From positions 771,728 to 835,727 of the forward strand of contig NZ_CANMBB010000001.1 in the NCBI RefSeq assembly GCF_947495965.1: a stretch of DNA of 64,000 bases, written 5' to 3'. Under the pieces are notes generated by a model. That model was given only the letters and a program-made list of their open reading frames with translations, made no database searches and was not told where the DNA came from. This stretch comes from an uncultured Maribacter sp. Lineage in GTDB: Bacteria; Bacteroidota; Bacteroidia; Flavobacteriales; Flavobacteriaceae. Positions 1 to 64,000 of the stretch are shown one piece after another; the stretch's first letter is position 1; each line of letters opens with the position of its first letter. Made by a program: the position numbers and the translations under genes.

Positions 1-432
1 AACAAAATTTATATAGCCGATTTCTTTTTTACCACCTGCCCTACTATTTGCCCCATAATGACTAAAAATATGGGAGAAATACAGTCCAAAATAGTAAAAG
101 ACACCAATGTTTTACTATTATCACACTCTGTTACTCCAGATATAGATTCTGTTGCACAATTAAAAAAATATGCTCTAGAAAAAGGGGTAATAGATACCAA
201 ATGGAATTTAGTTACTGGCAGTAAAAAAGAAATATATGAACTGGCAAGAAAATCTTATTTAGCTGTTAAAACAGATGGTGATGGTGGCCCTTATGATATG
301 ATACATACAGAGAATTTTATACTTGTAGATAAAGAAAAACGCATAAGAGGTTTTTACGATGGCACTAAAACAGAAGACATAGAAAAATTATTATCCGATT
401 TAGAGATTCTTAAAAAAACCTACCTAGAATAA
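1..432 (+). CDS. SCO1/SenC family copper-binding protein (5' end outside window)
   Basis: Reading frame 1 is open from the first base, so the gene begins to the left and only its C-terminal part (143 codons) is present. The in-window residues contain CPTIC followed by P, the C-x3-C copper site of the SCO thioredoxin fold, and further on the conserved His in LLSHSVTPDID, the third copper ligand. SCO proteins deliver copper to the CuA centre of cytochrome oxidase or act as thiol reductases in the periplasm; that role is family knowledge. The first ATG inside the window lies after the CxxxC motif, so a start there would destroy the site. The iron operon feoAB follows about 95 bp downstream, with its own promoter. 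Confidence 0.9.
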   Translation, partial: NKIYIADFFFTTCPTICPIMTKNMGEIQSKIVKDTNVLLLSHSVTPDIDSVAQLKKYALEKGVIDTKWNLVTGSKKEIYELARKSYLAVKTDGDGGPYDMIHTENFILVDKEKRIRGFYDGTKTEDIEKLLSDLEILKKTYLE

Positions 433-487
433 AAAAGCTTCATAATAAATTTTATAAATAGCCTTATTAGAATTCGGGTTTTTCCCT

Positions 488-495
488 TACTTTTG
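488..495 (+). promoter_or_regulatory. Bacteroidota-type -7 element for the feoA-feoB operon
   Basis: TACTTTTG matches the TAnnTTTG -7 consensus of Bacteroidota, 32 bp before the feoA start. No TTG is visible at the usual -33 distance, and I see no convincing Fur-type box beside it. Confidence 0.4.
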
Positions 496-527
496 CTCTT
501 AATTAAAATGAATCTAAATAAACATTA

Positions 528-761
528 GTGACTACAGTTGCAAACTTAAAAAGGGGAGAAAAAGGTATTATTAAAGATATTGCCTATGATTCTCTTCCTA
601 TAAAACTATTAGAACTTGGTTGTTTGCCAGGGAATATGGTAGAGCTTGTACAAGTTGCCCCACTAAAAGACCCCATTTATATTAATGTAAATGGTTCTCA
701 TATTGCTATAAGACGTGCTATGGCTTTAAAGATTAAGTTAGATCTTATAGAAACAAAATAA
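528..761 (+). CDS. feoA: FeoA family ferrous iron transport protein A
   Basis: This 77-residue protein is a single SH3-like FeoA domain, the usual length for stand-alone FeoA. The family signature is visible as the segment GxxLxxLGCLPGNMVELVQVAPLKDPI followed by IAIRRAMA near the C-terminus. FeoA is a small cytoplasmic partner of FeoB required for ferrous iron uptake. The start is GTG; no ATG in frame would leave a complete domain. It lies 3 bp before feoB, so the two are certainly cotranscribed. Confidence 0.93.
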   Translation: MTTVANLKRGEKGIIKDIAYDSLPIKLLELGCLPGNMVELVQVAPLKDPIYINVNGSHIAIRRAMALKIKLDLIETK

Positions 762-764
762 CCT

Positions 765-3002
765 ATGAGTAAACAAATAAACGTAGCCCTCATAGGCAAC
801 CCTAACACTGGAAAAACTTCTGTTTTTAACCAGTTAACAGGATTAAACCAAAAAGTTGGTAACTACCCTGGCATTACGGTTGAAAAAAAAGAAGGGATTT
901 GTAAACTCCCAAGAGGTGTAAAAGCTCATATAATTGATTTACCTGGAACTTATAGCTTAAACACAACCTCTTTAGATGAAAGTGTAGCGGTAGAGTTATT
1001 ATTAAATAAAAAAGATAAAAACCACCCCGATGTAGCTATTGTTGTTTCTGATGTTGAAAATTTAAAAAGGAATCTTTTACTTTTTACACAGATAAAAGAC
1101 CTTAAAATTCCTACCCTTTTAGTCATTAACATGGCAGACCAAATGACCAAAAAAGGGATTGTGATTGATATAGAACTTCTAGAAGAAAAATTAGATACTA
1201 AAATTGCGCTAGTAAGTTCTAGAAAAGGAACAGGAATAGATAAATTAAAAGAGCTTATAACAGATTATAAAAATTTGTCTACAACCCCTTGCGTAGATAC
1301 CACCAAAATTGACGGTGAATATTTTAACAACCTACAACAAGCTTTTCCTAAAGAAGACTTATACAAACTTTGGCTAGTTATAACGCAAGATGTAAACTTT
1401 ATGCCTATAGAAAAAAAGGTAATCCCAGATACCTCTTCTTTTTCTACAAAATCTAAATCAGAACTTAAAAGGCTGCAACAAAAAGAAACCATTTTAAGGT
1501 ATAAATTTATAAATGAGACATTAAAAGAAGCATATTCTATAGATGTTAATGCTGCTACAGGAGTAAGAGCTACCTTAGACAAAGTACTTACACATAAAAT
1601 ATTTGGGTATGTAATTTTCTTTCTTATTCTTCTTCTTATTTTCCAAGCAATTTATGATTGGAGTAGCTACCCAATGGATTTTATTGATGAATCCTTTGCA
1701 GCAGCTAGTGAGTGGGTTAAAAATACCTTACCAGAAGGAGCATTTACAAATTTAATAGCCGAAGGAGTTTTAGCTGGTATTGGTGGCATTGTAATTTTTA
1801 TACCCCAAATTGCCTTTTTATTTTTATTCATTGCATTGCTAGAAGAAACAGGTTATATGAGTAGAGTTGTTTTTTTAACCGATCGTATAATGCGCCCTTT
1901 TGGATTAAGTGGTAAGAGTATAGTACCTCTAATTTCTGGTACTGCATGTGCAATTCCTGCAATAATGGCCACAAGAACTATAGAAAACTGGAAAGAACGT
2001 TTAATAACCATCCTAGTAACTCCTTTTACAACTTGTTCTGCACGTTTACCAGTATATTTAATAATTATTTCTTTAGTAATACCAGAAGGAAGATTTTTAG
2101 GCTTAAGTTACCAAGCACTTACTTTAATGCTTTTATATTTAATAGGGTTTGCAGCATCTATCCTATCTGCAATGATATTAAACAAAATATTAAAAATTAA
2201 AAGTAGGTCTTTCTTTGTAGTAGAAATGCCAAATTACAAACTCCCATTATTTAAAAATGTAGCTTATACCGTATGGGAAAAAACAAAAAGTTTTGTTTTT
2301 GGAGCAGGTAAAATTATTCTAGCTATTTCTATAATCATATGGTTTTTAGGGTCTAATGGATTTTCTGAAAATTATAAAAATGCAGACACAATTATAGAGA
2401 ACAAAATAAAAAAAGAAGGATTATCTACTTTTAATCAAGAAAGTGTTGTAGAAGATTTAGCAATCTACAAAAAAGCTTTACTAGAAAGTGATGGTAAAAC
2501 ACTTTATAAAACAAACCCAACGCTATTAAAAGACTCCCTTAAACTAAAAAGTGTAGAACTTTATAAACAAGCTAAAAACCAAGAAATTGCTAGTTATAAA
2601 TTAGAAAATTCCTATATGGGGTACCTAGGAAAAGCTATAACCCCTATTGTAGAACCATTAGGTTATGATTGGAAAATAGGAATAGCAGTGCTAACTTCCT
2701 TTGCTGCCAGAGAAGTGTTTGTAGGTACTTTAGCAACCATTTATAGTGTGGGAAGTGATGAAGAGAACACGATAAAAAACCGAATGGCTGCAGAGATTAA
2801 TCCTGTAACTAAAAAACCATTATTTAATCTTGCTTCTGGGGTTTCCCTATTATTATTTTATGCTTTTGCCATGCAATGTATGAGTACTTTAGCTATTGTA
2901 AAAAGAGAGACAAACTCCTGGAAATGGCCTGCAGGACAACTAGTTTTTATGAGCATTTTTGCTTATATTGTAGCTTTAGTCGCATACCAAATATTACATT
3001 AA
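765..3002 (+). CDS. feoB: Ferrous iron transport protein B (FeoB)
   Basis: The 745-residue protein is the GTP-dependent ferrous iron transporter of the inner membrane. The N-terminal G domain shows G1 GNPNTGKTS (residues 11-19), G3 DLPG (58-61) and G4 NMAD (122-125). A linker of about 100 residues leads into the polytopic core from about residue 280, with the Gate motifs (for example SGTACAIPAIMATR and TSFAAREVFVGTLA). A soluble insertion of about 100 residues between late membrane segments (about 530-630) is common in FeoB of this phylum. It follows feoA by 3 bp and precedes a Cys-rich small membrane protein by 2 bp, giving a three-gene iron operon. Confidence 0.97.
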   Translation: MSKQINVALIGNPNTGKTSVFNQLTGLNQKVGNYPGITVEKKEGICKLPRGVKAHIIDLPGTYSLNTTSLDESVAVELLLNKKDKNHPDVAIVVSDVENLKRNLLLFTQIKDLKIPTLLVINMADQMTKKGIVIDIELLEEKLDTKIALVSSRKGTGIDKLKELITDYKNLSTTPCVDTTKIDGEYFNNLQQAFPKEDLYKLWLVITQDVNFMPIEKKVIPDTSSFSTKSKSELKRLQQKETILRYKFINETLKEAYSIDVNAATGVRATLDKVLTHKIFGYVIFFLILLLIFQAIYDWSSYPMDFIDESFAAASEWVKNTLPEGAFTNLIAEGVLAGIGGIVIFIPQIAFLFLFIALLEETGYMSRVVFLTDRIMRPFGLSGKSIVPLISGTACAIPAIMATRTIENWKERLITILVTPFTTCSARLPVYLIIISLVIPEGRFLGLSYQALTLMLLYLIGFAASILSAMILNKILKIKSRSFFVVEMPNYKLPLFKNVAYTVWEKTKSFVFGAGKIILAISIIIWFLGSNGFSENYKNADTIIENKIKKEGLSTFNQESVVEDLAIYKKALLESDGKTLYKTNPTLLKDSLKLKSVELYKQAKNQEIASYKLENSYMGYLGKAITPIVEPLGYDWKIGIAVLTSFAAREVFVGTLATIYSVGSDEENTIKNRMAAEINPVTKKPLFNLASGVSLLLFYAFAMQCMSTLAIVKRETNSWKWPAGQLVFMSIFAYIVALVAYQILH

Positions 3003-3004
3003 TT

Positions 3005-3160
3005 ATGAGTACAATTATACAAGATATCTTAGTTTTTGCAACTTTAATTCTTGCTGTTGGTTTTTTAGTTAAAAAATTCTTTCTTCCTAAACCAGTAAAA
3101 GTTAATAAAAACAAATTTACTAAATCTTGTGGTCAAGAAGGTGGCTGCAGTTGTAGTTAG
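3005..3160 (+). CDS. FeoB-associated Cys-rich small membrane protein
   Basis: This 51-residue protein starts with ATG 2 bp after the feoB stop. It has one N-terminal membrane helix (about residues 4-24), a basic PKPVKVNKNK stretch and a Cys-rich tail, CGQEGGCSCS. This is the layout of the FeoB-associated Cys-rich membrane proteins found behind feoB in many bacteria; their biochemical role is not settled, though a part in iron handling or FeoB assembly is commonly supposed. An upstream in-frame ATG at 2876 lies within feoB and encodes no plausible extension. Confidence 0.85.
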   Translation: MSTIIQDILVFATLILAVGFLVKKFFLPKPVKVNKNKFTKSCGQEGGCSCS

Positions 3161-3207
3161 CACAACACTACTTAATTTATTATCTCCATCTTAGTAACAA
3201 AACTTAG

Positions 3208-3260
3208 AACAGTTCGTCTATAAGACAGGTACAGTTCTTAAAAAAAAGATAAAACTGTAC
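3208..3260. repeat. Cluster of short inverted repeats downstream of the feo operon
   Basis: The gap after the feo operon carries GTACAGTT (3229-3236) and its exact complement AACTGTAC (3253-3260) around a 16-nt A-rich spacer. Upstream are GAACAGTTC and GTCTATAAGAC, both self-complementary, and ACAGTTC occurs twice as a direct repeat. It may be the operon's terminator region or a regulatory element for the next gene. The T-run of a classical terminator is missing. Confidence 0.35.
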
Positions 3261-3333
3261 TAAAGAAATTAAAAAAAGGCTGGTGCTTTGTTTCTCATTC
3301 CTTTAGTTTGTAATACAATCAACACAACTTTGT

Positions 3334-4866
3334 ATGGAAAAAATTACTTTCTGGTTTTTATCTATTGTTATTTCTGCTATTTGCTCTAATAGCCACGCAC
3401 AATCTTTAACCGCAACAATTGTAGACTCTACCACACAAAAGCCAATACCCTATGTTACTGTAAAGTTAAATAACAAGGGGGTAATTACAAATGAAGAAGG
3501 GCGTTTTAGCTTTCTTTTAAATAAAGAAATTAAAGAGACCGATTCTCTATATATATCCTGCATTGGGTATGCAACATTAGGAAAACCCATAAAAGAATTT
3601 ACCGAGAGTACTATTTCTTTAGCTCCTATGGCAATAGAACTTAACCCGGTTATTGTAACTAATAAAAACTATACTCCAGAAGAAATACTTGAAATTGTAG
3701 AAGACAGTATTCTAAAGAATTATAATCTAGGATTTGCCAAAAAAAGAGTTTTTTTAAGAGAAACGTATAATAATAGAATTTTAAAGACAGATTATACCTT
3801 GAAGAAATCTACAATAAAAGCCTTTAATAAAAAATTTATAGACGACCTTATTAATCAGATTCCTAAAAACAATACGGTTTACAATGAAGCTCTAGGAGAT
3901 TTATATGGTGCGGGAGATAGTGAAGAACAAAAACTAAATCTTATTAAAGCATCTGAACTGTATGATAAAAGTATGGAACTAGATTTTGAAATTCTAGAGA
4001 AAAAATTCAATAAAATTATGCAAGAAAATGTAAAAACGGACTCTTACTTTAAAATAAAATCTGGACTTTTTGGAACCAAAGTAGATGCTGATGAAATGTT
4101 TGAATCTGAGGTTGACTCCACAGATGTTGCTGCATTAAATAAAAAATTAGCAGACGAAAAAAAGAACAAAGAAGAACGAAAAAAGTTTTTTGCCAAATAT
4201 AAAAGAGAAACCATGGGGAAACTCTATGAGAATATTCCTGTTTATGAAAGTTCTGATTATAATGTGCTCTTTAAACCTGGAAGATATAATTTAGCTCTTG
4301 AAGATTTTACGTATTTAGGAGATGCTGCCGTTTATGTTATTACATTTAAACCAAAAAGGTCTGAAGATTACCAAGGAAAACTATATATAAATTCTGATGA
4401 TTTTGCATTAATTAGGATGGATTTTGAAAATGTAAAACCTTTGCGTGATTTTGGGTTACTTGGTGTTTCTATGAAAGAATATTTAGCTGCTGGTAAAATT
4501 ATTTTTAGCAAAGGAGAAGATAAAAAATATCATTTGAGCTACTATGATATATCCAAAGGAATTAAGGCTGGTTTTCGCAGACCTCTAAAAATAATTGAAA
4601 AAAATAAAAATGTAAAAGGCCGTAGAAAACAAAATGAACTTTCATTAAAAGTAGATTTTGATTTTGGTAATGTAAATAGATATGAACTTGTTGTTTTTGA
4701 TGAAGCTACCATAAGTAGCTCACAATATAATTCCTTCCAAGAAAACAATACTATTTTACCAACGTATATGCCTAATTACAATCCCGATTTTTGGAAAGGA
4801 TATGATATAATAGAACCTAACCAAGCTATTCGAGAGTTTATTTCGAATACAGAAATTATAGAATAA
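3334..4866 (+). CDS. Exported protein with carboxypeptidase-regulatory-like domain
   Basis: The 510-residue protein starts with a signal peptide (hydrophobic residues 6-17, probable cleavage after HAQ at about 23). A carboxypeptidase D regulatory-like beta-sandwich follows (about 24-105; pattern PIPYVTVKLNNKGVITNEEGRFSF), as in many Bacteroidota envelope proteins. The rest, including a charged helical stretch with ADEKKNKEERKK (about 270-285) and a beta-rich C-terminal half, matches no family I can name. It is probably periplasmic or outer-membrane associated. It converges with the DUF423 gene and overlaps it by 11 bp. Confidence 0.75.
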   Translation: MEKITFWFLSIVISAICSNSHAQSLTATIVDSTTQKPIPYVTVKLNNKGVITNEEGRFSFLLNKEIKETDSLYISCIGYATLGKPIKEFTESTISLAPMAIELNPVIVTNKNYTPEEILEIVEDSILKNYNLGFAKKRVFLRETYNNRILKTDYTLKKSTIKAFNKKFIDDLINQIPKNNTVYNEALGDLYGAGDSEEQKLNLIKASELYDKSMELDFEILEKKFNKIMQENVKTDSYFKIKSGLFGTKVDADEMFESEVDSTDVAALNKKLADEKKNKEERKKFFAKYKRETMGKLYENIPVYESSDYNVLFKPGRYNLALEDFTYLGDAAVYVITFKPKRSEDYQGKLYINSDDFALIRMDFENVKPLRDFGLLGVSMKEYLAAGKIIFSKGEDKKYHLSYYDISKGIKAGFRRPLKIIEKNKNVKGRRKQNELSLKVDFDFGNVNRYELVVFDEATISSSQYNSFQENNTILPTYMPNYNPDFWKGYDIIEPNQAIREFISNTEIIE

Positions 4867-5233
4867 CAGTATATAATAATATTCCCCAACCTAATACTAG
4901 TAATACTCCTCCAAGAGGAGTAATAGGCCCTAAAAACCGCCATTTTTTCCCTTTTGTACTACTCAATACAAGGCCGTATATACTAAAAGAAAATAATAGT
5001 ACCCCTACAATTATAAAATACACCATAGTATGTTCTAAAACTGTTTCTAGTTTTAAATTAAATCCTAAAAATAACAATAGTAGAGCATGGTACATTTGGT
5101 ATTTTACACCTGTCTCAAAACTTTTTAGTTGGTCTTCATTACATATTTTCTTTAATGCATGTGCGCCAAACGCACCAAAAATAATTGCTAACATTCCAAA
5201 TAAAGCTCCAAAAAATTGTGCTACACCAACCAT
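4856..5233 (-). CDS. DUF423 family small membrane protein
   Basis: The 125-residue protein has four predicted membrane helices and the N-terminal FGAFGAHALKK motif typical of the DUF423 (YgdD-like) family, at the usual family length. The function of the family is unknown. The gene is convergent with the carboxypeptidase-like gene, with their 3' ends overlapping by 11 bp, and the next gene on its strand starts about 570 bp upstream. Confidence 0.88.
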   Translation of the reverse strand: MVGVAQFFGALFGMLAIIFGAFGAHALKKICNEDQLKSFETGVKYQMYHALLLLFLGFNLKLETVLEHTMVYFIIVGVLLFSFSIYGLVLSSTKGKKWRFLGPITPLGGVLLVLGWGILLYTVIL

Positions 5234-5287
5234 ATATTCATTTTAAGAAACGAATATAGTTATATCTTACAAAAGACTGTTCTTTAT

Positions 5288-5800
5288 CTATTCGTAAGTA
5301 TTCACAGCAACAGTATGCGCTTCTTTATTTGCCAAATAAATAGGTGACGTAGTAAAAAGATTTTCAACCTGGTTTTCCCAATCGTTAGCAATATTAAAAT
5401 AACTAGTATTGGTTACAGCCATAATTTCATTACAGTCTTGGCATGTGTGTTTATAATCTAAAAAATGATGCGCAAATTCATGAAAAGCTACTACTTTAAG
5501 AATTTCTGGATCTAACATTGCCGCCCAATTAATTAAAATTTCATCTACCATACCAGCTTCATTACGAGATACTTTTCCAAGTACTGTATTTCCTTCTTCT
5601 AGCGGTAAATTATTAACTATATCAATATTTTTTAATTCAAATAATTTGGAATGATACTCTATCCCATACTTTTTACATTCTTCAAAAAAATCATTTAATA
5701 TAGGCTGCAAACGACCGTCTATATCTACACTTTTTTGCGCTTGTAAATAGGATGTAACACTAAGAATGATAACAAAAAAAACAGATAGATGCTTTCTCAT
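5288..5800 (-). CDS. Exported protein with HExxH zinc-metallopeptidase motif
   Basis: This 170-residue protein has a signal peptide ending near LQAQ (residue 22). It carries HEFAHH (about residues 106-111), which fits the HExxH zinc motif of metallopeptidases, followed by LDYKHTCQDCNE with a C-x2-C pair. A third zinc ligand is not obvious. The short length suggests a minimal peptidase or peptidase-like domain acting in the periplasm or outside. I do not recognise a named family. It is transcribed away from the membrane protein gene at 5945-6376, or possibly behind it with a gap of about 144 bp. Confidence 0.6.
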   Translation of the reverse strand: MRKHLSVFFVIILSVTSYLQAQKSVDIDGRLQPILNDFFEECKKYGIEYHSKLFELKNIDIVNNLPLEEGNTVLGKVSRNEAGMVDEILINWAAMLDPEILKVVAFHEFAHHFLDYKHTCQDCNEIMAVTNTSYFNIANDWENQVENLFTTSPIYLANKEAHTVAVNTYE

Positions 5801-5944
5801 TGTAGGTGGTTTTAGAATATTAGATTTGGTTTAGTTAAAAGACTTTTAAAGGAGGGAGCTTGTGTCTTTTACTATTTATATTCTAACGGAAAATCACCCG
5901 AAATATTTATAATTAATTGAATTTTAACTTTTTATGTTAAAAAC

Positions 5945-6376
5945 CTAATGGTTAGTTTTCATTTTACTTTTAAGAAGTGACACTAAATTTAATGTCTCTA
6001 AACTATCTTTATAATTAAAAAAAAGCTTTGAAGAATCCTGGTATACTATTTTAATTTTCTGCTGTTCAAAATTATCTACAAAAACATGTACTTCTTTATT
6101 GGTAAGAGAATCTTTAAACTCCCTATATAAGCCATTACCTTTAGATAAGGCAGAAAAACCATTTAAGCGCTCCATAGGGGGTATTCTATCTACTAAAGAA
6201 ACACTATCTACCTCATTAAACTTTATCTCTTTATAATATATTCCAGAGACCATTTTAATACCATCTGGTTCTATTTTTGTCCAGTTTTTATAATGAACCA
6301 CAAAGGCTAACAAACACACAGCTAATGTTATTATTAATATTAAATTCCATAACCAGTGTCTTTTTTTTGTTGCCAT
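5945..6376 (-). CDS. Hypothetical single-pass membrane protein (PH-like?)
   Basis: The 143-residue protein has a basic N-terminus, one membrane helix (about residues 10-27) and a soluble domain of about 115 residues with alternating beta strands and a final helix (LNLVSLLKSK). That layout resembles small bacterial PH-like domain proteins, but this is only a structural impression. It lies behind the Pel-like operon, separated from it by a strong terminator hairpin, so it is probably independent of it. Confidence 0.5.
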   Translation of the reverse strand: MATKKRHWLWNLILIITLAVCLLAFVVHYKNWTKIEPDGIKMVSGIYYKEIKFNEVDSVSLVDRIPPMERLNGFSALSKGNGLYREFKDSLTNKEVHVFVDNFEQQKIKIVYQDSSKLFFNYKDSLETLNLVSLLKSKMKTNH

Positions 6377-6408
6377 AAAAAGGATTTTAATTTATAACTT
6401 ATTAAGTT

Positions 6409-6443
6409 AAATAAAAGAAACTACAAGATAGCTTCTTTTATTT
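6409..6443 (-). terminator. Terminator hairpin of the Pel-like operon
   Basis: AAATAAAAGAAACTA (6409-6423) pairs with TAGCTTCTTTTATTT (6429-6443) around a 5-nt loop: 15 pairs with one G-T wobble. The hairpin overlaps the stop codon of the 1334-residue gene and ends the long minus-strand operon. Confidence 0.6.
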
Positions 6444-9400
6444 AAAATTATAAATTAACCCAAACTGAATAACGTTAGAATAGAAATTTTTAATGGTATA
6501 AAATTCATATCCAAGATTAATCTTTGTGAAATCTGTTATTCTATAGGACATATCTCCAATATACCTTTGAAAAGTAGGTTCATTCTTTTCTAAAAAGAAA
6601 CCAAAGTCTGCAGAAAAATTAAATTTACTTTTATCTGAACCCAACACTACCATAGCTCCTGCACCCCCATAAATTCTTTCTTTAGCCATCCAATATGGGT
6701 AACCCGACCTACGGTCTGTACTACCAATACCTCCTGCACCTTCTATCATTGGATTAAGCTTAAATTTATTAAACTTAATGAGTTTATACTCTAACCTACC
6801 CATTAACATATGATCATTTTCTTTATCAGTATAATAATTAGACTCTAATGAAATTATAGGTACAAACTTCTTACCTATTACCATTTCTTTATAAACATTA
6901 AACTGCAGCCTGTAAATATCTAAAGAATATCCAGGCCCTGATCTTACTGGAAAAGCGTCTAATTGAAAAGCTGTGAAATTATCTTTCTTAGCATAGTTTA
7001 GTTCTGCTCCTGCTTGAAAAAAGAACTCTCCAAAATTGTCTCTCTCTGCTCTTCCTTTTAAAGCATATTTATACTTTTTACTAGATTTTTTTGTAAACCC
7101 ATATTCTAACCCCATTAAATCATGACCTACATTAGACCTTCTTCTAGGAAAACCATCTAATTTATACATAGTACTTTGTGTAAAAGAAAAGCTATGCATA
7201 TCTCCTTTACTATTGTGAGTACTATATGTTAGGTTATTTGTTAATGCATTAGGTCTTAACTTATCATTAATACTAAAAGAACCAAAACTTATAGAAGAGC
7301 CTCTTTCTTGCCTCATTTTCTTTGCAACTTGTGCTCCAATTTCAGGGTCTAATAAATCGCCATATTTTCTAAATATTGCTAATTGTTCTTTAAGCTCTAA
7401 GTCTTTTACTTCTTTATTAAGAGCTCTTTTATATTTTTTATCAATTTTATCACTTGGTATACTAAATGCTATTCTAGCAGATTCCTCTATTTTTCCTTCA
7501 TACAACATTATAGTAGCCATAAAAGAACGCGCATCATAATCTTTTGGGTTTTTAGCATTATACTTTCTAAAAACTTTTCTTAACTTATTTATATTATTTG
7601 TCTCATAGAGCCAAGACATTTTGTCCTTAATTGCTATTCTATCTGCACATTCTGCCCATTCTAACGCTTTTTTATAGTTTCCATAATCTGCAAAAGCTAT
7701 TGCTATTTTATTAGATAAGTGCTTTAATTCTTTAGAACAACTTTCTTCGTTTTTAAGTTCCTTAACAGCTTTTCTTGTATCGTTTGCTAATAATAAAGCT
7801 ATGTAATATGGAAAATCTTTTTCTTTCATCCTTTCAAAATTAGAAGAACTTAATACCCAAAAATCTTTTGTTTCTTTATCTATTCCTTTTGCGCATTTTT
7901 CCCATTCTAAAGCTTTATCAAACCTAAGGTTATCTGCAAAAGTCCAAGCAATAGTACTAGCCAATTCTTTATAAGCAGCATTGCAGGGCTCTAATAAAAT
8001 TAATTCGTTTACTAAATCAGGATCCCTCTTATCTATTAAATGATTTATATAGAGTGATGCGTTTTTAGAATTTGGCTGTATAATTAGTAACTGCTTTAAT
8101 ACTTGTTTTATTTTTTTATGATTTTGGGGTTCATTAAAATAATCTACATACTCCGTTAAAACATTGGCATCTTTTGTTTTCCAATCTATTTGTCTTGTAA
8201 GCCATTGTTTGCGAACTATATCATTAGGATAATCTTCAATAAGTTTAATTTTTCTTGAAATATCTGCTGTATTTTTAGATTTGAACCTTAAGTAATACTT
8301 GTTTAGGTTCACCCAAATTTCTTTTTCTCTTTTTTGCCAAGCCATATAAGTTGCATATTCTTTCCATATATCTGAGCTTGCATTTGGGTTTGTTTTAAAG
8401 TTTTCTTCTATTAAATCAGTGGCTTTTTTTAAATCTCCATCTGCAACAAATCTATTAACCAAATCTGCCATTGGAGCCATTAATTTTTTATTCTTCAAGT
8501 ATAATTCGTATGCCTTATTCACTTCCGATAGTACAACATTGTCTGGTATATTCACATCTCCAGATTTGCCAAATAAATCTGGAACGGAGATAGATGGGTT
8601 TCTTGTTTTTACAGAATACAAAAAGCCATCTAACATTGCTGTTTTTTTAACTTCAACCTCTTCCCCTTCCAAAAGTTCATCTACTAACTTAAGATTGGCA
8701 TTATCTACATACATTAACCAAAAATTACTCTTATCCTTGTTTCTTGCATTAGTACTCTCAACTTCATATAGACCATCAAAATTAGAATGTCTATAATACG
8801 CATAACGCCAATCCATGGTTTTTTCAGATGCTTTTGTTGCATTAATAAACCTTGAAAATGGATGATCTCTCTTATATTCATAAATATGGTCTTTAAAAGT
8901 ATCAAACATCCCTTTTTTACCATTTTTAGAATACCAGTTTAACTTGTGTTTATTTCTATAACTAAAATGACCACTAGTTGCAGCATTTGATGCATCTGGA
9001 ATTTGATAAACATCATCTGGATGCACAAAATGTGTCCATATACCAGTACATATATACATAGATTCTATAGCCCATGTATTTGTTTTTTCTAATACATAAC
9101 CACTACTTATTCTAGGAAAATCAAAAAACTTATCATTGTAAGGATCAGGATCAAATTCTCTATCACCGCCCTCTTCTTTTGTTCCTAAATAAATACTTTG
9201 CATATACTTAAGACTTGGCATTCCTTCATGTAACTTTGCTAGCCCAACACTATCTATATAGTTTGATGGTGGTACATAAGAAGTTGGTAAACTTTTAAAA
9301 TCTAATACTTTCCATTTTTTTTCGGCAGCATCTAGTCCAGTAACTATATATTTTGGATTTTTCCAATCCGATTTTAATAAGGAGACATGGTTATAGCCAT

Positions 9401-10442
9401 GAAAACCTAACTCATGTCCACTTTTAAGTACATCTCTAGCAATCCAAGCACTTAGTTTTTGGGTAGAACCATTTTTAACAACCGTATTTCTATCCCATTC
9501 TTTAAAGGTAAATGGTGGAATAACATGTGCATTATAATCAAAAGTAACATAAGCTGTATACTCCATGTTTTGCTCTAATGCAAATTTTTTCATATCGGGC
9601 CACCAAACGTCTTTTACATAATCTGTTACCGTTATATTTAGCTCAGACTTAATAGGTTCTTTATAAATACTATATGTGGGAGCTGGAAAATCATCTAAAA
9701 ATATTGTAGCCACATTTGCTATTGGGTAAGGAATACCTTCTAAACCTTTAAGGATACTAGAAAACATAAATCCACGCATACTTTTATTAAGTAATGTAGC
9801 AGAATTAAAGAGTATAACTCTTCCTTTTCCAATCTTATTTTCTAATAAAACAGGATAATCATTATTGTTAGTAGCACATACTAAAACCTGCGTATTATCC
9901 GAAAAATTACGTCCAGAGAAACCTAAATGTAATCCATCATCATTGTACTTTAACCCTTGTTTTCCAGGGAAAATTGGAGAGATAAGATGATACCCTTGTG
10001 CTGTTAAATTAGTTTCCCAATTTGCATCTGGATTAAGTCCTAATAAAAAAGAAATACGTTCATCTTTAATTGCTTTAGTTACATATAATGTTCCGCCTTT
10101 AGCAACAAAATTTAGTATTGCTTTAATAGCATTATCATTTAAAGGAGTGGTTTCGTATATGCATAAAACTCTTGTTGTTGGTGCTATTTTAGGAACCTCA
10201 TTAAAGTCTTTAACATATAAATTTTTATATGGTATTTTAGTGTAATCTAATGCTTTATATAAGTTTTTGCTTTCTATAGCATTACTATATTCATTTTTGC
10301 TAACTAAAAACTGCACTAGAGGAAGCTCTTTACTCTTTTCTGGAATACTAAACTCGTGTGTAAACCTGTAAATATCTCTTTGGCAACCTATAGTTAATCC
10401 TAATAAAAAGATAAATAAACCATATTTTATATTTTTAATCAT
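6438..10442 (-). CDS. PelA-deacetylase/PelB-like TPR and beta-barrel fusion lipoprotein
   Basis: The 1334-residue protein has a lipoprotein signal (LTIGC, Cys20). Residues about 40-235 form an alpha/beta domain of DUF2194 or glutamine-amidotransferase-like type. Residues about 240-560 resemble the NodB-fold deacetylase of PelA: catalytic/metal Asp pair D250-D251 in FLDDFPAP, HGYNH giving metal ligands H348 and H352, and a later WTHFVHPDD (469-477). From about 640 to 1090 come helical TPR-like repeats (several with ALEWxxCA). Residues about 1105-1334 are a run of amphipathic beta strands ending in LIYNFK, like an outer-membrane barrel. In Pseudomonas, PelA and PelB are separate and PelB provides TPRs plus the export barrel. 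I infer a one-chain deacetylation and export machine. It overlaps the membrane-protein gene upstream by 4 bp (ATGA). Confidence 0.7.
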   Translation of the reverse strand: MIKNIKYGLFIFLLGLTIGCQRDIYRFTHEFSIPEKSKELPLVQFLVSKNEYSNAIESKNLYKALDYTKIPYKNLYVKDFNEVPKIAPTTRVLCIYETTPLNDNAIKAILNFVAKGGTLYVTKAIKDERISFLLGLNPDANWETNLTAQGYHLISPIFPGKQGLKYNDDGLHLGFSGRNFSDNTQVLVCATNNNDYPVLLENKIGKGRVILFNSATLLNKSMRGFMFSSILKGLEGIPYPIANVATIFLDDFPAPTYSIYKEPIKSELNITVTDYVKDVWWPDMKKFALEQNMEYTAYVTFDYNAHVIPPFTFKEWDRNTVVKNGSTQKLSAWIARDVLKSGHELGFHGYNHVSLLKSDWKNPKYIVTGLDAAEKKWKVLDFKSLPTSYVPPSNYIDSVGLAKLHEGMPSLKYMQSIYLGTKEEGGDREFDPDPYNDKFFDFPRISSGYVLEKTNTWAIESMYICTGIWTHFVHPDDVYQIPDASNAATSGHFSYRNKHKLNWYSKNGKKGMFDTFKDHIYEYKRDHPFSRFINATKASEKTMDWRYAYYRHSNFDGLYEVESTNARNKDKSNFWLMYVDNANLKLVDELLEGEEVEVKKTAMLDGFLYSVKTRNPSISVPDLFGKSGDVNIPDNVVLSEVNKAYELYLKNKKLMAPMADLVNRFVADGDLKKATDLIEENFKTNPNASSDIWKEYATYMAWQKREKEIWVNLNKYYLRFKSKNTADISRKIKLIEDYPNDIVRKQWLTRQIDWKTKDANVLTEYVDYFNEPQNHKKIKQVLKQLLIIQPNSKNASLYINHLIDKRDPDLVNELILLEPCNAAYKELASTIAWTFADNLRFDKALEWEKCAKGIDKETKDFWVLSSSNFERMKEKDFPYYIALLLANDTRKAVKELKNEESCSKELKHLSNKIAIAFADYGNYKKALEWAECADRIAIKDKMSWLYETNNINKLRKVFRKYNAKNPKDYDARSFMATIMLYEGKIEESARIAFSIPSDKIDKKYKRALNKEVKDLELKEQLAIFRKYGDLLDPEIGAQVAKKMRQERGSSISFGSFSINDKLRPNALTNNLTYSTHNSKGDMHSFSFTQSTMYKLDGFPRRRSNVGHDLMGLEYGFTKKSSKKYKYALKGRAERDNFGEFFFQAGAELNYAKKDNFTAFQLDAFPVRSGPGYSLDIYRLQFNVYKEMVIGKKFVPIISLESNYYTDKENDHMLMGRLEYKLIKFNKFKLNPMIEGAGGIGSTDRRSGYPYWMAKERIYGGAGAMVVLGSDKSKFNFSADFGFFLEKNEPTFQRYIGDMSYRITDFTKINLGYEFYTIKNFYSNVIQFGLIYNFK

Positions 10443-12418
10443 AAATCAAAAATTAAATCATTCAATTTTGAAGCATTTTCTTTGTTTACTATTTCATAAA
10501 CGGTTAAAAATTCATCTTCAAAATAAACCTTTACCCTACGTCCCCTCTTCTTAAGAATATTTATTTGCGCATCTATTTTTAAAGCGGTTTCTTTTTTAAT
10601 TATAAAATTTTCATCGGTAGAATTAGAATTGTTTTTAGGAATAAAAATAAAGACACTATTGGGTAAAATATTGCTCGAATTCTTTTTCATTAATTCTTCA
10701 TCATCCTTTATAGTTTGATAGATAGAATCTCTCTTAGAATATAATTCTGTAAAAATATTATAATTGATAAAGTGATGCTCACTTTTACTAATACTACGAC
10801 CGTAATCTTGATTTACAACGGCATAAGAAAAAGGTAAGTAATTACTAGACAAATCATTATATACTAATAAAATGTCTGTTTTAAGTTCGTCTGTTTTTTT
10901 AAAATCATATTTAAAAAAACTATTTGTAAAATAGGAAACAAAAATAAAAGTGATAAAAATAACAGCGATACTAATTACTCTTAAGTTTCTTTTTTTAGGA
11001 ACAGAAATTTTTAAGTAATGTGCCAATACCCCAAAGAATATTCCTATAAGAACAACAATTAATACGGATAAAGTTTGATAGTACAAATCAATATCTATCC
11101 ATGACCATTTTAACCATTTTAAAGCAATTACGGCATTAAAGAAAAGTAGAAAAACCATTGCTGGATTCCATTTTTCTCTATTTTTTATAAATAATGGTAA
11201 AAGAACTAATATTGTAATGCCTCCTAATAAAGAATACACAAGAACCAACTCATCTATACTAATTACCAATTGAGGAAAATAAGTATACACATCTACTAAT
11301 ATCATATTTTCTCTTAAAAAAGAGAAAAAAGAAGTTTCAGTATACCAACAAGCTATTACATGTACAATAAATATTAAACTAATTGCCAAAACATAACTTA
11401 GTAAGCTCCTTAGAACATATGGTAAATTTTTCTTAGTAACTAAAAGCAATGCTAATACTAAAAAGATTGGCATAATTATTAAAGTCACAAATAAATTTAT
11501 TAATCCTAAAGCAGTATAAATAATAAATAATAGTATAAAAAATTTACGCTTTTCCTTTGCAAGCAACTTTGGTTGTACAGTAAATAACATAAGCGGTAAT
11601 GCAAAACATATAGCCATATATAAGGCGTTATGTTCTAGTAATAAGTTTATGTTTATTGGCAAATATTTGTAAAAAAAGCCAAAAAATAGAACCCCCATCA
11701 TAGGCGCTAAAAAATTGGATTTAGTAATTTTAGTTAATATCCAATATAGAATTAAACTTACTGCAAAAGTTTCTAACAATCCAAAAGAGTGTACAGCCAT
11801 TTCTTCACTTATGCCTGTTATTTTGCTATAAAAGTTTATTAAAGCATTTTCTCCTAATAGTATAAAGCCAGGAGTAAACCATTTATTCTCATTAAACTGT
11901 TTTACAAATTCTAAATTCTGAATCCATAATCCCGACAGCGTATATAAATCATTTTTTAGAAATAAATATCTTGAAACAAAACAAGCAAAAGAAACTAAAA
12001 AAGCGGTTACTATTTTAAAATTAATCTTCTTAGGAACAAAAAAGTTTTTGCTCTTTTTTAATTGCTTAGAAATATTTGGTCTCTCTTCCATGAATTTAAA
12101 AAAAGAAAGAAGAAAAGCTTTTCTCTTTTTTTGAATTTGACTAGTAGAATTGCGAAGACCTCCTAAGTCTAAATATAAAAAAAGAAGTAATCCAATGAAC
12201 ATAGAAATTAACGCAAAAACATCATACATCTTAAACTGTATTAGTGTAAAAATTAATAATAATATTACACTTCCAAAGAATATAGAACGCTTTACAACGT
12301 AATCTAAATTATAGGTTTTTATTGGTTGTTTTGTAACTATTTGATGAACAAAAAGCACTCCTAAAAAAAGAAGCAAGACCCGAAAAGGACCTAAAAGAAC
12401 ATTATCTAGAATCACCAT
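10439..12418 (-). CDS. Polytopic membrane protein of the Pel-like operon, unknown function
   Basis: The 659-residue protein has about 12-14 predicted membrane helices over residues 5-510 and a soluble C-terminal domain of about 140 residues. Two N-terminal helix pairs are followed by a cytoplasmic-looking loop (about 90-130) rich in Lys. The layout recalls GT-C-type membrane glycosyltransferases, but I see no diagnostic motif. It sits where PelD/PelE-type inner-membrane subunits would be expected, yet shows no GAF, GGDEF or TPR region. It starts 3 bp after the GH114-like gene and overlaps the fusion gene by 4 bp, so it belongs to the same operon. Confidence 0.55.
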   Translation of the reverse strand: MVILDNVLLGPFRVLLLFLGVLFVHQIVTKQPIKTYNLDYVVKRSIFFGSVILLLIFTLIQFKMYDVFALISMFIGLLLFLYLDLGGLRNSTSQIQKKRKAFLLSFFKFMEERPNISKQLKKSKNFFVPKKINFKIVTAFLVSFACFVSRYLFLKNDLYTLSGLWIQNLEFVKQFNENKWFTPGFILLGENALINFYSKITGISEEMAVHSFGLLETFAVSLILYWILTKITKSNFLAPMMGVLFFGFFYKYLPININLLLEHNALYMAICFALPLMLFTVQPKLLAKEKRKFFILLFIIYTALGLINLFVTLIIMPIFLVLALLLVTKKNLPYVLRSLLSYVLAISLIFIVHVIACWYTETSFFSFLRENMILVDVYTYFPQLVISIDELVLVYSLLGGITILVLLPLFIKNREKWNPAMVFLLFFNAVIALKWLKWSWIDIDLYYQTLSVLIVVLIGIFFGVLAHYLKISVPKKRNLRVISIAVIFITFIFVSYFTNSFFKYDFKKTDELKTDILLVYNDLSSNYLPFSYAVVNQDYGRSISKSEHHFINYNIFTELYSKRDSIYQTIKDDEELMKKNSSNILPNSVFIFIPKNNSNSTDENFIIKKETALKIDAQINILKKRGRRVKVYFEDEFLTVYEIVNKENASKLNDLIFDL

Positions 12419-12421
12419 TTT

Positions 12422-13237
12422 TTAATTACTTTTAAATTTTGGAATAGTTTGTAAATCTATTTGTCCTACAAATGATGAAAACCCCATTTTTTTTAACTCT
12501 CTATTAATAATGGTTTTCATCTCCAAAGTTTCGGCATATTCTATTACATAAATAGGTTTTTTTACTTGTTTTTTTGTTGCTTTTAAATTTTCTACAATTT
12601 GTTTTTTAGTATCCTTATCTCTTAACTTGTATTCTTTTTTATCAAAATTATAGGAGCTAATAACAGATTCTATAAGGATAGCATTAGTAATATTACTAAG
12701 TTCTTTAGCTATAAAAAGCCCCCCATTTTGTACTAAATAGATGTCTTTATTTTTAGTTTTTAGTTTTTTTAAAAAGCTTAAAAAAGCTTCTTTTTGATTA
12801 TATAATTTTCCCCACTTAGAAACATTATCTAAGTTATCTAAAAACAAACCTTGAATACCTTTTTTTTGCATTCTGTTAATTTCACCTAATAATACTTGTT
12901 GCGCTTTTTCATTCTTTATGTCAATGAAATGACTATTCCAAATATCATTTTTTTCTAAGGTATATGGTTTAATTTCTTTATAAAAAGAAGCATATTCATT
13001 TACTTCGGATAAGCTTAAATAAGCTACAACCTTTTCATTGTTTTTATTAAACACAGCAATTTCTGAAGTAGAATAATGTTCCGATTCTATAATTACCAAA
13101 GCATAGCCTTTTACTAATTCTGGATTTACTTTGCCATAACAAACAAATAATTTATCCTGTATAGAATTATGCTTAGTATGCATCTGTGATACACCTAAAA
13201 AAGGTAATAAAAAATAAAACATACTAATAAGCCGCAT
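12422..13237 (-). CDS. GH114/PelA-hydrolase-like exported endo-glycosidase
   Basis: The 271-residue protein has a signal peptide (about residues 1-18) and a TIM-barrel of the GH114 (endo-alpha-1,4-polygalactosaminidase) type, related to the hydrolase domain of PelA. Visible family motifs are VVAYLSLSEVNEY (about 70-82), the catalytic-type Asp in GIQGLFLDNLD (D134) and VQNGG (about 169-173). It is a free-standing version of the domain that is N-terminal in PelA. It overlaps the PelG-like gene by 14 bp and is followed 3 bp later by the membrane-protein gene. Its likely role is trimming or modifying the polymer in the periplasm. Confidence 0.75.
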   Translation of the reverse strand: MRLISMFYFLLPFLGVSQMHTKHNSIQDKLFVCYGKVNPELVKGYALVIIESEHYSTSEIAVFNKNNEKVVAYLSLSEVNEYASFYKEIKPYTLEKNDIWNSHFIDIKNEKAQQVLLGEINRMQKKGIQGLFLDNLDNVSKWGKLYNQKEAFLSFLKKLKTKNKDIYLVQNGGLFIAKELSNITNAILIESVISSYNFDKKEYKLRDKDTKKQIVENLKATKKQVKKPIYVIEYAETLEMKTIINRELKKMGFSSFVGQIDLQTIPKFKSN

Positions 13238-14831
13238 AATAATGATAATCTAGTTTTTTAAAAAAAATAATAGTTTCTCGCAAAGTTAACATCATAAAAA
13301 GCCCTGCTCCTACTAGCATACCCACAACGCTATATTCATAACTTATTACCCTACATAAAATAAAACCTACAATTAAATTAGCCAAACAAGCAATTAGTAT
13401 AGAACGCAATGGCCCTTTTGGAGCATCTAGTGTAAAAAGGTATAAAGAGTTAAGCATTCCCCATGTTAAAAACAAATATCCTATACCTCCTATAATACAT
13501 ACTTTAATACTTATAAAATCTAGGGCTTCCCCAAAATTTGCTTGGTACCCCCATGGTTGGGTAATTAATAAATAGATAAAAGTTGTAGTTAACAGTGCCG
13601 TAAGCAGCAACAAAGAAATATGTCCTAAATACATTTTAAACAAGCTGCGGTTAAACGTATCTTTATTTACTAATAAAATATTACGTTGTTTAACATCTAA
13701 AAACTTACTAAAAGAAGCAATGGAATATTCTAAAACACCCGCTAACATAAAGAAGATTACAATTGCCAGATCCATACCAATTTCATAGTTCTTCTCATAA
13801 AGAAAAATAAACTGATGGGTTAAATCTATATCTGCAGACCATGCCAATATTCTATCAATAAAAATAAAAACATAGATAAGGGTTCCGTAAAAAAAGTATC
13901 TATAGTTTTTATAGATTACCATTAGTTTTTTTGGCCTAAGAGTTTCTTCTGTGTAAGATCCCCTTTTCTTATTAAAAAAGTATTCTAAGAATAATTTAGA
14001 TATAAATATAGCTACCACAATACCTACCCAATGTGTTATGTATACATGCAACGTAGTATAAAGCTTTAAACCTAAAGCTATTCCCGTTGCCATTAATATT
14101 GCTAAGGATATTACCCATCTTTGCCTTATGGTATGAAAGGGTGCTGATACCAAAAGAAGCAGGCCTATTAAAAAGGCATAAATACAAGTAATTAAAATAA
14201 ATGAAAAAGGGTAAAGGTTAAAAAGAAAATTTATAGCAAATATGAATAAAAACGTTACCAATAACCCTTTTATTCCAGACTCTATTAATTTATTAACCAC
14301 CATTTTTGCTTGTTTATATTCTTGATGATGCCAATAAAAAGATGCTTGCCTTCCAAGTACCTGAACATATCCTCCAGATACTATTAGCCCTATAATTACC
14401 CCAAATACTACAGAGGTAGACTGTACAATATTAAAACCTATAAAAGCCCATAAAGAATAGCCAAAAACAATTATAGATGCTATTTGTAAAAAAATTGGTA
14501 GTAAATGAAATATTCCTAGTGGATAAAATTGCATTAACAATTTTGTTTTCATCCATAAATAACTCGAGACTGGTATAACTGAAGTTTTTTCTTTTTCCTT
14601 TTTAAGCTCATTTACATTTTTAAGAGATTCTACATCTCTACCTTTTAGGTCTTCATAAATATGTTTCGCTAAATCTGATATAGTTACAAAACCATAATCC
14701 GAAAAAACATCTTTATCTCGTATTCCAAAAGATTCTAAAGTAGCCAAAACAACCATAACACTAACAGGGTTTCCTATTTTTTGTATTACAGATGCAGTTA
14801 TATCTTCTATATTTTTATGCAAGCTTTTCAT
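13224..14831 (-). CDS. pelG: PelG-like polysaccharide flippase (MOP-type membrane protein)
   Basis: The 535-residue protein has a soluble N-terminal part (about residues 1-95, with DYGFVTISDLAKHIYEDL) and then about 12 membrane helices. The pattern of paired helices, the FIDRILAWSA stretch in mid-protein and its place directly behind a PelF-type glycosyltransferase identify it as a PelG-like transporter. PelG moves the Pel polymer or its precursors across the inner membrane together with PelF, PelD and PelE. It is longer than Pseudomonas PelG because of the N-terminal soluble extension. It follows pelF by 30 bp and overlaps the GH114-like gene by 14 bp. Confidence 0.75.
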   Translation of the reverse strand: MKSLHKNIEDITASVIQKIGNPVSVMVVLATLESFGIRDKDVFSDYGFVTISDLAKHIYEDLKGRDVESLKNVNELKKEKEKTSVIPVSSYLWMKTKLLMQFYPLGIFHLLPIFLQIASIIVFGYSLWAFIGFNIVQSTSVVFGVIIGLIVSGGYVQVLGRQASFYWHHQEYKQAKMVVNKLIESGIKGLLVTFLFIFAINFLFNLYPFSFILITCIYAFLIGLLLLVSAPFHTIRQRWVISLAILMATGIALGLKLYTTLHVYITHWVGIVVAIFISKLFLEYFFNKKRGSYTEETLRPKKLMVIYKNYRYFFYGTLIYVFIFIDRILAWSADIDLTHQFIFLYEKNYEIGMDLAIVIFFMLAGVLEYSIASFSKFLDVKQRNILLVNKDTFNRSLFKMYLGHISLLLLTALLTTTFIYLLITQPWGYQANFGEALDFISIKVCIIGGIGYLFLTWGMLNSLYLFTLDAPKGPLRSILIACLANLIVGFILCRVISYEYSVVGMLVGAGLFMMLTLRETIIFFKKLDYHYYAAY

Positions 14832-14861
14832 TAAGAAAAAAAAAGGGGGATTTAATTTTTT

Positions 14862-16373
14862 TTAATACTCTACTAAATGAGTGTATTTTTGACCTAAGTT
14901 TTGATAAGTCTCCTCAAAAGATTTAATAAAGGTTTCTATAGTAAAATGGTCCGTTACTTTATTTCTTGCATTTTCTCCCATCCAACTTCTTAATTGTTGG
15001 TTTTGTAATAGTTTAACAACCTTCTCTGCTATTTCTACATAATCTTTAGGTTTGCAAACAAGTCCGCAAGTATCATCTAAAGCCTCTGTAACACCTCCTA
15101 CATCTGTTGCAACTACTGGCACACCACAACTCATAGACTCTATTACTGTATAAGGAAAACCTTCTGAAATTGATGTTAATATAGATATATCTCCTTCTGA
15201 ATAAATTAGTTCTGGTTTATTATGAAAGCCTTTTAAGAAAAAGTTATTTTCTACTTTAAGTTCTTTTATCAAATTTTCACATTCTACTGTATATTCTGGT
15301 ACAGCATCTTTATTACCATAAATTAAAAACTGCACTTCTGGTATTGTTTTTATAACCTCTGCACAAGTCTTAATCATTGTAAGTATATCTTTTAAATCAA
15401 AAATTCTTGCTGCAGCTACTACAGTAGGAATATCTTTTAAATGCTCTGGCTTGGATCTTGGTTTAAATAAATTTTCATCTACACCATTATATATTACTTC
15501 AATTTTAGATAACTCTGCTCCATAAAATTTTTCCCAAGACACGTTAAATTTACTTACTGTAGTAATTTTAGATGCGTGATAATAGACTAACTTGGTAATA
15601 CATTCTGAAAAATTAATTAGCATCTTTTTTAGGAAATAAGAATAATCTGCAGTGCTTATTGCAATTAAACGTTCTCTAATAAAAACACCATGTTCTGTTA
15701 CTAAAATAGGAGTATTGTATTTATATTTTAATGCCAATGCTGGTATAACTGCAATTCCAGAAATAGTAATATGAGATATATCCATTTTAGGAACTTCTAT
15801 TGCCATAGGAATAAGAAAACGATATATCCAGCGCATTGCTGTAGTCATGTCTTCTAATGGAATTCTATTTAGCTCATCCTTAGGGAGCACATTAGAAATT
15901 ACATCACAGAAAGTATTCCAAACCGGCTCACTGGTCATTGTTGTTTTGTAATCGTATTTCTGAAAAAAACGCCACATTTTATAAAAACAAGCATTTATTG
16001 TTTTTAAAGATTGTTTTTCAGAATATATTTCTTCTATGAAAGATTTAAAATTAGGGACAAAAGAATTTTTAATAATATCTTTTGATGTAAATTCCCTTGC
16101 CTTTAGTATTGTTGAATATTTTATATTATAATCTACACAATCAAAAGGTTCTTCAGGAGACCACATAGGAACCTGAATAATTTTTTTTACGTTTTCTGTT
16201 AATGGGTATCTAGGGGTTACTTCTACACCTGCGTTTATAGAATATAAAGTAAAATCTATGCCCTTAGTTTTAGAACATAAATCATGAGCCCAAGTTGATA
16301 CTCCACCTCCATTATAAGGATACGTCCCTTCTGTAATAAGGAGTACATTTATTGGATTATTGGTTAGTGACAT
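14862..16373 (-). CDS. pelF: PelF-like GT4 family glycosyltransferase
   Basis: The 503-residue cytosolic enzyme begins with the PelF/DUF3492 signature EGTYPYNGGGVSTW (residues 15-28). It has a GT-B fold with a Rossmann-like C-terminal half containing the GT4 E-x7-E nucleotide-sugar motif EGFPYTVIE (E404 and E412) and CGVPVVATDVGG. PelF polymerises the Pel polysaccharide from UDP-sugars. The N-terminal signature makes this family assignment firm; the actual sugar is unknown. It precedes the PelG-like gene by 30 bp and follows the TM1410-like lipoprotein gene by 137 bp, in which I see no terminator. Confidence 0.88.
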   Translation of the reverse strand: MSLTNNPINVLLITEGTYPYNGGGVSTWAHDLCSKTKGIDFTLYSINAGVEVTPRYPLTENVKKIIQVPMWSPEEPFDCVDYNIKYSTILKAREFTSKDIIKNSFVPNFKSFIEEIYSEKQSLKTINACFYKMWRFFQKYDYKTTMTSEPVWNTFCDVISNVLPKDELNRIPLEDMTTAMRWIYRFLIPMAIEVPKMDISHITISGIAVIPALALKYKYNTPILVTEHGVFIRERLIAISTADYSYFLKKMLINFSECITKLVYYHASKITTVSKFNVSWEKFYGAELSKIEVIYNGVDENLFKPRSKPEHLKDIPTVVAAARIFDLKDILTMIKTCAEVIKTIPEVQFLIYGNKDAVPEYTVECENLIKELKVENNFFLKGFHNKPELIYSEGDISILTSISEGFPYTVIESMSCGVPVVATDVGGVTEALDDTCGLVCKPKDYVEIAEKVVKLLQNQQLRSWMGENARNKVTDHFTIETFIKSFEETYQNLGQKYTHLVEY

Positions 16374-16510
16374 GTAGGTTTTCCTATTGTTATAGTTGGT
16401 TAAACAAATTCAAAGAAAACACATAATCCAGATATGTTAATTTATATTAGTTAAAGCATTGCATTTAATCTATAAAAGGTCATATTCATTACCTTCATCG
16501 ATAAAATACA

Positions 16511-17542
16511 CTACTCATCATAGTTCTCAAAATACTCAAAGGCATCAATAATATCTAAGTAAACACCATCAAATCCTGTAGAAAGTATTTTATCTAAGTA
16601 GGCATCTTCATTTCCATAAATAATATTCTGCCATTCTTCTTCCCAATACCGTACTTTAAAATTCCCTTTCCAGTTTTTATTTTCTTCATCTAACCAAACT
16701 GGTTCATTTTTATCCCAATCATTATCCCAATAATATCTATAGTCTTCTGCCTCTCCAATAGACATGTAGCAAATAACTAATCTTTGCCCACCACCTGGTT
16801 TCGTTTTTAACTTTTCAATATCTAATTTAGAAAAAGGAGTACCATCACTAAAAAACATATCTAAAAAAACTACATCATAATTAGAGTCTCCTATTTCATT
16901 AAGCAACTCATTTTTTGTATTATAATCTTCGTAGTTAAGAATAAATAAAAAATTCTCTGCATCATCAAGGGAAGATACATCTCTGCTAGTTAATTTATTA
17001 AGTTTAGTAGGTACCGGTGGTATTAATGTTAAATCTCTTTGAGTAGCCACAAAAGGGATAAACCCTAAATTGTAATTTTGAGTATAAGCATCCTTTATTT
17101 TAGCTTCAGAAGAACAATAATCTATGACAAAAATTGAATTTCCAAACTCTTGAGAAACTTTCAAAAGATCTATGTTATATTCTGTAACATCAGGTTTAGT
17201 TGCTACATTATCTCTCTTATACCCGTAAAATAAATTTTCTTGGCCATTAGCATCAATAGCTTCTAAATACTTTTTACTTGGTGCACCATCTGCCGTACCA
17301 GATTTTGTAACCAATTCTATACCGTTTTGAGGTATTATAGAGAAATCTGGATTTTGTTCTTTTGCATGCTCACTTAATCCAATAACAAAGGAACGCATAT
17401 CTTCTCTAAAATCTCTATCTCTTATAGATGGCGGAATAGTACTTTTTTCTAGCGCATCTGTGCTTACATCTTTACTTTTTTCACATCCTGCATTGATGAA
17501 AAATAAAAACAAAACTAATTTTATAAAACTCATAGTATTCAT
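16511..17542 (-). CDS. MJ1477/TM1410 family putative glycosidase lipoprotein
   Basis: The 343-residue protein has a lipoprotein signal (INAGC, Cys20 from the first ATG; a second ATG three codons later is equally possible). The C-terminal half is the TM1410/GH114-type barrel: VICYMSIGEAEDYRYYW, then VRYWEEEWQNIIYG and the catalytic-type acidic stretch GFDGVYLDIIDAFEYF near the end. The family is related to endo-alpha-1,4-polygalactosaminidases. It is the first gene of the minus-strand Pel-like locus and has a promoter-like element upstream. It is probably an envelope-anchored enzyme that cleaves or matures the polymer. Confidence 0.8.
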   Translation of the reverse strand: MNTMSFIKLVLFLFFINAGCEKSKDVSTDALEKSTIPPSIRDRDFREDMRSFVIGLSEHAKEQNPDFSIIPQNGIELVTKSGTADGAPSKKYLEAIDANGQENLFYGYKRDNVATKPDVTEYNIDLLKVSQEFGNSIFVIDYCSSEAKIKDAYTQNYNLGFIPFVATQRDLTLIPPVPTKLNKLTSRDVSSLDDAENFLFILNYEDYNTKNELLNEIGDSNYDVVFLDMFFSDGTPFSKLDIEKLKTKPGGGQRLVICYMSIGEAEDYRYYWDNDWDKNEPVWLDEENKNWKGNFKVRYWEEEWQNIIYGNEDAYLDKILSTGFDGVYLDIIDAFEYFENYDE

Positions 17543-17558
17543 AGTTTACAAACTGTGA

Positions 17559-17601
17559 CAAATGTAATACATATTTACTATTAGGTTAACGAGCAAATAT
17601 A
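17559..17601 (-). promoter_or_regulatory. Two -7 elements before the Pel-like locus
   Basis: On the minus strand TACATTTG (17559-17566) and TATATTTG (17594-17601) both match TAnnTTTG, 16 and 51 bp before the first gene of the Pel-like locus. Neither has a clear TTG at -33 spacing. Confidence 0.4.
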
Positions 17602-17645
17602 TAACCCCCTAAAAAAACTAATGTTATGTTAATATGATTAATATT

Positions 17646-18467
17646 TTACCCCAAACCTACATCTAAAGTCATCATTACAATAAAACCTCCAATAAAACCC
17701 ATAACAGCAATGTCTGTATGTTTGTCTTGTTGGGTTTCAGGAATAACTTCCTCTACTACTACAAAGATCATTGCTCCCGCAGCAAAAGAAAGTGCATAAG
17801 GTAATATAGGCTGAAAAGTTAGTACTGCCCATGCTCCAATTACTGCTGCAATTGGTTCTACTAGTGCAGATGCTTGTCCAAACATAAAACTTTTGGTTCT
17901 ACTTAAACCTTGCCTTCTTAAAGGCATAGCAACTGCAAAACCTTCTGGAAAATTCTGAAGTCCTATTCCTAAAGCTAAAGCTACTGCTCCACCAATAGAA
18001 GCACCATCAAAACCTGCAGCAACGCCACCAAATAAAACTCCCACTGCCAAACCTTCAGGAATATTATGCAAGGTTATTGCTAGTGTTAATAATACCGATC
18101 TATGCCATGGTGTTTTTATCCCTTCTGTTTCGCTTTCCTTAAAATTAATATGTAGGTGTGGTAATATCTTATCTAAGCCAAATAAAAATAATGCTCCAAG
18201 CAAAAACCCAACTGCTGCCGGAATTACTTTTACAAATCCTTCTCCAGGACTCATTTCTATACCAGGTGCTAAAAGGCTCCAAAAACTTGCTGCCACCATA
18301 ACACCTCCTGTAAAACCCAACATACCGTCTAAAACTGCCCTATTCATGGTTTTAAACAAAAAAACTAATGCAGCTCCTGCCGCTGTTAATGCCCATGTAA
18401 AAGTGGTAGCATAAAATGCTGCTAAAATTGGGTCTATAGATTCTAAATACGCAATTACTTGTTCCAT
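17646..18467 (-). CDS. ZIP family metal transporter (ZupT/GufA-like)
   Basis: The 273-residue inner-membrane protein has eight predicted helices and the two ZIP metal-binding motifs HNIPEG (134-139, helix IV) and QNFPEG (171-176, helix V), plus EE in helix VI (VVVEEVIPE). ZIP proteins take up zinc, manganese or iron. It lies 2 bp after the DtxR/MntR-type regulator gene on the same strand, so it is almost certainly in its operon and repressed by it. The variant Gln in place of His in the second motif is a GufA-subfamily feature and may shift metal preference. Confidence 0.92.
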   Translation of the reverse strand: MEQVIAYLESIDPILAAFYATTFTWALTAAGAALVFLFKTMNRAVLDGMLGFTGGVMVAASFWSLLAPGIEMSPGEGFVKVIPAAVGFLLGALFLFGLDKILPHLHINFKESETEGIKTPWHRSVLLTLAITLHNIPEGLAVGVLFGGVAAGFDGASIGGAVALALGIGLQNFPEGFAVAMPLRRQGLSRTKSFMFGQASALVEPIAAVIGAWAVLTFQPILPYALSFAAGAMIFVVVEEVIPETQQDKHTDIAVMGFIGGFIVMMTLDVGLG

Positions 18468-18469
18468 GA

Positions 18470-19126
18470 TTATTCTATTATTCTTAAATATAAGTTAGAT
18501 GCTATTTGGTCTGATATTCGAATATCTATATCTCTAATTTTTATATGCAATGAGCCATCAAACTCTTCTTTGTCTACAACAAAAATAGAATCTCCTAAAG
18601 CTATTTTATTTTTATCTAAAAACTTTAAAAAAGGTGGCGAAGAGTCTTTTACTCCTACACATATACCTTCCTTCCCAATTGGCACTTCATTTAATAATCG
18701 TTTAATAGATTTTTTAAACTCGCCACTTTTAGATGGTATTGGGTCACCATGAGGATCAATTTGCGGAAATCCTAAATGCTTATCTAGCATATCAATAAGC
18801 TTTTCACTTTTTATATGTTCTAATTGTTCTGCAACTTCGTGAACCTCATCCCAAGAAAATTCTAATTTTTCTACCAAAAAAACCTCCCAAAGTCTATGCT
18901 TTCTAACAATTGACAACGCCACTTTTAAACCATATTCTGAAAGCGTAACACCTTGGTATTTTTTGTAATTTACAAGGCCTTTTTCAGACAATTTTTTAAT
19001 CATATCACTAACAGAAGATGGCTTTGTCTCCATTTTTTCTGCAATAGCATTTGTTGAAACCTTTCCTTGTTCCCCTTTGCCTAAATGATATATAATTTTA
19101 ATATAGTCTTCTTCTGAGAGCGTCAT
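18470..19126 (-). CDS. DtxR/MntR family metal-dependent transcriptional regulator
   Basis: The 218-residue protein has an N-terminal winged HTH (about 1-65, MTLSEEDYIKIIYHLG onward), a metal-binding dimerisation domain (HRLWEVFLVEKLEFSWDEVHEVAEQLEH, then GDPIPS) and a C-terminal FeoA/SH3-like domain (about 150-218). Proteins of this class repress metal uptake genes when loaded with Mn(II) or Fe(II). It is cotranscribed with the ZIP transporter and divergent from a TonB receptor, so control of both sides of the intergenic region is likely. Whether it senses Mn or Fe cannot be read from the sequence. Confidence 0.92.
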   Translation of the reverse strand: MTLSEEDYIKIIYHLGKGEQGKVSTNAIAEKMETKPSSVSDMIKKLSEKGLVNYKKYQGVTLSEYGLKVALSIVRKHRLWEVFLVEKLEFSWDEVHEVAEQLEHIKSEKLIDMLDKHLGFPQIDPHGDPIPSKSGEFKKSIKRLLNEVPIGKEGICVGVKDSSPPFLKFLDKNKIALGDSIFVVDKEEFDGSLHIKIRDIDIRISDQIASNLYLRIIE

Positions 19127-19143
19127 TAAATTTTCATTTTTAA

Positions 19144-19172
19144 CAAAAATACATTTTTATTACTAAAAACAA
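19144..19172 (-). promoter_or_regulatory. Promoter of the DtxR/MntR-ZIP operon
   Basis: On the minus strand TTG (19170-19172) is followed after 18 bp by TATTTTTG (19144-19151), a full match to the Bacteroidota TTG-N17-23-TAnnTTTG promoter, 17 bp before the regulator's ATG. Confidence 0.6.
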
Positions 19173-19175
19173 ATT

Positions 19176-19191
19176 TTTAGATTTGCCTAAA
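19176..19191 (+). promoter_or_regulatory. Candidate DtxR/MntR operator over the TonB-receptor -7 element
   Basis: TTTAGATTTGCCTAAA is an inverted repeat (TTTAG, six-base spacer, CTAAA) resembling DtxR-family boxes. It contains TAGATTTG (19178-19185), a TAnnTTTG -7 element for the receptor gene. Repressor bound here would block RNA polymerase. AT-rich sequence can produce such palindromes by chance. Confidence 0.45.
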
Positions 19192-19218
19192 TTTTATTTT
19201 ACATCGATAAAAATATTA

Positions 19219-21507
19219 ATGAATACATTATACAAGTCTCTATTAATTAGCTTTCTATTTTTATACAACTATAGTACATTAACTGCTCAAGAAGGAAAAA
19301 TAAATGGGGTGGTTTCTGAAAACAACACTCCTATACCCTTTGCTAATGTTCTTTTAAAAGGTACTATAAAAGGAACATCAACAGATGAGGAAGGTGCTTT
19401 TACATTACAAAATCTAAGCGCTGGAGATTATACATTATTGGTTTCTGTACTTGGTTACCAACCTTATGCTAAGAAAATAGCACTTAAAGAAAAAGAAAGT
19501 AAAACAGTAGTTATAAATTTAATAGCTTCTTCTGAAGAATTAGAAGAAACCGTAGTTACAGGAACCTTAAAGGCTGTAAATAGATTAGATAGCCCAGTTC
19601 CTGTGGAAGTATATAGCCCTACTTTTTTAAAAAAGAACCCTACCGCAAATATCTTTGAAGCACTACAAAATGTAAATGGTGTTAGGCCACAAATAAACTG
19701 TAGTGTTTGCAATACTGGAGATATACATATTAATGGTCTTGAGGGTCCTTATACTTTGGTTCTAATAGATGGCATGCCAATAGTTAGCGGATTAGGAACT
19801 GTATACGGACTTTCTGGAATACCAAATTCTCTTATAGAACAAATAGAAATTGTAAAAGGCCCAGCTTCTAGTTTGTATGGTAGTGAAGCCGTTGGTGGAC
19901 TAATAAATATTATTACAAAAAGTACAGAAGATGCTCCCATATTTTTTGCCGATGCATTTGCTACAGGTTGGGAAGAGTATAGTTTAGATTTTGGCACAAA
20001 ACTAAGTGTTGGTAAAAAGACAGATGCGCTAATAGGAATTAATTACTTTAATTACGATAACCCAATAGATAATAACAACGATAATTTTACCGATTTAACC
20101 ATACAAGAGCGAATATCTGTTTTTCAAAAATGGAATATTAAGCGTAAAGAAAATAGAATACTTTCCTTTGCTGGAAGATTTTTTTATGAAAATCGCTGGG
20201 GAGGAGAATTGCAATGGACTCCAGAATTTAGAGGCGGAACAGATATTTATGGCGAAAGCATAAAAACCAGAAGATGGGAAGTATTAGGCAAATACCAATT
20301 GCCAATAAAAGAGAAAGTACTATTTTCTTTTTCTTATAATGACCATCATCAAGATTCTTTTTATGGAGATACACCTTATTTGGCAGACCAGCGTATTGGT
20401 TTTACACAACTTACATGGGATAAAACCAAAGGGAAACACGATTTACTTTTTGGAACAGCATTACGATATAATTACTATGATGATAATACCTCTGCTACGG
20501 AAACTACTAACAAAAATAACCCTGATGAAATAGTTATTCCTAGCCTTTTTGTTCAAGACGAAATAAAGTTTAATAAAAAACATTCTTTATTAGTAGGTGC
20601 TAGGTATGATTATGATAGCAGACATGGCTCTATTTTCACCCCTAGAGCCGCTTATAAATGGAAAGTTACTACCAATGGTATTTTAAGATTAAATGCTGGA
20701 ACAGGCTTTAGAGTTGTAAATTTATTTACAGAAGACCATGCTGCATTAACTGGGTCTAGAGAAGTAATAATTGCTAATGCATTAAAACCAGAACAATCTT
20801 ACAATACCAACCTTAATTATTTGCAAAAATTCTACGGGACTAACGGTACTTTTTCTACACTAGATGCATCCCTTTTTTATACCCATTTTAGTAATGTAAT
20901 TCTACCAGATTATGACACAAACCCTAATCAAATTATATATGATAATTTAGACGGAAAATCCGTATCTAAAGGAGCTAGTGTAAATTTAGATGTTTCCTTT
21001 CCTAACCAATTAAAAATTTCTTTAGGGGCTACAATTATGGATGTTAGTAATACAGAAGGTGGAGTAACAGAAAGACAAATACTTACCGAAGGTTATTCTG
21101 GAACATGGGGAATAACATATACCATTGCCCCTTGGGATTTAACCGTAGATTATACAGGCAACCTATATGGTCCAATGCGTTTGCCATTATTAGGAGCGCT
21201 AGACCCAAGAAGTGAATACTCCCCAGTTTGGAGCATACAAAACATACAATTTACATATAAGGGAATAAAAAATGTAGAGCTTTATGCAGGAGTTAAAAAC
21301 CTTTTAGACTGGACGCCCAACCGTGGAAATCCTTTTATTATTGCAAGAGCTAATGACCCGTTTGATAAAGAGGTAACTTTTGATGCCAACGGAGATGCTG
21401 TTGCTACAGCAAACAACCCTAACGCTTTAACTTTTGACCCAACCTATGTTTATGGCCCTAACCAAGGTATTAGAGGATTTTTTGGGATACGTTATCGTTT
21501 AGATTAA
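19219..21507 (+). CDS. TonB-dependent outer-membrane receptor, probably metal or metallophore
   Basis: Counting from ATG 19219 the protein has 762 residues. A TTG start 12 codons earlier is rejected because the ATG gives a clean signal peptide ending at TLTAQ, and the upstream codons overlap the -7 element. A carboxypeptidase-like domain (about 25-105) precedes the plug, with CSVCNTGDIHINGLEGPYT and IEIVKGPASSLYGSEAVGGLINI, and a 22-strand type barrel ends in GIRYRLD. The CSVCxxxxIxINGLEGPYT plug signature occurs in a Bacteroidota receptor branch often linked to metal uptake. Its divergent position next to a DtxR/MntR regulator and ZIP transporter supports uptake of Mn, Fe or Zn complexes. 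Confidence 0.9.
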   Translation: MNTLYKSLLISFLFLYNYSTLTAQEGKINGVVSENNTPIPFANVLLKGTIKGTSTDEEGAFTLQNLSAGDYTLLVSVLGYQPYAKKIALKEKESKTVVINLIASSEELEETVVTGTLKAVNRLDSPVPVEVYSPTFLKKNPTANIFEALQNVNGVRPQINCSVCNTGDIHINGLEGPYTLVLIDGMPIVSGLGTVYGLSGIPNSLIEQIEIVKGPASSLYGSEAVGGLINIITKSTEDAPIFFADAFATGWEEYSLDFGTKLSVGKKTDALIGINYFNYDNPIDNNNDNFTDLTIQERISVFQKWNIKRKENRILSFAGRFFYENRWGGELQWTPEFRGGTDIYGESIKTRRWEVLGKYQLPIKEKVLFSFSYNDHHQDSFYGDTPYLADQRIGFTQLTWDKTKGKHDLLFGTALRYNYYDDNTSATETTNKNNPDEIVIPSLFVQDEIKFNKKHSLLVGARYDYDSRHGSIFTPRAAYKWKVTTNGILRLNAGTGFRVVNLFTEDHAALTGSREVIIANALKPEQSYNTNLNYLQKFYGTNGTFSTLDASLFYTHFSNVILPDYDTNPNQIIYDNLDGKSVSKGASVNLDVSFPNQLKISLGATIMDVSNTEGGVTERQILTEGYSGTWGITYTIAPWDLTVDYTGNLYGPMRLPLLGALDPRSEYSPVWSIQNIQFTYKGIKNVELYAGVKNLLDWTPNRGNPFIIARANDPFDKEVTFDANGDAVATANNPNALTFDPTYVYGPNQGIRGFFGIRYRLD

Positions 21508-21583
21508 AGTAAAATTAGTAGTAAGGTTGTCTTATTAGTCCGACAAAATTTATATACTTTTATAAATAACAAAACCCTATAAA

Positions 21584-22660
21584 ATGGCTAATTCTCTGCT
21601 TTTTATACCTGATATTTCTGGATTTACAGAATTTATACAAACAACAGAAGTAGAACACAGCCAACATGTTATTGCAGAGCTATTAGAAGTTTTAATACAA
21701 TCTAATACTGAAGATTTGCAACTTGCCGAAGTTGAAGGAGATGCTTTATTTTTTTATAAGGAGGGAGAAGTACCTTCACAAGAAAGGCTTCTTGCACAAA
21801 TAGAATCTATGTTTACAGCATTCTATAGTCATTTAAAATTATTGGAAACCAACAGGATATGTCCTTGTAATGCTTGCGCAACTGCACCAAATTTGCAATT
21901 AAAAATTATAGCACATTGTGGAGAATTACAATTTATTGAAGTACAAGGAAACCGAAAACCATTTGGAAAGCAGGTTATTGAAGCGCATAGAATGCTTAAA
22001 AACTCTGTAGATAGTAATAACTACATTTTAATAAGTAAATCTTTAGCTTCTGAAATAGGATTACCTATTTATTATTATAGCAAACTATTTAAATTTAAAG
22101 AAGGTATAGACATTTACGACTCTAAAGAGCTTACCTATATCTATGCAGTTATTAATTCTGAACTCTTACAACTTAAGCCTTTTAGATCTATAGAAAAGGT
22201 TGTTTTACCAAATCCTCCAAATGTAACCTACTCTAAAAATATTGCATTATCTGCAGAAAAATTATATGAATATATTTCTAATTTTAAATACCGTCATTTA
22301 TGGGTAAATGGAGTAGATAAATTTGAGTACAATGAAAATGAAATTAATAGAGAAGGTACAGAGCATATTTGTGTTATAAAGGAAAAGCATTTAGATTTTA
22401 CCACTGTAGTAAAAGAAGTAAAAATGGGACAATTAATTTATGGAGAATTCACTAAAAGTCCTCCTATAGTAGATACTTATTATCAATTTTACACTATTAC
22501 ACCACTTTCTAAAGAACAATCAAATTTAAAAATAGAAACTTACTGGTTTGTCACATCTCCAATTAAAAAATTTATCCTTTTTTTAATTGCCAAAAGAAAA
22601 ATTAACAAAACCGTTATAGATACCATGGAAAATATAGCCAAATTAACATCTATAGCTTAA
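21584..22660 (+). CDS. DUF2652 protein: nucleotidyl-cyclase-like domain plus SRPBCC domain
   Basis: The 358-residue protein begins with a class III cyclase-like fold (about 1-190): FIPDISGFT with metal-type D10, and EGDALFF with D53. The segment matching the cyclase G..VN.A.RL motif reads GKQVIEAHRML, so Asn is replaced by Ile132 while Arg136 stays. A Cys-rich insertion (C93, C95, C98) sits between strands. Residues about 205-355 look like an SRPBCC/polyketide-cyclase lipid-binding fold. No signal peptide is seen. The role is unknown; cyclase activity should not be assumed. It follows the TonB receptor by 76 bp and converges with the polyprenyl synthase gene 4 bp away. Confidence 0.75.
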   Translation: MANSLLFIPDISGFTEFIQTTEVEHSQHVIAELLEVLIQSNTEDLQLAEVEGDALFFYKEGEVPSQERLLAQIESMFTAFYSHLKLLETNRICPCNACATAPNLQLKIIAHCGELQFIEVQGNRKPFGKQVIEAHRMLKNSVDSNNYILISKSLASEIGLPIYYYSKLFKFKEGIDIYDSKELTYIYAVINSELLQLKPFRSIEKVVLPNPPNVTYSKNIALSAEKLYEYISNFKYRHLWVNGVDKFEYNENEINREGTEHICVIKEKHLDFTTVVKEVKMGQLIYGEFTKSPPIVDTYYQFYTITPLSKEQSNLKIETYWFVTSPIKKFILFLIAKRKINKTVIDTMENIAKLTSIA

Positions 22661-22664
22661 AAAA

Positions 22665-23639
22665 CTAAACCTCTCTTTGCATTAAACTTTCTCCAAATTC
22701 TCTAAGAACCTCTTTATTTTCTTTAGTAATTTGTAGTTCCTCTAAAACTTTAAATGCTTTTAAAGTATACTCCGCTATTTTCTCTTTAGCATTTTTTACA
22801 ACACCAGTTTCTACAAAAACCTCTTTAACGGTATCTATTTTGTGTTTTGTATCATTTGGATGTATAGAATACAAATCGGTTAACTCTCTTATTTGCTCTT
22901 TTGTTCCTAACTCTAAGGCTTTTAAATATAAATAGGTCTTTTTATTCTCAATAATATCGCCACCAACTTGTTTTCCAAAAGTTTCTGGATTTCCAAAAGC
23001 ATCTAAATAATCGTCTTGTAATTGAAAAGCTATACCTAAATTTCTTCCAAAATCATAAATTCTATTTTGATCTTCTACACTTGCATGTGCAATTATGCCC
23101 CCCATTTTCATTGCTGCACCAACTAAAACAGCAGTCTTATAATCTATCATTTTTAAATACTCAGAGATCGTTACATTATCTCTGGTTTCAAAATCCATAT
23201 CATATTGTTGGCCTTCACAAACTTCTATGGCTGTCTTTGTAAATAATTGCGCTAAAGCCCTAAAGGTTTCAGTTTCATAATTTTCAAAAAGTTGGTAAGC
23301 ATTTATAAGCATTGCATCTCCAGAAAGTATTCCCGTATTTATATCCCACTTTTCATGGACAGATGCTTTTCCTCTTCGTAAAGGAGCATCATCCATAATA
23401 TCATCATGTACTAAAGAAAAATTATGAAAAACTTCTATTGCTAGTGCTGCATCTAAAGCTTTTTTAAAATCTACTCCAAAAATTTCTGCAGTCATTAAAG
23501 TCAAGACAGGTCTTAAACGCTTGCCTCCTAATTCTAAAATATAGGATATAGGCTCATAAAGATTTACAGGTTCTTTGGTTATAATTTTTTTTTCTAGATA
23601 AGAAATAAATTCGGTACGGAAATAATCTACAGAATGCAT
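22665..23639 (-). CDS. Polyprenyl synthetase (trans-isoprenyl diphosphate synthase)
   Basis: The 324-residue enzyme carries both Asp-rich motifs: DDIMDD (79-84, FARM) and DDYLD (209-213, SARM), with GGKRLRP near residue 38-44. It condenses isopentenyl diphosphate with allylic diphosphates in quinone and isoprenoid synthesis. Phe74 lies five residues before the first motif, a position where an aromatic residue limits chain length, so a C15-C20 product is more likely than a long quinone tail. That is an inference. It is monocistronic with its own -7 element. Confidence 0.92.
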   Translation of the reverse strand: MHSVDYFRTEFISYLEKKIITKEPVNLYEPISYILELGGKRLRPVLTLMTAEIFGVDFKKALDAALAIEVFHNFSLVHDDIMDDAPLRRGKASVHEKWDINTGILSGDAMLINAYQLFENYETETFRALAQLFTKTAIEVCEGQQYDMDFETRDNVTISEYLKMIDYKTAVLVGAAMKMGGIIAHASVEDQNRIYDFGRNLGIAFQLQDDYLDAFGNPETFGKQVGGDIIENKKTYLYLKALELGTKEQIRELTDLYSIHPNDTKHKIDTVKEVFVETGVVKNAKEKIAEYTLKAFKVLEELQITKENKEVLREFGESLMQREV

Positions 23640-23655
23640 ACTTGCAATTTTTTTT

Positions 23656-23663
23656 CAAAAATA
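23656..23663 (-). promoter_or_regulatory. -7 element of the polyprenyl synthetase gene
   Basis: On the minus strand TATTTTTG matches TAnnTTTG, 16 bp before the ATG. A TTG occurs upstream, but at a 12-bp spacing that is too short. Confidence 0.4.
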
Positions 23664-23771
23664 CGTCCATTTTATCAAATCTTCTTTAAGATACATTACA
23701 ACATCTAAAAAGAAATATCTTTTCTCTTTTTATGATTTATAAAAATAAATGCAATAGTTTTAAAAAACTTC

Positions 23772-23783
23772 GTCTTTAAAGAC
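23772..23783. promoter_or_regulatory. Perfect palindrome upstream of the ECF sigma gene
   Basis: GTCTTTAAAGAC is a perfect 12-bp palindrome about 30 bp before the sigma-factor ATG, with TAATTTG (23796-23802), a near -7 element, just downstream. It may be a regulator site. Confidence 0.25.
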
Positions 23784-23813
23784 AACCAACCTAGGTAATT
23801 TGCCAAATAAGTA

Positions 23814-24350
23814 ATGCCAAACACGGAGAATGACAAAGATTTAAAGTTGTTTTTTAATAACGAATATGTTTCGTTAAAGGCATATGTACACTCTAAAATT
23901 AAGGACACAACGGATCGTGATGCAGAAGATATTATACAAGAAGTAGCTTTAAAACTTTTTTCTAGAACCGATAATTCTTCTCCTATTACTAACATTACAG
24001 GTTTTGTTTACCGCGCTATAAAAAATAAAATTATAGATACTATGCGAACCAAAACTAAAAGAATGTCTTTTGAGGAGCAAACAGAATTAAAACTACTAGA
24101 ATTTTCGGAGCTTTTTTATGAAAATTCCTCTGATACATATTCTGACACTATTAAAATAGAATTAAAAAAAGCAATTAGTAATCTAAAACCCGAATATCAA
24201 AGCATTTTAATTGCGGTAGATTTTGAAGGATACAATTATAAAGAAATAGCAAATGAAACAGGAATACCTATAGGAACACTAATGTCTAGAAGACATAGAG
24301 CATTATCCATATTAGCAAAAAAATTAGAAACTAAAAGACATATAAATTAA
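23814..24350 (+). CDS. ECF-type RNA polymerase sigma factor
   Basis: The 178-residue protein shows sigma region 2 (about 10-85, with DRDAEDIIQEVALKLF and FVYRAIKNKIIDTMR) and region 4 (about 118-172, LKPEYQSILIAVDFEGYNYKEIANETGIPIGTLMSRRHRAL), the architecture of extracytoplasmic-function sigma factors. It directs RNA polymerase to a specific regulon. It is followed after 10 bp by a small membrane protein gene and not by a recognisable anti-sigma factor, so its control is open. Confidence 0.92.
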   Translation: MPNTENDKDLKLFFNNEYVSLKAYVHSKIKDTTDRDAEDIIQEVALKLFSRTDNSSPITNITGFVYRAIKNKIIDTMRTKTKRMSFEEQTELKLLEFSELFYENSSDTYSDTIKIELKKAISNLKPEYQSILIAVDFEGYNYKEIANETGIPIGTLMSRRHRALSILAKKLETKRHIN

Positions 24351-24360
24351 AAAATAAATT

Positions 24361-24774
24361 ATGGAACAGTATATAAAACATAAAATTAGAAGTAAAAATA
24401 TAGGGACAATAATTGGTTGGGTAATTTTTGGAATATTTGCCGCAATAGCCCTTGCTATTCTCTTAGGCTTTGGAATTATGTGGCTCTGGAACTGGTTAAT
24501 GCCAGAACTATTTGGTCTCGCTACAATTGGGTATTGGCAAGCTATTGGGTTATTTGCACTTTCTAAAATTCTTATAGGTAGTATTGGTTGCGGTAGCAGC
24601 TCTAGCGCATCAAGCAGTAAAAAAAATAAGTCTTCTTCGGATAAGGACGATATGAACTGTAATGACTTTTCTAAATGGAAACAATATGACAAATTCTGGA
24701 AAGAAGAAGGGGAAAGTGCTTTTAACTCTTATTTAAACAAAGATTCTGTAGATAAAGAGCAGTCAGAAAAATAA
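24361..24774 (+). CDS. Small membrane protein cotranscribed with the ECF sigma factor
   Basis: The 137-residue protein has two predicted membrane helices (about 15-40 and 52-75), a Gly/Ser-rich turn (IGCGSSSSASSSKKNK) and an acidic hydrophilic C-terminus. It begins 10 bp after the sigma gene. The position is where a membrane anti-sigma factor usually stands, but there is no zinc-finger or N-terminal cytosolic anti-sigma domain; the N-terminal cytoplasmic part is only about 12 residues. I do not recognise a named family. Confidence 0.65.
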   Translation: MEQYIKHKIRSKNIGTIIGWVIFGIFAAIALAILLGFGIMWLWNWLMPELFGLATIGYWQAIGLFALSKILIGSIGCGSSSSASSSKKNKSSSDKDDMNCNDFSKWKQYDKFWKEEGESAFNSYLNKDSVDKEQSEK

Positions 24775-24800
24775 TATATGTTAAAAAAACGTAAAACTTT

Positions 24801-24842
24801 GGAAACTTTTAATGTTTTTAAAGTTTCCTTGACTTATATTTG
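24801..24842 (+). promoter_or_regulatory. TetR operator candidate and -7 element of the efflux operon
   Basis: GGAAACTTT (24801-24809) and AAAGTTTCC (24820-24828) form a perfect inverted repeat with a 10-nt spacer, the size of typical TetR-family operators. TATATTTG (24835-24842), a TAnnTTTG -7 element, follows 6 bp later and the tetR ATG lies at 24851. The operator therefore covers the -33 region and is a good candidate for autorepression. Confidence 0.6.
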
Positions 24843-24850
24843 CCCCTTAT

Positions 24851-25456
24851 ATGAAAGAAAAGATTCTAGAAAAGGCGACTGATATGTTTTTAAACTACGG
24901 GTTTAAAAGCGTTACGATGGATGATTTAGCGCAGGAAATGGCTATTTCTAAAAAAACTATCTATTCCCATTTTAAAAATAAAACGGAGTTAGTAAATGAA
25001 ATTACTTTATCCTTATTTTGTTCTGTATCAGAAGGGATTGATGCTATATGCGCATTAGAAAAAAATCCTATTGAAGAGCTTTATGAAATAAAGAAATTTG
25101 TTTTACTACATTTAAAAGGAGACAAAACTTCTCCGCAATATCAATTACAAAAATATTATCCCAAAATACATGACTCTATAAAGCAAAAGCATTTTGAGGT
25201 CATGAATGAGTGTGTAATTGTTAATATAAAAAGAGGGCTAGAAATGGGTATTTATAGAGAAAACCTGAATATAGACTTTATTTCAAGAATATATTTTTCT
25301 GGAGTAACAAGCATTAAAGATTTAAATCTTTTTCCATCAAAAAGCTTTAGTCCAGCCAAACTAATGAACGAATATTTAGAATACCATTTAAGAGGTATTG
25401 TAACACCAAAAGGACGAAAAATATTAAATACAATCATCAATTCAAATCAAGATTAA
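24851..25456 (+). CDS. TetR/AcrR family transcriptional regulator
   Basis: The 201-residue protein has a TetR N-terminal HTH (about 1-47: MKEKILEKATDMFLNYGFKSVTMDDLAQEMAISKKTIYSHFKNK) and an alpha-helical ligand-binding domain. The stop codon is immediately followed by the ATG of the TolC-type gene, so it is the first gene of the efflux operon and probably its local repressor. The ligand is unknown. Confidence 0.93.
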   Translation: MKEKILEKATDMFLNYGFKSVTMDDLAQEMAISKKTIYSHFKNKTELVNEITLSLFCSVSEGIDAICALEKNPIEELYEIKKFVLLHLKGDKTSPQYQLQKYYPKIHDSIKQKHFEVMNECVIVNIKRGLEMGIYRENLNIDFISRIYFSGVTSIKDLNLFPSKSFSPAKLMNEYLEYHLRGIVTPKGRKILNTIINSNQD

Positions 25457-26797
25457 ATGCAAACTAAATTAGTAGTATTATTAACCATAGTCCTATGCAA
25501 TATAGGACTAGCACAAGAGAAAACGTATAGCTTTACGTTAGACGAAGCTGTATCTTTTGCTCTAGAAAACAACTACAGCGCCATAAATGCGAGTAGAGAT
25601 ATTATTGCTGCGCAAAAACAAAAATGGGAAACCATTGCTAGCGGTTTACCCCAAATTAACGGTTCTATAAGTTATCAAAACCAACTAAAACAGCCTGTAT
25701 CCTTAATTCCTGGAGAATTTGCTGGTGGTGCTCCTGGCACTTTTGTTCCTATTGTTTTTGGACAAGCACAAACAGCAACTGCAACAGCTACCCTATCACA
25801 ACAAATTTTTGATGGTTCCTACATTGTTGGTGTACAGGCTTCCAAAGTGTTTTTAAATTATAGTGCAAACAATAAAGAAAAAACACAGTTAGAAATTCGT
25901 AAAGCTGTTACTGAGGCATATGGTAATGTTTTATTAGCACAAGAAAGTGTTTCTATTTTAGAAAAAAATAAAGAAACCCTAGCAAAAACATTATTTGAAA
26001 CTACTAAAATATTTGAAAATGGTTTAGGAGACGAAGAAAGTGTAGAGCAGTTACAAATTACTTTATCTTCTATAGATAACCAATTAAAAAATGCCATACG
26101 TCTTAAAGGTATTACATTACAAATGTTAAATTTAGTAATGGGCATAACTATAGATGCACCAACTCAGTTAGAGGACAACCTAGATAATCTTACAGAAAAA
26201 CAAATACAATTAAGTTTATTAGAAAGTAATTTAAACATAGAAAATAATATAGACTATAAACTTGCTACTAATTTAAGTCAGCAACGTTTTTACGAGCACA
26301 AGCTTGCAAAAAGTAGAGCTTTGCCTAGTTTAAATGCTTTTGTAAATTATGGAAGTTCTGCTTTTGCAGATGAATTTAATTTTTTTAATAGTGAGCAAAA
26401 ATGGTATAATTCCTCTATACTTGGTATAGACCTTAATATTCCAATTTTTAGTTCTTTAAAAAGAAGTGCAAGTACACAACGTGCTAAAATAGAATTAGAA
26501 AAAGCCAAAACGCAATTACAAGAAGCAGAACAACAAATACGCTTACAACTAGAAAATGCAAAGAGTAATTATATACTTGCTATAGAAAATTACCAAACTA
26601 CAAAAGACAACTTAAGTTTAGCAGAAAGAATAGAGAAAAAAAATCAAATCAAATATTTTGAAGGGTTGGCTACTAGTTTTGAGCTTAGACAAGCACAAAC
26701 ACAACTCTATAGTACGCAACAGGAATATTTACAATCTATGATAGAAGTTATTAATAAAAAAACCGAATTAGAAATTATTCTTAATACACAATCATAA
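25457..26797 (+). CDS. TolC family outer-membrane efflux protein
   Basis: The 446-residue protein has a signal peptide (cleavage near GLAQ, residue 19) and two OEP repeats with long coiled-coil helices (for example EKAKTQLQEAEQQIRLQLENAKSNY region near 350-375), as in trimeric outer-membrane channels. It supplies the outer-membrane exit duct for the adaptor and pump encoded next. It abuts tetR with no gap and precedes the adaptor by 29 bp. Confidence 0.92.
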   Translation: MQTKLVVLLTIVLCNIGLAQEKTYSFTLDEAVSFALENNYSAINASRDIIAAQKQKWETIASGLPQINGSISYQNQLKQPVSLIPGEFAGGAPGTFVPIVFGQAQTATATATLSQQIFDGSYIVGVQASKVFLNYSANNKEKTQLEIRKAVTEAYGNVLLAQESVSILEKNKETLAKTLFETTKIFENGLGDEESVEQLQITLSSIDNQLKNAIRLKGITLQMLNLVMGITIDAPTQLEDNLDNLTEKQIQLSLLESNLNIENNIDYKLATNLSQQRFYEHKLAKSRALPSLNAFVNYGSSAFADEFNFFNSEQKWYNSSILGIDLNIPIFSSLKRSASTQRAKIELEKAKTQLQEAEQQIRLQLENAKSNYILAIENYQTTKDNLSLAERIEKKNQIKYFEGLATSFELRQAQTQLYSTQQEYLQSMIEVINKKTELEIILNTQS

Positions 26798-26826
26798 TCA
26801 AAAAACAACAATAAAAAACAATCAAA

Positions 26827-27996
26827 ATGAAAAAAATAATTTACCTAATAGCCATTACAATAGTCTTGTATTCTTGTGGCGGCCAACAAGACCAATCTAT
26901 AGAGAATATTATTGCATCAAAAGACATTAATGCAATTAGAACTTTAAAAAGCAGCATTTCAGAAAAGCAAAAGGCGTTAGATATTGATATGAGTAAGTTA
27001 GACTCTGTAATTGCAATATTAGACAACAATGAAAAACTGCCTTTGGTAACTACTATTATTGCAAAAGAAACTCCTTTTAACCACTTTTTAGAATTACAAG
27101 GTAATGTTAAAACAAAACAAAATGTTTTAATTTACCCAGAAACCTCTGGCACATTACAACGTGTATATGTAAAAGAAGGACAAAAAGTAAATAAAGGGCA
27201 ATTACTAGCATCTATAGATGATGGTGGCATGGCTAGTCAATTACAACAATTAAAAACGCAAGCAGAACTTGCAAAAACAACCTTTGATCGCCAAAAAAGA
27301 TTATGGGAACAAAAAATAGGTTCTGAAATACAATATTTACAGGCTAAAACTAATTATGAGTCTTCAGAAAGTGCTGTAAAGCAAGCACAAAGTACGTTAA
27401 GCAAATCTACTATCAGGGCTCCTTTTTCTGGTGTTATAGATGATATTATAAAAGACCAAGGTACTGTTGTATCTCCAGGTCCAGGATCAGAGGTATTTCG
27501 TATTGTAAACTTATCTAATATGTATATAGAGGTAGATGTTCCTGAAAGTCATGTAAATAATATAAAAAAAGGAAAAGAAGCTATTGTATTTTTTCCTGTA
27601 TTAGGGGATACTATTTATACTAAAATTAGACAAACAGGGAACTTTATTAACCCTAATAACCGTTCTTTTAGTGTAGAAATTCCTGTTACAAATAAAACAG
27701 GGAACATTAAACCTAACCTAACTGCAAAAGTTAATCTTAACGATTATTCTAAAGAAAATGCCATTTTAATACCACAAAGTATAATTTCTGAAAACGCAGA
27801 AGGAAACCAATATGTATACGTAGCAACACCAAACGAAGACAATAAAGCAAAAGCTGTAAAACGTATTATAAACACTGGCAAAACTCAAGAAGGTTTAGTA
27901 GAAATTATTAGCGGAATTGCCAAAGGAGAACAATTAATTAAAGAAGGTGCAAGAAACGTTAATGATGGGCAAAATGTACAAATCTTAAACAACTAA
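26827..27996 (+). CDS. RND efflux periplasmic adaptor (membrane fusion) lipoprotein
   Basis: The 389-residue protein has a lipoprotein signal (LYSCGG, Cys18), an early coiled coil (residues about 30-65), a barrel-sandwich hybrid half (VKEGQKVNKGQLLASID), an alpha-hairpin (QLKTQAELAKTTFDRQKRLWEQ), the second lipoyl half (STIRAPFSGVIDDI) and beta-barrel and membrane-proximal domains. It bridges the inner-membrane pump and the TolC-type channel. It precedes the pump gene by 4 bp. Confidence 0.93.
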   Translation: MKKIIYLIAITIVLYSCGGQQDQSIENIIASKDINAIRTLKSSISEKQKALDIDMSKLDSVIAILDNNEKLPLVTTIIAKETPFNHFLELQGNVKTKQNVLIYPETSGTLQRVYVKEGQKVNKGQLLASIDDGGMASQLQQLKTQAELAKTTFDRQKRLWEQKIGSEIQYLQAKTNYESSESAVKQAQSTLSKSTIRAPFSGVIDDIIKDQGTVVSPGPGSEVFRIVNLSNMYIEVDVPESHVNNIKKGKEAIVFFPVLGDTIYTKIRQTGNFINPNNRSFSVEIPVTNKTGNIKPNLTAKVNLNDYSKENAILIPQSIISENAEGNQYVYVATPNEDNKAKAVKRIINTGKTQEGLVEIISGIAKGEQLIKEGARNVNDGQNVQILNN

Positions 27997-28000
27997 GATT

Positions 28001-31000
28001 ATGAGCAAACAGAAAAAAAATATAAATAAAGAGTTTGGCTTATCCTCTTGGTCTATAAATAACCCTTCGGTAATTTATGTGATGATTGGCCTATTTTTAT
28101 GGATTGGTCTTAAAGCATATTTTGCTATGCCTAGAGAAGATTTTCCAGAAATAGTAGAAACTAAAATATACATTAGTACACCCTACCCTGGCAATACAGC
28201 AGAAGACGTAGAGCGTTTAATTACAGACCCTTTAGAAGATAGGATTAATAATGTTAGTAATGTTGTAAAAGTAACCTCAACATCACAAGAAGATTACTCT
28301 ATTATTACGGTTGAATTTGATGAAGAATTAACTGTAGAGCAAGCAAAACAAAAAATTAAAGATGAAGTAGATGGCGAAAAAGCTAGTGAAGATTGGCCTA
28401 CATTTAATAACGCTAAAGTAGAGCCTAATATTTTTGATTTAAACCTTTCGGAATCTTTCCCTATAATGAACGTTAATTTTACTGGTGATTATCCCGTAGA
28501 AAAATTAAAAGAATTTGCCGAATATTTAGAGGATGAGATTGAAGACTTAGAGGAAATTAAAGAAGTAGATATTCTTGGAGCGCAAAAGAAAGAGGTAGAA
28601 ATAGCGGTTGATGTTTATAAAATGATGGCTGCCAAAATTAGTTTTCAAGATGTTTTAACTGCTATTAGCGGAGGCAACATGACCATGTCTGCGGGTAACA
28701 TTAAAACAGGAGAACAACGTAGAACCATTAGAATAATGGGCGAAGTTATAGACCCACAAGAACTAAATAACTTTGTTGTAAAATCTGAAAATGGTGCTAC
28801 ATACCTAAAAGATATTGCAAAAGTTTCTTTTCATGAAAAAGAAAAAACCACATTTGCTCGTGAGTTTGGAGAGAGTGTAGTTATGCTAGATATCAAAAAA
28901 CGGTCTGGTAAAAACATGATTGAAGCAACTACTAAGATTAGAGAAATTGTAAAAGAATCTCAAGAAAATTACTACCCTAAAGATTTAAATATTTCTATTG
29001 CAAATGATTCTTCTGGAAGAACTCTAAACCAAGTAGATGACCTTGTAAATAATATAATATTTGGTATTATACTAGTAGTAACAGTATTAATGTTTTTCTT
29101 AGGATTCCGTAATGCCTTATTTGTTGGGTTTGCAATTCCTATGTCTATGTTTATGTCTTTCATGATATTATCCCTTTTAGGCTACACATTAAACACTATG
29201 ATTCTTTTTGGAATGATTATGGGTCTAGGTATGCTTGTAGATAACGGAATTGTAGTTGTAGAAAACGTATATAGACTAATGGACGAAGGAATGTCTAGGA
29301 CTGAAGCTGCAAAAAAAGGTATTGGGGAAATTGCATTTCCTATTATTATTTCTACCCTAACAACCGTTGCTGCCTTTGTTCCCTTAGGACTTTGGCCTGG
29401 AATTATGGGGCAATTTATGAAGTACTTTCCAATTACATTATCTGTAGTTTTAGGGTCTTCTTTATTTGTAGCTATTTTTATGAATTCCATGCTTGTTTCT
29501 CAATTTATGGAACTAGGAGAAAAAGTACTTAAAGTAAAACAGCTAATAAAAATTAGTGCAATTTTAGGTGGCTTTGGTCTTTTCATACTAGTTTTTGGAG
29601 GTGCTATGCGAGGTCTGGGGACTGTCATGATAGTTACAGCAATTATGTTTTGGGTTTATAAATATGCGCTAAAAAAATGGGCAATTAGCTTCCAAAAAAA
29701 TACCATGGTAAAGTTTGAAAACTGGTATGAAAGAAGAATACAACATGCCTTAAGAGGTAAAAATGTGTACTGGTATTTTGGTTTTACTTTCTTTACTTTA
29801 ATTGCGGTATTTATGCTTTTTGGAATGTCTATAGGTTCTGGAAGAACCAAAATAGAATTTTTTCCAGATAATACCCCTAATGAGATTTATGCCTACATAG
29901 AATACCCTCAAGGAACTTCTATAGAAAAAACAAATACCATTACTAAAGCCATAGAAAAAAGAGTCTATGATATTATTAATAGTGAGCCATATATAAACGG
30001 AGACACTAATTACTTAGTAGAATCTGCAGTCTCTAAAGTAGGGGAAGGTGCTGGTAACCCACAGACAGATGGTGGTTCTTCTGCAGAAATGCCACATAGA
30101 GGTAAAGTTACTATTTCTATGAAAGAGTATAAATATAGAGGAGGTAGAGATACGGAAGAGCTTCGAGGAAAAATACAAGATGCTTTAACAGGCATTTATC
30201 CTGGAGTTACAATATCTGTAGAAAAAGATGCTGCTGGTCCTCCAGCTGGATACCCAATAAATATTGAAATTGAAGGGAAAGATTATAAAGAACTTATAAA
30301 TGCGGCTGAAGATGTAAGAAATTTTATAAATACTAAAAATATAGCAGGTATTGAAGAATTAAAAATTGATGTTAACAAGAGTAAGCCATCTATGGAAGTA
30401 TCTGTAGACAGAGAAAAAGCTGGAGAACTAGGCGTAAGTGTTGGACAAGTAGGACAACAGTTAAGACGTTCTTTATTTGGTGAAAAAGCCGGTGTATATA
30501 AAATTAATGGAGAAGATTACGACATTAATGTTCGCTTTAACGAAGATATACGTTACAATAAAAGCGCTCTTTTTAATCAAAATATTATTTTCAGAGACCC
30601 TTCTAACGGGCAAATTAAAGAAGTACCTGTTTCTGCAGTAGCAAAACAAAGAAACACTTCTGGATTTAGTGCTATTAAACATAAAAACAAAAAACGAATA
30701 GTAACTATATATTCTGGATTAAAACCAGGATTTACAGATGCTACGGTTATTGTTGCTCAAATACAGAAAGAAATGGAGAGTTATAAAAAACTCCCCGAAG
30801 ACGTTAAGATTGATTTTACAGGACAAATAGAAGAGCAAAACAAACAAATGGCGTTTTTAGTAGGTGCTTTCTTTTCTGGTCTAGGGTTAATCATGTTAAT
30901 TCTAATCTTTCAATTTGGCGGCATTTCTAAACCACTAATAATTATGATTGCTATTTTCTTAAGTTTTATTGGTGTGTTTGGAGGTTTAATGCTAACAGGT

Positions 31001-31492
31001 TGGTCCTTCGTTATAATGATGACAATGATGGGTATTATATCTTTAGCAGGTATTGTTGTAAATAATGGTGTAGTACTTTTAGATTATACCCAAATTCTTA
31101 TTGATAGAAAAAAGGTTGAATTAGATATAGATGAAAAAGAGTTACTATCTATGGAACAGGTAACAACAATACTTACCAAAGGTGGTAAAGCAAGGTTACG
31201 CCCTGTAATCTTAACTGCAATTACTACAGTACTTGGTTTAATTCCGCTTGCTATTGGCTTAAACATAGATTTCTTTTCATTATTCTCAGAATTTAATCCT
31301 AAAATATATATGGGAGGAGATAATGTAATTTTCTGGGGACCATTAGCATGGACCGTTATTTTTGGTTTAATTGTGGCAACATTCTTAACTCTAATTATTG
31401 TTCCGGTATTATTTAATATAGTATACCGTATTAAAATTGCAATAAAAAGAAAACCAAAAACAGATATAGAAGAGATAGGCCTAACAACCTAA
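28001..31492 (+). CDS. RND family efflux transporter permease
   Basis: The 1163-residue inner-membrane pump has 12 predicted helices with two large periplasmic loops after TM1 and TM7. The proton-relay position in TM4 reads LVDNGIVVVEN with D414 and N415, where AcrB has two Asp residues; the second is Asn here, as in many Bacteroidota homologues. It is longer than AcrB, largely through the loop between the halves and the C-terminal hydrophilic tail. It probably exports small toxic compounds or lipids; substrates cannot be inferred. A strong terminator follows. Confidence 0.93.
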   Translation: MSKQKKNINKEFGLSSWSINNPSVIYVMIGLFLWIGLKAYFAMPREDFPEIVETKIYISTPYPGNTAEDVERLITDPLEDRINNVSNVVKVTSTSQEDYSIITVEFDEELTVEQAKQKIKDEVDGEKASEDWPTFNNAKVEPNIFDLNLSESFPIMNVNFTGDYPVEKLKEFAEYLEDEIEDLEEIKEVDILGAQKKEVEIAVDVYKMMAAKISFQDVLTAISGGNMTMSAGNIKTGEQRRTIRIMGEVIDPQELNNFVVKSENGATYLKDIAKVSFHEKEKTTFAREFGESVVMLDIKKRSGKNMIEATTKIREIVKESQENYYPKDLNISIANDSSGRTLNQVDDLVNNIIFGIILVVTVLMFFLGFRNALFVGFAIPMSMFMSFMILSLLGYTLNTMILFGMIMGLGMLVDNGIVVVENVYRLMDEGMSRTEAAKKGIGEIAFPIIISTLTTVAAFVPLGLWPGIMGQFMKYFPITLSVVLGSSLFVAIFMNSMLVSQFMELGEKVLKVKQLIKISAILGGFGLFILVFGGAMRGLGTVMIVTAIMFWVYKYALKKWAISFQKNTMVKFENWYERRIQHALRGKNVYWYFGFTFFTLIAVFMLFGMSIGSGRTKIEFFPDNTPNEIYAYIEYPQGTSIEKTNTITKAIEKRVYDIINSEPYINGDTNYLVESAVSKVGEGAGNPQTDGGSSAEMPHRGKVTISMKEYKYRGGRDTEELRGKIQDALTGIYPGVTISVEKDAAGPPAGYPINIEIEGKDYKELINAAEDVRNFINTKNIAGIEELKIDVNKSKPSMEVSVDREKAGELGVSVGQVGQQLRRSLFGEKAGVYKINGEDYDINVRFNEDIRYNKSALFNQNIIFRDPSNGQIKEVPVSAVAKQRNTSGFSAIKHKNKKRIVTIYSGLKPGFTDATVIVAQIQKEMESYKKLPEDVKIDFTGQIEEQNKQMAFLVGAFFSGLGLIMLILIFQFGGISKPLIIMIAIFLSFIGVFGGLMLTGWSFVIMMTMMGIISLAGIVVNNGVVLLDYTQILIDRKKVELDIDEKELLSMEQVTTILTKGGKARLRPVILTAITTVLGLIPLAIGLNIDFFSLFSEFNPKIYMGGDNVIFWGPLAWTVIFGLIVATFLTLIIVPVLFNIVYRIKIAIKRKPKTDIEEIGLTT

Positions 31493-31509
31493 AGAATTTA
31501 ACATTACAT

Positions 31510-31546
31510 AAAAAGCCCTTACAAGAATTTCTTGTAAGGGCTTTTT
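31510..31546 (+). terminator. Rho-independent terminator after the efflux operon
   Basis: A perfect 16-bp stem (31510-31525 with 31531-31546) with a 5-nt loop, ending in a T-run, lies 18 bp after the pump's stop codon. Its symmetry would also stop transcription from the opposite strand. Confidence 0.92.
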
Positions 31547-31619
31547 CTTAAACACTAATAAAAAAGAGCTTACTTACGAGGGAAAGTAAACTCTTTATTT
31601 TTAAGTTATATAAGAAGCT

Positions 31620-31970
31620 CTATTTATTTAATACTACAGCTTCTGCGTTATTCCACTGAATAACATTTGCAATTTGGTTATTAGAATAATCTACTTCACT
31701 AAGACCTTCACCTTTCCAAAAAAACCATTTTCCAGTTTTCACACCATTTTCATATTGCCCCATAGCAATTTTTTTTCCGTTTTCATTGTACATTTTCCAT
31801 TCCCCATGTAACTTTTTATCTACGAAATAACCAGTTTGAGAAATTTCTCCATTATTGTGGTAAAATGTTGCTTTTACTATTTCTCCCTCTATTTCATAAG
31901 AAGGGGTTTTATCTTGTGCGTACATACCAACAGTTGCTATAAGTGCTAAAAAGAAGATTACTTTTTTCAT
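31620..31970 (-). CDS. Exported YwqK/MORN-repeat protein
   Basis: The 116-residue protein has a signal peptide (cleavage near MYAQ, residue 19) and about three MORN_2-type repeats of the form xGxxxxxGxxxxGKxxGxWxxY (HNNGEISQTGYF, KLHGEWKMYNENGKK, VKTGKWFFWKGEG). Such proteins are often labelled YwqK-family antitoxins in databases, but nothing here shows a toxin partner. An envelope role is more likely. It has an excellent promoter upstream. Confidence 0.8.
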   Translation of the reverse strand: MKKVIFFLALIATVGMYAQDKTPSYEIEGEIVKATFYHNNGEISQTGYFVDKKLHGEWKMYNENGKKIAMGQYENGVKTGKWFFWKGEGLSEVDYSNNQIANVIQWNNAEAVVLNK

Positions 31971-32012
31971 ATTTTATATATTTTAATAAACATTATACTA
32001 ACATTAACGTTA

Positions 32013-32042
32013 CAAATATATAAATATTTTACACAAAATCAA
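32013..32042 (-). promoter_or_regulatory. Consensus Bacteroidota promoter for the YwqK-like gene
   Basis: On the minus strand TTG (32040-32042), a 19-bp spacer and TATATTTG (32013-32020) match TTG-N19-TAnnTTTG exactly, giving a leader of about 36 nt. Confidence 0.75.
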
Positions 32043-32093
32043 CAAATACGTAACATTTAGTTTACATTAAATTAACATTGAACACATAAACAA

Positions 32094-32121
32094 TTGAAAA
32101 CAAATAACTTAACTATTTTTG
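32094..32121 (+). promoter_or_regulatory. Promoter candidate for aspS
   Basis: TTG (32094-32096), a 17-bp spacer and TATTTTTG (32114-32121) fit the Bacteroidota consensus, about 100 bp before the aspS ATG. A second -7 match, TAAATTTG (32195-32202), lies nearer the start without a -33 TTG. Confidence 0.6.
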
Positions 32122-32221
32122 TCACGGTAACATTTCTCGACATAATTAAATAAAAATCCGTTGTAATAAAACCAACAAAACTCCCGATACTTCTTAAATT
32201 TGCCTTCAAAAGTAAAATATC

Positions 32222-33976
32222 ATGTATAGGAGTCATACTTGTGGTGAATTAAGAGAAGAACATATAGATAATATTGTTACCCTATCTGGTTGGGTACATA
32301 AAACTAGAGATAAAGGTTTTGTTGTTTGGATAGATTTACGTGACCGTTTTGGAATAACCCAACTTATTTTTGATGAAGAAAGAACTTCTAAAGAACTTCT
32401 AGAGCAAGCTCGTAGTCTTGGAAGAGAGTTTGTAATTCAAATAAAGGGTACTGTATTAGAAAGAGCTTCTAAAAACGCAAATATCCCAACAGGAAATATA
32501 GAAGTATTGGTACAAGAACTAACTATTCTTAATGAATCTAAAACACCACCTTTTACTATTGAGGATGACACTGATGGTGGGGAAGATATTCGAATGAAAT
32601 ATCGTTACTTAGATATTAGAAGAAATACAGTAAAGAACAACCTTATATTTAGGAGTAAGGTCTCTATGGAAGTACGCAAGTATCTTTCCGATGGTGGTTT
32701 TATAGAAGTAGAAACTCCGTATTTAATTAAATCTACTCCAGAAGGAGCTAGAGATTTTGTGGTTCCTAGTCGTATGAATGAGGGGCAATTTTATGCGCTA
32801 CCGCAATCGCCACAAACGTTTAAGCAATTGCTTATGGTTGGTGGCATGGATAAGTACTTTCAAATAGTAAAATGCTTTAGAGATGAAGATTTGCGTGCAG
32901 ATCGCCAGCCAGAATTTACACAAATAGATTGTGAAATGGCATTTGTAGAACAAGAAGATATTTTAAATGCTTTTGAAGGTTTAACAAAACACCTTTTAAA
33001 AGAAATAAAAGGTATAGACATTACTTCTTTCCCAAGAGTGACATATGACGACGCTATGGCTAAGTATGGTAATGATAAACCAGATATTCGTTTTGGGATG
33101 GAGTTTGGAGAATTAAACGCTGTTGCACAACACAAAGAATTTAATGTTTTTAATACTGCAGAGCTAGTAGTTGGTATAGCAATACCAGGTGCAGCAACCT
33201 ATACTAGAAAAGAAATAGACAAACTTATAGACTGGATACGCAGACCACAAGTGGGTGCTAAGGGAATGGTTTATGTAAAATGTAATGAAGATGGTAGTTT
33301 TAAATCTTCTGTAGATAAATTCTATGACCAAGAAGATCTAGCAAACTGGGCAAAAGTTACAGGAGCTAAAGCTGGCGATTTAATTTGTGTACTCTCTGGA
33401 GACACCAATGCAACAAGAGCACAGTTAAGTGCCTTACGTATGGAAATGGCAGAACGTTTAGGCCTACGCAAGCCAGAAGAATTTGCTCCATTATGGGTAA
33501 TAGATTTTCCTTTATTAGAATTAGATGAAGAAACAGGAAACTACCATGCCATGCACCACCCATTTACATCACCAAAACCAGGGCAATTAGAATTGTTAGA
33601 TACCAACCCAGGAGCAGTAAAAGCAAATGCATATGATTTGGTACTTAATGGTAATGAAATTGGTGGAGGTTCTATTCGTATTCATGATAAAGAAACACAG
33701 GCAACTATGTTTAAGCATTTAGGATTTACACCAGAAGAGGCAAAAGCACAATTTGGCTTTTTAATGGATGCTTTTCAGTATGGCGCTCCTCCTCATGGCG
33801 GTATTGCTTTTGGCTTAGATAGATTAGTTTCTATTTTAGGCGGACAAGAAACCATAAGAGATTTTATTGCTTTCCCTAAAAACAATAGCGGGCGTGATGT
33901 TATGATAGATGCTCCTGCTCCTATTGATGATGAACAATTAAAAGAACTACGGTTACAACTAAACTTAGAGTCTTAA
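32222..33976 (+). CDS. aspS: Aspartyl-tRNA synthetase
   Basis: The 584-residue enzyme has the bacterial AspRS layout: an OB-fold anticodon-binding domain (about 1-110, with [12 protein letters not shown]), the class II catalytic core with motif 2 ([19 protein letters not shown], about 220-238), a GAD insertion domain (about 300-410) and motif 3 ([16 protein letters not shown], about 530-546). It charges tRNA-Asp with aspartate. It is a single-gene unit with its own promoter and a terminator just downstream. Confidence 0.98.
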
Positions 33977-33982
33977 TAATAT

Positions 33983-34012
33983 AAAATCCTGCTAATTAGC
34001 AGGATTTTTTTT
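33983..34012 (+). terminator. Rho-independent terminator after aspS
   Basis: An 11-bp stem, AAAATCCTGCT (33983-33993) with AGCAGGATTTT (33998-34008), loop AATT, followed by a T-run, lies 6 bp after the aspS stop. Confidence 0.9.
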
Positions 34013-34039
34013 AATACTTTTAAGAAAGGATTTTTACAA

Positions 34040-35824
34040 ATGCCAGCCCAACAAAAAACACTATTCACAAAACTTCTTAAATGGAGATATAAACATATCT
34101 CTGATAAGAATTTTAAACATATATTAAGTATACTAGTAGGTTTACTTGCAGGTTTAGCATCGGTTACACTAAAAAACCTTACCTATTTTATTAGTTCTTC
34201 TCTAGAAACTGGGATAGTTTTTTCAAGCAATCAGTTATACTTTATATTGCCTATTTTAGGTTTAACGTTGGTTTATCTATATGTTAAATACATCCACAAA
34301 GAAAAAATAGAACACGCAGTATCTTCTATTTTGTTTGCGCTTTCTAGGAAAAAAAGTCTCATCAAACTTAAAAAAATATATAGTCCTTTAATAACCGCTC
34401 CACTTACCGTTGGTTTTGGAGGTTCTGTTGGGTTACTGGGGCCAGCAGTAGCATCTGGCGCAGCTATTAGCTCTAATCTTGGCCGTATATTGCATGTAAA
34501 TGCTAAAACTCGTTCTTTATTAATTGCATGTGCCTCTGCAGGGGCAATAGCATCTATATTTCAATCCCCCATTGCTGCTATTATTTTTGCCGTAGAAGTT
34601 TTTAGCTTAGATTTTACGATGCTTTCTGTACTTCCATTACTTTTAGCATCTATCTCTGGAGTATTAACTTCGTATTTCTTTTTGGGTAATGAAGTATTGT
34701 TTAAATTTTCCTTAACCGATAATTTTGAAATTAAAGACACCTTATTCTATATTTTACTGGGCGTAGGTACAGCTATTGCATCTATCTATTTTACAAAAAT
34801 GTACTTTGGCATTCTTAACCTTTTTAAACCTCTTAAAAGTCCAAAATACCGACTCTTAGTTGGTGGGTTAGCCATTGGTATTATGCTCTATTTTATTCCG
34901 CCACTATATGGAGAAGGTTTTGGTTTTATTAATAATCTTTTAGAAGGCAATCATTTAAAAGCAATAGGAACCACTCCTTTTGATGCTTATAAGAATAATA
35001 TATGGGTGGTAATTGCGCTACTCTTTGGGCTTACCATTTTTAAGGCCGTAGCAATGACCACTACGTTTGCCGCTGGTGGTTCTGGTGGTATTTTTATCCC
35101 AACAATGGTAATGGGTAGTGCTTTAGGTAATGTTGTAGCAAAGGTAATTAACCATTTAGGTTTAGGTTTTTCTGTATCGGAGAGTAATTTTACACTAATA
35201 GGAATGGCTGGTTTAATTGCAGGGGTTTTACATGCGCCGCTAACGGCTATTTTCTTAATTGCAGAAATAACTGGTGGTTATGAACTATTTGTTCCATTAA
35301 TGATAACAGCTTCTATATCTTACTTAATAACTAAGAATGCTGTAGACCATTCTATTTATACTAGAGAACTGGCAGAAAGTGGCAACCTATTAACTCATAA
35401 TAAGGACAAAACGGTATTAACTTTAATGGAGTTAGATGATGTTATAGAAGATAACTTTAAGGTTATACATCCTGAAATGACACTTGGAGACATGCTGCTT
35501 AAATCTGTAGCAAAATCTACCAGAAATATTTACCCAGTGGTAGATGATAAAAAAGCGCTAGTTGGTATTGTTTTGCTAGATGATATTCGGGAGTTTATGT
35601 TTGATAGAACTTTGTATAAAACCACAAAAGTAGAAACCTTTATGCACCAAGCTCCAGATTATATTTTTTATGGCGAGGACAGCATGCAAAAAGTAATGCA
35701 AAAATTTCAAAACAGTGGCGCTTGGAATTTACCGGTTATTAAAAAAGGAAAGTATATGGGTTTTGTTTCTAAATCTAAATTATTAACTGCGTATAGACGT
35801 AAACTAATTAATTTTACCGAATAA
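34040..35824 (+). CDS. ClC family chloride channel/transporter with CBS pair, gating Glu absent
   Basis: The 594-residue protein has a ClC membrane core (about 30-440) and two C-terminal CBS domains (about 455-590). The selectivity-filter region reads GFGGSVGLLGPAVASG (125-140); the residue just before GP, equivalent to the external gating glutamate E148 of E. coli ClC, is Leu133 (codon CTG, 34436-34438). The internal Glu203-type position is Val187 after E186. GGSGGIFIPTMVMG (about 351-364) matches the third ClC motif. Loss of the gate implies passive anion conduction or another mode. It starts 28 bp after the aspS terminator and is followed 5 bp later by a DUF3995 gene. Confidence 0.9.
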   Translation: MPAQQKTLFTKLLKWRYKHISDKNFKHILSILVGLLAGLASVTLKNLTYFISSSLETGIVFSSNQLYFILPILGLTLVYLYVKYIHKEKIEHAVSSILFALSRKKSLIKLKKIYSPLITAPLTVGFGGSVGLLGPAVASGAAISSNLGRILHVNAKTRSLLIACASAGAIASIFQSPIAAIIFAVEVFSLDFTMLSVLPLLLASISGVLTSYFFLGNEVLFKFSLTDNFEIKDTLFYILLGVGTAIASIYFTKMYFGILNLFKPLKSPKYRLLVGGLAIGIMLYFIPPLYGEGFGFINNLLEGNHLKAIGTTPFDAYKNNIWVVIALLFGLTIFKAVAMTTTFAAGGSGGIFIPTMVMGSALGNVVAKVINHLGLGFSVSESNFTLIGMAGLIAGVLHAPLTAIFLIAEITGGYELFVPLMITASISYLITKNAVDHSIYTRELAESGNLLTHNKDKTVLTLMELDDVIEDNFKVIHPEMTLGDMLLKSVAKSTRNIYPVVDDKKALVGIVLLDDIREFMFDRTLYKTTKVETFMHQAPDYIFYGEDSMQKVMQKFQNSGAWNLPVIKKGKYMGFVSKSKLLTAYRRKLINFTE

Positions 35825-35829
35825 AAACT

Positions 35830-36255
35830 ATGCTAGTCACTGCAAAAGGAATATTAGTAATAATTTTTTTTAATCTTTCATGTTTACATTGGTATTGGGC
35901 CTTTGGAGGAAAATGGGGGTTAGAATATGTAATACCTACAAAAACTACTATAGAAAAAGCTATTAAGCCAAACCCATTAGCTACTATACTAGTTGCAATT
36001 GCATTGCTTTTAATTGCATATATTTATTTACTACTTATATTTAGTATCCATGTAAATATATTTCCAACTTGGGTTATAAAGTATGGAATATGGATTGTTC
36101 CTAGTGTTTTTCTTTTAAGAGTTCTCGGAGATTTTAAATATGTTGGCTTATTTAAAAAAATAAAAAAAACAACTTTTGGAATTAACGATACAAAATACTT
36201 CATTCCTTTGTGTGCAATTATAGCTACTCTTGGGTTTATTATTGCTTTAAATTAA
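35830..36255 (+). CDS. DUF3995 family membrane protein
   Basis: The 141-residue protein has four predicted helices and the N-terminal motif HWYWAFGGKWGLEYVIP (about 21-37), diagnostic for DUF3995. The family has no known function. It lies 5 bp after the ClC gene and 6 bp before another small membrane protein gene, forming a small membrane-protein operon. Confidence 0.85.
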   Translation: MLVTAKGILVIIFFNLSCLHWYWAFGGKWGLEYVIPTKTTIEKAIKPNPLATILVAIALLLIAYIYLLLIFSIHVNIFPTWVIKYGIWIVPSVFLLRVLGDFKYVGLFKKIKKTTFGINDTKYFIPLCAIIATLGFIIALN

Positions 36256-36261
36256 ATTATT

Positions 36262-36513
36262 TTGAAATACATTATAACAATAATTACAATAGCCGCATTT
36301 GGTTCTATTGCTTACGGATTTACATTAGAAGAAAGTGAAACACAACTTTCTCATAAATATATTGGAGCAGGTACTGCTGCTTTATTTTTAGTTGCCATGC
36401 CACTTTTTCTTTATAAAGAGAGTAAAGGAAAAAAAATGAATGATTATATGCTTACCGAAGAAAATGTAAGAAAAATGCAAGGAAAGCCGCCCAAAAAGAC
36501 TGAAAACCAGTAA
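36262..36513 (+). CDS. Small two-helix membrane protein, TTG start
   Basis: The 83-residue protein has two predicted membrane helices (about 3-20 and 34-52) and a charged C-terminus. The best start is TTG at 36262, giving MKYIITII; no ATG precedes the first helix. It sits 6 bp after the DUF3995 gene and shares its operon. I do not recognise a named family. Confidence 0.65.
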   Translation: MKYIITIITIAAFGSIAYGFTLEESETQLSHKYIGAGTAALFLVAMPLFLYKESKGKKMNDYMLTEENVRKMQGKPPKKTENQ

Positions 36514-36597
36514 TCTCCAGTACATTTTATTTCTATTCTAAACTTTTTTTGCCCAAAAAATTATAAATTAGTGTATTAATTTTTAATTTTTATTCTA

Positions 36598-36789
36598 ATG
36601 ACTGGTACAGTAAAATTTTTTAATGGATCTAAAGGATATGGGTTCATAACCAATGATGATACAGGAAAAGACATTTTTGTTCATGCTACTGCATTAAACG
36701 GAGTACAATTAAATGAAGGAGATAAAGTAACGTATGAAGAAGAGGAAGGCAGAAAAGGAATTGTTGCAGGACAAGTCCAAGTTATTTAA
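36598..36789 (+). CDS. Cold-shock family nucleic-acid-binding protein
   Basis: The 63-residue protein is a single cold-shock domain with RNP1 (KGYGFI, about 11-16) and RNP2 (DIFVHATA, about 25-32). Such proteins bind single-stranded RNA or DNA and melt RNA structure. It is slightly shorter than E. coli CspA. It is a single gene with an AT-rich leader of about 80 bp and ends 17 bp from the convergent tadA gene. Confidence 0.95.
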   Translation: MTGTVKFFNGSKGYGFITNDDTGKDIFVHATALNGVQLNEGDKVTYEEEEGRKGIVAGQVQVI

Positions 36790-36806
36790 TGCTTTTGCAT
36801 ATAATT

Positions 36807-37250
36807 TTAATTTCTCTTTTTACTAAAAAAACGTTTTAATAGTACAGAAGCTTCTTCTGCCAATAATCCTCCTTCTATTTTTGTTTTAGGGTGTAATTTA
36901 GTGCCTAAAGCTCTACAACCCCTTTCCAAGTCTGTTGTAGCAAATACAATTCTAGAAATTTGGCTCCAATATAATGCTCCTGCACACATTTGGCATGGCT
37001 CTAAAGTAACATACAAAGTACATTCTTTTAAATATTTACCTCCTAAAAAATTAGCTGCAGAGGTAATGGCTTGCATTTCTGCATGTGCAGTAACATCATT
37101 CAGTTGTTCGGTAAGATTATGCGCTCTAGCTATAATTTTATCTTTAACAACAATAATTGCACCTACAGGAACTTCTCCTTTATCATAAGCAGTCTCCGCT
37201 TCTTGCAAAGCCTTTTTCATGTAATAGGTATCATCAAAAGGTTGTATCAT
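36807..37250 (-). CDS. tadA: tRNA-specific adenosine deaminase (TadA-like)
   Basis: The 147-residue zinc enzyme carries HAE (56-58) and PCQMC (85-89), the cytidine/adenosine deaminase zinc and catalytic sites. It converts A34 to inosine in the anticodon of tRNA-Arg(ACG). The length and the VPVGAIIVVKDKIIARAHN region match TadA better than free-nucleoside deaminases, but a guanine-deaminase-like role is not excluded. It is monocistronic and divergent from dxs. Confidence 0.88.
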   Translation of the reverse strand: MIQPFDDTYYMKKALQEAETAYDKGEVPVGAIIVVKDKIIARAHNLTEQLNDVTAHAEMQAITSAANFLGGKYLKECTLYVTLEPCQMCAGALYWSQISRIVFATTDLERGCRALGTKLHPKTKIEGGLLAEEASVLLKRFFSKKRN

Positions 37251-37349
37251 ATTGTAAATTTAGCGCAAGAATATTAAAAAAGTATGCTTTATTAAATAAA
37301 GAACAAGACAACCTACAATCTATATATAATATTACAGTCATAAAAACCG

Positions 37350-37357
37350 TAATTTTG
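37350..37357 (+). promoter_or_regulatory. -7 element of dxs
   Basis: TAATTTTG matches TAnnTTTG, 14 bp before the dxs ATG. No -33 TTG is seen. Confidence 0.4.
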
Positions 37358-37371
37358 TTTTTATAACTAAA

Positions 37372-39153
37372 ATGGGCATGCCTAAAAATTTGCTATCAAC
37401 AATAAATTCTCCGAGCGATCTTAAACATTTATCGCAAGAACAACTAGTGCAATTAGCACAAGAAGTACGTGATTTTATTATTACTATTGTTGCTACAAAA
37501 GAAGGGCATTTAGGAGCAAGTTTAGGGGTTGTAGAGCTTACTATTGCATTACATTATGTTTTTAACACCCCTATAGATAATCTCATTTGGGATGTAGGAC
37601 ATCAAGCATACGGGCATAAAATACTTACTGGCAGAAAAGATGTTTTTGAAACCAACAGGCAACTAAATGGTATAAGTGGTTTTCCTAAAATTGACGAAAG
37701 TATTTACGATGCTTTTGGAACAGGACATAGCTCTACCTCTATTTCGGCCATATTGGGTATGGCAATTGCTGCACAAATAAAAGGAGACATCCAAAAGAAT
37801 CATATTGCAGTTATTGGCGATGCGTCTATTGCTAGCGGAATGGCATTTGAAGGCCTTAACCACGCTGGAGTTACTAATGCCAATGTATTAATTATTTTAA
37901 ATGATAATGCTATTGGTATTGACCCTAGTGTTGGCGCTCTAAAAAAGTATCTCACTAATGTTAAAAAAGGAACCGCAAAGGATGAAAATATTTTTGAATG
38001 CTTAAACTTTAATTATACGGGTCCTATAGATGGTCATAATATAAATGATTTAATCAAAGAATTAAAGCGCTTACAAAATATAAAAGGCCCCAAATTATTA
38101 CATGTTATTACCACTAAAGGCAAAGGATTAAAACAAGCTGAAGAAAACCAAGTTACCTACCATGCTCCCGGGAAATTCAACAAAACTACTGGAGATTTAA
38201 TCCCTAAAAAAAATACAGTACAAGCTCCAAAATACCAAGATGTTTTTGGGCATACAATTGTAGAACTAGCACATAATAATAAAAATATTGTAGGCATTAC
38301 ACCAGCAATGCCAACAGGTAGTTCTTTAAAATATATGATGGAAAAAATTCCTGACCGTGCTTTTGATGTTGGTATTGCAGAACAACATGCTGTAACCTTA
38401 GCTGCGGGTATGGTAAAAGAAGGTCTTATCCCTTTTTGTAATATTTATTCTACTTTTTTACAAAGAGCCTATGACCAAGTTATACATGATGTTGCTTTAC
38501 AAAAGTTACCTGTAATTTTTTGTTTAGACCGTGCTGGTTTGGTTGGCCAAGATGGTGCAACGCATCATGGAATTTACGATATAGCATTTTTAAGATGCAT
38601 TCCAAATCTTATTATTTTTGCTCCTTTAAATGAAATAGAACTAAGAAATATAATGTACACCGCTCAATTAGGGCTAAAACAACCAATAGCAATTAGATAC
38701 CCTAGAGGAAGAGGTGAAAATGTAGATTGGAAAAAGAAATTTAAAAAAATTAACATAGTAAGCTCTCAAGAATTAAAAAAAGGCACAAAAATTGCTATAA
38801 TTTCCACTGGAACAATTGGAAATTTAGTTTCCAAAGTTATAAATGATTTAGATTCTAATACAGAAATTGGTCACTATAATATGCCATTTATAAAACCTTT
38901 AGACACGAACACACTTAAAACTATTTGTGTTAATTACGAGGCTATTATTACTATTGAAGACGGTTGTATTAGTGGCGGATTTGGTAGTGCCATTTCAGAA
39001 TTTATATTAGACAATAAGTATAAAAACACTATTAAAATACTAGGTGTTCCTGATGTTTTTATTGAGCACGGGAGCCTTGAAGAATTACATAAAATAGCTA
39101 AAATTGACTATCAAACCATTAAAAAGAGCATCAATGAATTACGCTTATCTTAA
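37372..39153 (+). CDS. dxs: 1-deoxy-D-xylulose-5-phosphate synthase
   Basis: The 593-residue thiamine-diphosphate enzyme catalyses the first step of the MEP isoprenoid pathway, joining pyruvate and glyceraldehyde-3-phosphate. The TPP-binding region reads GDASIASGMAFEGLNHAG (about 149-166), and the pyrimidine-binding region has FDVGIAEQHAVTLAAGM (about 325-341). DRAGLVGQDGATHHG (about 386-400) is a further DXS signature. It is about 30 residues shorter than E. coli DXS. It overlaps the DUF3078 gene by 20 bp. Confidence 0.96.
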   Translation: MGMPKNLLSTINSPSDLKHLSQEQLVQLAQEVRDFIITIVATKEGHLGASLGVVELTIALHYVFNTPIDNLIWDVGHQAYGHKILTGRKDVFETNRQLNGISGFPKIDESIYDAFGTGHSSTSISAILGMAIAAQIKGDIQKNHIAVIGDASIASGMAFEGLNHAGVTNANVLIILNDNAIGIDPSVGALKKYLTNVKKGTAKDENIFECLNFNYTGPIDGHNINDLIKELKRLQNIKGPKLLHVITTKGKGLKQAEENQVTYHAPGKFNKTTGDLIPKKNTVQAPKYQDVFGHTIVELAHNNKNIVGITPAMPTGSSLKYMMEKIPDRAFDVGIAEQHAVTLAAGMVKEGLIPFCNIYSTFLQRAYDQVIHDVALQKLPVIFCLDRAGLVGQDGATHHGIYDIAFLRCIPNLIIFAPLNEIELRNIMYTAQLGLKQPIAIRYPRGRGENVDWKKKFKKINIVSSQELKKGTKIAIISTGTIGNLVSKVINDLDSNTEIGHYNMPFIKPLDTNTLKTICVNYEAIITIEDGCISGGFGSAISEFILDNKYKNTIKILGVPDVFIEHGSLEELHKIAKIDYQTIKKSINELRLS

Positions 39154-40252
39154 AAAACTAGTCCAAAAAATAGTTCTAGCTTTATTTTTAATAACATTTG
39201 CTCTACCGTCTTTTTCTCAAGATTCCCTTGCCACAACTTCAGAAATAGATACTACAATAATTAATACTATTGTTATTAGAAAAAATCAGGAAAAAATTAA
39301 GCATATACCAAGGGGGGCTCATTTAACCAACCCCTATGTTTCTTTTAAAAAAACTAAACCTTTAGCCAAAAAATTTAAGCGATTTAGAGTTCCTTCTTTT
39401 TGGATAAAGAATAATGAATTAGGAATACGAGTAAGTGAAGTTGCTTTTGTAAACTGGAATGCAGGTGGTAACAACTCTATTAGTGGTCTTGGTAGCCTTA
39501 AATTTGAAAGAAACTACAAATTTAGATATGTACAATGGGATAATGAGTTAGAGTTAAGATACGGCCTAAACGCACAAGAAGACCAGAAATTAAGAAAAAC
39601 AGATGATAACATAAGAATGAGTTCTACGTTTGGGTATAGGAGAGATACAATAAGTAATTGGTATTATTCTGTAAAAGCAAACCTAAGAACACAGTTTTCT
39701 AATGGGTATAAATACCCTGATAGAACTACTCCTATTTCTAGGTTTATGGCTCCAGGTTATTTCTTTTTTGGTGCCGGAACATCTTATATAACTCCAGATC
39801 AAAAATTTAATTTATATATATCTCCACTAACATTAAAGTCTACATATGTTTTAGACCAAAGGCTAGCGGACAAAGGTGCTTTTGGGGTTAAAAAAGCTAC
39901 TTTAGATACTAATGGAAATATAATAACACCTGGAGAAACCGTTTTTGTAGAACTTGGTTTTTTATTAACCAATACTTGGCTAACCAACATTGCTAAAAAT
40001 GTAAAAATGAGGCATAGACTATCTCTTTATACAGATTACCTAACTAGTTTTGGGAATGTAGATGTAGATTGGGAATTAAATTTTGACTTAAAAGTAAATA
40101 AATACATTAAAGCTAATATTGGAACACATATTATTTATGATGATGATATTCTTTTTGATGAAGTCAAAGAAAATGGTATTGTAGTAGATGCTGGTATTCC
40201 TAGAATACAGTTTAAGCAATTATTAGGTGTAGGAGTCTCCTACGATTTTTAG
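39134..40252 (+). CDS. DUF3078 family exported beta-rich protein
   Basis: Counting from ATG 39134 the protein has 372 residues; this start gives a signal peptide (MNYAYLKKL to PSFSQ), whereas an ATG 10 codons upstream would not. The mature part has a short disordered segment and then a beta-rich DUF3078 domain with WNAGGNNSISGLGSLKFERNY and alternating strands, ending in GVGVSYDF, typical of an outer-membrane barrel. Its function is unknown. It overlaps the dxs 3' end by 20 bp and converges with dgt, overlapping by 4 bp. Confidence 0.82.
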   Translation: MNYAYLKKLVQKIVLALFLITFALPSFSQDSLATTSEIDTTIINTIVIRKNQEKIKHIPRGAHLTNPYVSFKKTKPLAKKFKRFRVPSFWIKNNELGIRVSEVAFVNWNAGGNNSISGLGSLKFERNYKFRYVQWDNELELRYGLNAQEDQKLRKTDDNIRMSSTFGYRRDTISNWYYSVKANLRTQFSNGYKYPDRTTPISRFMAPGYFFFGAGTSYITPDQKFNLYISPLTLKSTYVLDQRLADKGAFGVKKATLDTNGNIITPGETVFVELGFLLTNTWLTNIAKNVKMRHRLSLYTDYLTSFGNVDVDWELNFDLKVNKYIKANIGTHIIYDDDILFDEVKENGIVVDAGIPRIQFKQLLGVGVSYDF

Positions 40253-41595
40253 TTTAGTTCTTTCCCCATTATTTTATTATGAATATGTACCGCAGCACTA
40301 TCAGAAAGGCTGGCAACATAACAACACGTGTTTAGCAAAATATTATAAACAGAAACTTCTGTACGCTGGTAAAATTTAGGTAAAGTACTTATCATTAACC
40401 TGTCGTAATTAGATCCTTTGTTTTCTTTTTCATTTATGAGAGCAGAAGAATACACATCTAATATATCTGAGATTATCTTATAGCCAGCTATCTCTTTTTC
40501 TATGACATCTTGTGCCTTATAAACTTTATTTACGCTTAGGGTAATTATGTCTTTAATTTGCGCAGCATAAGCACTTTTATTCAATAAAGACATATGAAAA
40601 TCCCCTTTAAGAATTGCGTCTTCATTTGCAACAAATATATCTATTGCATCTGTAATTAATGTATTTATTGCTAGTGCGCGTAAATAACTTAAACGATCCT
40701 CTTTATATACTAAAGAATTATACTTTTTAGTATTAATACTATCTTTTACAAGCTTAATTAAGTACTCTAAAGCATAATCTTCTGATATTAATCCAAGATT
40801 AATACCATCTTCAAAATCTATAATAGTATAACAAATATCATCTGCTGCCTCTACTAAGAAAGTTAATGGGTGTCTTGCATAAGAAACAGTATCACCATCT
40901 CTTGTTTGTTTTAAACCTAACTCGTTTGCAACATTAATAAATGCTTCTTTTTCGCTCTGAAAAAAACCAAATTTTTTATCTGCAATTTGTTTTGTAGGTT
41001 TTTTAGGAAGTGATTCTTTTGGGTACTTCATAAAGGCTCCCAAAGTAGCATAACTAAGTCGCAACCCTCCAGAAACCCCTTCCTTTGACTCTGTTAAAAG
41101 TTTAAAACCATTAGCATTACCTTCAAAATCTATAATATCTTGATACTCTTTTTCTGATAAAACCGATTGGTATTTAACCCCAGCTCCTGTTTTAAAATAT
41201 TCTCCAATAGATTTTTCTCCACTATGTCCAAAAGGAGGGTTCCCAATATCATGAGATAAAGCTGCAGCAGCTACTATAGCTCCAAAATCATTAAACTTAT
41301 AACCATGTATTTCACTTAAATAAGGATGCTTTTCTAGTATTTTTTTCCCTGCTATTCTCCCTAAACTTCTTCCAACAACTGAAACTTCTAAACTATGAGT
41401 AAGTCTTGTATGCACAAAATCGGTTTTAGACAAAGGAATAACTTGTGTTTTATCTTGTAAACTCCTAAAGGCCTTAGAAAATATTATGCGGTCATAATCC
41501 ACCTCAAAACCAAGTCTAGTTTCATCTTGTTCTTTTCGTAATCTTTTAAAAGTATCTCCTTGTCTTTTTAATGATAATAGTTGTTCCCAGCGCAT
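40249..41595 (-). CDS. dgt: Deoxyguanosinetriphosphate triphosphohydrolase (dGTPase)
   Basis: The 448-residue HD-domain protein has the metal site H67 (in HTRLTHSLE) and H115-D116 (in LSHDIGNPPFGHSGE), as in the dGTPase family. It hydrolyses dGTP to deoxyguanosine and triphosphate, limiting the dNTP pool. YEFVTAADDICYTIIDFED-type helices (seen here as LVEAADDICYTIIDFEDG) also match. It is a single gene, convergent with the DUF3078 gene and divergent from the PiT transporter gene. Confidence 0.94.
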   Translation of the reverse strand: MRWEQLLSLKRQGDTFKRLRKEQDETRLGFEVDYDRIIFSKAFRSLQDKTQVIPLSKTDFVHTRLTHSLEVSVVGRSLGRIAGKKILEKHPYLSEIHGYKFNDFGAIVAAAALSHDIGNPPFGHSGEKSIGEYFKTGAGVKYQSVLSEKEYQDIIDFEGNANGFKLLTESKEGVSGGLRLSYATLGAFMKYPKESLPKKPTKQIADKKFGFFQSEKEAFINVANELGLKQTRDGDTVSYARHPLTFLVEAADDICYTIIDFEDGINLGLISEDYALEYLIKLVKDSINTKKYNSLVYKEDRLSYLRALAINTLITDAIDIFVANEDAILKGDFHMSLLNKSAYAAQIKDIITLSVNKVYKAQDVIEKEIAGYKIISDILDVYSSALINEKENKGSNYDRLMISTLPKFYQRTEVSVYNILLNTCCYVASLSDSAAVHIHNKIMGKELN

Positions 41596-41837
41596 TGTTC
41601 AATTTTATAATACGCAAGTTACATTTTACAAAATAGTAATGCTAATTAAAAACGGCAATAACCTAAATGGCAAGACTAACAACTCATTTTTTTATAAAAA
41701 ACGAAGTTCTTTTTTTTCTAAAAAACAATACCTTTATATAAATATATCTATCAAATTTATCGGAAAATATAACCTTTAGATAACACTGAAATCTAACTTC
41801 TTTTAGATATTTGCCGATTTATTTCTTTACTAAATTT

Positions 41838-44138
41838 ATGGATAATTTTTACTTAATAATGATTGTGGCACTTGCTTTTTTAGCAATTGCTGATTTAGTG
41901 GTCGGAGTTAGTAATGATGCTGTAAATTTTTTAAATTCTGCTATTGGTTCTAAAGCTATTTCATTTAAAACCATAATGATTGTAGCTAGCATTGGTATTG
42001 CATGTGGCGCCATTTTTTCTAGTGGTATGATGGAGGTTGCTCGTAAAGACATCTTTAATCCTGGTGAGTTTTATTTTAACGAAATTATGTTCATTTTCAT
42101 GGCTGTCATGATTACGGACATTCTGTTGTTAGATTTCTTTAACACCTTAGGAATGCCTACCTCCACAACTGTTTCTATAGTTTTTGAATTACTAGGTGCT
42201 GCAGTTGCAATGGCATTAATTAAAATTGCAAATAGTAATGGCTCTTTTTCTGAAGTAGCACAATATATAAATACTGAAAAAGCTGTTATAATTATAGCTG
42301 GAATTATAGTGTCTATATTAATTGCTTTTACAATAGGAGCTCTTGTTCAATGGCTAACTAGGCTATTAATTTCTTTTGATTTTAATAAAAAACCTAAATG
42401 GATAGGTGCGGTTTTTGGAGGTATAGCTTTAACTGCAATTTCTTATTTTATCCTAATTGAGGGTATTAAAGGAACTACACTAGTACAACATAATTTTAAA
42501 ATAATAGGAAATATTACTCTTGAATCGTTTATAGAGCAAAAACCTTTTTTAATTATTTTTTTTACATTCTCTATTCTTATTGCTTTATCGTTCTTAGTAA
42601 CATCTTTTACTAAAATCAATATTTATAAGCTAATAATTACAGTTGGTACTTTTGCATTAGCGCTTGCTTTTGCAGGTAACGATTTAATGAATTTCATAGG
42701 TGTTCCTATTGCTGCTTGGCAATCTTATGAAGCTTGGGAAGCCTCTGGGATTTTAGCAACTAAGTTTAGCATGGAAATACTGTCCCAAAAAGTTCCTACA
42801 CCAAACATATTACTTTTTATTGCTGGCATTATTATGGTTGTTACGCTTTGGTTTTCAAGTAAAGCTAAGGCTGTTGTTAAAACATCTATAGATTTATCTA
42901 GCCAAGAAAGAATAAAAGAACGTTTTCAACCTAATTTTATTTCTCGTTCTTTAGTTAGGTTTGCAGTAAATACTTCTGAAATTTTTACAAGTATTTTGCC
43001 CAAGAATATGCAAAACAAAATAGAAGTTCAATTTACAAAAACAGCCCCAATTATATCTAAAGACAAACCGCAAGATTTACCAGCTTTTGATATGGTACGT
43101 GCTGCTGTAAACTTAATGGTTGCAGGTATCTTAATTTCTATAGCAACTTCTTTTAAGCTACCCTTATCCACTACATACGTTACATTTATGGTAGGTATGG
43201 GAACCTCTTTAGCAGATAGAGCATGGGGAGCGGAAAGTGCTGTATATAGGGTAGCTGGAGTTTTAAATGTTATTGGTGGGTGGTTTGGTACTGCTTTAAT
43301 TGCCTTTATAGCATCTGGTGGTATTTTAACCATAATTTATTTTGGAAAAGGTATAGCTATTAGCATCTTACTTTTTGGAGTATTTTTCTTATTGCTAAGA
43401 AGTTACATTTCCTATAACAGGAAAAGCAAAATTCTTAAAGAAGAAGATAGCTTAAGTAAGGCAGAAAGTAGCTCTATACAAGGCGTTATAGAAGAAAGCG
43501 CACACAACGTTGCAAGAGTAGTTAAAAGGGCTAATAAAATATTTACAACAAGCTTTAATAGCCTTGCAAAACAAGATTTAGAAACTCTTAAAAAGAATAA
43601 AAAAGGGGTTGTACGACTTTCTGAAGAAATAGACGATTTAAGAGACCATATATTTTATTTTATAAAAAATTTAGATGAAGCAAGTGTGGGTGCTAGTAAT
43701 TTTTATATAAATATCTTAGGCTATTTACAAGCCATGACACAGTCTTTAGAATATATTGCTAAAATTACACACAAACATATTAGCAACAATCACAAAAAAT
43801 TAAAGTATAACCAAATTAAAGAGCTAAAGGAAATAGATATTGAATTAAAAAAATTACTTACAGATACACAGTTAGTTTTTGAAAATAGGTCTTTTGAAGA
43901 AATTGAAAGTATTGTTAAACACAAAAACAATCTTTTTAATTTAGTTTCAGATAAAATAGAAAAACAAGTAGCAAGAACTAGAACAGAAGAATCTAGTCCT
44001 AAAAACACTACTTTATATTTTACACTACTATTAGAAACTAAAGATTTAATAACTGCAACAATGAACTTATTAGAGTCTTATTATAAAGAACATGATAGCT
44101 CTGTAAAGCCTGCAACCATTGACAATAAAGATTCTTAA
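41838..44138 (+). CDS. PiT family inorganic phosphate transporter with PhoU-like C-terminal domain
   Basis: From ATG 41838 the protein has 766 residues; an upstream TTG at 41811 lies in the leader and is rejected. The two PiT signatures are visible (GVSNDAVNFLNSAIGSKAIS near residue 25 and AGNDLMNFIGVPIAAWQSYE near residue 280; a partner motif PLSTTYVTFMVGMGTSLADRAWG near 440). After the last membrane helix (about 520) a helical PhoU-like domain of about 230 residues follows. PiT carriers symport phosphate with H+ or Na+. The fused domain may sense phosphate state. Confidence 0.9.
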   Translation: MDNFYLIMIVALAFLAIADLVVGVSNDAVNFLNSAIGSKAISFKTIMIVASIGIACGAIFSSGMMEVARKDIFNPGEFYFNEIMFIFMAVMITDILLLDFFNTLGMPTSTTVSIVFELLGAAVAMALIKIANSNGSFSEVAQYINTEKAVIIIAGIIVSILIAFTIGALVQWLTRLLISFDFNKKPKWIGAVFGGIALTAISYFILIEGIKGTTLVQHNFKIIGNITLESFIEQKPFLIIFFTFSILIALSFLVTSFTKINIYKLIITVGTFALALAFAGNDLMNFIGVPIAAWQSYEAWEASGILATKFSMEILSQKVPTPNILLFIAGIIMVVTLWFSSKAKAVVKTSIDLSSQERIKERFQPNFISRSLVRFAVNTSEIFTSILPKNMQNKIEVQFTKTAPIISKDKPQDLPAFDMVRAAVNLMVAGILISIATSFKLPLSTTYVTFMVGMGTSLADRAWGAESAVYRVAGVLNVIGGWFGTALIAFIASGGILTIIYFGKGIAISILLFGVFFLLLRSYISYNRKSKILKEEDSLSKAESSSIQGVIEESAHNVARVVKRANKIFTTSFNSLAKQDLETLKKNKKGVVRLSEEIDDLRDHIFYFIKNLDEASVGASNFYINILGYLQAMTQSLEYIAKITHKHISNNHKKLKYNQIKELKEIDIELKKLLTDTQLVFENRSFEEIESIVKHKNNLFNLVSDKIEKQVARTRTEESSPKNTTLYFTLLLETKDLITATMNLLESYYKEHDSSVKPATIDNKDS

Positions 44139-44149
44139 TTAATAAGATT

Positions 44150-45616
44150 TTATTGTGAAGAAACTAGCTCTAAAGTAGTAGTGTATAATTCTCTGTTTTC
44201 CATTTTTGCTTTTAGCCAAGCGTAAAAACTCATCACATAAATATCTTCTTCGCGGTTATCTTTCCAATCAAAAGAACGTTCTACTCTTTCTTTAAAAGAT
44301 GGTGTATTCACATTTTTAGGAGATTCATAAAATGTAAGCGCTAACTGTATAAAAGTTAAAACTCTTTCTTCTTTTATTGCAATTAGCCTTTCTTTAAATT
44401 TAATTCTAAAACTCTTTACTCGCAATAAAACTAAATCCAGTTCATCTAACTCTATTAATAATAAAATTTCTAGTATGCTCTTTTTTAAAACCCATAACCA
44501 ACCCGCTTTTTTCTCATACCAAATATCACTATGGTATAATTTTTTTATAATACTATAAGCATCTCTAAATCTATTCTGTTGAAAAAAACACATAGTATGT
44601 ATTAACTGTATGTCCAAAGCCTCAGTTTTGTTTTTAGATAATATTTGCAAAGCCTTGTTAAAATTTCCAGTATAGTTGTAATTCAAAACTTTTAACACTG
44701 TTACATCTGCTAAAAATCGCTTATAGTACGCTTTCTTATTTTTTAGCATTTCTTTTTCCATCTTTGCTACAAATGCCATGGATTTTTTAAAACTCTTATT
44801 CCTAAAATGTACCATTGCCATAACTTGTAAAATACCTATGTGGTAATATAAATGTTTATGGGCTAATGTTTCTTTACTATTTACAATAGCATATGCTTCT
44901 TCTATAAATGGCGTAATCCTATAATAATTACGCTGCAGTTTTGCAGTAACAGAAGTTATATTCATTAATTGATACAAAGATTTATAGGACAAAGAGGCAT
45001 TTATAGATACCTTATATTTTGTAAATGCAGTTTCTACAATAGTGTCTATTTTTTCTAAAGATTTAGTTATTAAAATCTTTTCTTTAATCTCTGCATAAGC
45101 CATATTTAATTTAAAATCTTTTTGAAAAGCCTCCATATTACTATCTGCCAGTTTAAATGTAGTATTCAGATCCACTAAAGGATTACAATGTGCATATTGT
45201 ATTTTGGTATGGTAAATTTCATTTAGTAAAGAGTAATGATCTATAAAACTGGCTAACTTTTCTGCTCTGGCTAGAGTGTTATAACCAAGCTTGTATTCTT
45301 TTTGTTCTAAGAACAAACGGCTTACCACCAGTAATTTTAAAACCTCTAACTCTTCAGAGGTTTCGCCTTCAAAACTTTTAGTAGCTATAAAATCTAGCAA
45401 ACTATCCTGGAGTCTTTTGCATAAAGCATGAAAAGCATTCTTATTTGGTTTACCATAAAGCTTAACATCTAAAGCATTTGTCTCTCCTTTTAATAAATAA
45501 TTAAATAGAATAACATTTTTAACATCTCCTCTACGGTTCTTATTTTTTAACCATAAGATAAAATTTTGCCTATTTTCTGTAGATAAAGAGTTAATTATTA
45601 ATAAAATTTTATTCAT
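44150..45616 (-). CDS. Hypothetical alpha-solenoid protein
   Basis: The 488-residue protein has no signal peptide and is almost entirely helical, with degenerate TPR-like pairs (for example the LARAEKLASFIDHYSLLNEIYH region near residue 115-140). No catalytic motif is seen. It is probably a cytosolic scaffold specific to Flavobacteriia; I cannot name it. It converges with the PiT gene (11 bp) and is divergent from the YiaA-like gene. Confidence 0.6.
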   Translation of the reverse strand: MNKILLIINSLSTENRQNFILWLKNKNRRGDVKNVILFNYLLKGETNALDVKLYGKPNKNAFHALCKRLQDSLLDFIATKSFEGETSEELEVLKLLVVSRLFLEQKEYKLGYNTLARAEKLASFIDHYSLLNEIYHTKIQYAHCNPLVDLNTTFKLADSNMEAFQKDFKLNMAYAEIKEKILITKSLEKIDTIVETAFTKYKVSINASLSYKSLYQLMNITSVTAKLQRNYYRITPFIEEAYAIVNSKETLAHKHLYYHIGILQVMAMVHFRNKSFKKSMAFVAKMEKEMLKNKKAYYKRFLADVTVLKVLNYNYTGNFNKALQILSKNKTEALDIQLIHTMCFFQQNRFRDAYSIIKKLYHSDIWYEKKAGWLWVLKKSILEILLLIELDELDLVLLRVKSFRIKFKERLIAIKEERVLTFIQLALTFYESPKNVNTPSFKERVERSFDWKDNREEDIYVMSFYAWLKAKMENRELYTTTLELVSSQ

Positions 45617-45771
45617 TTAATCGTAAGTAAAATATTTAATTATTATTTATAAATAGTAATAAATATATATAAAAGATAATATTAAATCGTAAGTTATTTT
45701 TATTTTTTGAGTATAAAAAACACTTTGGCCGTTGCACCTTTGTTCCATACTAAACATCAAAATAAAATAGT

Positions 45772-46239
45772 ATGGAAAATCAAATGTTTACAGAAACAAA
45801 AAAGAATACACGATTAGAAAAAGAAAAAAAAGAGCAAGATTATGATTTAAAACCTACACCAGCTTTTATATCTGCATCATGGAGTGCCTTGCTTTTAGGA
45901 ATGGTCTCTTTCTGTATTGGTCTATGGAATGCAGATATGCTACTGAATGAAAAAGGGTACTATTTTACCGTTCTTTTATTTGGGTTATTCTCCGTAGTAT
46001 CTGTACAAAAGAGTGTACGCGACAAAAAAGAAGGACTCCCTGTTACCGAAGCTTATTATGGAATTAGTTGGTTTACAACTATAACCTCTATTGTATTATT
46101 AGTTATTGGTCTTTGGAATGCAGATTTACTATTGAGTGAAAAAGGCTTTTACGGTATGTCTTTTACCTTAAGTTTATTTTCTGCAATTGCAGTGCAAAAA
46201 AACACTCGTGATCTTAAATTTTTAGAAGAACTAGAATAA
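45772..46239 (+). CDS. YiaA/YiaB family inner-membrane protein, tandem repeat
   Basis: The 155-residue protein has a charged N-terminus and four helices in two internal repeats; each repeat reads xIGLWNADxLLxEKGxYxxxxxFxLFSxxxVQKxxRD (about 45-85 and 107-148). That is the YiaAB two-helix domain duplicated. Function unknown; a role in envelope stress is sometimes proposed. A pair of hairpins downstream ends its transcript. Confidence 0.9.
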
Positions 46240-46257
46240 GTATTTTAAAAAAGCATT

Positions 46258-46328
46258 AAAACGTAATTCTAATAGTTGCGTTTTGATGTTTATAGAAAGG
46301 CCGCTTTAAAAAAAGGCGGTCTTTTTTT
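46258..46328. terminator. Two hairpins between the convergent YiaA-like and nadD genes
   Basis: The first hairpin pairs AAAACGTAA (46258-46266) with TTGCGTTTT (46276-46284), with one wobble. The second pairs 46298-46307 with 46312-46322 (GGCCGC against GCGGTC, one bulged G, one wobble), followed by a T-run to 46328. Together they can act as a bidirectional terminator. Confidence 0.65.
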
Positions 46329-46911
46329 ATCTATAAAAATTCATCTCATCTATGTATTTCCAAACTACTTCTGGCAATAAAGGTTTAATGTTTTTTCCTA
46401 ATTTATGGTTTTTCCGAATAAATGTGGATGAAATTTCCATTATAGGAGCATCTACCCTATGTATTTTAGGATGATTTTTAAATTGATGCTCTACAACACC
46501 ACTAGAAACTCTAGGATATACATACACAGCATAATCTTCTAAGATAATTTCATAATTTTTCCACTTATGCAAACCTTTAAGGTTATCCTCTCCCATTATT
46601 AAAGAAAAATTATATTTATTTGGATACTTTTCAGAAAGTACTGCTAAAGTATTTATGGTATAATTTGGTTGTGGTAAATTAAACTCAATTCTACTTGGCT
46701 TTAATGCAGGATACTCCTCTACAGCGTCATATACCATTTGGTATCTATGGTTGTTGTCTAATAAGGTTTTTTTTGTTTTAAAAGGGCTTTGCGGGGTTAC
46801 CACAAACCAAACCTCATCTAAATCTGAGAACTCTACCATGTGGTTAGCAATTACTAAATGGCCTAAATGTATAGGGTTAAAAGTGCCAAAATAAAGACCT
46901 ACTTTTTTCAT
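46327..46911 (-). CDS. nadD: Nicotinate-nucleotide adenylyltransferase
   Basis: The 194-residue enzyme adenylates nicotinic acid mononucleotide in NAD synthesis. It shows the nucleotidyltransferase motif GTFNPIHLGHLVIANH (9-24) and the C-terminal ISSTFIRK segment. It lies 11 bp after gmk in the yicC-gmk-nadD operon, an arrangement conserved in Bacteroidota. Confidence 0.96.
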   Translation of the reverse strand: MKKVGLYFGTFNPIHLGHLVIANHMVEFSDLDEVWFVVTPQSPFKTKKTLLDNNHRYQMVYDAVEEYPALKPSRIEFNLPQPNYTINTLAVLSEKYPNKYNFSLIMGEDNLKGLHKWKNYEIILEDYAVYVYPRVSSGVVEHQFKNHPKIHRVDAPIMEISSTFIRKNHKLGKNIKPLLPEVVWKYIDEMNFYR

Positions 46912-46922
46912 TTATTACCTTA

Positions 46923-47501
46923 CTATTCTTTTGGATTCACAAAACTATCTACAAGGTCATGTGCCTCTTTTAAAGCAATATCTAGATCGTAATTTTTAAT
47001 AATTTTATCAAACTGTGGTGCTGTAGCAAGTTCTACTCCAGCTTTTGCAATTCGCATATTTATTTTGTCATCACTTTCTGTGCTTCTTTTTTTAAGTCTA
47101 ATCTTTAGTTCATCTATACTTGGGGGTTTTACAAAAACAGCTAATGTCTCTTTTGGGAATTTCTTTTTAATACGTAATCCGCCCACAACATCTATATCAA
47201 AAATTACATTTTTCCCTTCTGCCCAAAGACGTTCTACTTCTGTTTTTAAAGTACCATAGAAATTATCTCTATATACTTCTTCCCACTCTAAAAAATCATC
47301 ATTCTTAATGTGCTTCTTAAACTCTGAAACAGTCATAAAATAATAATGCTCTCCATTTTTTTCTTTTCCTCGTCTAGGTCTAGATGCTGCAGAAACAGAA
47401 AATGCTAAATTTAAATCTGGTTGCTCTAATAAGTGCCTAACTATAGTAGTTTTACCACTTCCTGATGGTGCCGAAAAAATTATTAATTTACCTCCTGCCA
47501 T
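46923..47501 (-). CDS. gmk: Guanylate kinase
   Basis: The 192-residue enzyme phosphorylates GMP to GDP. It has the P-loop SGSGKTT (13-19), the GMP-binding RPRRGKENGEHYYF-type region and the lid RSTESDDKINMRIAKA (about 139-154). Its start overlaps the yicC stop by 1 bp. Confidence 0.97.
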   Translation of the reverse strand: MAGGKLIIFSAPSGSGKTTIVRHLLEQPDLNLAFSVSAASRPRRGKEKNGEHYYFMTVSEFKKHIKNDDFLEWEEVYRDNFYGTLKTEVERLWAEGKNVIFDIDVVGGLRIKKKFPKETLAVFVKPPSIDELKIRLKKRSTESDDKINMRIAKAGVELATAPQFDKIIKNYDLDIALKEAHDLVDSFVNPKE

Positions 47502-48358
47502 TATAAAACATTCAACATTTGTTCTTTAATTTTTTCTAACTCATCTTTCATTTGCACTACTATTTGTTGCATAGGAGCATAATTAGCTTTAGAACCTATA
47601 GTATTAATTTCTCTCCCTATTTCTTGGCATATAAATCCAAGCTTTTTTCCATTACTGTCAGATGAGCTTAACGTTTTTGTAAAATATTCTAAATGGTTCT
47701 TTAAACGTACTTTTTCTTCAGTAATATCATATTTTTCTAGGTAATAAATAAGTTCTTGCTCAAACCTATTAGCATCTACATCTACAGTTAAATCCGCAAC
47801 AGCTTTTTCTAACTTTTCTCTTATAGTTGCTTGCCTTTCTGGATCTATAGTCTTAACCTCTTCCAGTAAGGAAGTTAACTTACTTAATCTTAAGTTAAAA
47901 TCGGATTCTAATACATTTCCTTCTTCGGATCTAAATTTATTAATTTCCTGCAAAGCCACAACTAAAGATTCTTTTATAGAAGCGTACTCTTCTTCATCTA
48001 TATCTTCTTTCTCTGTTTTCATAGCATCAGGCATACGCAATGCCATTTCTAAGAGCTGTATAGAATCTCCATCTGCAATAGACTGTAATTGCTTCATGTA
48101 TTGTTTTACTGCAACTTCATTTACTTGAGCAGAAGTACTATCCCCTGTATTCTCAATATACAATCCAAAATCTACCTTACCACGAACTAAAGAACTTGCA
48201 ATTACCTTTCGCAATTCTAATTCCTTTTCTCTGTATGCCGAAGGCATTCTTGCGTTTAAATCTAAGTTTTTGCTATTTAGGGACTTTAACTCTACTGTAA
48301 TTTTTTTTGAGGGAAGTTGTATTACATGTTTCCCAAACCCTGTCATGGATTGAATCAT
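47501..48358 (-). CDS. yicC: YicC family endoribonuclease
   Basis: From ATG 48358 the protein has 285 residues and begins MIQSMTGFGKH, the family's characteristic N-terminus; a TTG start 7 codons upstream lies within the -7 element and is rejected. YicC proteins are metal-dependent endoribonucleases that act in RNA turnover. The C-terminal helix FICQEIGREINTIGSKAN with following acidic residues matches the DUF1732 domain. It is the first gene of yicC-gmk-nadD. Confidence 0.93.
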   Translation of the reverse strand: MIQSMTGFGKHVIQLPSKKITVELKSLNSKNLDLNARMPSAYREKELELRKVIASSLVRGKVDFGLYIENTGDSTSAQVNEVAVKQYMKQLQSIADGDSIQLLEMALRMPDAMKTEKEDIDEEEYASIKESLVVALQEINKFRSEEGNVLESDFNLRLSKLTSLLEEVKTIDPERQATIREKLEKAVADLTVDVDANRFEQELIYYLEKYDITEEKVRLKNHLEYFTKTLSSSDSNGKKLGFICQEIGREINTIGSKANYAPMQQIVVQMKDELEKIKEQMLNVL

Positions 48359-48376
48359 ATATAGATTATTTGCCTG

Positions 48377-48384
48377 CAAAGATA
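48377..48384 (-). promoter_or_regulatory. -7 element of the yicC-gmk-nadD operon
   Basis: TATCTTTG on the minus strand matches TAnnTTTG, 18 bp before the yicC ATG, and overlaps the alternative TTG start, which supports the shorter protein. Confidence 0.5.
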
Positions 48385-48436
48385 ATTAAAGCATACTATT
48401 TAAAAGCATATGCCTTATTTTTAAAAGTTAGCCTAT

Positions 48437-48467
48437 AAAAAAAGCTGTTTAATTAAACAGCTTTTTT
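48437..48467 (-). terminator. Terminator after the DUF1080 gene
   Basis: An almost perfect palindrome, AAAAAAGCTGTTTAA paired with TTAAACAGCTTTTTT, sits between the DUF1080 stop and yicC, with a T-run on the minus strand. Confidence 0.88.
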
Positions 48468-48484
48468 ATATCTAAATTATTTAT

Positions 48485-49258
48485 CTACAACTCCCTTACC
48501 CAAATATTCCTATAACTTACTCTACTATTATCTCCATGGTCTTGTAATTTTATAGGACCTTTGCCATGTGGAGGATTTTTGGGCCATCCTATATATGGTG
48601 TTGTTCCTTTAATTTCTACATGATCTTGAATAAGTATACCATTATGGAATACTGTTAATGTGCCTGATTTTACTTTTACCCCTGCCTCATTAAACTCAGG
48701 AGCATGATACACAATATCATAAACATTCCACTCTCCACTAGGAACAGATGCCATTGCTAAAGGAGTATGCTGTTTATAAACGGAACCAACTTGACCATTA
48801 ACATAGGTATCATTATCATTATTATCCAAAATTTGCACTTCATACCTGCCTTGTATAAAAACACCACTATTTCCCCTATTTTGTCCTTTCCCTTTAATAT
48901 CTGCTGGCGATTGCCATTCTATATGCAATTGTATATCACCAAATTTTTGCTTTGTTTGTATGTCCCCGGATTTATTTTTAACCGTTACACTTCCATCTTC
49001 GTTAATAAGCCAAGAAGCTTTTTCTTTAGTTTTAGTATGCTCCCAGTTGTTTAAATTTTTCCCATCAAATAATACAATAGCATCACTAGGAACTCCATTA
49101 GCATTCTTTTTTACAACAGGAACTACCGGCTCATAAAATTCGGTTTCCTCTGGTTTTGTTGGCTCTTTTCCTTTATTTTCTGTGACTATTTCTTTTTGAC
49201 TATAGCAACTATTCACTACAAATGCAACAAGCACAAAAGCTAGACGTAATTTCTTCAT
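48485..49258 (-). CDS. DUF1080 (3-keto-disaccharide hydrolase domain) lipoprotein
   Basis: The 257-residue protein has a lipoprotein signal (VVNSC, Cys18), a Pro/Glu-rich linker, and a DUF1080 concanavalin-like jelly roll (about 60-257) with the family segments IVLFDGKNLNNWEH, GNSGVFIQGRYEVQILD and the final VSYRNIWVREL. Members of this family cleave 3-keto-glycosides made by sugar 3-dehydrogenases. It follows the TIM-barrel gene by 69 bp on the same strand and faces a cluster with two GMC oxidoreductases, which fits that role. Confidence 0.85.
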   Translation of the reverse strand: MKKLRLAFVLVAFVVNSCYSQKEIVTENKGKEPTKPEETEFYEPVVPVVKKNANGVPSDAIVLFDGKNLNNWEHTKTKEKASWLINEDGSVTVKNKSGDIQTKQKFGDIQLHIEWQSPADIKGKGQNRGNSGVFIQGRYEVQILDNNDNDTYVNGQVGSVYKQHTPLAMASVPSGEWNVYDIVYHAPEFNEAGVKVKSGTLTVFHNGILIQDHVEIKGTTPYIGWPKNPPHGKGPIKLQDHGDNSRVSYRNIWVREL

Positions 49259-49327
49259 CTTTATAATTCTTTAATTTTAATTTTTTTGGTAAAACACCAT
49301 TTTATAAACGGTATAAAAAAGTCTGTT

Positions 49328-50380
49328 TTAAATCCCCAAAATTCCTTTTAAGGCATCTTTATCTGTATCTCTACCAGCAAAATCATCAAATGTTTTCTGG
49401 GTTGCTTCTATAATATGTTTCTGAATAAAAGGAGCTCCTTCACGAGCACCTTGCTCAGGACTCTTCATACAACATTCCCATTCCATAACTGCCCAAACAT
49501 CGCAACCATATTGTGTAAGTTTAGAAAATATTCCGCTAAAATCTACTTGACCATCTCCTGGAGATCTAAATCTACCTGCTCTATCTATCCAATCCGAATA
49601 CCCGCCATAAACACCTTGCTTACCCGTTGGGTTAAATTCAGCATCTTTTACATGAAAAGCCTTTATAAAAGAATGGTAATGATCTATATATGTTAAATAA
49701 TCTAAGTTTTGCAACACAAAATGACTTGGGTCATATAACATATTTACACGTTTATGATTATTTGTTGCTGCTAAAAAACGCTCAAAAGAAACACCATCAT
49801 GTAAATCTTCTCCTGGGTGAATTTCATAACAAACATCTACCCCTTTATCATCAAAATGATTAAGAATAGGCATCCATCTATTTGCAAGTTCCTCAAAACC
49901 TAATTCTACTAATCCTGGAGGTCTTTGCGGCCATGGATACATAGTATGCCAAAGTAAAGCTCCAGAAAAAGTTGCATGGGACTTTAACCCTAAACGGCTA
50001 CTAGCAGTACCTGCTTTTTTAACAGTTTCTATTGCCCATTCTGTTCTTGCTTTGGGATTGTTTTTAACAGCGTCAGGAGCAAAACCATCAAACATAGTAT
50101 CATAAGCTGGGTTAACTGCAACTAACTGTCCCTGCAAATGTGTAGAAAGTTCTGTTATTTCTAATCCGTAAGAATTAACCTTTCCTTTTAATTCATCACA
50201 ATAGGTTTGACTTTCAGCAGCTTTATCTAAATCTATTAAAAAAGATTCCCATGTAGGTATTTGTATTCCCTTATATCCTAAATCTGCTGCCCATTTACAC
50301 ATACCGTCTAAGGCATTAAATGGAGCTTTACTATCTACAAATTGTGCTAAAAAAACAGCAGGGCCTTTTATTGTTTTCAT
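49328..50380 (-). CDS. Sugar phosphate isomerase/epimerase family TIM-barrel protein
   Basis: The 350-residue protein has the xylose-isomerase-like TIM barrel, with metal-type residues in YEIHPGEDL (about 197-205), YDPSHFVLQ and FHVKDAE (about 241-247) and a final catalytic Glu in AVMEWECC. No signal peptide is seen, so it probably acts in the cytosol on a keto sugar or sugar acid. The gene is divergent from the first GMC oxidoreductase gene and 69 bp upstream of the DUF1080 gene. Confidence 0.85.
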   Translation of the reverse strand: MKTIKGPAVFLAQFVDSKAPFNALDGMCKWAADLGYKGIQIPTWESFLIDLDKAAESQTYCDELKGKVNSYGLEITELSTHLQGQLVAVNPAYDTMFDGFAPDAVKNNPKARTEWAIETVKKAGTASSRLGLKSHATFSGALLWHTMYPWPQRPPGLVELGFEELANRWMPILNHFDDKGVDVCYEIHPGEDLHDGVSFERFLAATNNHKRVNMLYDPSHFVLQNLDYLTYIDHYHSFIKAFHVKDAEFNPTGKQGVYGGYSDWIDRAGRFRSPGDGQVDFSGIFSKLTQYGCDVWAVMEWECCMKSPEQGAREGAPFIQKHIIEATQKTFDDFAGRDTDKDALKGILGI

Positions 50381-50561
50381 TTTAATGATTTTAGTATATT
50401 TTTCGTAATATTTCGCGTTTTTCTGTGAATTATTTTGCTTTCCTGCAAGAAATTTTTATGAATATGAAGTATATTTAGTGTTATTCTGCCATATTATCAA
50501 TATCTCGCCAGATACGTTATAAATATAGGCATAACATCATTATTATTTTTAAAAAAGTGCA

Positions 50562-52265
50562 ATGAATAACGAAGAAATTTACGATGCCATAGTAGTAGGA
50601 ACTGGAATAACTGGAGGTTGGGCAGCTAAAGAATTATGTGAAAATGGTTTAAAAACTTTAGTGCTTGAACGTGGCCCTATGGTTAAACATATAGAAGATT
50701 ACAAAACCATGAATGATGATCCTTGGGATTATCCTCTTAAAGGCGAACTTTCTAAAGAAGACAAAAAGAAACAACATATACAAAGTAGAGTTGGTTGGGC
50801 ACCAAAAGAAGACAACAAACATTTTTTTGTAAATGATTTGGAACACCCCTATGAAGAAATTAAACGTTTTGATTGGATACGTGGTTATCATGTAGGTGGA
50901 CGGTCTTTAACTTGGGGAAAACAAAGTTATAGATGGAGTGATATTGATTTTAAAGCAAACAAAAAAGATGGATATGGTGTAGACTGGCCTGTGCGCTATA
51001 AAGATATTTCTCCTTGGTATGATAAGGTGGAAGAATATATTGGTGTAAGTGGACAAAATTTAGGGTTAAAACAGCTTCCTGATGGTAAATTTCAACCTCC
51101 TATGGATTTAAACTGTGTAGAAGAAGCCTTAAAAGAATCTATGGCAGCTTCTTTTGACGATGGTAGGCTTTTAACTATTGGTAGGGCGGCACACCTTACG
51201 GATAAAAACGCGAAGTTTGAAGGAAGAAATCCTTGTCAATATAGAAATAGATGTAGTCGAGGCTGTCCTTTTGGTGGTTATTTTAGTAGTAACTCCTCTA
51301 CACTACCTGCAGCAGAACGCACCGGCAATATGACATTAAGACCCAATTCTATTGTATACGAAGTGGTTTATGATGCTAAAACAAAAAAAGCTACTGGTGT
51401 AAAAATTATGGATGCACTTACTAATGAAAAAATAGAATACAAAGCCAAAGTAATATTCTTGTGCGCATCTGCAGTGGCTTCTGTTGGGATACTTTTACAA
51501 TCTAAGTCTAAACGTTTTCCTAATGGACTTGGAAATGATTCTGACGCATTAGGAAGAGGAATTATGGACCACCATTACCAATTAGGGGCATCTGCAAAAG
51601 TAGATGGTTTTTTAGACAAATATTATAAAGGACGAAGACCCAATGGATTTTATATTCCAAGGTTTGTAAACCTAGATAAAAAAACTAATCGAAAAGAATA
51701 TCTTAGAGGCTTTGGTTTCCAAGGTGGAGCAAGTAGAGGTAATTGGTCCGAAGTAATAGCCGAAATGGGTTACGGTGCAGAATTAAAGGAACACATTTTA
51801 AAACCCGGACAATGGCAAATTGGCGCCACTGGTTTTGGAGAAATGTTACCCTATGACGATAACAGGGTTATGCTAAGTAAAACTAAAAAAGACAAATGGG
51901 GGTTACCACAACTTGCTTTTGATGTAGAGTTTAAAGAAAATGAACTAAACATGAGAAAAGATATTTTAAAAACTATTGAAGAAACATTTAAAGCAGCAGG
52001 TTTTAAAGATGTTTATACCTACGATAATGAAACAGGACCAGGACTTGGAATACATGAAATGGGTGGTGCAAGAATGGGACATTCTGCTAAAACATCTATC
52101 GTAAATAAATACAACCAAATACATAGTGTACCAAATGTTTATGTAACAGATGGTGCTTTTATGAGTTCTTCTAGTTGTGTAAACCCATCATTAACTTATA
52201 TGGCTTTTACAGCAAGAGCTGCAAACCATGCTGCAAGGGAATTTAAAGCAGGTACGTTTTCTTAA
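50562..52265 (+). CDS. GMC family FAD-dependent oxidoreductase with Fe-S Cys motif (first copy)
   Basis: The 567-residue protein has an N-terminal FAD motif GTGITG (13-18), the ring of conserved GMC residues and the catalytic pair H498 (in GIHEMGGARMG) and N541 (in CVNPSL). CQYRNRCSRGC (C225, C231, C235) is the C-x5-C-x3-C pattern that binds a 3Fe-4S cluster in FAD-dependent glucose dehydrogenases. It has no signal peptide of its own. It likely oxidises a sugar, possibly at C3. Unlike its paralogue at 56946, it has no small-subunit gene beside it. It is followed 57 bp later by an ASCH gene. Confidence 0.88.
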   Translation: MNNEEIYDAIVVGTGITGGWAAKELCENGLKTLVLERGPMVKHIEDYKTMNDDPWDYPLKGELSKEDKKKQHIQSRVGWAPKEDNKHFFVNDLEHPYEEIKRFDWIRGYHVGGRSLTWGKQSYRWSDIDFKANKKDGYGVDWPVRYKDISPWYDKVEEYIGVSGQNLGLKQLPDGKFQPPMDLNCVEEALKESMAASFDDGRLLTIGRAAHLTDKNAKFEGRNPCQYRNRCSRGCPFGGYFSSNSSTLPAAERTGNMTLRPNSIVYEVVYDAKTKKATGVKIMDALTNEKIEYKAKVIFLCASAVASVGILLQSKSKRFPNGLGNDSDALGRGIMDHHYQLGASAKVDGFLDKYYKGRRPNGFYIPRFVNLDKKTNRKEYLRGFGFQGGASRGNWSEVIAEMGYGAELKEHILKPGQWQIGATGFGEMLPYDDNRVMLSKTKKDKWGLPQLAFDVEFKENELNMRKDILKTIEETFKAAGFKDVYTYDNETGPGLGIHEMGGARMGHSAKTSIVNKYNQIHSVPNVYVTDGAFMSSSSCVNPSLTYMAFTARAANHAAREFKAGTFS

Positions 52266-52322
52266 AATTACTATATTGCGTAACACTAGCAATATTAAAA
52301 ACTATAAACGCGTTTAATAATA

Positions 52323-52781
52323 ATGGAAAATTCATCAGCAAGGAATATGTGGGGAGATTATTTAGATAAGCATTTAGAAGATGCTTTTCATGAGGCTCCA
52401 AAAACAATCCAATTTTGTGATAATGAGAAGGATGCTAATGAATATGCTAATCTTGTAAAATCTGGCATAAAAAAAGCTACTACAGATTCTCTTATTGGCA
52501 TTCAAAACAGAAAAGAGAGACTTCCTAAAATAGGAGACTTTACAGTTATTACCAACTGGGAAGGGGAAGCACAATGTATTGTAGAAACTACTAAAGTTAC
52601 TCTAAAACCATATTTTAGTATTGATGACTCTTATGCCAACAAAGAAGGGGAAAAATCTTTAGCGCATTGGAAAAAAGTACATTGGGATTACTACACTAGA
52701 GAATTAGGTACTTTTAATCGCAAACCTAGCGAGAGTATGATTGTGGTTTGCCATGAATTTAATGTTGTTTTTAAACGATAA
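52323..52781 (+). CDS. ASCH domain protein
   Basis: The 152-residue protein is essentially one ASCH domain (about 25-150), with KSGIKKATTDSL near residue 46-57, a GDFTVITNWEGEAQCIVETTKV core and EGEKSLAHWKKVHWDYY. ASCH domains bind RNA or modified nucleosides; some are N4-acetylcytidine amidohydrolases. The role here is unknown. It lies 57 bp after the GMC gene and could be cotranscribed, with a strong terminator behind it. Confidence 0.88.
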   Translation: MENSSARNMWGDYLDKHLEDAFHEAPKTIQFCDNEKDANEYANLVKSGIKKATTDSLIGIQNRKERLPKIGDFTVITNWEGEAQCIVETTKVTLKPYFSIDDSYANKEGEKSLAHWKKVHWDYYTRELGTFNRKPSESMIVVCHEFNVVFKR

Positions 52782-52802
52782 CTATTTAATATATAAGATA
52801 TA

Positions 52803-52837
52803 AAAAAATGCAGCCCTTATTTAGGGCTGCATTTTTT
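52803..52837. terminator. Bidirectional terminator between ASCH and Gfo/Idh/MocA genes
   Basis: A 15-bp perfect stem (52803-52817 with 52823-52837) with an A-run on one side and a T-run on the other lies between two convergent genes and can serve both. Confidence 0.93.
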
Positions 52838-52857
52838 ATAAATTATTATTTCTTAGA

Positions 52858-54000
52858 TTAAGATTCTAATGTAACCCAAGTATTACCTGCTTTATGAGAT
52901 TCTACTGTAGCTTCAATAAAATTCATTCCACGAACGCCATCTAACATCGTAGGAAACTCTCCGTCATTATACTTTTCTCCTCTAATTGCTTTGGCAGCTC
53001 CTAAATAAATATTTGCCATAGAATCAAAAATACCTTCTGGGTGTCCTGGAGGTAATTTTGTACCTCCTAAAGATAAATCGGAATTATAGGCATGCCCAGG
53101 CTTATACACTTGCATTGGTTCCGTATCACTCAACTTATATAAAAAATTAGGATTTTCCTGTTCCCACTTAAAGGCAGCTTTTTCCCCATATATTGCAATA
53201 GTTAACCCATTTTCTTCTCCTGTAGCAACTTGACTAGAACGTATTAATCCTTTTACATGATCACCCATACGCACTAAAACAGTACCATCTACATCCATCT
53301 GGTTGTCTTCATATAAATAATTAAAATCGGACAAAATAGTATCTATTCGTAATCCTGTAGTATACTCAATTAGATTAAAAGCGTGTACTCCTATATCTCC
53401 TATACAAGAACTAATACCTGCCTTTTTAGGGTCTAATCTCCAAACAGAAGAACGTTTTTCTTGATCATGTATTATTGTATTTATCCATCCTTGATAATAA
53501 GAAGCATCTACTTTATGTATTTTTCCTAAAGCACCAGACTTAATCATTTCTCGCATTTGACGTACCATTGGATATCCAGTATACGTATGCGTTAAAGCAA
53601 AAACTGCTCCTGATTTTTTATGTGCTTCCTGTAATATTTTTGCTTCTTCTAAACTTGTTGTCATTGGTTTTTCACAAATAACATGAAAACCATTATCTAA
53701 CAACTTTTTTGCCATTGGAAAATGTAAAAAATTAGGCGTAAGAATAGAACAAACTTCTATTCTTTCTTCTTTAGGAAGTTTCATTTCTTCCTCTACAAAA
53801 GTGTCAAAATCTTTATATATTCTATTTGTAGGAACATCTATTTCTTTAGCAAAAGCCATATTTGCATCAAAATCTGGATTAAAAACAGCTCCTGTAATTT
53901 GATAATTATCATTTATATGTGATGCAACTCTATGTAATACTCCAATAAGAGAATCTCCGCCTCCGCCAAGAATTCCTAACCTAATTTTTTTACTCATCAA
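52858..54000 (-). CDS. Gfo/Idh/MocA family oxidoreductase
   Basis: The 380-residue protein has an N-terminal NAD(P) Rossmann fold (LGILGGGGDSLIGVLHR, about 8-24), the CEKPMTT motif (about 110-116) with the conserved Lys, and a C-terminal substrate-binding domain. There is no Tat or Sec signal, so it is cytosolic. It probably reduces or oxidises a keto sugar. It is the last gene of a four-gene minus-strand operon (TIM-barrel lipoprotein, DinB, MFS, Gfo/Idh/MocA), 36 bp after the transporter gene. Confidence 0.92.
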   Translation of the reverse strand: MMSKKIRLGILGGGGDSLIGVLHRVASHINDNYQITGAVFNPDFDANMAFAKEIDVPTNRIYKDFDTFVEEEMKLPKEERIEVCSILTPNFLHFPMAKKLLDNGFHVICEKPMTTSLEEAKILQEAHKKSGAVFALTHTYTGYPMVRQMREMIKSGALGKIHKVDASYYQGWINTIIHDQEKRSSVWRLDPKKAGISSCIGDIGVHAFNLIEYTTGLRIDTILSDFNYLYEDNQMDVDGTVLVRMGDHVKGLIRSSQVATGEENGLTIAIYGEKAAFKWEQENPNFLYKLSDTEPMQVYKPGHAYNSDLSLGGTKLPPGHPEGIFDSMANIYLGAAKAIRGEKYNDGEFPTMLDGVRGMNFIEATVESHKAGNTWVTLES

Positions 54001-54036
54001 CTTATATTTAATTTCTATACTATTTTTTAATATAAT

Positions 54037-55269
54037 TTATGCAATAACATCTTCTCCGTGTCCAATTCTATTTTTTTCAATCTTATTACGCATAAAGAAT
54101 AAAATCCCAAACAATACAACTAGCGCTATTGGAAAAAACACTACTATTCCCAAAACGGCTTTACCTGCCGCAATTTCTGCTAAAGCTCCGGATAAACCAG
54201 ATGCTAAAGCATTGTTTTTTTCTTCATCTAACCAAGAACCAATTACTGGATTCCACATTGATGTTGCAAACATTCCTGCCCCACCAACTAGAGACATTCC
54301 TAATGCTCCTGTTTTTGGCAAGTATTCTGAAACAAAACCAATCATAGTTGGCCAAAAGTAACAAACTCCCAATGCAAATAATGCTGCTGCAACATATATC
54401 ATAGAACCATCTACTATACTCATAAGATAAATAGCTACACTAGTAATTATTGCAGACATCCAGAGAACTCCTGCCGGATTTAATTTATGTACAATTGGCC
54501 CTGCAAAAAATCTACCTAAGGCCATAATACCAGTTACTAAAGCCAATACTAACATAGGACTAGCACCAGAGCTACCTAAAATAGTTTCTATCCATTGTTG
54601 TGGTATAAACTCAGAAACTGCCGTTAATGTCATACAAAGTGCCATAAAAATAAATAATGGACTAGCTAATGCTTTTATATTATTAGATGTATTAGATTCC
54701 ATATTCTTACTTTCAGGAAATTTTTGGGTAAATATTAAATACCCATAAATTAAGGTAGGAATTAGCATTGTTGCTATTAAAGTTTGCCATCCCATACCAG
54801 CATCTGTTAAAAATTTAGTTACTAATGCCCCTATAACGAGACCGCCAGGAAACCAAACATGAAATTTATTAAGCATTGCTGTTCTGTTGTTAGTATACAT
54901 TTCTGCTATCATTGGATTACATGCTGCTTCTACAGAACCATTTGCAAAGCCAATAAAAAAGGTGGATATGATTAACGTCCAGAAACCACCTGCAAAAATG
55001 GTTAATAATAAACCTAACATATGACATATGAAGGCAACAATCATTAATTTTTTAGCTCCAACAGTATTATATAGCAACCCTCCAAGAATCATTGCAAGAG
55101 GAAATCCTAAAAAAGCCATACTATTTATCCAACCTAATTCTTTATTAGAAATTTCAAAATCTACTCCTAATTGATTTAAAATACCTGCTCTTATTGCAAA
55201 CGTCATAGATGTTACAATTAGAGAAATACAGGCTGCTAAAAATATTTGGTTTTTATTTACTTCTTTCAT
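54037..55269 (-). CDS. MFS transporter, probably sugar or sugar derivative
   Basis: The 410-residue protein has 12 predicted membrane helices and a conserved region after helix 2 (LLYNTVGAKKLMIVA), as in the fucose/glucose-permease-like branch of the major facilitator superfamily. It would import a sugar or keto sugar for the adjacent cytosolic oxidoreductase. It lies 45 bp after the DinB gene. Confidence 0.85.
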   Translation of the reverse strand: MKEVNKNQIFLAACISLIVTSMTFAIRAGILNQLGVDFEISNKELGWINSMAFLGFPLAMILGGLLYNTVGAKKLMIVAFICHMLGLLLTIFAGGFWTLIISTFFIGFANGSVEAACNPMIAEMYTNNRTAMLNKFHVWFPGGLVIGALVTKFLTDAGMGWQTLIATMLIPTLIYGYLIFTQKFPESKNMESNTSNNIKALASPLFIFMALCMTLTAVSEFIPQQWIETILGSSGASPMLVLALVTGIMALGRFFAGPIVHKLNPAGVLWMSAIITSVAIYLMSIVDGSMIYVAAALFALGVCYFWPTMIGFVSEYLPKTGALGMSLVGGAGMFATSMWNPVIGSWLDEEKNNALASGLSGALAEIAAGKAVLGIVVFFPIALVVLFGILFFMRNKIEKNRIGHGEDVIA

Positions 55270-55314
55270 TTCCTTATATATTTAATTAGTTGGTGTTGTT
55301 GTTAAGTTCTAAAA

Positions 55315-55758
55315 CTATCTTTTGTAAATAACATAATCTAGAATTAGAGGGTCTAGCCCCTTTTTTCTAAAGCCTTTTGCTATTTGTCCTCTATGTTGTG
55401 TAGAGTGATTTATAATATGAAATAACATATCTTGAAGTGTATTTGTAAAAAGCCGGCCTTCAGAACTTTCATAATCTATTCTATCTTCAAAATCATCTGC
55501 ATTACTTGTTATTTCAAAAGAATTTCTTTGATTTTCATAATGAATATCTTCCCACTCTTTAACATCATGTAATTGCCATATAGAATATTTAGAAGGAATC
55601 TTTAGTATTCTACCATTCCATATATGGTGGGCATTTAAAATATGGCTAAATAATTTAATTGTATCATCAGGAACCGTTTCCATTGCATTACACTGTTCTA
55701 TTATTTTTTTATTGCAATAAAAATTATAATCAAACATCTGATTAAAAAAACCCTTCAT
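55315..55758 (-). CDS. DinB family protein
   Basis: The 147-residue four-helix-bundle protein has the metal-type His residues in HILNAHHIWNGRI (about 41-53) and HIINHSTQHRGQI (about 113-125), as in DinB/YfiT proteins. Members act as metal-dependent thiol transferases or have unknown roles. Its place 12 bp after a TIM-barrel gene in a sugar operon is not explained by those functions. Confidence 0.87.
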   Translation of the reverse strand: MKGFFNQMFDYNFYCNKKIIEQCNAMETVPDDTIKLFSHILNAHHIWNGRILKIPSKYSIWQLHDVKEWEDIHYENQRNSFEITSNADDFEDRIDYESSEGRLFTNTLQDMLFHIINHSTQHRGQIAKGFRKKGLDPLILDYVIYKR

Positions 55759-55770
55759 AATACCTATTAA

Positions 55771-56775
55771 TTATTTAACTTTTTTAGAAGCATTTACTAG
55801 CAATTTTTTTGTTGCTAATATACCTTCTTCTTCTCCTAGTATTTTACCTTCATATTCTACCCCTATAAAACCAGTATACCCTGCATCTTTAACAATTTGA
55901 AGCATTTTTACATAGTCTATTTCTGTTTCATTTCCATGAACATCAAAATCATGTGTTTTAGCACTAACTGCTTTGGCTCTAGGCATTAATTCTTTTACCC
56001 CTTGGTATTTGTCATATTCATTTGCACACCCCTTAGATCTATCTTTTTTATCATTTCTTTTGATGCAAAAATTACCAAAATCTGGTAATGTTCCGCAGTT
56101 GTCCATATTTACAAGCTCCATAACTTCTGCTACTAAAGCTCCATTAGAGGAAAGACCTCCATGATTTTCTACTATTATATTTATACTCTTTGTTTTAGCA
56201 TAGGTTGCTAATTGTGTTAAACCATCAACAGCATTTTTTTTCCATTCTTCAGGAATATCACTACCCGCTAAATTAACTCGTATAGAATGGCAACCCATTG
56301 CAGCTGCAGCATCTACCCATTTGTAATGTTTTTCTACTGCAATTTTTCTTTCTTTAGCATCGGATACCGCTAATTTTCCTTGACCATCTATCATAATAAT
56401 CAAATTTTGCATCCCGTGCTTTTTAGCTTCTGCATTACATTTTTCTACAAAAGAAGCCATTGCTTCTTTAGAGTAATTTGCTTTAGATAATTCAGGATTG
56501 TATAACTGACTTACATATTCTAAACCGCTAAATCCCCACTTTTTTGCTTTTTCTGCAAATGTATAAGGATCCACCCCTTCTTCTTTTATCATGGTATGTA
56601 TAGACCACTGCGCTAATGATAATTTAAAAAAAGGGTTCGTACTAACTACTACTTCTTCTTTAGTAGTTTCTTTTTCTGAAGTTTCTTTTTTCACTTCTTT
56701 ACAAGAATATATAGTAGTAATTAAAATAAATACCAATAATTTAATTCTAGTGTTTACAATACTGTTCTTTATCAT
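55771..56775 (-). CDS. Exported sugar phosphate isomerase/epimerase-like lipoprotein
   Basis: The 334-residue protein has a lipoprotein signal (TTIYSCKE, Cys25), a Lys/Glu-rich linker and a xylose-isomerase-like TIM barrel with NIIVENHGG (about 199-207), PDFGNFC and the final GFIGVEYEG. It differs from the cytosolic paralogue at 49328 by being exported. It is the first gene of the minus-strand operon leading to the MFS transporter and the Gfo/Idh/MocA gene. Confidence 0.85.
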   Translation of the reverse strand: MIKNSIVNTRIKLLVFILITTIYSCKEVKKETSEKETTKEEVVVSTNPFFKLSLAQWSIHTMIKEEGVDPYTFAEKAKKWGFSGLEYVSQLYNPELSKANYSKEAMASFVEKCNAEAKKHGMQNLIIMIDGQGKLAVSDAKERKIAVEKHYKWVDAAAAMGCHSIRVNLAGSDIPEEWKKNAVDGLTQLATYAKTKSINIIVENHGGLSSNGALVAEVMELVNMDNCGTLPDFGNFCIKRNDKKDRSKGCANEYDKYQGVKELMPRAKAVSAKTHDFDVHGNETEIDYVKMLQIVKDAGYTGFIGVEYEGKILGEEEGILATKKLLVNASKKVK

Positions 56776-56945
56776 ATCTTTTTGGGTTCCATTTTTTGGT
56801 TATATGTCAAAAATAGTGGTATTTATCGTATTGCACAATTGTAAAATACTACAACGTTATAGTAAATCATTCCTAATTATTAAGGGAAATAAATGTAGAA
56901 AATTAATTTTATATTTAATAAATTTAGGGATTAAACAATTAATAC

Positions 56946-58661
56946 ATGAGCAAATTTTATTATAACGAAGAACAAGATTTTTACGATGCAATTGTTGTTG
57001 GGACTGGAATAAGTGGTGGATGGGCTGCTAAAGAACTGTGTGAAAACGGTTTAAAAACCTTAGTTTTAGAAAGAGGTAGAATGGTTACCCATATAAAAGA
57101 CTACGAAACTGCTCATAAAGACCCATGGGATTTTCCAAATGGAGGAGAACCTACACAAGAAGAACTTGCAAAACAACCCAAGCAAAGTAGAACAGGTTAC
57201 ACTACTAAATCTGCTAGTTCTATGTGGTTTGTTAATGATTTAGAGCACCCATACAACGAAACGAAACGTTTTGATTGGATGCGTGGTTATCATGTTGGTG
57301 GGCGTTCTTTACAATGGGGAAGACAAAGTTATCGTTTAAGTGATATAGATTTTACTGCAAATAAAAGAGAAGGCATTGCTGTAGATTGGCCTGTACGTTA
57401 TAAAGATATTGCTCCTTGGTATGATAAGGTAGAAGAATACATAGGTGTTAGTGGAGAGAATTTAGGTTTAGAACAACTACCTGATGGTAAATTTCTTCCA
57501 AAAATGGATCTTAATTGCGTAGAAGATCACTTAAAAGAAAAAGTTGCTGAAAATTTTAATGACCGTGTAGTAACTGCTGGACGTACTGCTCATATAACAG
57601 GAACTAAAGAATTTGATGGCAGAACAAAATGCCAATTTAGAAATAGATGTATAAGAGGGTGTCCTTTTGGAGCTTACTTTAGTAGTTTATCTTCTACATT
57701 ACCTGCTGCAGAGCGTACAGGAAACATGACATTAAGACCAGATTCTATTGTTCATGAAGTTATATATGACCCAAAGACAAAAAAAGCTACAGGCGTTAAA
57801 GTAATAGATAGAATAACTAAAGAAAAGTTTGAATTTAAAGCAAAAGTAATTTTCTTGTGTGCTTCTGCTATTGCATCTACCTCTATTTTAATGCAATCTA
57901 AGTCAGAAAGTTTTCCTAATGGTATGGGTAACGCATCTGATCAATTAGGACGTAATATTATGGACCACCATTTAAAAGTTGGTGCGCGAGCAAAAGTTGA
58001 TGGTTTTACAGATAAATATTATAAAGGAAGAAAACCAAACGGAATATATATTCCAAGATTTAGAAATTTAGGAGGAGAGAGTAACACAAAAGAATACAAA
58101 AGAGGTTTTGGCTATCAAGGTGGTGCTTCTAGAGGTAATTGGGAAGATGCTGTTGCCGAATTATCGTATGGTAAAAATTTAAAAGAGTCTATTTTAAAGC
58201 CTGGAGGATGGACAGTTGGAATTGGAGGTTTTGGAGAAGTTCTTCCTTATGAAGACAATAGATTTACCTTAGATTATAATAAAAAAGACCAATGGGGGCT
58301 ACCTACGGTTACATTTGATGCCGAATTAAAAGAAAATGAGCGAAATATGCGTAAAGATATGCAAGCATCTGCCATAGAAATGCTTACCAAGGCTGGTTTT
58401 AAAGATGTAGAAGGTTATGATGATACATCTGCCGCATTAGGTTTAGGAATTCATGAAATGGGTACAGCTCGTATGGGAAGAAACCGTAAGACATCTGTAT
58501 TAAACGGAAACAATCAACTACATGATGTAAAAAATGTTTATGTAACTGATGGGTCTTTTATGACATCGTCTAGTTGTGTAAACCCATCATTAACTTATAT
58601 GGCATTTACTGCCAGAGCTGCTAACCACGCTGCTGAACAATTAAAAAAAGGATTACTATAA
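56946..58661 (+). CDS. GMC family FAD-dependent oxidoreductase with Fe-S Cys motif (second copy)
   Basis: The 571-residue protein is a close paralogue of the one at 50562. It has FAD motif GTGISG (19-24), CQFRNRCIRGC (C229, C235, C239, a C-x5-C-x3-C 3Fe-4S motif) and catalytic pair H503 and N546. It has no signal peptide but its gene overlaps the next by 1 bp; that gene encodes a Tat-signal small subunit, so the oxidoreductase is probably exported with it as a hitchhiker, as for FAD-dependent glucose dehydrogenase. No cytochrome c subunit gene is present here. Confidence 0.9.
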   Translation: MSKFYYNEEQDFYDAIVVGTGISGGWAAKELCENGLKTLVLERGRMVTHIKDYETAHKDPWDFPNGGEPTQEELAKQPKQSRTGYTTKSASSMWFVNDLEHPYNETKRFDWMRGYHVGGRSLQWGRQSYRLSDIDFTANKREGIAVDWPVRYKDIAPWYDKVEEYIGVSGENLGLEQLPDGKFLPKMDLNCVEDHLKEKVAENFNDRVVTAGRTAHITGTKEFDGRTKCQFRNRCIRGCPFGAYFSSLSSTLPAAERTGNMTLRPDSIVHEVIYDPKTKKATGVKVIDRITKEKFEFKAKVIFLCASAIASTSILMQSKSESFPNGMGNASDQLGRNIMDHHLKVGARAKVDGFTDKYYKGRKPNGIYIPRFRNLGGESNTKEYKRGFGYQGGASRGNWEDAVAELSYGKNLKESILKPGGWTVGIGGFGEVLPYEDNRFTLDYNKKDQWGLPTVTFDAELKENERNMRKDMQASAIEMLTKAGFKDVEGYDDTSAALGLGIHEMGTARMGRNRKTSVLNGNNQLHDVKNVYVTDGSFMTSSSCVNPSLTYMAFTARAANHAAEQLKKGLL

Positions 58662-59308
58662 TGGATAGAAGAAAAGCGCTAAAAAATATGGGGTTATCTC
58701 TTGGCTACGTAGTAGCCACACCTACCCTACTAAGCATTGTTCAAAGTTGTAAAACCGAAAAGGTATTAGAATGGACACCTGATTTTTTTACTAAAGAACA
58801 AGGAGAAATTTTAATCTCTTTAGTAGATTTAATTCTACCAGCAACAGATACTCCTTCTGCTTCTGAATTACAAGTGCATTTATTTATAGATAAATTTTCT
58901 AAAGAAGTAATGCCTAAAGAACAGCAAGATGTTTTTAAAACTACATTTAATGCATTTACTAAAACAGCATTAAAAGATTCTGGAAAAGAGTCTCTAGGAG
59001 ACATAACCACAGCTAATCTAGAGATGTCTTTATCTAAAGCATTAAAAATAAGTAAAGGGCAACAAAAAGTAAATGACAAAGCCATAGCAGAATATAACCG
59101 ATCTATTGCCAATAATGGCTCTGGTACACTTTCTGATGATGTTGCTTGTTATGCTTTTGCTAGTAAGCTAAGAGGATTGACCATTTGGGGGTATAAGACC
59201 TCTGAATATGTTGGAGAAAAGGTTTTAGCCTACCTACCTATACCTGGAGAATATATAGCTTGTGGTAATGTAGAAGAGCTAACACAAAACAAAGCCTGGT
59301 CTTTATAA
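58661..59308 (+). CDS. Gluconate 2-dehydrogenase subunit 3 family protein (Tat-exported)
   Basis: The 215-residue protein starts DRRKALKNMG, a twin-arginine signal (R3, R4), followed by a hydrophobic segment and an SC at the end (QSCK), so it may also be lipidated. The mature part is the gluconate 2-dehydrogenase subunit 3 fold (about 40-205, WTPDFFTKEQGEILISLVDLILPATDTPSA). Such subunits carry the large FAD subunit through the Tat pore. Its ATG shares one base with the upstream GMC stop codon. Confidence 0.92.
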   Translation: MDRRKALKNMGLSLGYVVATPTLLSIVQSCKTEKVLEWTPDFFTKEQGEILISLVDLILPATDTPSASELQVHLFIDKFSKEVMPKEQQDVFKTTFNAFTKTALKDSGKESLGDITTANLEMSLSKALKISKGQQKVNDKAIAEYNRSIANNGSGTLSDDVACYAFASKLRGLTIWGYKTSEYVGEKVLAYLPIPGEYIACGNVEELTQNKAWSL

Positions 59309-59669
59309 ATTATAACATAAATTTTGAAATTAAAAGTGGCTTATCTAAGCCACTTTTTTAATTTATGCCCGTAAATAAGTACTAGGCAAACCCACGAAGT
59401 CTTCATAAGAAAACAGCTCATAAAATTTAAAGCAAGCTTAGGAATATTTTAATTATTCAGTGAAAATCTCATTTATTATAAAGTAGTAAATAATATTTTA
59501 AAATTGTAGGATTTTTCTTATATTTAATATTGAGCGTTTATTATTAATAATAAAGTAATTTCACTATATACTATTAAAAATTAGTACATTAACAAATTTT
59601 TAATAGTGTAATTTGTAATTTTTTAATAACAATACCGTTCTAATAAATATACATTAAAAATTTATAATC
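59309..59669. other. AT-rich intergenic stretch, terminator and no clear gene
   Basis: Apart from the terminator at 59331-59358 this 361-bp stretch shows no convincing ORF. A GC-richer piece (about 59365-59400, CCCGTAAATAAGTACTAGGC) stands out from the surroundings but matches no RNA I recognise. It ends before the 27-codon ORF at 59670. Confidence 0.5.
59331..59358 (+). terminator. Terminator after the GMC/subunit-3 operon
   Basis: AAAAGTGGCTTA (59331-59342) pairs with TAAGCCACTTTT (59345-59356), a 12-bp perfect palindrome with a T-run behind it, 22 bp after the operon's stop codon. Confidence 0.9.
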
Positions 59670-59753
59670 ATGGACAACTATATTATCATACTGGCTTTGT
59701 ACGTGATGGCATATATATTCTCTTTAGCATTTAAGCCATACTTCAAAAAATAA
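59670..59753 (+). CDS. Possible 27-residue single-pass membrane peptide
   Basis: ATG to TAA encodes 27 residues: a short polar start (MDNY), a hydrophobic run of about 17 residues (IIILALYVMAYIFSLAF) and a basic end (KPYFKK), an ideal single membrane helix with positive-inside charge. An A-rich leader precedes the ATG and a strong terminator follows 50 bp later. It is the only sensible feature between two terminators. No homologue can be cited. Confidence 0.4.
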   Translation: MDNYIIILALYVMAYIFSLAFKPYFKK

Positions 59754-59802
59754 AAATAGTAGCATTTAGTATATATTATACTATTAAAATAAATTATATA
59801 AA

Positions 59803-59835
59803 AAAAGCCCTAGTAAATAATTTACTAGGGCTTTT
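59803..59835. terminator. Bidirectional terminator of nrdA and the 27-codon ORF
   Basis: A 15-bp perfect stem (59803-59817 with 59821-59835) with a 3-nt loop and T-runs on both strands lies 20 bp from the nrdA stop. Confidence 0.9.
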
Positions 59836-59854
59836 CTTGTAGTATATATAGTAG

Positions 59855-62347
59855 TTAAGAACCACACATTAAGCAATCATCATCAGCTTGTCCTTCTTTA
59901 GCTCTCGCAATCATTTCTTTCATTTCTTCAGGAGTTAATGGCTGCACATCTAACTCTGGTTGCACCACCGTAGTTGCTGCTTTTACCTCCATAGATACTG
60001 CTTCTGCAGCTGTTGGCGCTGGCGTAGCAGCTGTTACCTCTGCTTCTGCAGCTACACTTACAGGTACTTCTTTTTTCTTTGTATTGTCTAACGTAAACTT
60101 AATTGCATCTACTGCTGCTTTAGTACGCAAATAATACATTCCTGTTTTTAAACCACTCTTCCATGCATAAAAGTGCATAGATGTTAATTTAGAATAATTA
60201 GCATTCTCCATGAATAAGTTTAGAGACTGGCTTTGATCAATAAAGTAACCTCTATGACGACTCATGTCTATAATATCCTTCATACTTAACTCCCATACAG
60301 TTTTGTATAAATCTCTAATATCTTGAGGAATAGTTTCTATATGTTGTATAGATCCGTTTGCACGCATTAGTTCTTGCTTCATGTTTTCATTCCACATACC
60401 CAAATCTACCAAGTCCTCTAATAAATGTTTATTTACTACAATAAACTCTCCTGATAGTACTCTTCTTGTATAAATATTAGAAGTATACGGCTCAAAACAC
60501 TCATTATTACCTAATATTTGAGAAGTAGATGCTGTTGGCATAGGGGCAACTAATAAAGAATTACGAACACCATTCTTTAATACATCTTTTCTTAATTTTT
60601 CCCAATTCCATCTTCCAGAAAGTTCCTCATCTTTAATTCCCCAAAGATTGTATTGGAATTCTCCCTGTGACATTGGAGAGCCTTCATAAGTAGAATATGC
60701 TCCTTCTACTTTTGCCATTTCCATTGAAGCAGTTACCGCTGCAAAATAAAGCGTTTCAAAAATCTCTTGGTTTAATTTTTTTGCATCATCACTTGTAAAA
60801 GGCATGCGCAACATAATAAACGCATCTGCAAGACCTTGCACTCCTAAACCAATAGGCCTATGGCGCATATTAGAATTTTCTGCCTCTTTTACTGGGTAAT
60901 AGTTTCTGTCTATTACTTTATTTAAATTCTTTGTAACCCTTTTTGTTACTTTAAATAATTCTTTATGGTCAAACGCTCCGTTTTTAACAAACATTGGCAA
61001 CGCAATAGAAGCTAAATTACATACAGCTACCTCATCTGGAGAAGTATACTCCATTATTTCTGTACATAAATTAGAAGAACGGATTGTACCTAAATTCTTT
61101 TGGTTACTCTTACGGTTAGCTGCATCCTTATACAACATATAAGGTGTTCCTGTTTCTATTTGAGATTCTAATATCTTCTCCCATAGTTCACGAGCCTTAA
61201 CTGTTTTTCTTCCTTTACCTTCTGCTTCGTATTTCAGGTATAAGGTTTCAAACTCTTCACTATGCTTTGTAAATAAACCAGGACATTCGTTAGGACACAT
61301 TAAAGTCCAATCCTCATTTCCTTCTACTCTTTTCATGAATAAATCAGAAATCCACATAGCATAAAACAAATCACGAGCACGCATTTCTTCCTTACCGTGG
61401 TTCTTTTTTAAGTCTAAGAACTCAAAAATATCGGCATGCCATGGCTCCATATAAATAGCAAAACTACCTTTACGTTTCCCTCCTCCTTGATCTACATACC
61501 TTGCAGTATCATTAAAAACTTGTAACATTGGCACTATACCATTAGATGTACCATTAGTTCCTGCAATATAGGACCCTGTAGCTCTTACATTGTGTATAGA
61601 TAACCCTATACCACCAGCAGACTGAGATATTTTAGCTGTTTGCTTTAAAGTATCGTAAATACCATCTATACTATCGTCTTTCATTGCTAAAAGAAAACAA
61701 GAAGACATTTGTGGTTTTGGAGTACCAGAGTTAAAAAGCGTTGGTGTAGCGTGTGTAAAATATTTTTTAGACATTAACTCATACGTCTCTATAGCTGCAT
61801 CTAAATCGTTTAAATGAATACCAATAGAAACACGCATAAGCATGTGTTGCGGGCGCTCAGCAATTTGACCATTTATTTTTAATAAATACGAACGCTCTAA
61901 TGTTTTAAAACCAAAATAGTCGTAGCCAAAATCTCGGTTATATATTATAGTTGAATCTAATTTTTCAGCGTTTTTAGATATAACATTAAAAACCTCATCA
62001 GATAACAACGGAGCTTCTTTACCTGTTCTAGGGTTTACATACAAGTATAAATCTTTCATTGTCTCTGAGAAAGATTTTTTTGTGTTTTTATGTAAATTAG
62101 ATACGGATATACGCGCAGCTAACTTTGCGTAATCTGGATGCGTTGTAGTCATTGTTGCAGCAATTTCTGCTGCTAAATTATCTAGTTCAGAAGTTGTTAC
62201 TCCATCATACAAACCTTCAATTACTCGCATTGCCACCTTAAGTGGATCTACTAAAGCATTTAGTCCATAACAAAGCTTACGAACTCTTGCTGTAATTTTG
62301 TCGAACATTATTAGTTCTTTTCTTCCGTCTCTTTTTACTACATACAT
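59855..62347 (-). CDS. nrdA: Ribonucleoside-diphosphate reductase alpha subunit (class Ia)
   Basis: The 830-residue protein reduces ribonucleotides to deoxyribonucleotides. It has an N-terminal ATP-cone (about 1-95, [14 protein letters not shown]), the active-site region [17 protein letters not shown] and [10 protein letters not shown], and the radical-transfer Tyr pair region. The C-terminus has the mobile CxxC (CLMC) that takes electrons from thioredoxin, preceded by an Ala/Pro/Val/Glu-rich linker (about 750-800) longer than usual. Its partner nrdB lies 134 bp upstream on the same strand. The ATP-cone implies dATP inhibition. Confidence 0.97.
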
Positions 62348-62481
62348 ATTGCTACAAGGGTTTAAATGGTTCGTTAAATATTAGGGTCAATTGGTCATTA
62401 AACCAACCTAATTAGTTTTTACTGTAGGTTTTATAATTAAATAATGGGGTGTAAAACAACAAATTAATGTTGTTTTATGCA

Positions 62482-63468
62482 TCAGAAATCAGCGTCGAAA
62501 CTAATTTTCTGAGAGTCTTCATCATCCTCTGTATTTAACACGCCAGCTTTTTGGTATTCTGAAACGCGTTTTTCAAAGAAATTAGTTTTTCCTTGTAAGG
62601 AAATCATATCCATAAAATCAAACGGATTGGTAGAATTGTATACTTTATCGCATCCTAATTCTACTAATAAACGATCCGTAACAAATTCAAGATACTGGGT
62701 CATTAACTTAGCATTCATTCCTATTAAACTAACAGGAAGAGATTCTGTTATAAACTCTCTTTCTATAGTAAGAGCATCTACTAAAATCTCTTTTATTCTT
62801 TCTTTTGGGACTTTATTTACAATATGATGGTTGTGTAAATGAACAGCAAAATCACAGTGCATACCTTCATCTCTAGAAATTAATTCATTAGAGAAGGTTA
62901 AACCAGGCATAAGGCCTCTCTTTTTTAACCAATATATAGAACAGAAAGAACCTGAAAAGAAAATACCTTCTACTGCTGCAAATGCAATTAAACGCTCTGC
63001 AAAACTTGGAGACTCTATCCACTTAAGAGCCCAATCGGCTTTTTTCTTAATTGCAGGAAAATTTTCTATTGCTTGAAAAAGTTTTGTTTTTTCCTTATCA
63101 TCCTTAACATACGTATCTATTAATAGAGAATATGTTTCTGAATGTATGTTTTCCATCATTATTTGGAAACCATAGAAAAATTTTGCTTCCGAATATTGTA
63201 CTTCATTCACAAAGTTTTCTGCTAAATTTTCATTTACTATACCGTCTGATGCAGCAAAAAATGCAAGAATATGTTTTATAAAATAACGCTCATCATTGCT
63301 TAACTTATTATTCCAATCCGTTAAGTCTTCATGCAAATCTATTTCTTCTGCCGTCCATATACATGCCTCTTGCTTTTTATACCAATCCCATAAATCATTA
63401 TGTTGAATTGGAAATATTACAAACCGATCTTTGTTTTCGGCTAAAATGGGCTCAATGGATACAGACAT
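62482..63468 (-). CDS. nrdB: Ribonucleoside-diphosphate reductase beta subunit (class Ia)
   Basis: The 328-residue R2 protein houses the diiron-tyrosyl radical. Ligands D75 (AASDGIV), E106 and H109 with radical-type Y113 ([12 protein letters not shown]), the Glu in AVEGIFFSG and DEGMHCDF (E-x2-H) are all present, so it is a canonical class Ia R2. It is shorter than E. coli NrdB at the C-terminus but ends in an acidic tail with a final DADF that docks on NrdA. It precedes nrdA. Confidence 0.96.
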
Positions 63469-63679
63469 AATAATTTGTGCTTTTTATATTTTATACAACT
63501 AGGAAAAAAACCTTCCGCTACGGACTAACAAAGATGTAAAATTAACACCATATTTTAAGGGCTATTTAAGTAATATGGTTACAAAGTTTTTAACACACAA
63601 TGTTGAAATGTATGTTGACTAGTAATGTTTATTAGCCTTTACAAAGAATTGATTTTTGAAATAAAAATAGACTTAAAAA
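63469..63679. other. nrdB upstream region
   Basis: This 211-bp leader contains the presumed nrdB promoter. CATCTTTG on the minus strand (63529-63536) is one base off the TAnnTTTG -7 consensus. No other ORF or RNA is visible. Confidence 0.35.
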
Positions 63680-63721
63680 AATAAACCAAAAAGTATAAAT
63701 TTTTATACTTTTTGGTTTATT
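63680..63721. terminator. Long perfect hairpin, probable terminator
   Basis: A 20-bp perfect stem (63680-63699 with 63702-63721) with a 2-nt gap and flanking A- and T-rich sequence. Because of its symmetry either strand could be terminated; the gene it serves probably lies to the right of the window or is the 49-codon ORF. Confidence 0.6.
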
Positions 63722-63785
63722 AAAATTGGACTCCTTATTAACGTAAAGACCTAACAACCAGTTATTACCAAAATACGGTTCCCCA

Positions 63786-63935
63786 ATGCAACTAATGAAA
63801 GATAAATATTACAATTTAGCTGATTTAGGTAGTTCCCCCGAAACCTATTCTCAACAATATTCCAATTTCCAACTGGTTGGTTTTGGTTTTAATTATAATA
63901 ATACACTGTACAGCAAAATTTTAAAAAATGCTTAA
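63786..63935 (+). CDS. Doubtful 49-residue ORF
   Basis: ATG to TAA encodes 49 residues rich in Tyr, Asn, Gln and Ser, without signal peptide or membrane helix. A second ATG three codons on is possible. It could be a gene fragment or a chance ORF; in such AT-rich sequence 49 codons without a stop are somewhat unusual. No promoter is evident. The bases to the end of the window (63936-64000) show nothing. Confidence 0.25.
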   Translation: MQLMKDKYYNLADLGSSPETYSQQYSNFQLVGFGFNYNNTLYSKILKNA

Positions 63936-64000
63936 GAACCGTAACTTTTAAATTGGTAATATATAGTTAAATAATATTATTATTTTTAATTAATAATATT

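Follow-up and report, generated by a model that had tools for sequence, protein, structure and literature searches.

Pel exopolysaccharide systems have been described in Proteobacteria, in several other Gram-negative phyla and in Gram-positive bacteria. Their canonical gene order is pelABCDEFG, and the known control of Pel acts mostly via c-di-GMP and PelD. One report presents Streptococcus intermedius as devoid of known diguanylate cyclases (PMC12345266); another describes in the candidate phylum KSB1 a pelADEFG set, with PelD and PelE, and its passages on this set mention no fusion (PMC9012183).

The window analysed here, 64,000 nt of DNA from an uncultured Maribacter sp. (Flavobacteriaceae), carries at 6438-17542 six genes, all on the minus strand, which the first-pass annotation had read as a Pel-like locus. 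Profile, structure and synteny tests uphold the Pel assignment overall, and we consider it quite probable that the operon encodes a trans-envelope machine for the synthesis, modification and export of a Pel-type exopolysaccharide, i.e. a partially deacetylated alpha-1,4-GalNAc/GalN polymer.

Layout and distribution of the locus

All six ORFs were found at the coordinates and on the strand announced, and the tight spacing (30 bp or less) claimed for the five genes from PelF on is borne out by gaps of 30, -14, 3 and -4 bp. The features are:

6438..10442, minus strand: lipoprotein-like fusion, 1334 aa, of a deacetylase, a TPR superhelix and an outer-membrane barrel (profiles and model)
6447..7295, minus strand: predicted 16-strand beta barrel of the fusion, about residues 1050-1332 (model; Foldseek)
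7302..8543, minus strand: predicted TPR superhelix of the fusion, about residues 634-1047 (model; profile matches to TPR proteins)
9003..10352, minus strand: DUF2194 deacetylase domain of the fusion, residues 31-480 (PF09960, E 5.4e-72; family profile to PDB 9zau, E 2.2e-78)
10439..12418, minus strand: polytopic membrane protein of 659 aa, with a predicted GT-C fold and a soluble C-terminal domain (AlphaFold model, Foldseek)
12422..13237, minus strand: free-standing glycosidase of PelA-hydrolase type (GH166-like), 271 aa (PDB 5tcb, hhalign)
13224..14831, minus strand: putative PelG-type membrane exporter, 535 aa (relatives in PF16933; hhalign to canonical PelG)
14532..14831, minus strand: extra soluble N-terminal region of the PelG-type protein, about 100 aa (comparison with pelF-adjacent proteins)
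14862..16373, minus strand: PelF, GT4 polymerase, 503 aa (NF038011, DUF3492, hhalign)
16511..17542, minus strand: GH191/TM1410-like lipoprotein, 343 aa, circularly permuted (TIGR01370, PDB 9euz, 9ep5)
16526..16918, minus strand: counterpart of the N-terminal TM1410 half, placed last (half-by-half alignment)
17030..17416, minus strand: counterpart of the C-terminal TM1410 half, placed first (half-by-half alignment)

Promoter-like sites are fewer than in shuffled sequences (53 against 76.2) and terminator-like sites number 8 against 4.4, and because of these counts we draw no regulatory claim from either. Outside the locus, the ORF 19183-21507 looks TonB-receptor-like by eye. A PHROGs search returned nothing useful.

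In 70 of the 79 named loci the gene order is intact; of the remaining nine, seven begin at a contig end, one has a broken frame and one is rearranged. The order is intact as well in 33 of the 34 loci of an unnamed-genome set that partially overlaps the first. Such a conserved arrangement is not due to chance. Besides, in 395 sampled Bacteroidota genomes, PelF (over its cut-off), the fusion and the GT-C-fold protein occur in the same 27; the pairwise distances of five proteins over 102 loci correlate with Spearman coefficients of 0.77-0.92, a correlation that ignores shared descent; and the PelF proteins of these loci, 105 in number, form a single clade (support 0.999) with respect to 11 other PelFs. 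The system is thus a fixed one and no oddity of the Maribacter genome. Among the matches listed from PMC full text, none describes a Pel operon in Bacteroidota or a deacetylase-TPR-barrel fusion, and this conserved Bacteroidota version of the Pel machinery has apparently not been described before.

Bacteroidota being rich in polysaccharide-use loci, the two hydrolases and the deacetylase might also be taken as enzymes attacking foreign Pel, whose fragments would be imported by the barrel. We hold such a degrading function for very improbable: PelF and the PelG-type exporter lie within the operon conserved in those 70 loci, no SusC/SusD match appears among the eight genes scanned, and the barrel falls in the TPR-secretin class.

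Polymerase, exporter and the two glycosidases

The PelF protein scores 156.6 bits with the NCBI profile NF038011 (cut-off 100), matches DUF3492 and aligns with canonical PelF at E 1.1e-67 (hhalign); the E-x7-E signature noticed at first sight, E404-x7-E412, is identical in all 105 aligned PelF proteins, an alignment from which proteins below 75% of the window PelF length and low-scoring transferases were removed. Its identity is 26.7% to the Pseudoalteromonas protein and 31.2% to that of Deinococcus. In many Balneolaceae-type loci a second PelF-like transferase match lies upstream, with DUF3492 in the one scanned, so that these loci might make a mixed polymer.

The likeness to PelG is weaker than had been claimed. 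The window protein matches no family in Pfam or NCBIfam and nothing in the PDB, the canonical PelG profile retrieves no ORF in 113 loci at E 1e-3, and single canonical PelG sequences do not match either. On the other hand, two of the four relatives scanned pass the Pfam PelG family PF16933 (33.2 and 29.9 bits for a cut-off of 29), and a profile-profile comparison of the family with eight canonical PelGs aligns the membrane part, columns 115-554, at E 1.2e-4 (hhalign, probability 54.7). By these comparisons the protein is a putative, divergent PelG-type exporter. Its N-terminal extension is shared with a Streptomyces protein encoded beside pelF, and weakly with Thermus and Deinococcus.

Two glycosidases are indeed encoded, as annotated, but only one of them is of the GH114/TM1410 type proposed for both. 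The product of 12422-13237 is of PelA-hydrolase type: it matches PDB PelA 5tcb at E 6.7e-14 and PelA by hhalign at E 4.4e-34, its E190 falls on the Glu position for which 5tsy has Ala, and D134 and E190 are identical in 110 of 110 aligned proteins. As first noted, this hydrolase is free-standing, on an ORF of its own.

The product of 16511-17542 is the TM1410/GH191-like one (TIGR01370, 193.8 bits for a cut-off of 181.25), in a permuted form: residues 43-171 correspond to the second half of TM1410 and residues 209-339 to the first. On PDB 9euz, residues 209-339 align with 15-139 (i-E 7.4e-25) and 43-171 with 147-271 (i-E 0.008); both halves also match 9ep5, with i-E of 2e-8 or better. Both TM1410 barrel halves are thus present with the Asp and the Glu kept (E102 and D330, in each of the 31 proteins aligned), while the half order differs; the GH191 activity is putative. 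A chimera or a frameshift is ruled out as the origin of this order, which is common to the 31 aligned relatives and recurs in Fusobacteriota (Fusobacterium and Cetobacterium), the unswapped form occurring within Bacteroidota as well (locus L207). The permuted gene is present in 22 of the 27 carriers, and is unlinked to the locus in the four Balneolaceae-type loci read. PMC full text returned no circular permutation together with GH114, and the GH191 paper makes no mention of permutation.

Two different galactosaminidase-type genes lying beside the locus or co-occurring with it point to a GalNAc/GalN polymer. Their families and their invariant acidic residues speak against a product other than Pseudomonas Pel, for instance a GalN-rich capsule-like or a mixed-sugar glycan made by PelF-related enzymes. 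We regard this other aminosugar polymer as unlikely; it would fit with the distance of the window PelF from the proteobacterial ones, with the second transferase of the Balneolaceae-type loci, and with PelC, PelD, PelE and a canonical PelA deacetylase not being found.

The fusion protein, the unrecognised parts and the GT-C-fold protein

The annotation saw the PelA deacetylase fused to PelB-like parts. A deacetylase, a TPR region and a barrel are fused indeed, and the His/Asp motifs are confirmed, nine such residues being identical in 111 of 111 aligned fusion proteins; however, the deacetylase is of DUF2194 type, and comparison of the fusion family with five PelAs (hhalign) gave nothing that would place it in CE21. 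DUF2194 also sits with PelF and PelG in the pel cluster of Cetobacterium, whose protein the fusion profile matches at E 5e-64. The canonical PelB profile found nothing in 113 loci, nor did a single-sequence PelB query match; the best PelB match of the fusion profile, with the PelB-position protein of Azonexus (E 1.9e-4), concerns one species and probably runs through the TPRs. With no sequence match to PelA and a weak one to PelB, the exporter match rests on the fold. In Foldseek, the C-terminal model ranks BcsC and 4y25, which we take to be PgaA (TMt 0.71), above PelB (9h80_M, rank 5), and the model predicts the TPR superhelix followed by a 16-strand barrel that characterizes the BcsC/PgaA/PelB secretin class.

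PelC, PelD and PelE are unrecognisable, as annotated: profiles built from four to five canonical sequences each gave no match at E 1e-3 in the ORFs of 113 loci. PelD_GGDEF (PF16963) is matched in none of the 395 genomes; the control matched in Pseudoalteromonas, and that run gave no match in the Cetobacterium record or in the two carriers included. GGDEF has no match in the genome of the window. Of 35 carrier genomes, 32 likewise give no match, and the three others have GGDEF proteins. To judge from sequence, this Pel-type machine would be mostly independent of c-di-GMP.

The gene set is nevertheless altered and extended rather than merely reduced, as the annotation had it, for the polytopic protein adds a GT-C fold. 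This 659-aa protein passes no sequence family cut-off in Pfam or NCBIfam, and its identification with PelD or PelE is rejected, no profile matching. Its AlphaFold model (pLDDT 86.6, pTM 0.88) predicts a GT-C membrane fold: the best 22 Foldseek PDB matches, i.e. the 15 at E<=0.001 and the next seven, are all what we recognise as GT-C proteins, with TM-scores for the 15 that are modest (0.31-0.40; rmsd 11.6-18.6). At E 1e-5 over the 395 Bacteroidota genomes, the protein occurs only in Pel carriers, and in all 27 of them. Searched with its profile, the ORFs of seven pel loci yield no relative (best E 0.31), and neither do the cluster proteins of Thermus, Deinococcus, Streptomyces, Cetobacterium and Pseudoalteromonas (best E 0.05).

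The acid of its first outer loop (EL1), D157, is D in 43, N in 6 and H in 3 of 52 proteins, so that catalysis is uncertain. The protein could instead be a structural replacement of PelD/PelE, holding PelF and PelG together while its C-terminal domain docks the TPR/deacetylase protein. It is the sole further inner-membrane protein of an operon where PelD and PelE go unrecognised, its presence in all the carriers agrees with such a role, and conservation is concentrated in its soluble C-terminal domain (R627 in 52 of 52, D564 in 98%), the EL1 acid not being universal. Against it, D442 and D444 are conserved at 98% and 92% and would lie on the EL1 side by the model-helix count, and to our knowledge GT-C folds are almost always transferases. 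We hold this scaffolding role for quite possible, if on the doubtful side of even.

A proposed Pel machine and its known relatives

What the analysis established is the order and content of the genes, their domains, the folds as predicted, the invariant residues that are candidates for catalysis, the co-occurrence and the negative GGDEF search in most carriers. The polymer identity, the topology, the polymer path, the lipid anchoring, the GT-C activity and the regulation in the following scheme are what we infer. PelF would polymerise UDP-GalNAc in the cytoplasm and PelG carry the chain through the inner membrane. Once in the periplasm, the chain would meet the lipid-anchored fusion, whose DUF2194 domain may remove acetyl groups, the TPR superhelix guide the chain and the 16-strand barrel let it out, so that one polypeptide would cover the jobs of PelA (deacetylase) and PelB, which bind each other. 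The free PelA-hydrolase-type enzyme might trim or release the polymer in the periplasm, as the permuted GH191-like lipoprotein probably would at the surface. On the periplasmic face, the GT-C-fold protein would most likely use a polyprenyl-phosphate donor to attach a sugar to the exported chain; alternatively, it would serve as the scaffold replacing PelD/PelE. Switching would bypass the PelD/c-di-GMP route. Tentatively, and with somewhat less than an even chance of holding as a whole, this may define a distinct Bacteroidota Pel lineage, whose polymer would receive a GT-C-added branch or cap sugar after inner-membrane export, be deacetylated within the pore polypeptide and be switched without c-di-GMP, its surface hydrolase being a natural circular permutation of GH191.

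A widespread Bacteroidota version without recognisable PelD/PelE, mostly in genomes that give no GGDEF match, makes the need for PelD and PelE testable. The fusion brings gene-fusion support to the proposed PelA-PelB handover, and a GT-C-fold protein in every carrier surveyed suggests either a new Pel chemistry or a new scaffold. Matrix formation by many flavobacteria might also be explained by this system.

With pelABCDEFG of P. aeruginosa the locus shares PelF, a putative PelG-type exporter, a PelA-type hydrolase, a deacetylase and, by predicted fold, a TPR and barrel exporter. It differs by PelC, PelD and PelE being unrecognised, by most carriers having no GGDEF match, by a deacetylase that is DUF2194 instead of CE21 and fused to the TPR/barrel while the hydrolase is free, and by the added GT-C-fold protein. 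The Gram-positive pelDE-ADA-FG clusters (Bacillus cereus, S. intermedius) and the Cetobacterium cluster (L087) likewise have a deacetylase separate from a hydrolase encoded nearby, of DUF2194 type in Cetobacterium; but they keep PelD or a GAF protein, and PelE or another gene at that position, whereas PelD and PelE were not found here, and no barrel, fusion or GT-C-fold protein was seen in them. A stand-alone deacetylase with PelD and PelE, which defines pelDE-ADA-FG, is replaced here by a fused one. KSB1, compared through its published description, shares a Gram-negative-type genome and an incomplete pel set. As in the BcsC, PgaA and PelB secretins, a TPR superhelix precedes the barrel; we know of none of these with its own deacetylase. 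GH191 TM1410 of Thermotoga maritima aligns over both halves; its Asp and Glu positions are retained here, and the halves are swapped, as they are in Fusobacterium and Cetobacterium. Lastly, the GT-C glycosyltransferases (STT3/PglB, DPY19, ArnT, AftD) share the predicted membrane fold, to which the model of the window protein adds extra N-terminal helices.

The operon, its PelF and its PelG-type protein

The first-pass annotation had placed six minus-strand ORFs at 6438-17542, and all are present as listed. Since the five genes from PelF on are separated by 30, -14, 3 and -4 bp, they form one tight run, as had been claimed; the upstream glycosidase gene is set 137 bp apart from it. The features that can be positioned here are:

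6438-10442, minus strand: 1334-aa fusion of a deacetylase with TPR and barrel parts
10439-12418, minus strand: 659-aa polytopic membrane protein
14532-14831, minus strand: N-terminal extension of the PelG-type protein

The PelF identity of the transferase is secure at the level of profile matching (NF038011, 156.6 bits for a cut-off of 100, and a DUF3492 match). The PelG-like claim held in part. The window protein itself found no match in family-profile and structure-database searches, single canonical PelGs used as queries did not match it, and a profile of eight canonical PelGs found none among the ORFs of our 113 loci (a 79-locus and a 34-locus set, with some genomes in common). On the other hand, two of the four relatives scanned pass Pfam PelG, and a profile-profile comparison with canonical PelGs (E 1.2e-4, probability 54.7) spans the membrane part of the protein. 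Because of these two results we call the protein, with moderate confidence, PelG-type. It carries about 100 extra N-terminal residues, an extension common to the product of a pelF-adjacent gene in Streptomyces (E 1.6e-6; probability 89.3) and, weakly, to those of Thermus and Deinococcus.

As to the surroundings, the genes ahead of the operon (17646-19126) encode, in several Flavobacteriaceae carriers, a ZIP metal transporter (PF02535) and, by eye, a DtxR-type regulator-like protein. Downstream of the fusion, a 143-aa ORF (5945-6376) also recurs in several carriers of this family, some having a 678-683-aa ORF inserted ahead of it. Efflux genes (OEP, AcrB-family) and two GMC oxidoreductases (25457-31492; 50562-52265; 56946-58661) are apparently unrelated to the operon.

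Enzymes, membrane protein and fusion

Structure-database matches bear out both glycosidases proposed earlier, one PelA-hydrolase-like (271 aa), the other TM1410-matching (343 aa). The first matches the PelA hydrolase domain (5tcb, E 6.7e-14; profile, E 4.4e-34); its E190 aligns with the glutamate replaced by alanine in 5tsy, and all 110 aligned relatives share D134 and E190. The second matches TM1410, a founding member of GH191 (PMC12054363), in two pieces of swapped order: on 9euz, residues 209-339 fall on 15-139 (i-E 7.4e-25) and 43-171 on 147-271 (i-E 0.008), and on 9ep5 each half reaches i-E 2e-8 or better. This swapped order makes the GH191-like protein a circular permutation. Collinear with it are the corresponding protein of the Cetobacterium pel cluster (E 9.6e-62) and the matches in three plasmid-collection records (Fusobacterium, two Cetobacterium); the remaining eight matches of that collection (Cereibacter, Deinococcus, Thermus, Sulfitobacter) cover one half only. 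An unswapped form also occurs in Bacteroidota (locus L207). Among the carriers of our 395-genome survey the permuted enzyme was found in 22 of 27, and not in G070, G074, G299, G330 and G420; in the four Balneolaceae-type genomes examined (L208-L211) its gene lies in each case away from the operon, and its neighbour is a helicase gene that by eye looks recQ-like. One genome of a 247-genome sample, G103, has the full-length permuted form without a fusion match, and its PelF match is below the cut-off.

The membrane protein, to which the first-pass annotation gave no family, was modelled from an alignment of 52 sequences (pLDDT 86.6, pTM 0.88). Foldseek gave 15 matches at E<=0.001 and a next seven at E up to 0.11, all of which we take to be GT-C glycosyltransferases (oligosaccharyltransferases, DPY19, AftD, AglB, ALG enzymes, ArnT); the TM-scores of the 15 are modest, 0.31-0.40 by query. 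We conclude from the model that the protein has a GT-C fold, a transferase activity being putative. Conserved residues include R150, W165 (52/52), D442 and D444, to which the C-terminal domain adds H548, D564 and R627; by our count of the model helices, D442 and D444 would lie on the periplasmic side. At D157, the EL1 acid, 43 of the 52 sequences have D, 6 have N and 3 have H. No relative was found in the other pel clusters compared.

A deacetylase is fused, as proposed, to parts that are PelB-like in their modelled fold. Residues 31-480 are DUF2194 (E 5.4e-72), and the C-terminal 775 residues are modelled as a TPR superhelix that leads into 16 strands (pLDDT 89.5), with a pTM of 0.57 that makes the relative placement of the domains uncertain. 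Foldseek ranks for this part BcsC (E 8.8e-12), 4y25 (TMt 0.71; titled bacterial polysaccharide outer membrane secretin, presumably PgaA), BcsC again, and, in fifth place, PelB 9h80_M (E 3.3e-7). By sequence, the fusion has no match to canonical PelA and, with the Azonexus protein in the PelB position, a weak one (E 1.9e-4). For the DUF2194 part, the family profile extends over PDB 9zau (E 2.2e-78), an entry titled simply predicted membrane protein. D250, D251, H348, H352, D397, H471, H474, D476 and D477 are identical in 111/111 aligned relatives, 98 of which also have a lipobox-type cysteine at position 20. Compared with PelA (PMC12022489), the HxxxH and DD elements look like the metal motifs of carbohydrate esterases. 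PelA is reported there to bind the TPRs of PelB, and the fusion of a deacetylase with a TPR/barrel part fits this binding.

Spread, inheritance and regulation

PF09960 exceeds its cut-off in 28 of the 395 Bacteroidota genomes sampled, with 27 fusions (1268-1349 aa) and one partial, weak match (G252). PelF above its cut-off and the GT-C protein are each found in 27/395, and the three lists name the same 27 genomes. A wider search confirmed at least 217 relatives of the fusion, of which 80 were kept, giving the 79 loci (Maribacter, Cellulophaga, Flavobacterium, Salegentibacter, Tenacibaculum, Roseivirga, Fodinibius, Gracilimonas and Balneola among others). The first-pass annotation had proposed a synteny survey: 70/79 loci have the full order PelF-PelG-(HD)-hydrolase-GT-C-fusion, counting L163, whose PelF is split over two frames. 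Seven of the nine others begin at contig ends, L145 is frame-broken and L165 rearranged. In the 34-locus set the order is kept in 33 (the L060 hydrolase being split over two frames), the exception being L065. Pairwise distances of the five proteins correlate over 102 loci (Spearman 0.77-0.92), as shared descent alone would also produce, and in a tree with 11 other PelFs, the 105 of the operon make up a single clade (support 0.999). Taken together, the correlation and the single clade make the gene set look inherited as a unit.

Some copies are irregular. Several genes of L145 (5000-13700, Flavobacterium davisii) have broken frames, by decay or assembly error; the ORFs of the F. columnare copy (L142) are full-length. 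Partial second copies adjoin the main operon in L079 (15438-19901; PelG, hydrolase and GT-C genes) and L097 (PelG, upstream of PelF). Locus L148, a Bacteroidota-type operon, stands under the label Limnohabitans MAG, perhaps through mis-binning.

PelD_GGDEF (PF16963) was found in 0/395 genomes, the positive control being matched. GGDEF (PF00990) has no match in the window's genome (99.75% complete) or in 32/35 carriers; G070, G074 and G299 have it. An HD-domain protein (PF13487) is inserted between PelG and hydrolase in family f38 (judged to be Balneolaceae) and in the related genomes G070 and G074; the 34-locus set holds 19 HD-domain proteins, that of L065 included. Two such insertions are:

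L073:10711-12309: HD-domain insertion between PelG and hydrolase
L059:7795-9426: HD-domain insertion between PelG and hydrolase

As the f38 genomes tested have no GGDEF match, c-di-GMP is an unlikely ligand of their HD protein; that of G070 and G074 could read it. Response-regulator-like genes lie upstream in several HD-carrying loci; L073 has upstream a protein with a response-regulator domain, and also another PelF-like transferase (DUF3492), its second. In L065 (8461-12037), the most divergent locus, SpoIIE-phosphatase-like (by eye) and GAF-HD proteins separate the fusion from the GT-C-like protein.

Comparison with known Pel systems

We found no description of a Bacteroidota operon of this kind in the literature searched (full text, and the main text of the surveys). 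Two 2020 pel operon surveys report pelB and pelA rearrangements outside Bacteroidota, and the string "bacteroid" is absent from their main text; nor is the phylum among those named in section 8 of the 2025 PelA paper. A KSB1 genome paper reports pelADEFG (PMC9012183). According to PMC12345266, Streptococcus intermedius makes Pel without known diguanylate cyclases while keeping a PelD: it resembles most carriers of our operon, which have no GGDEF match, and differs from them by its PelD. Independence from c-di-GMP as such is therefore already known; what is new is that recognisable PelD and PelE have been lost. With canonical Pel the operon has PelF and the PelA hydrolase in common, and it departs from it in several other features; despite these departures, its working is putatively Pel-like.
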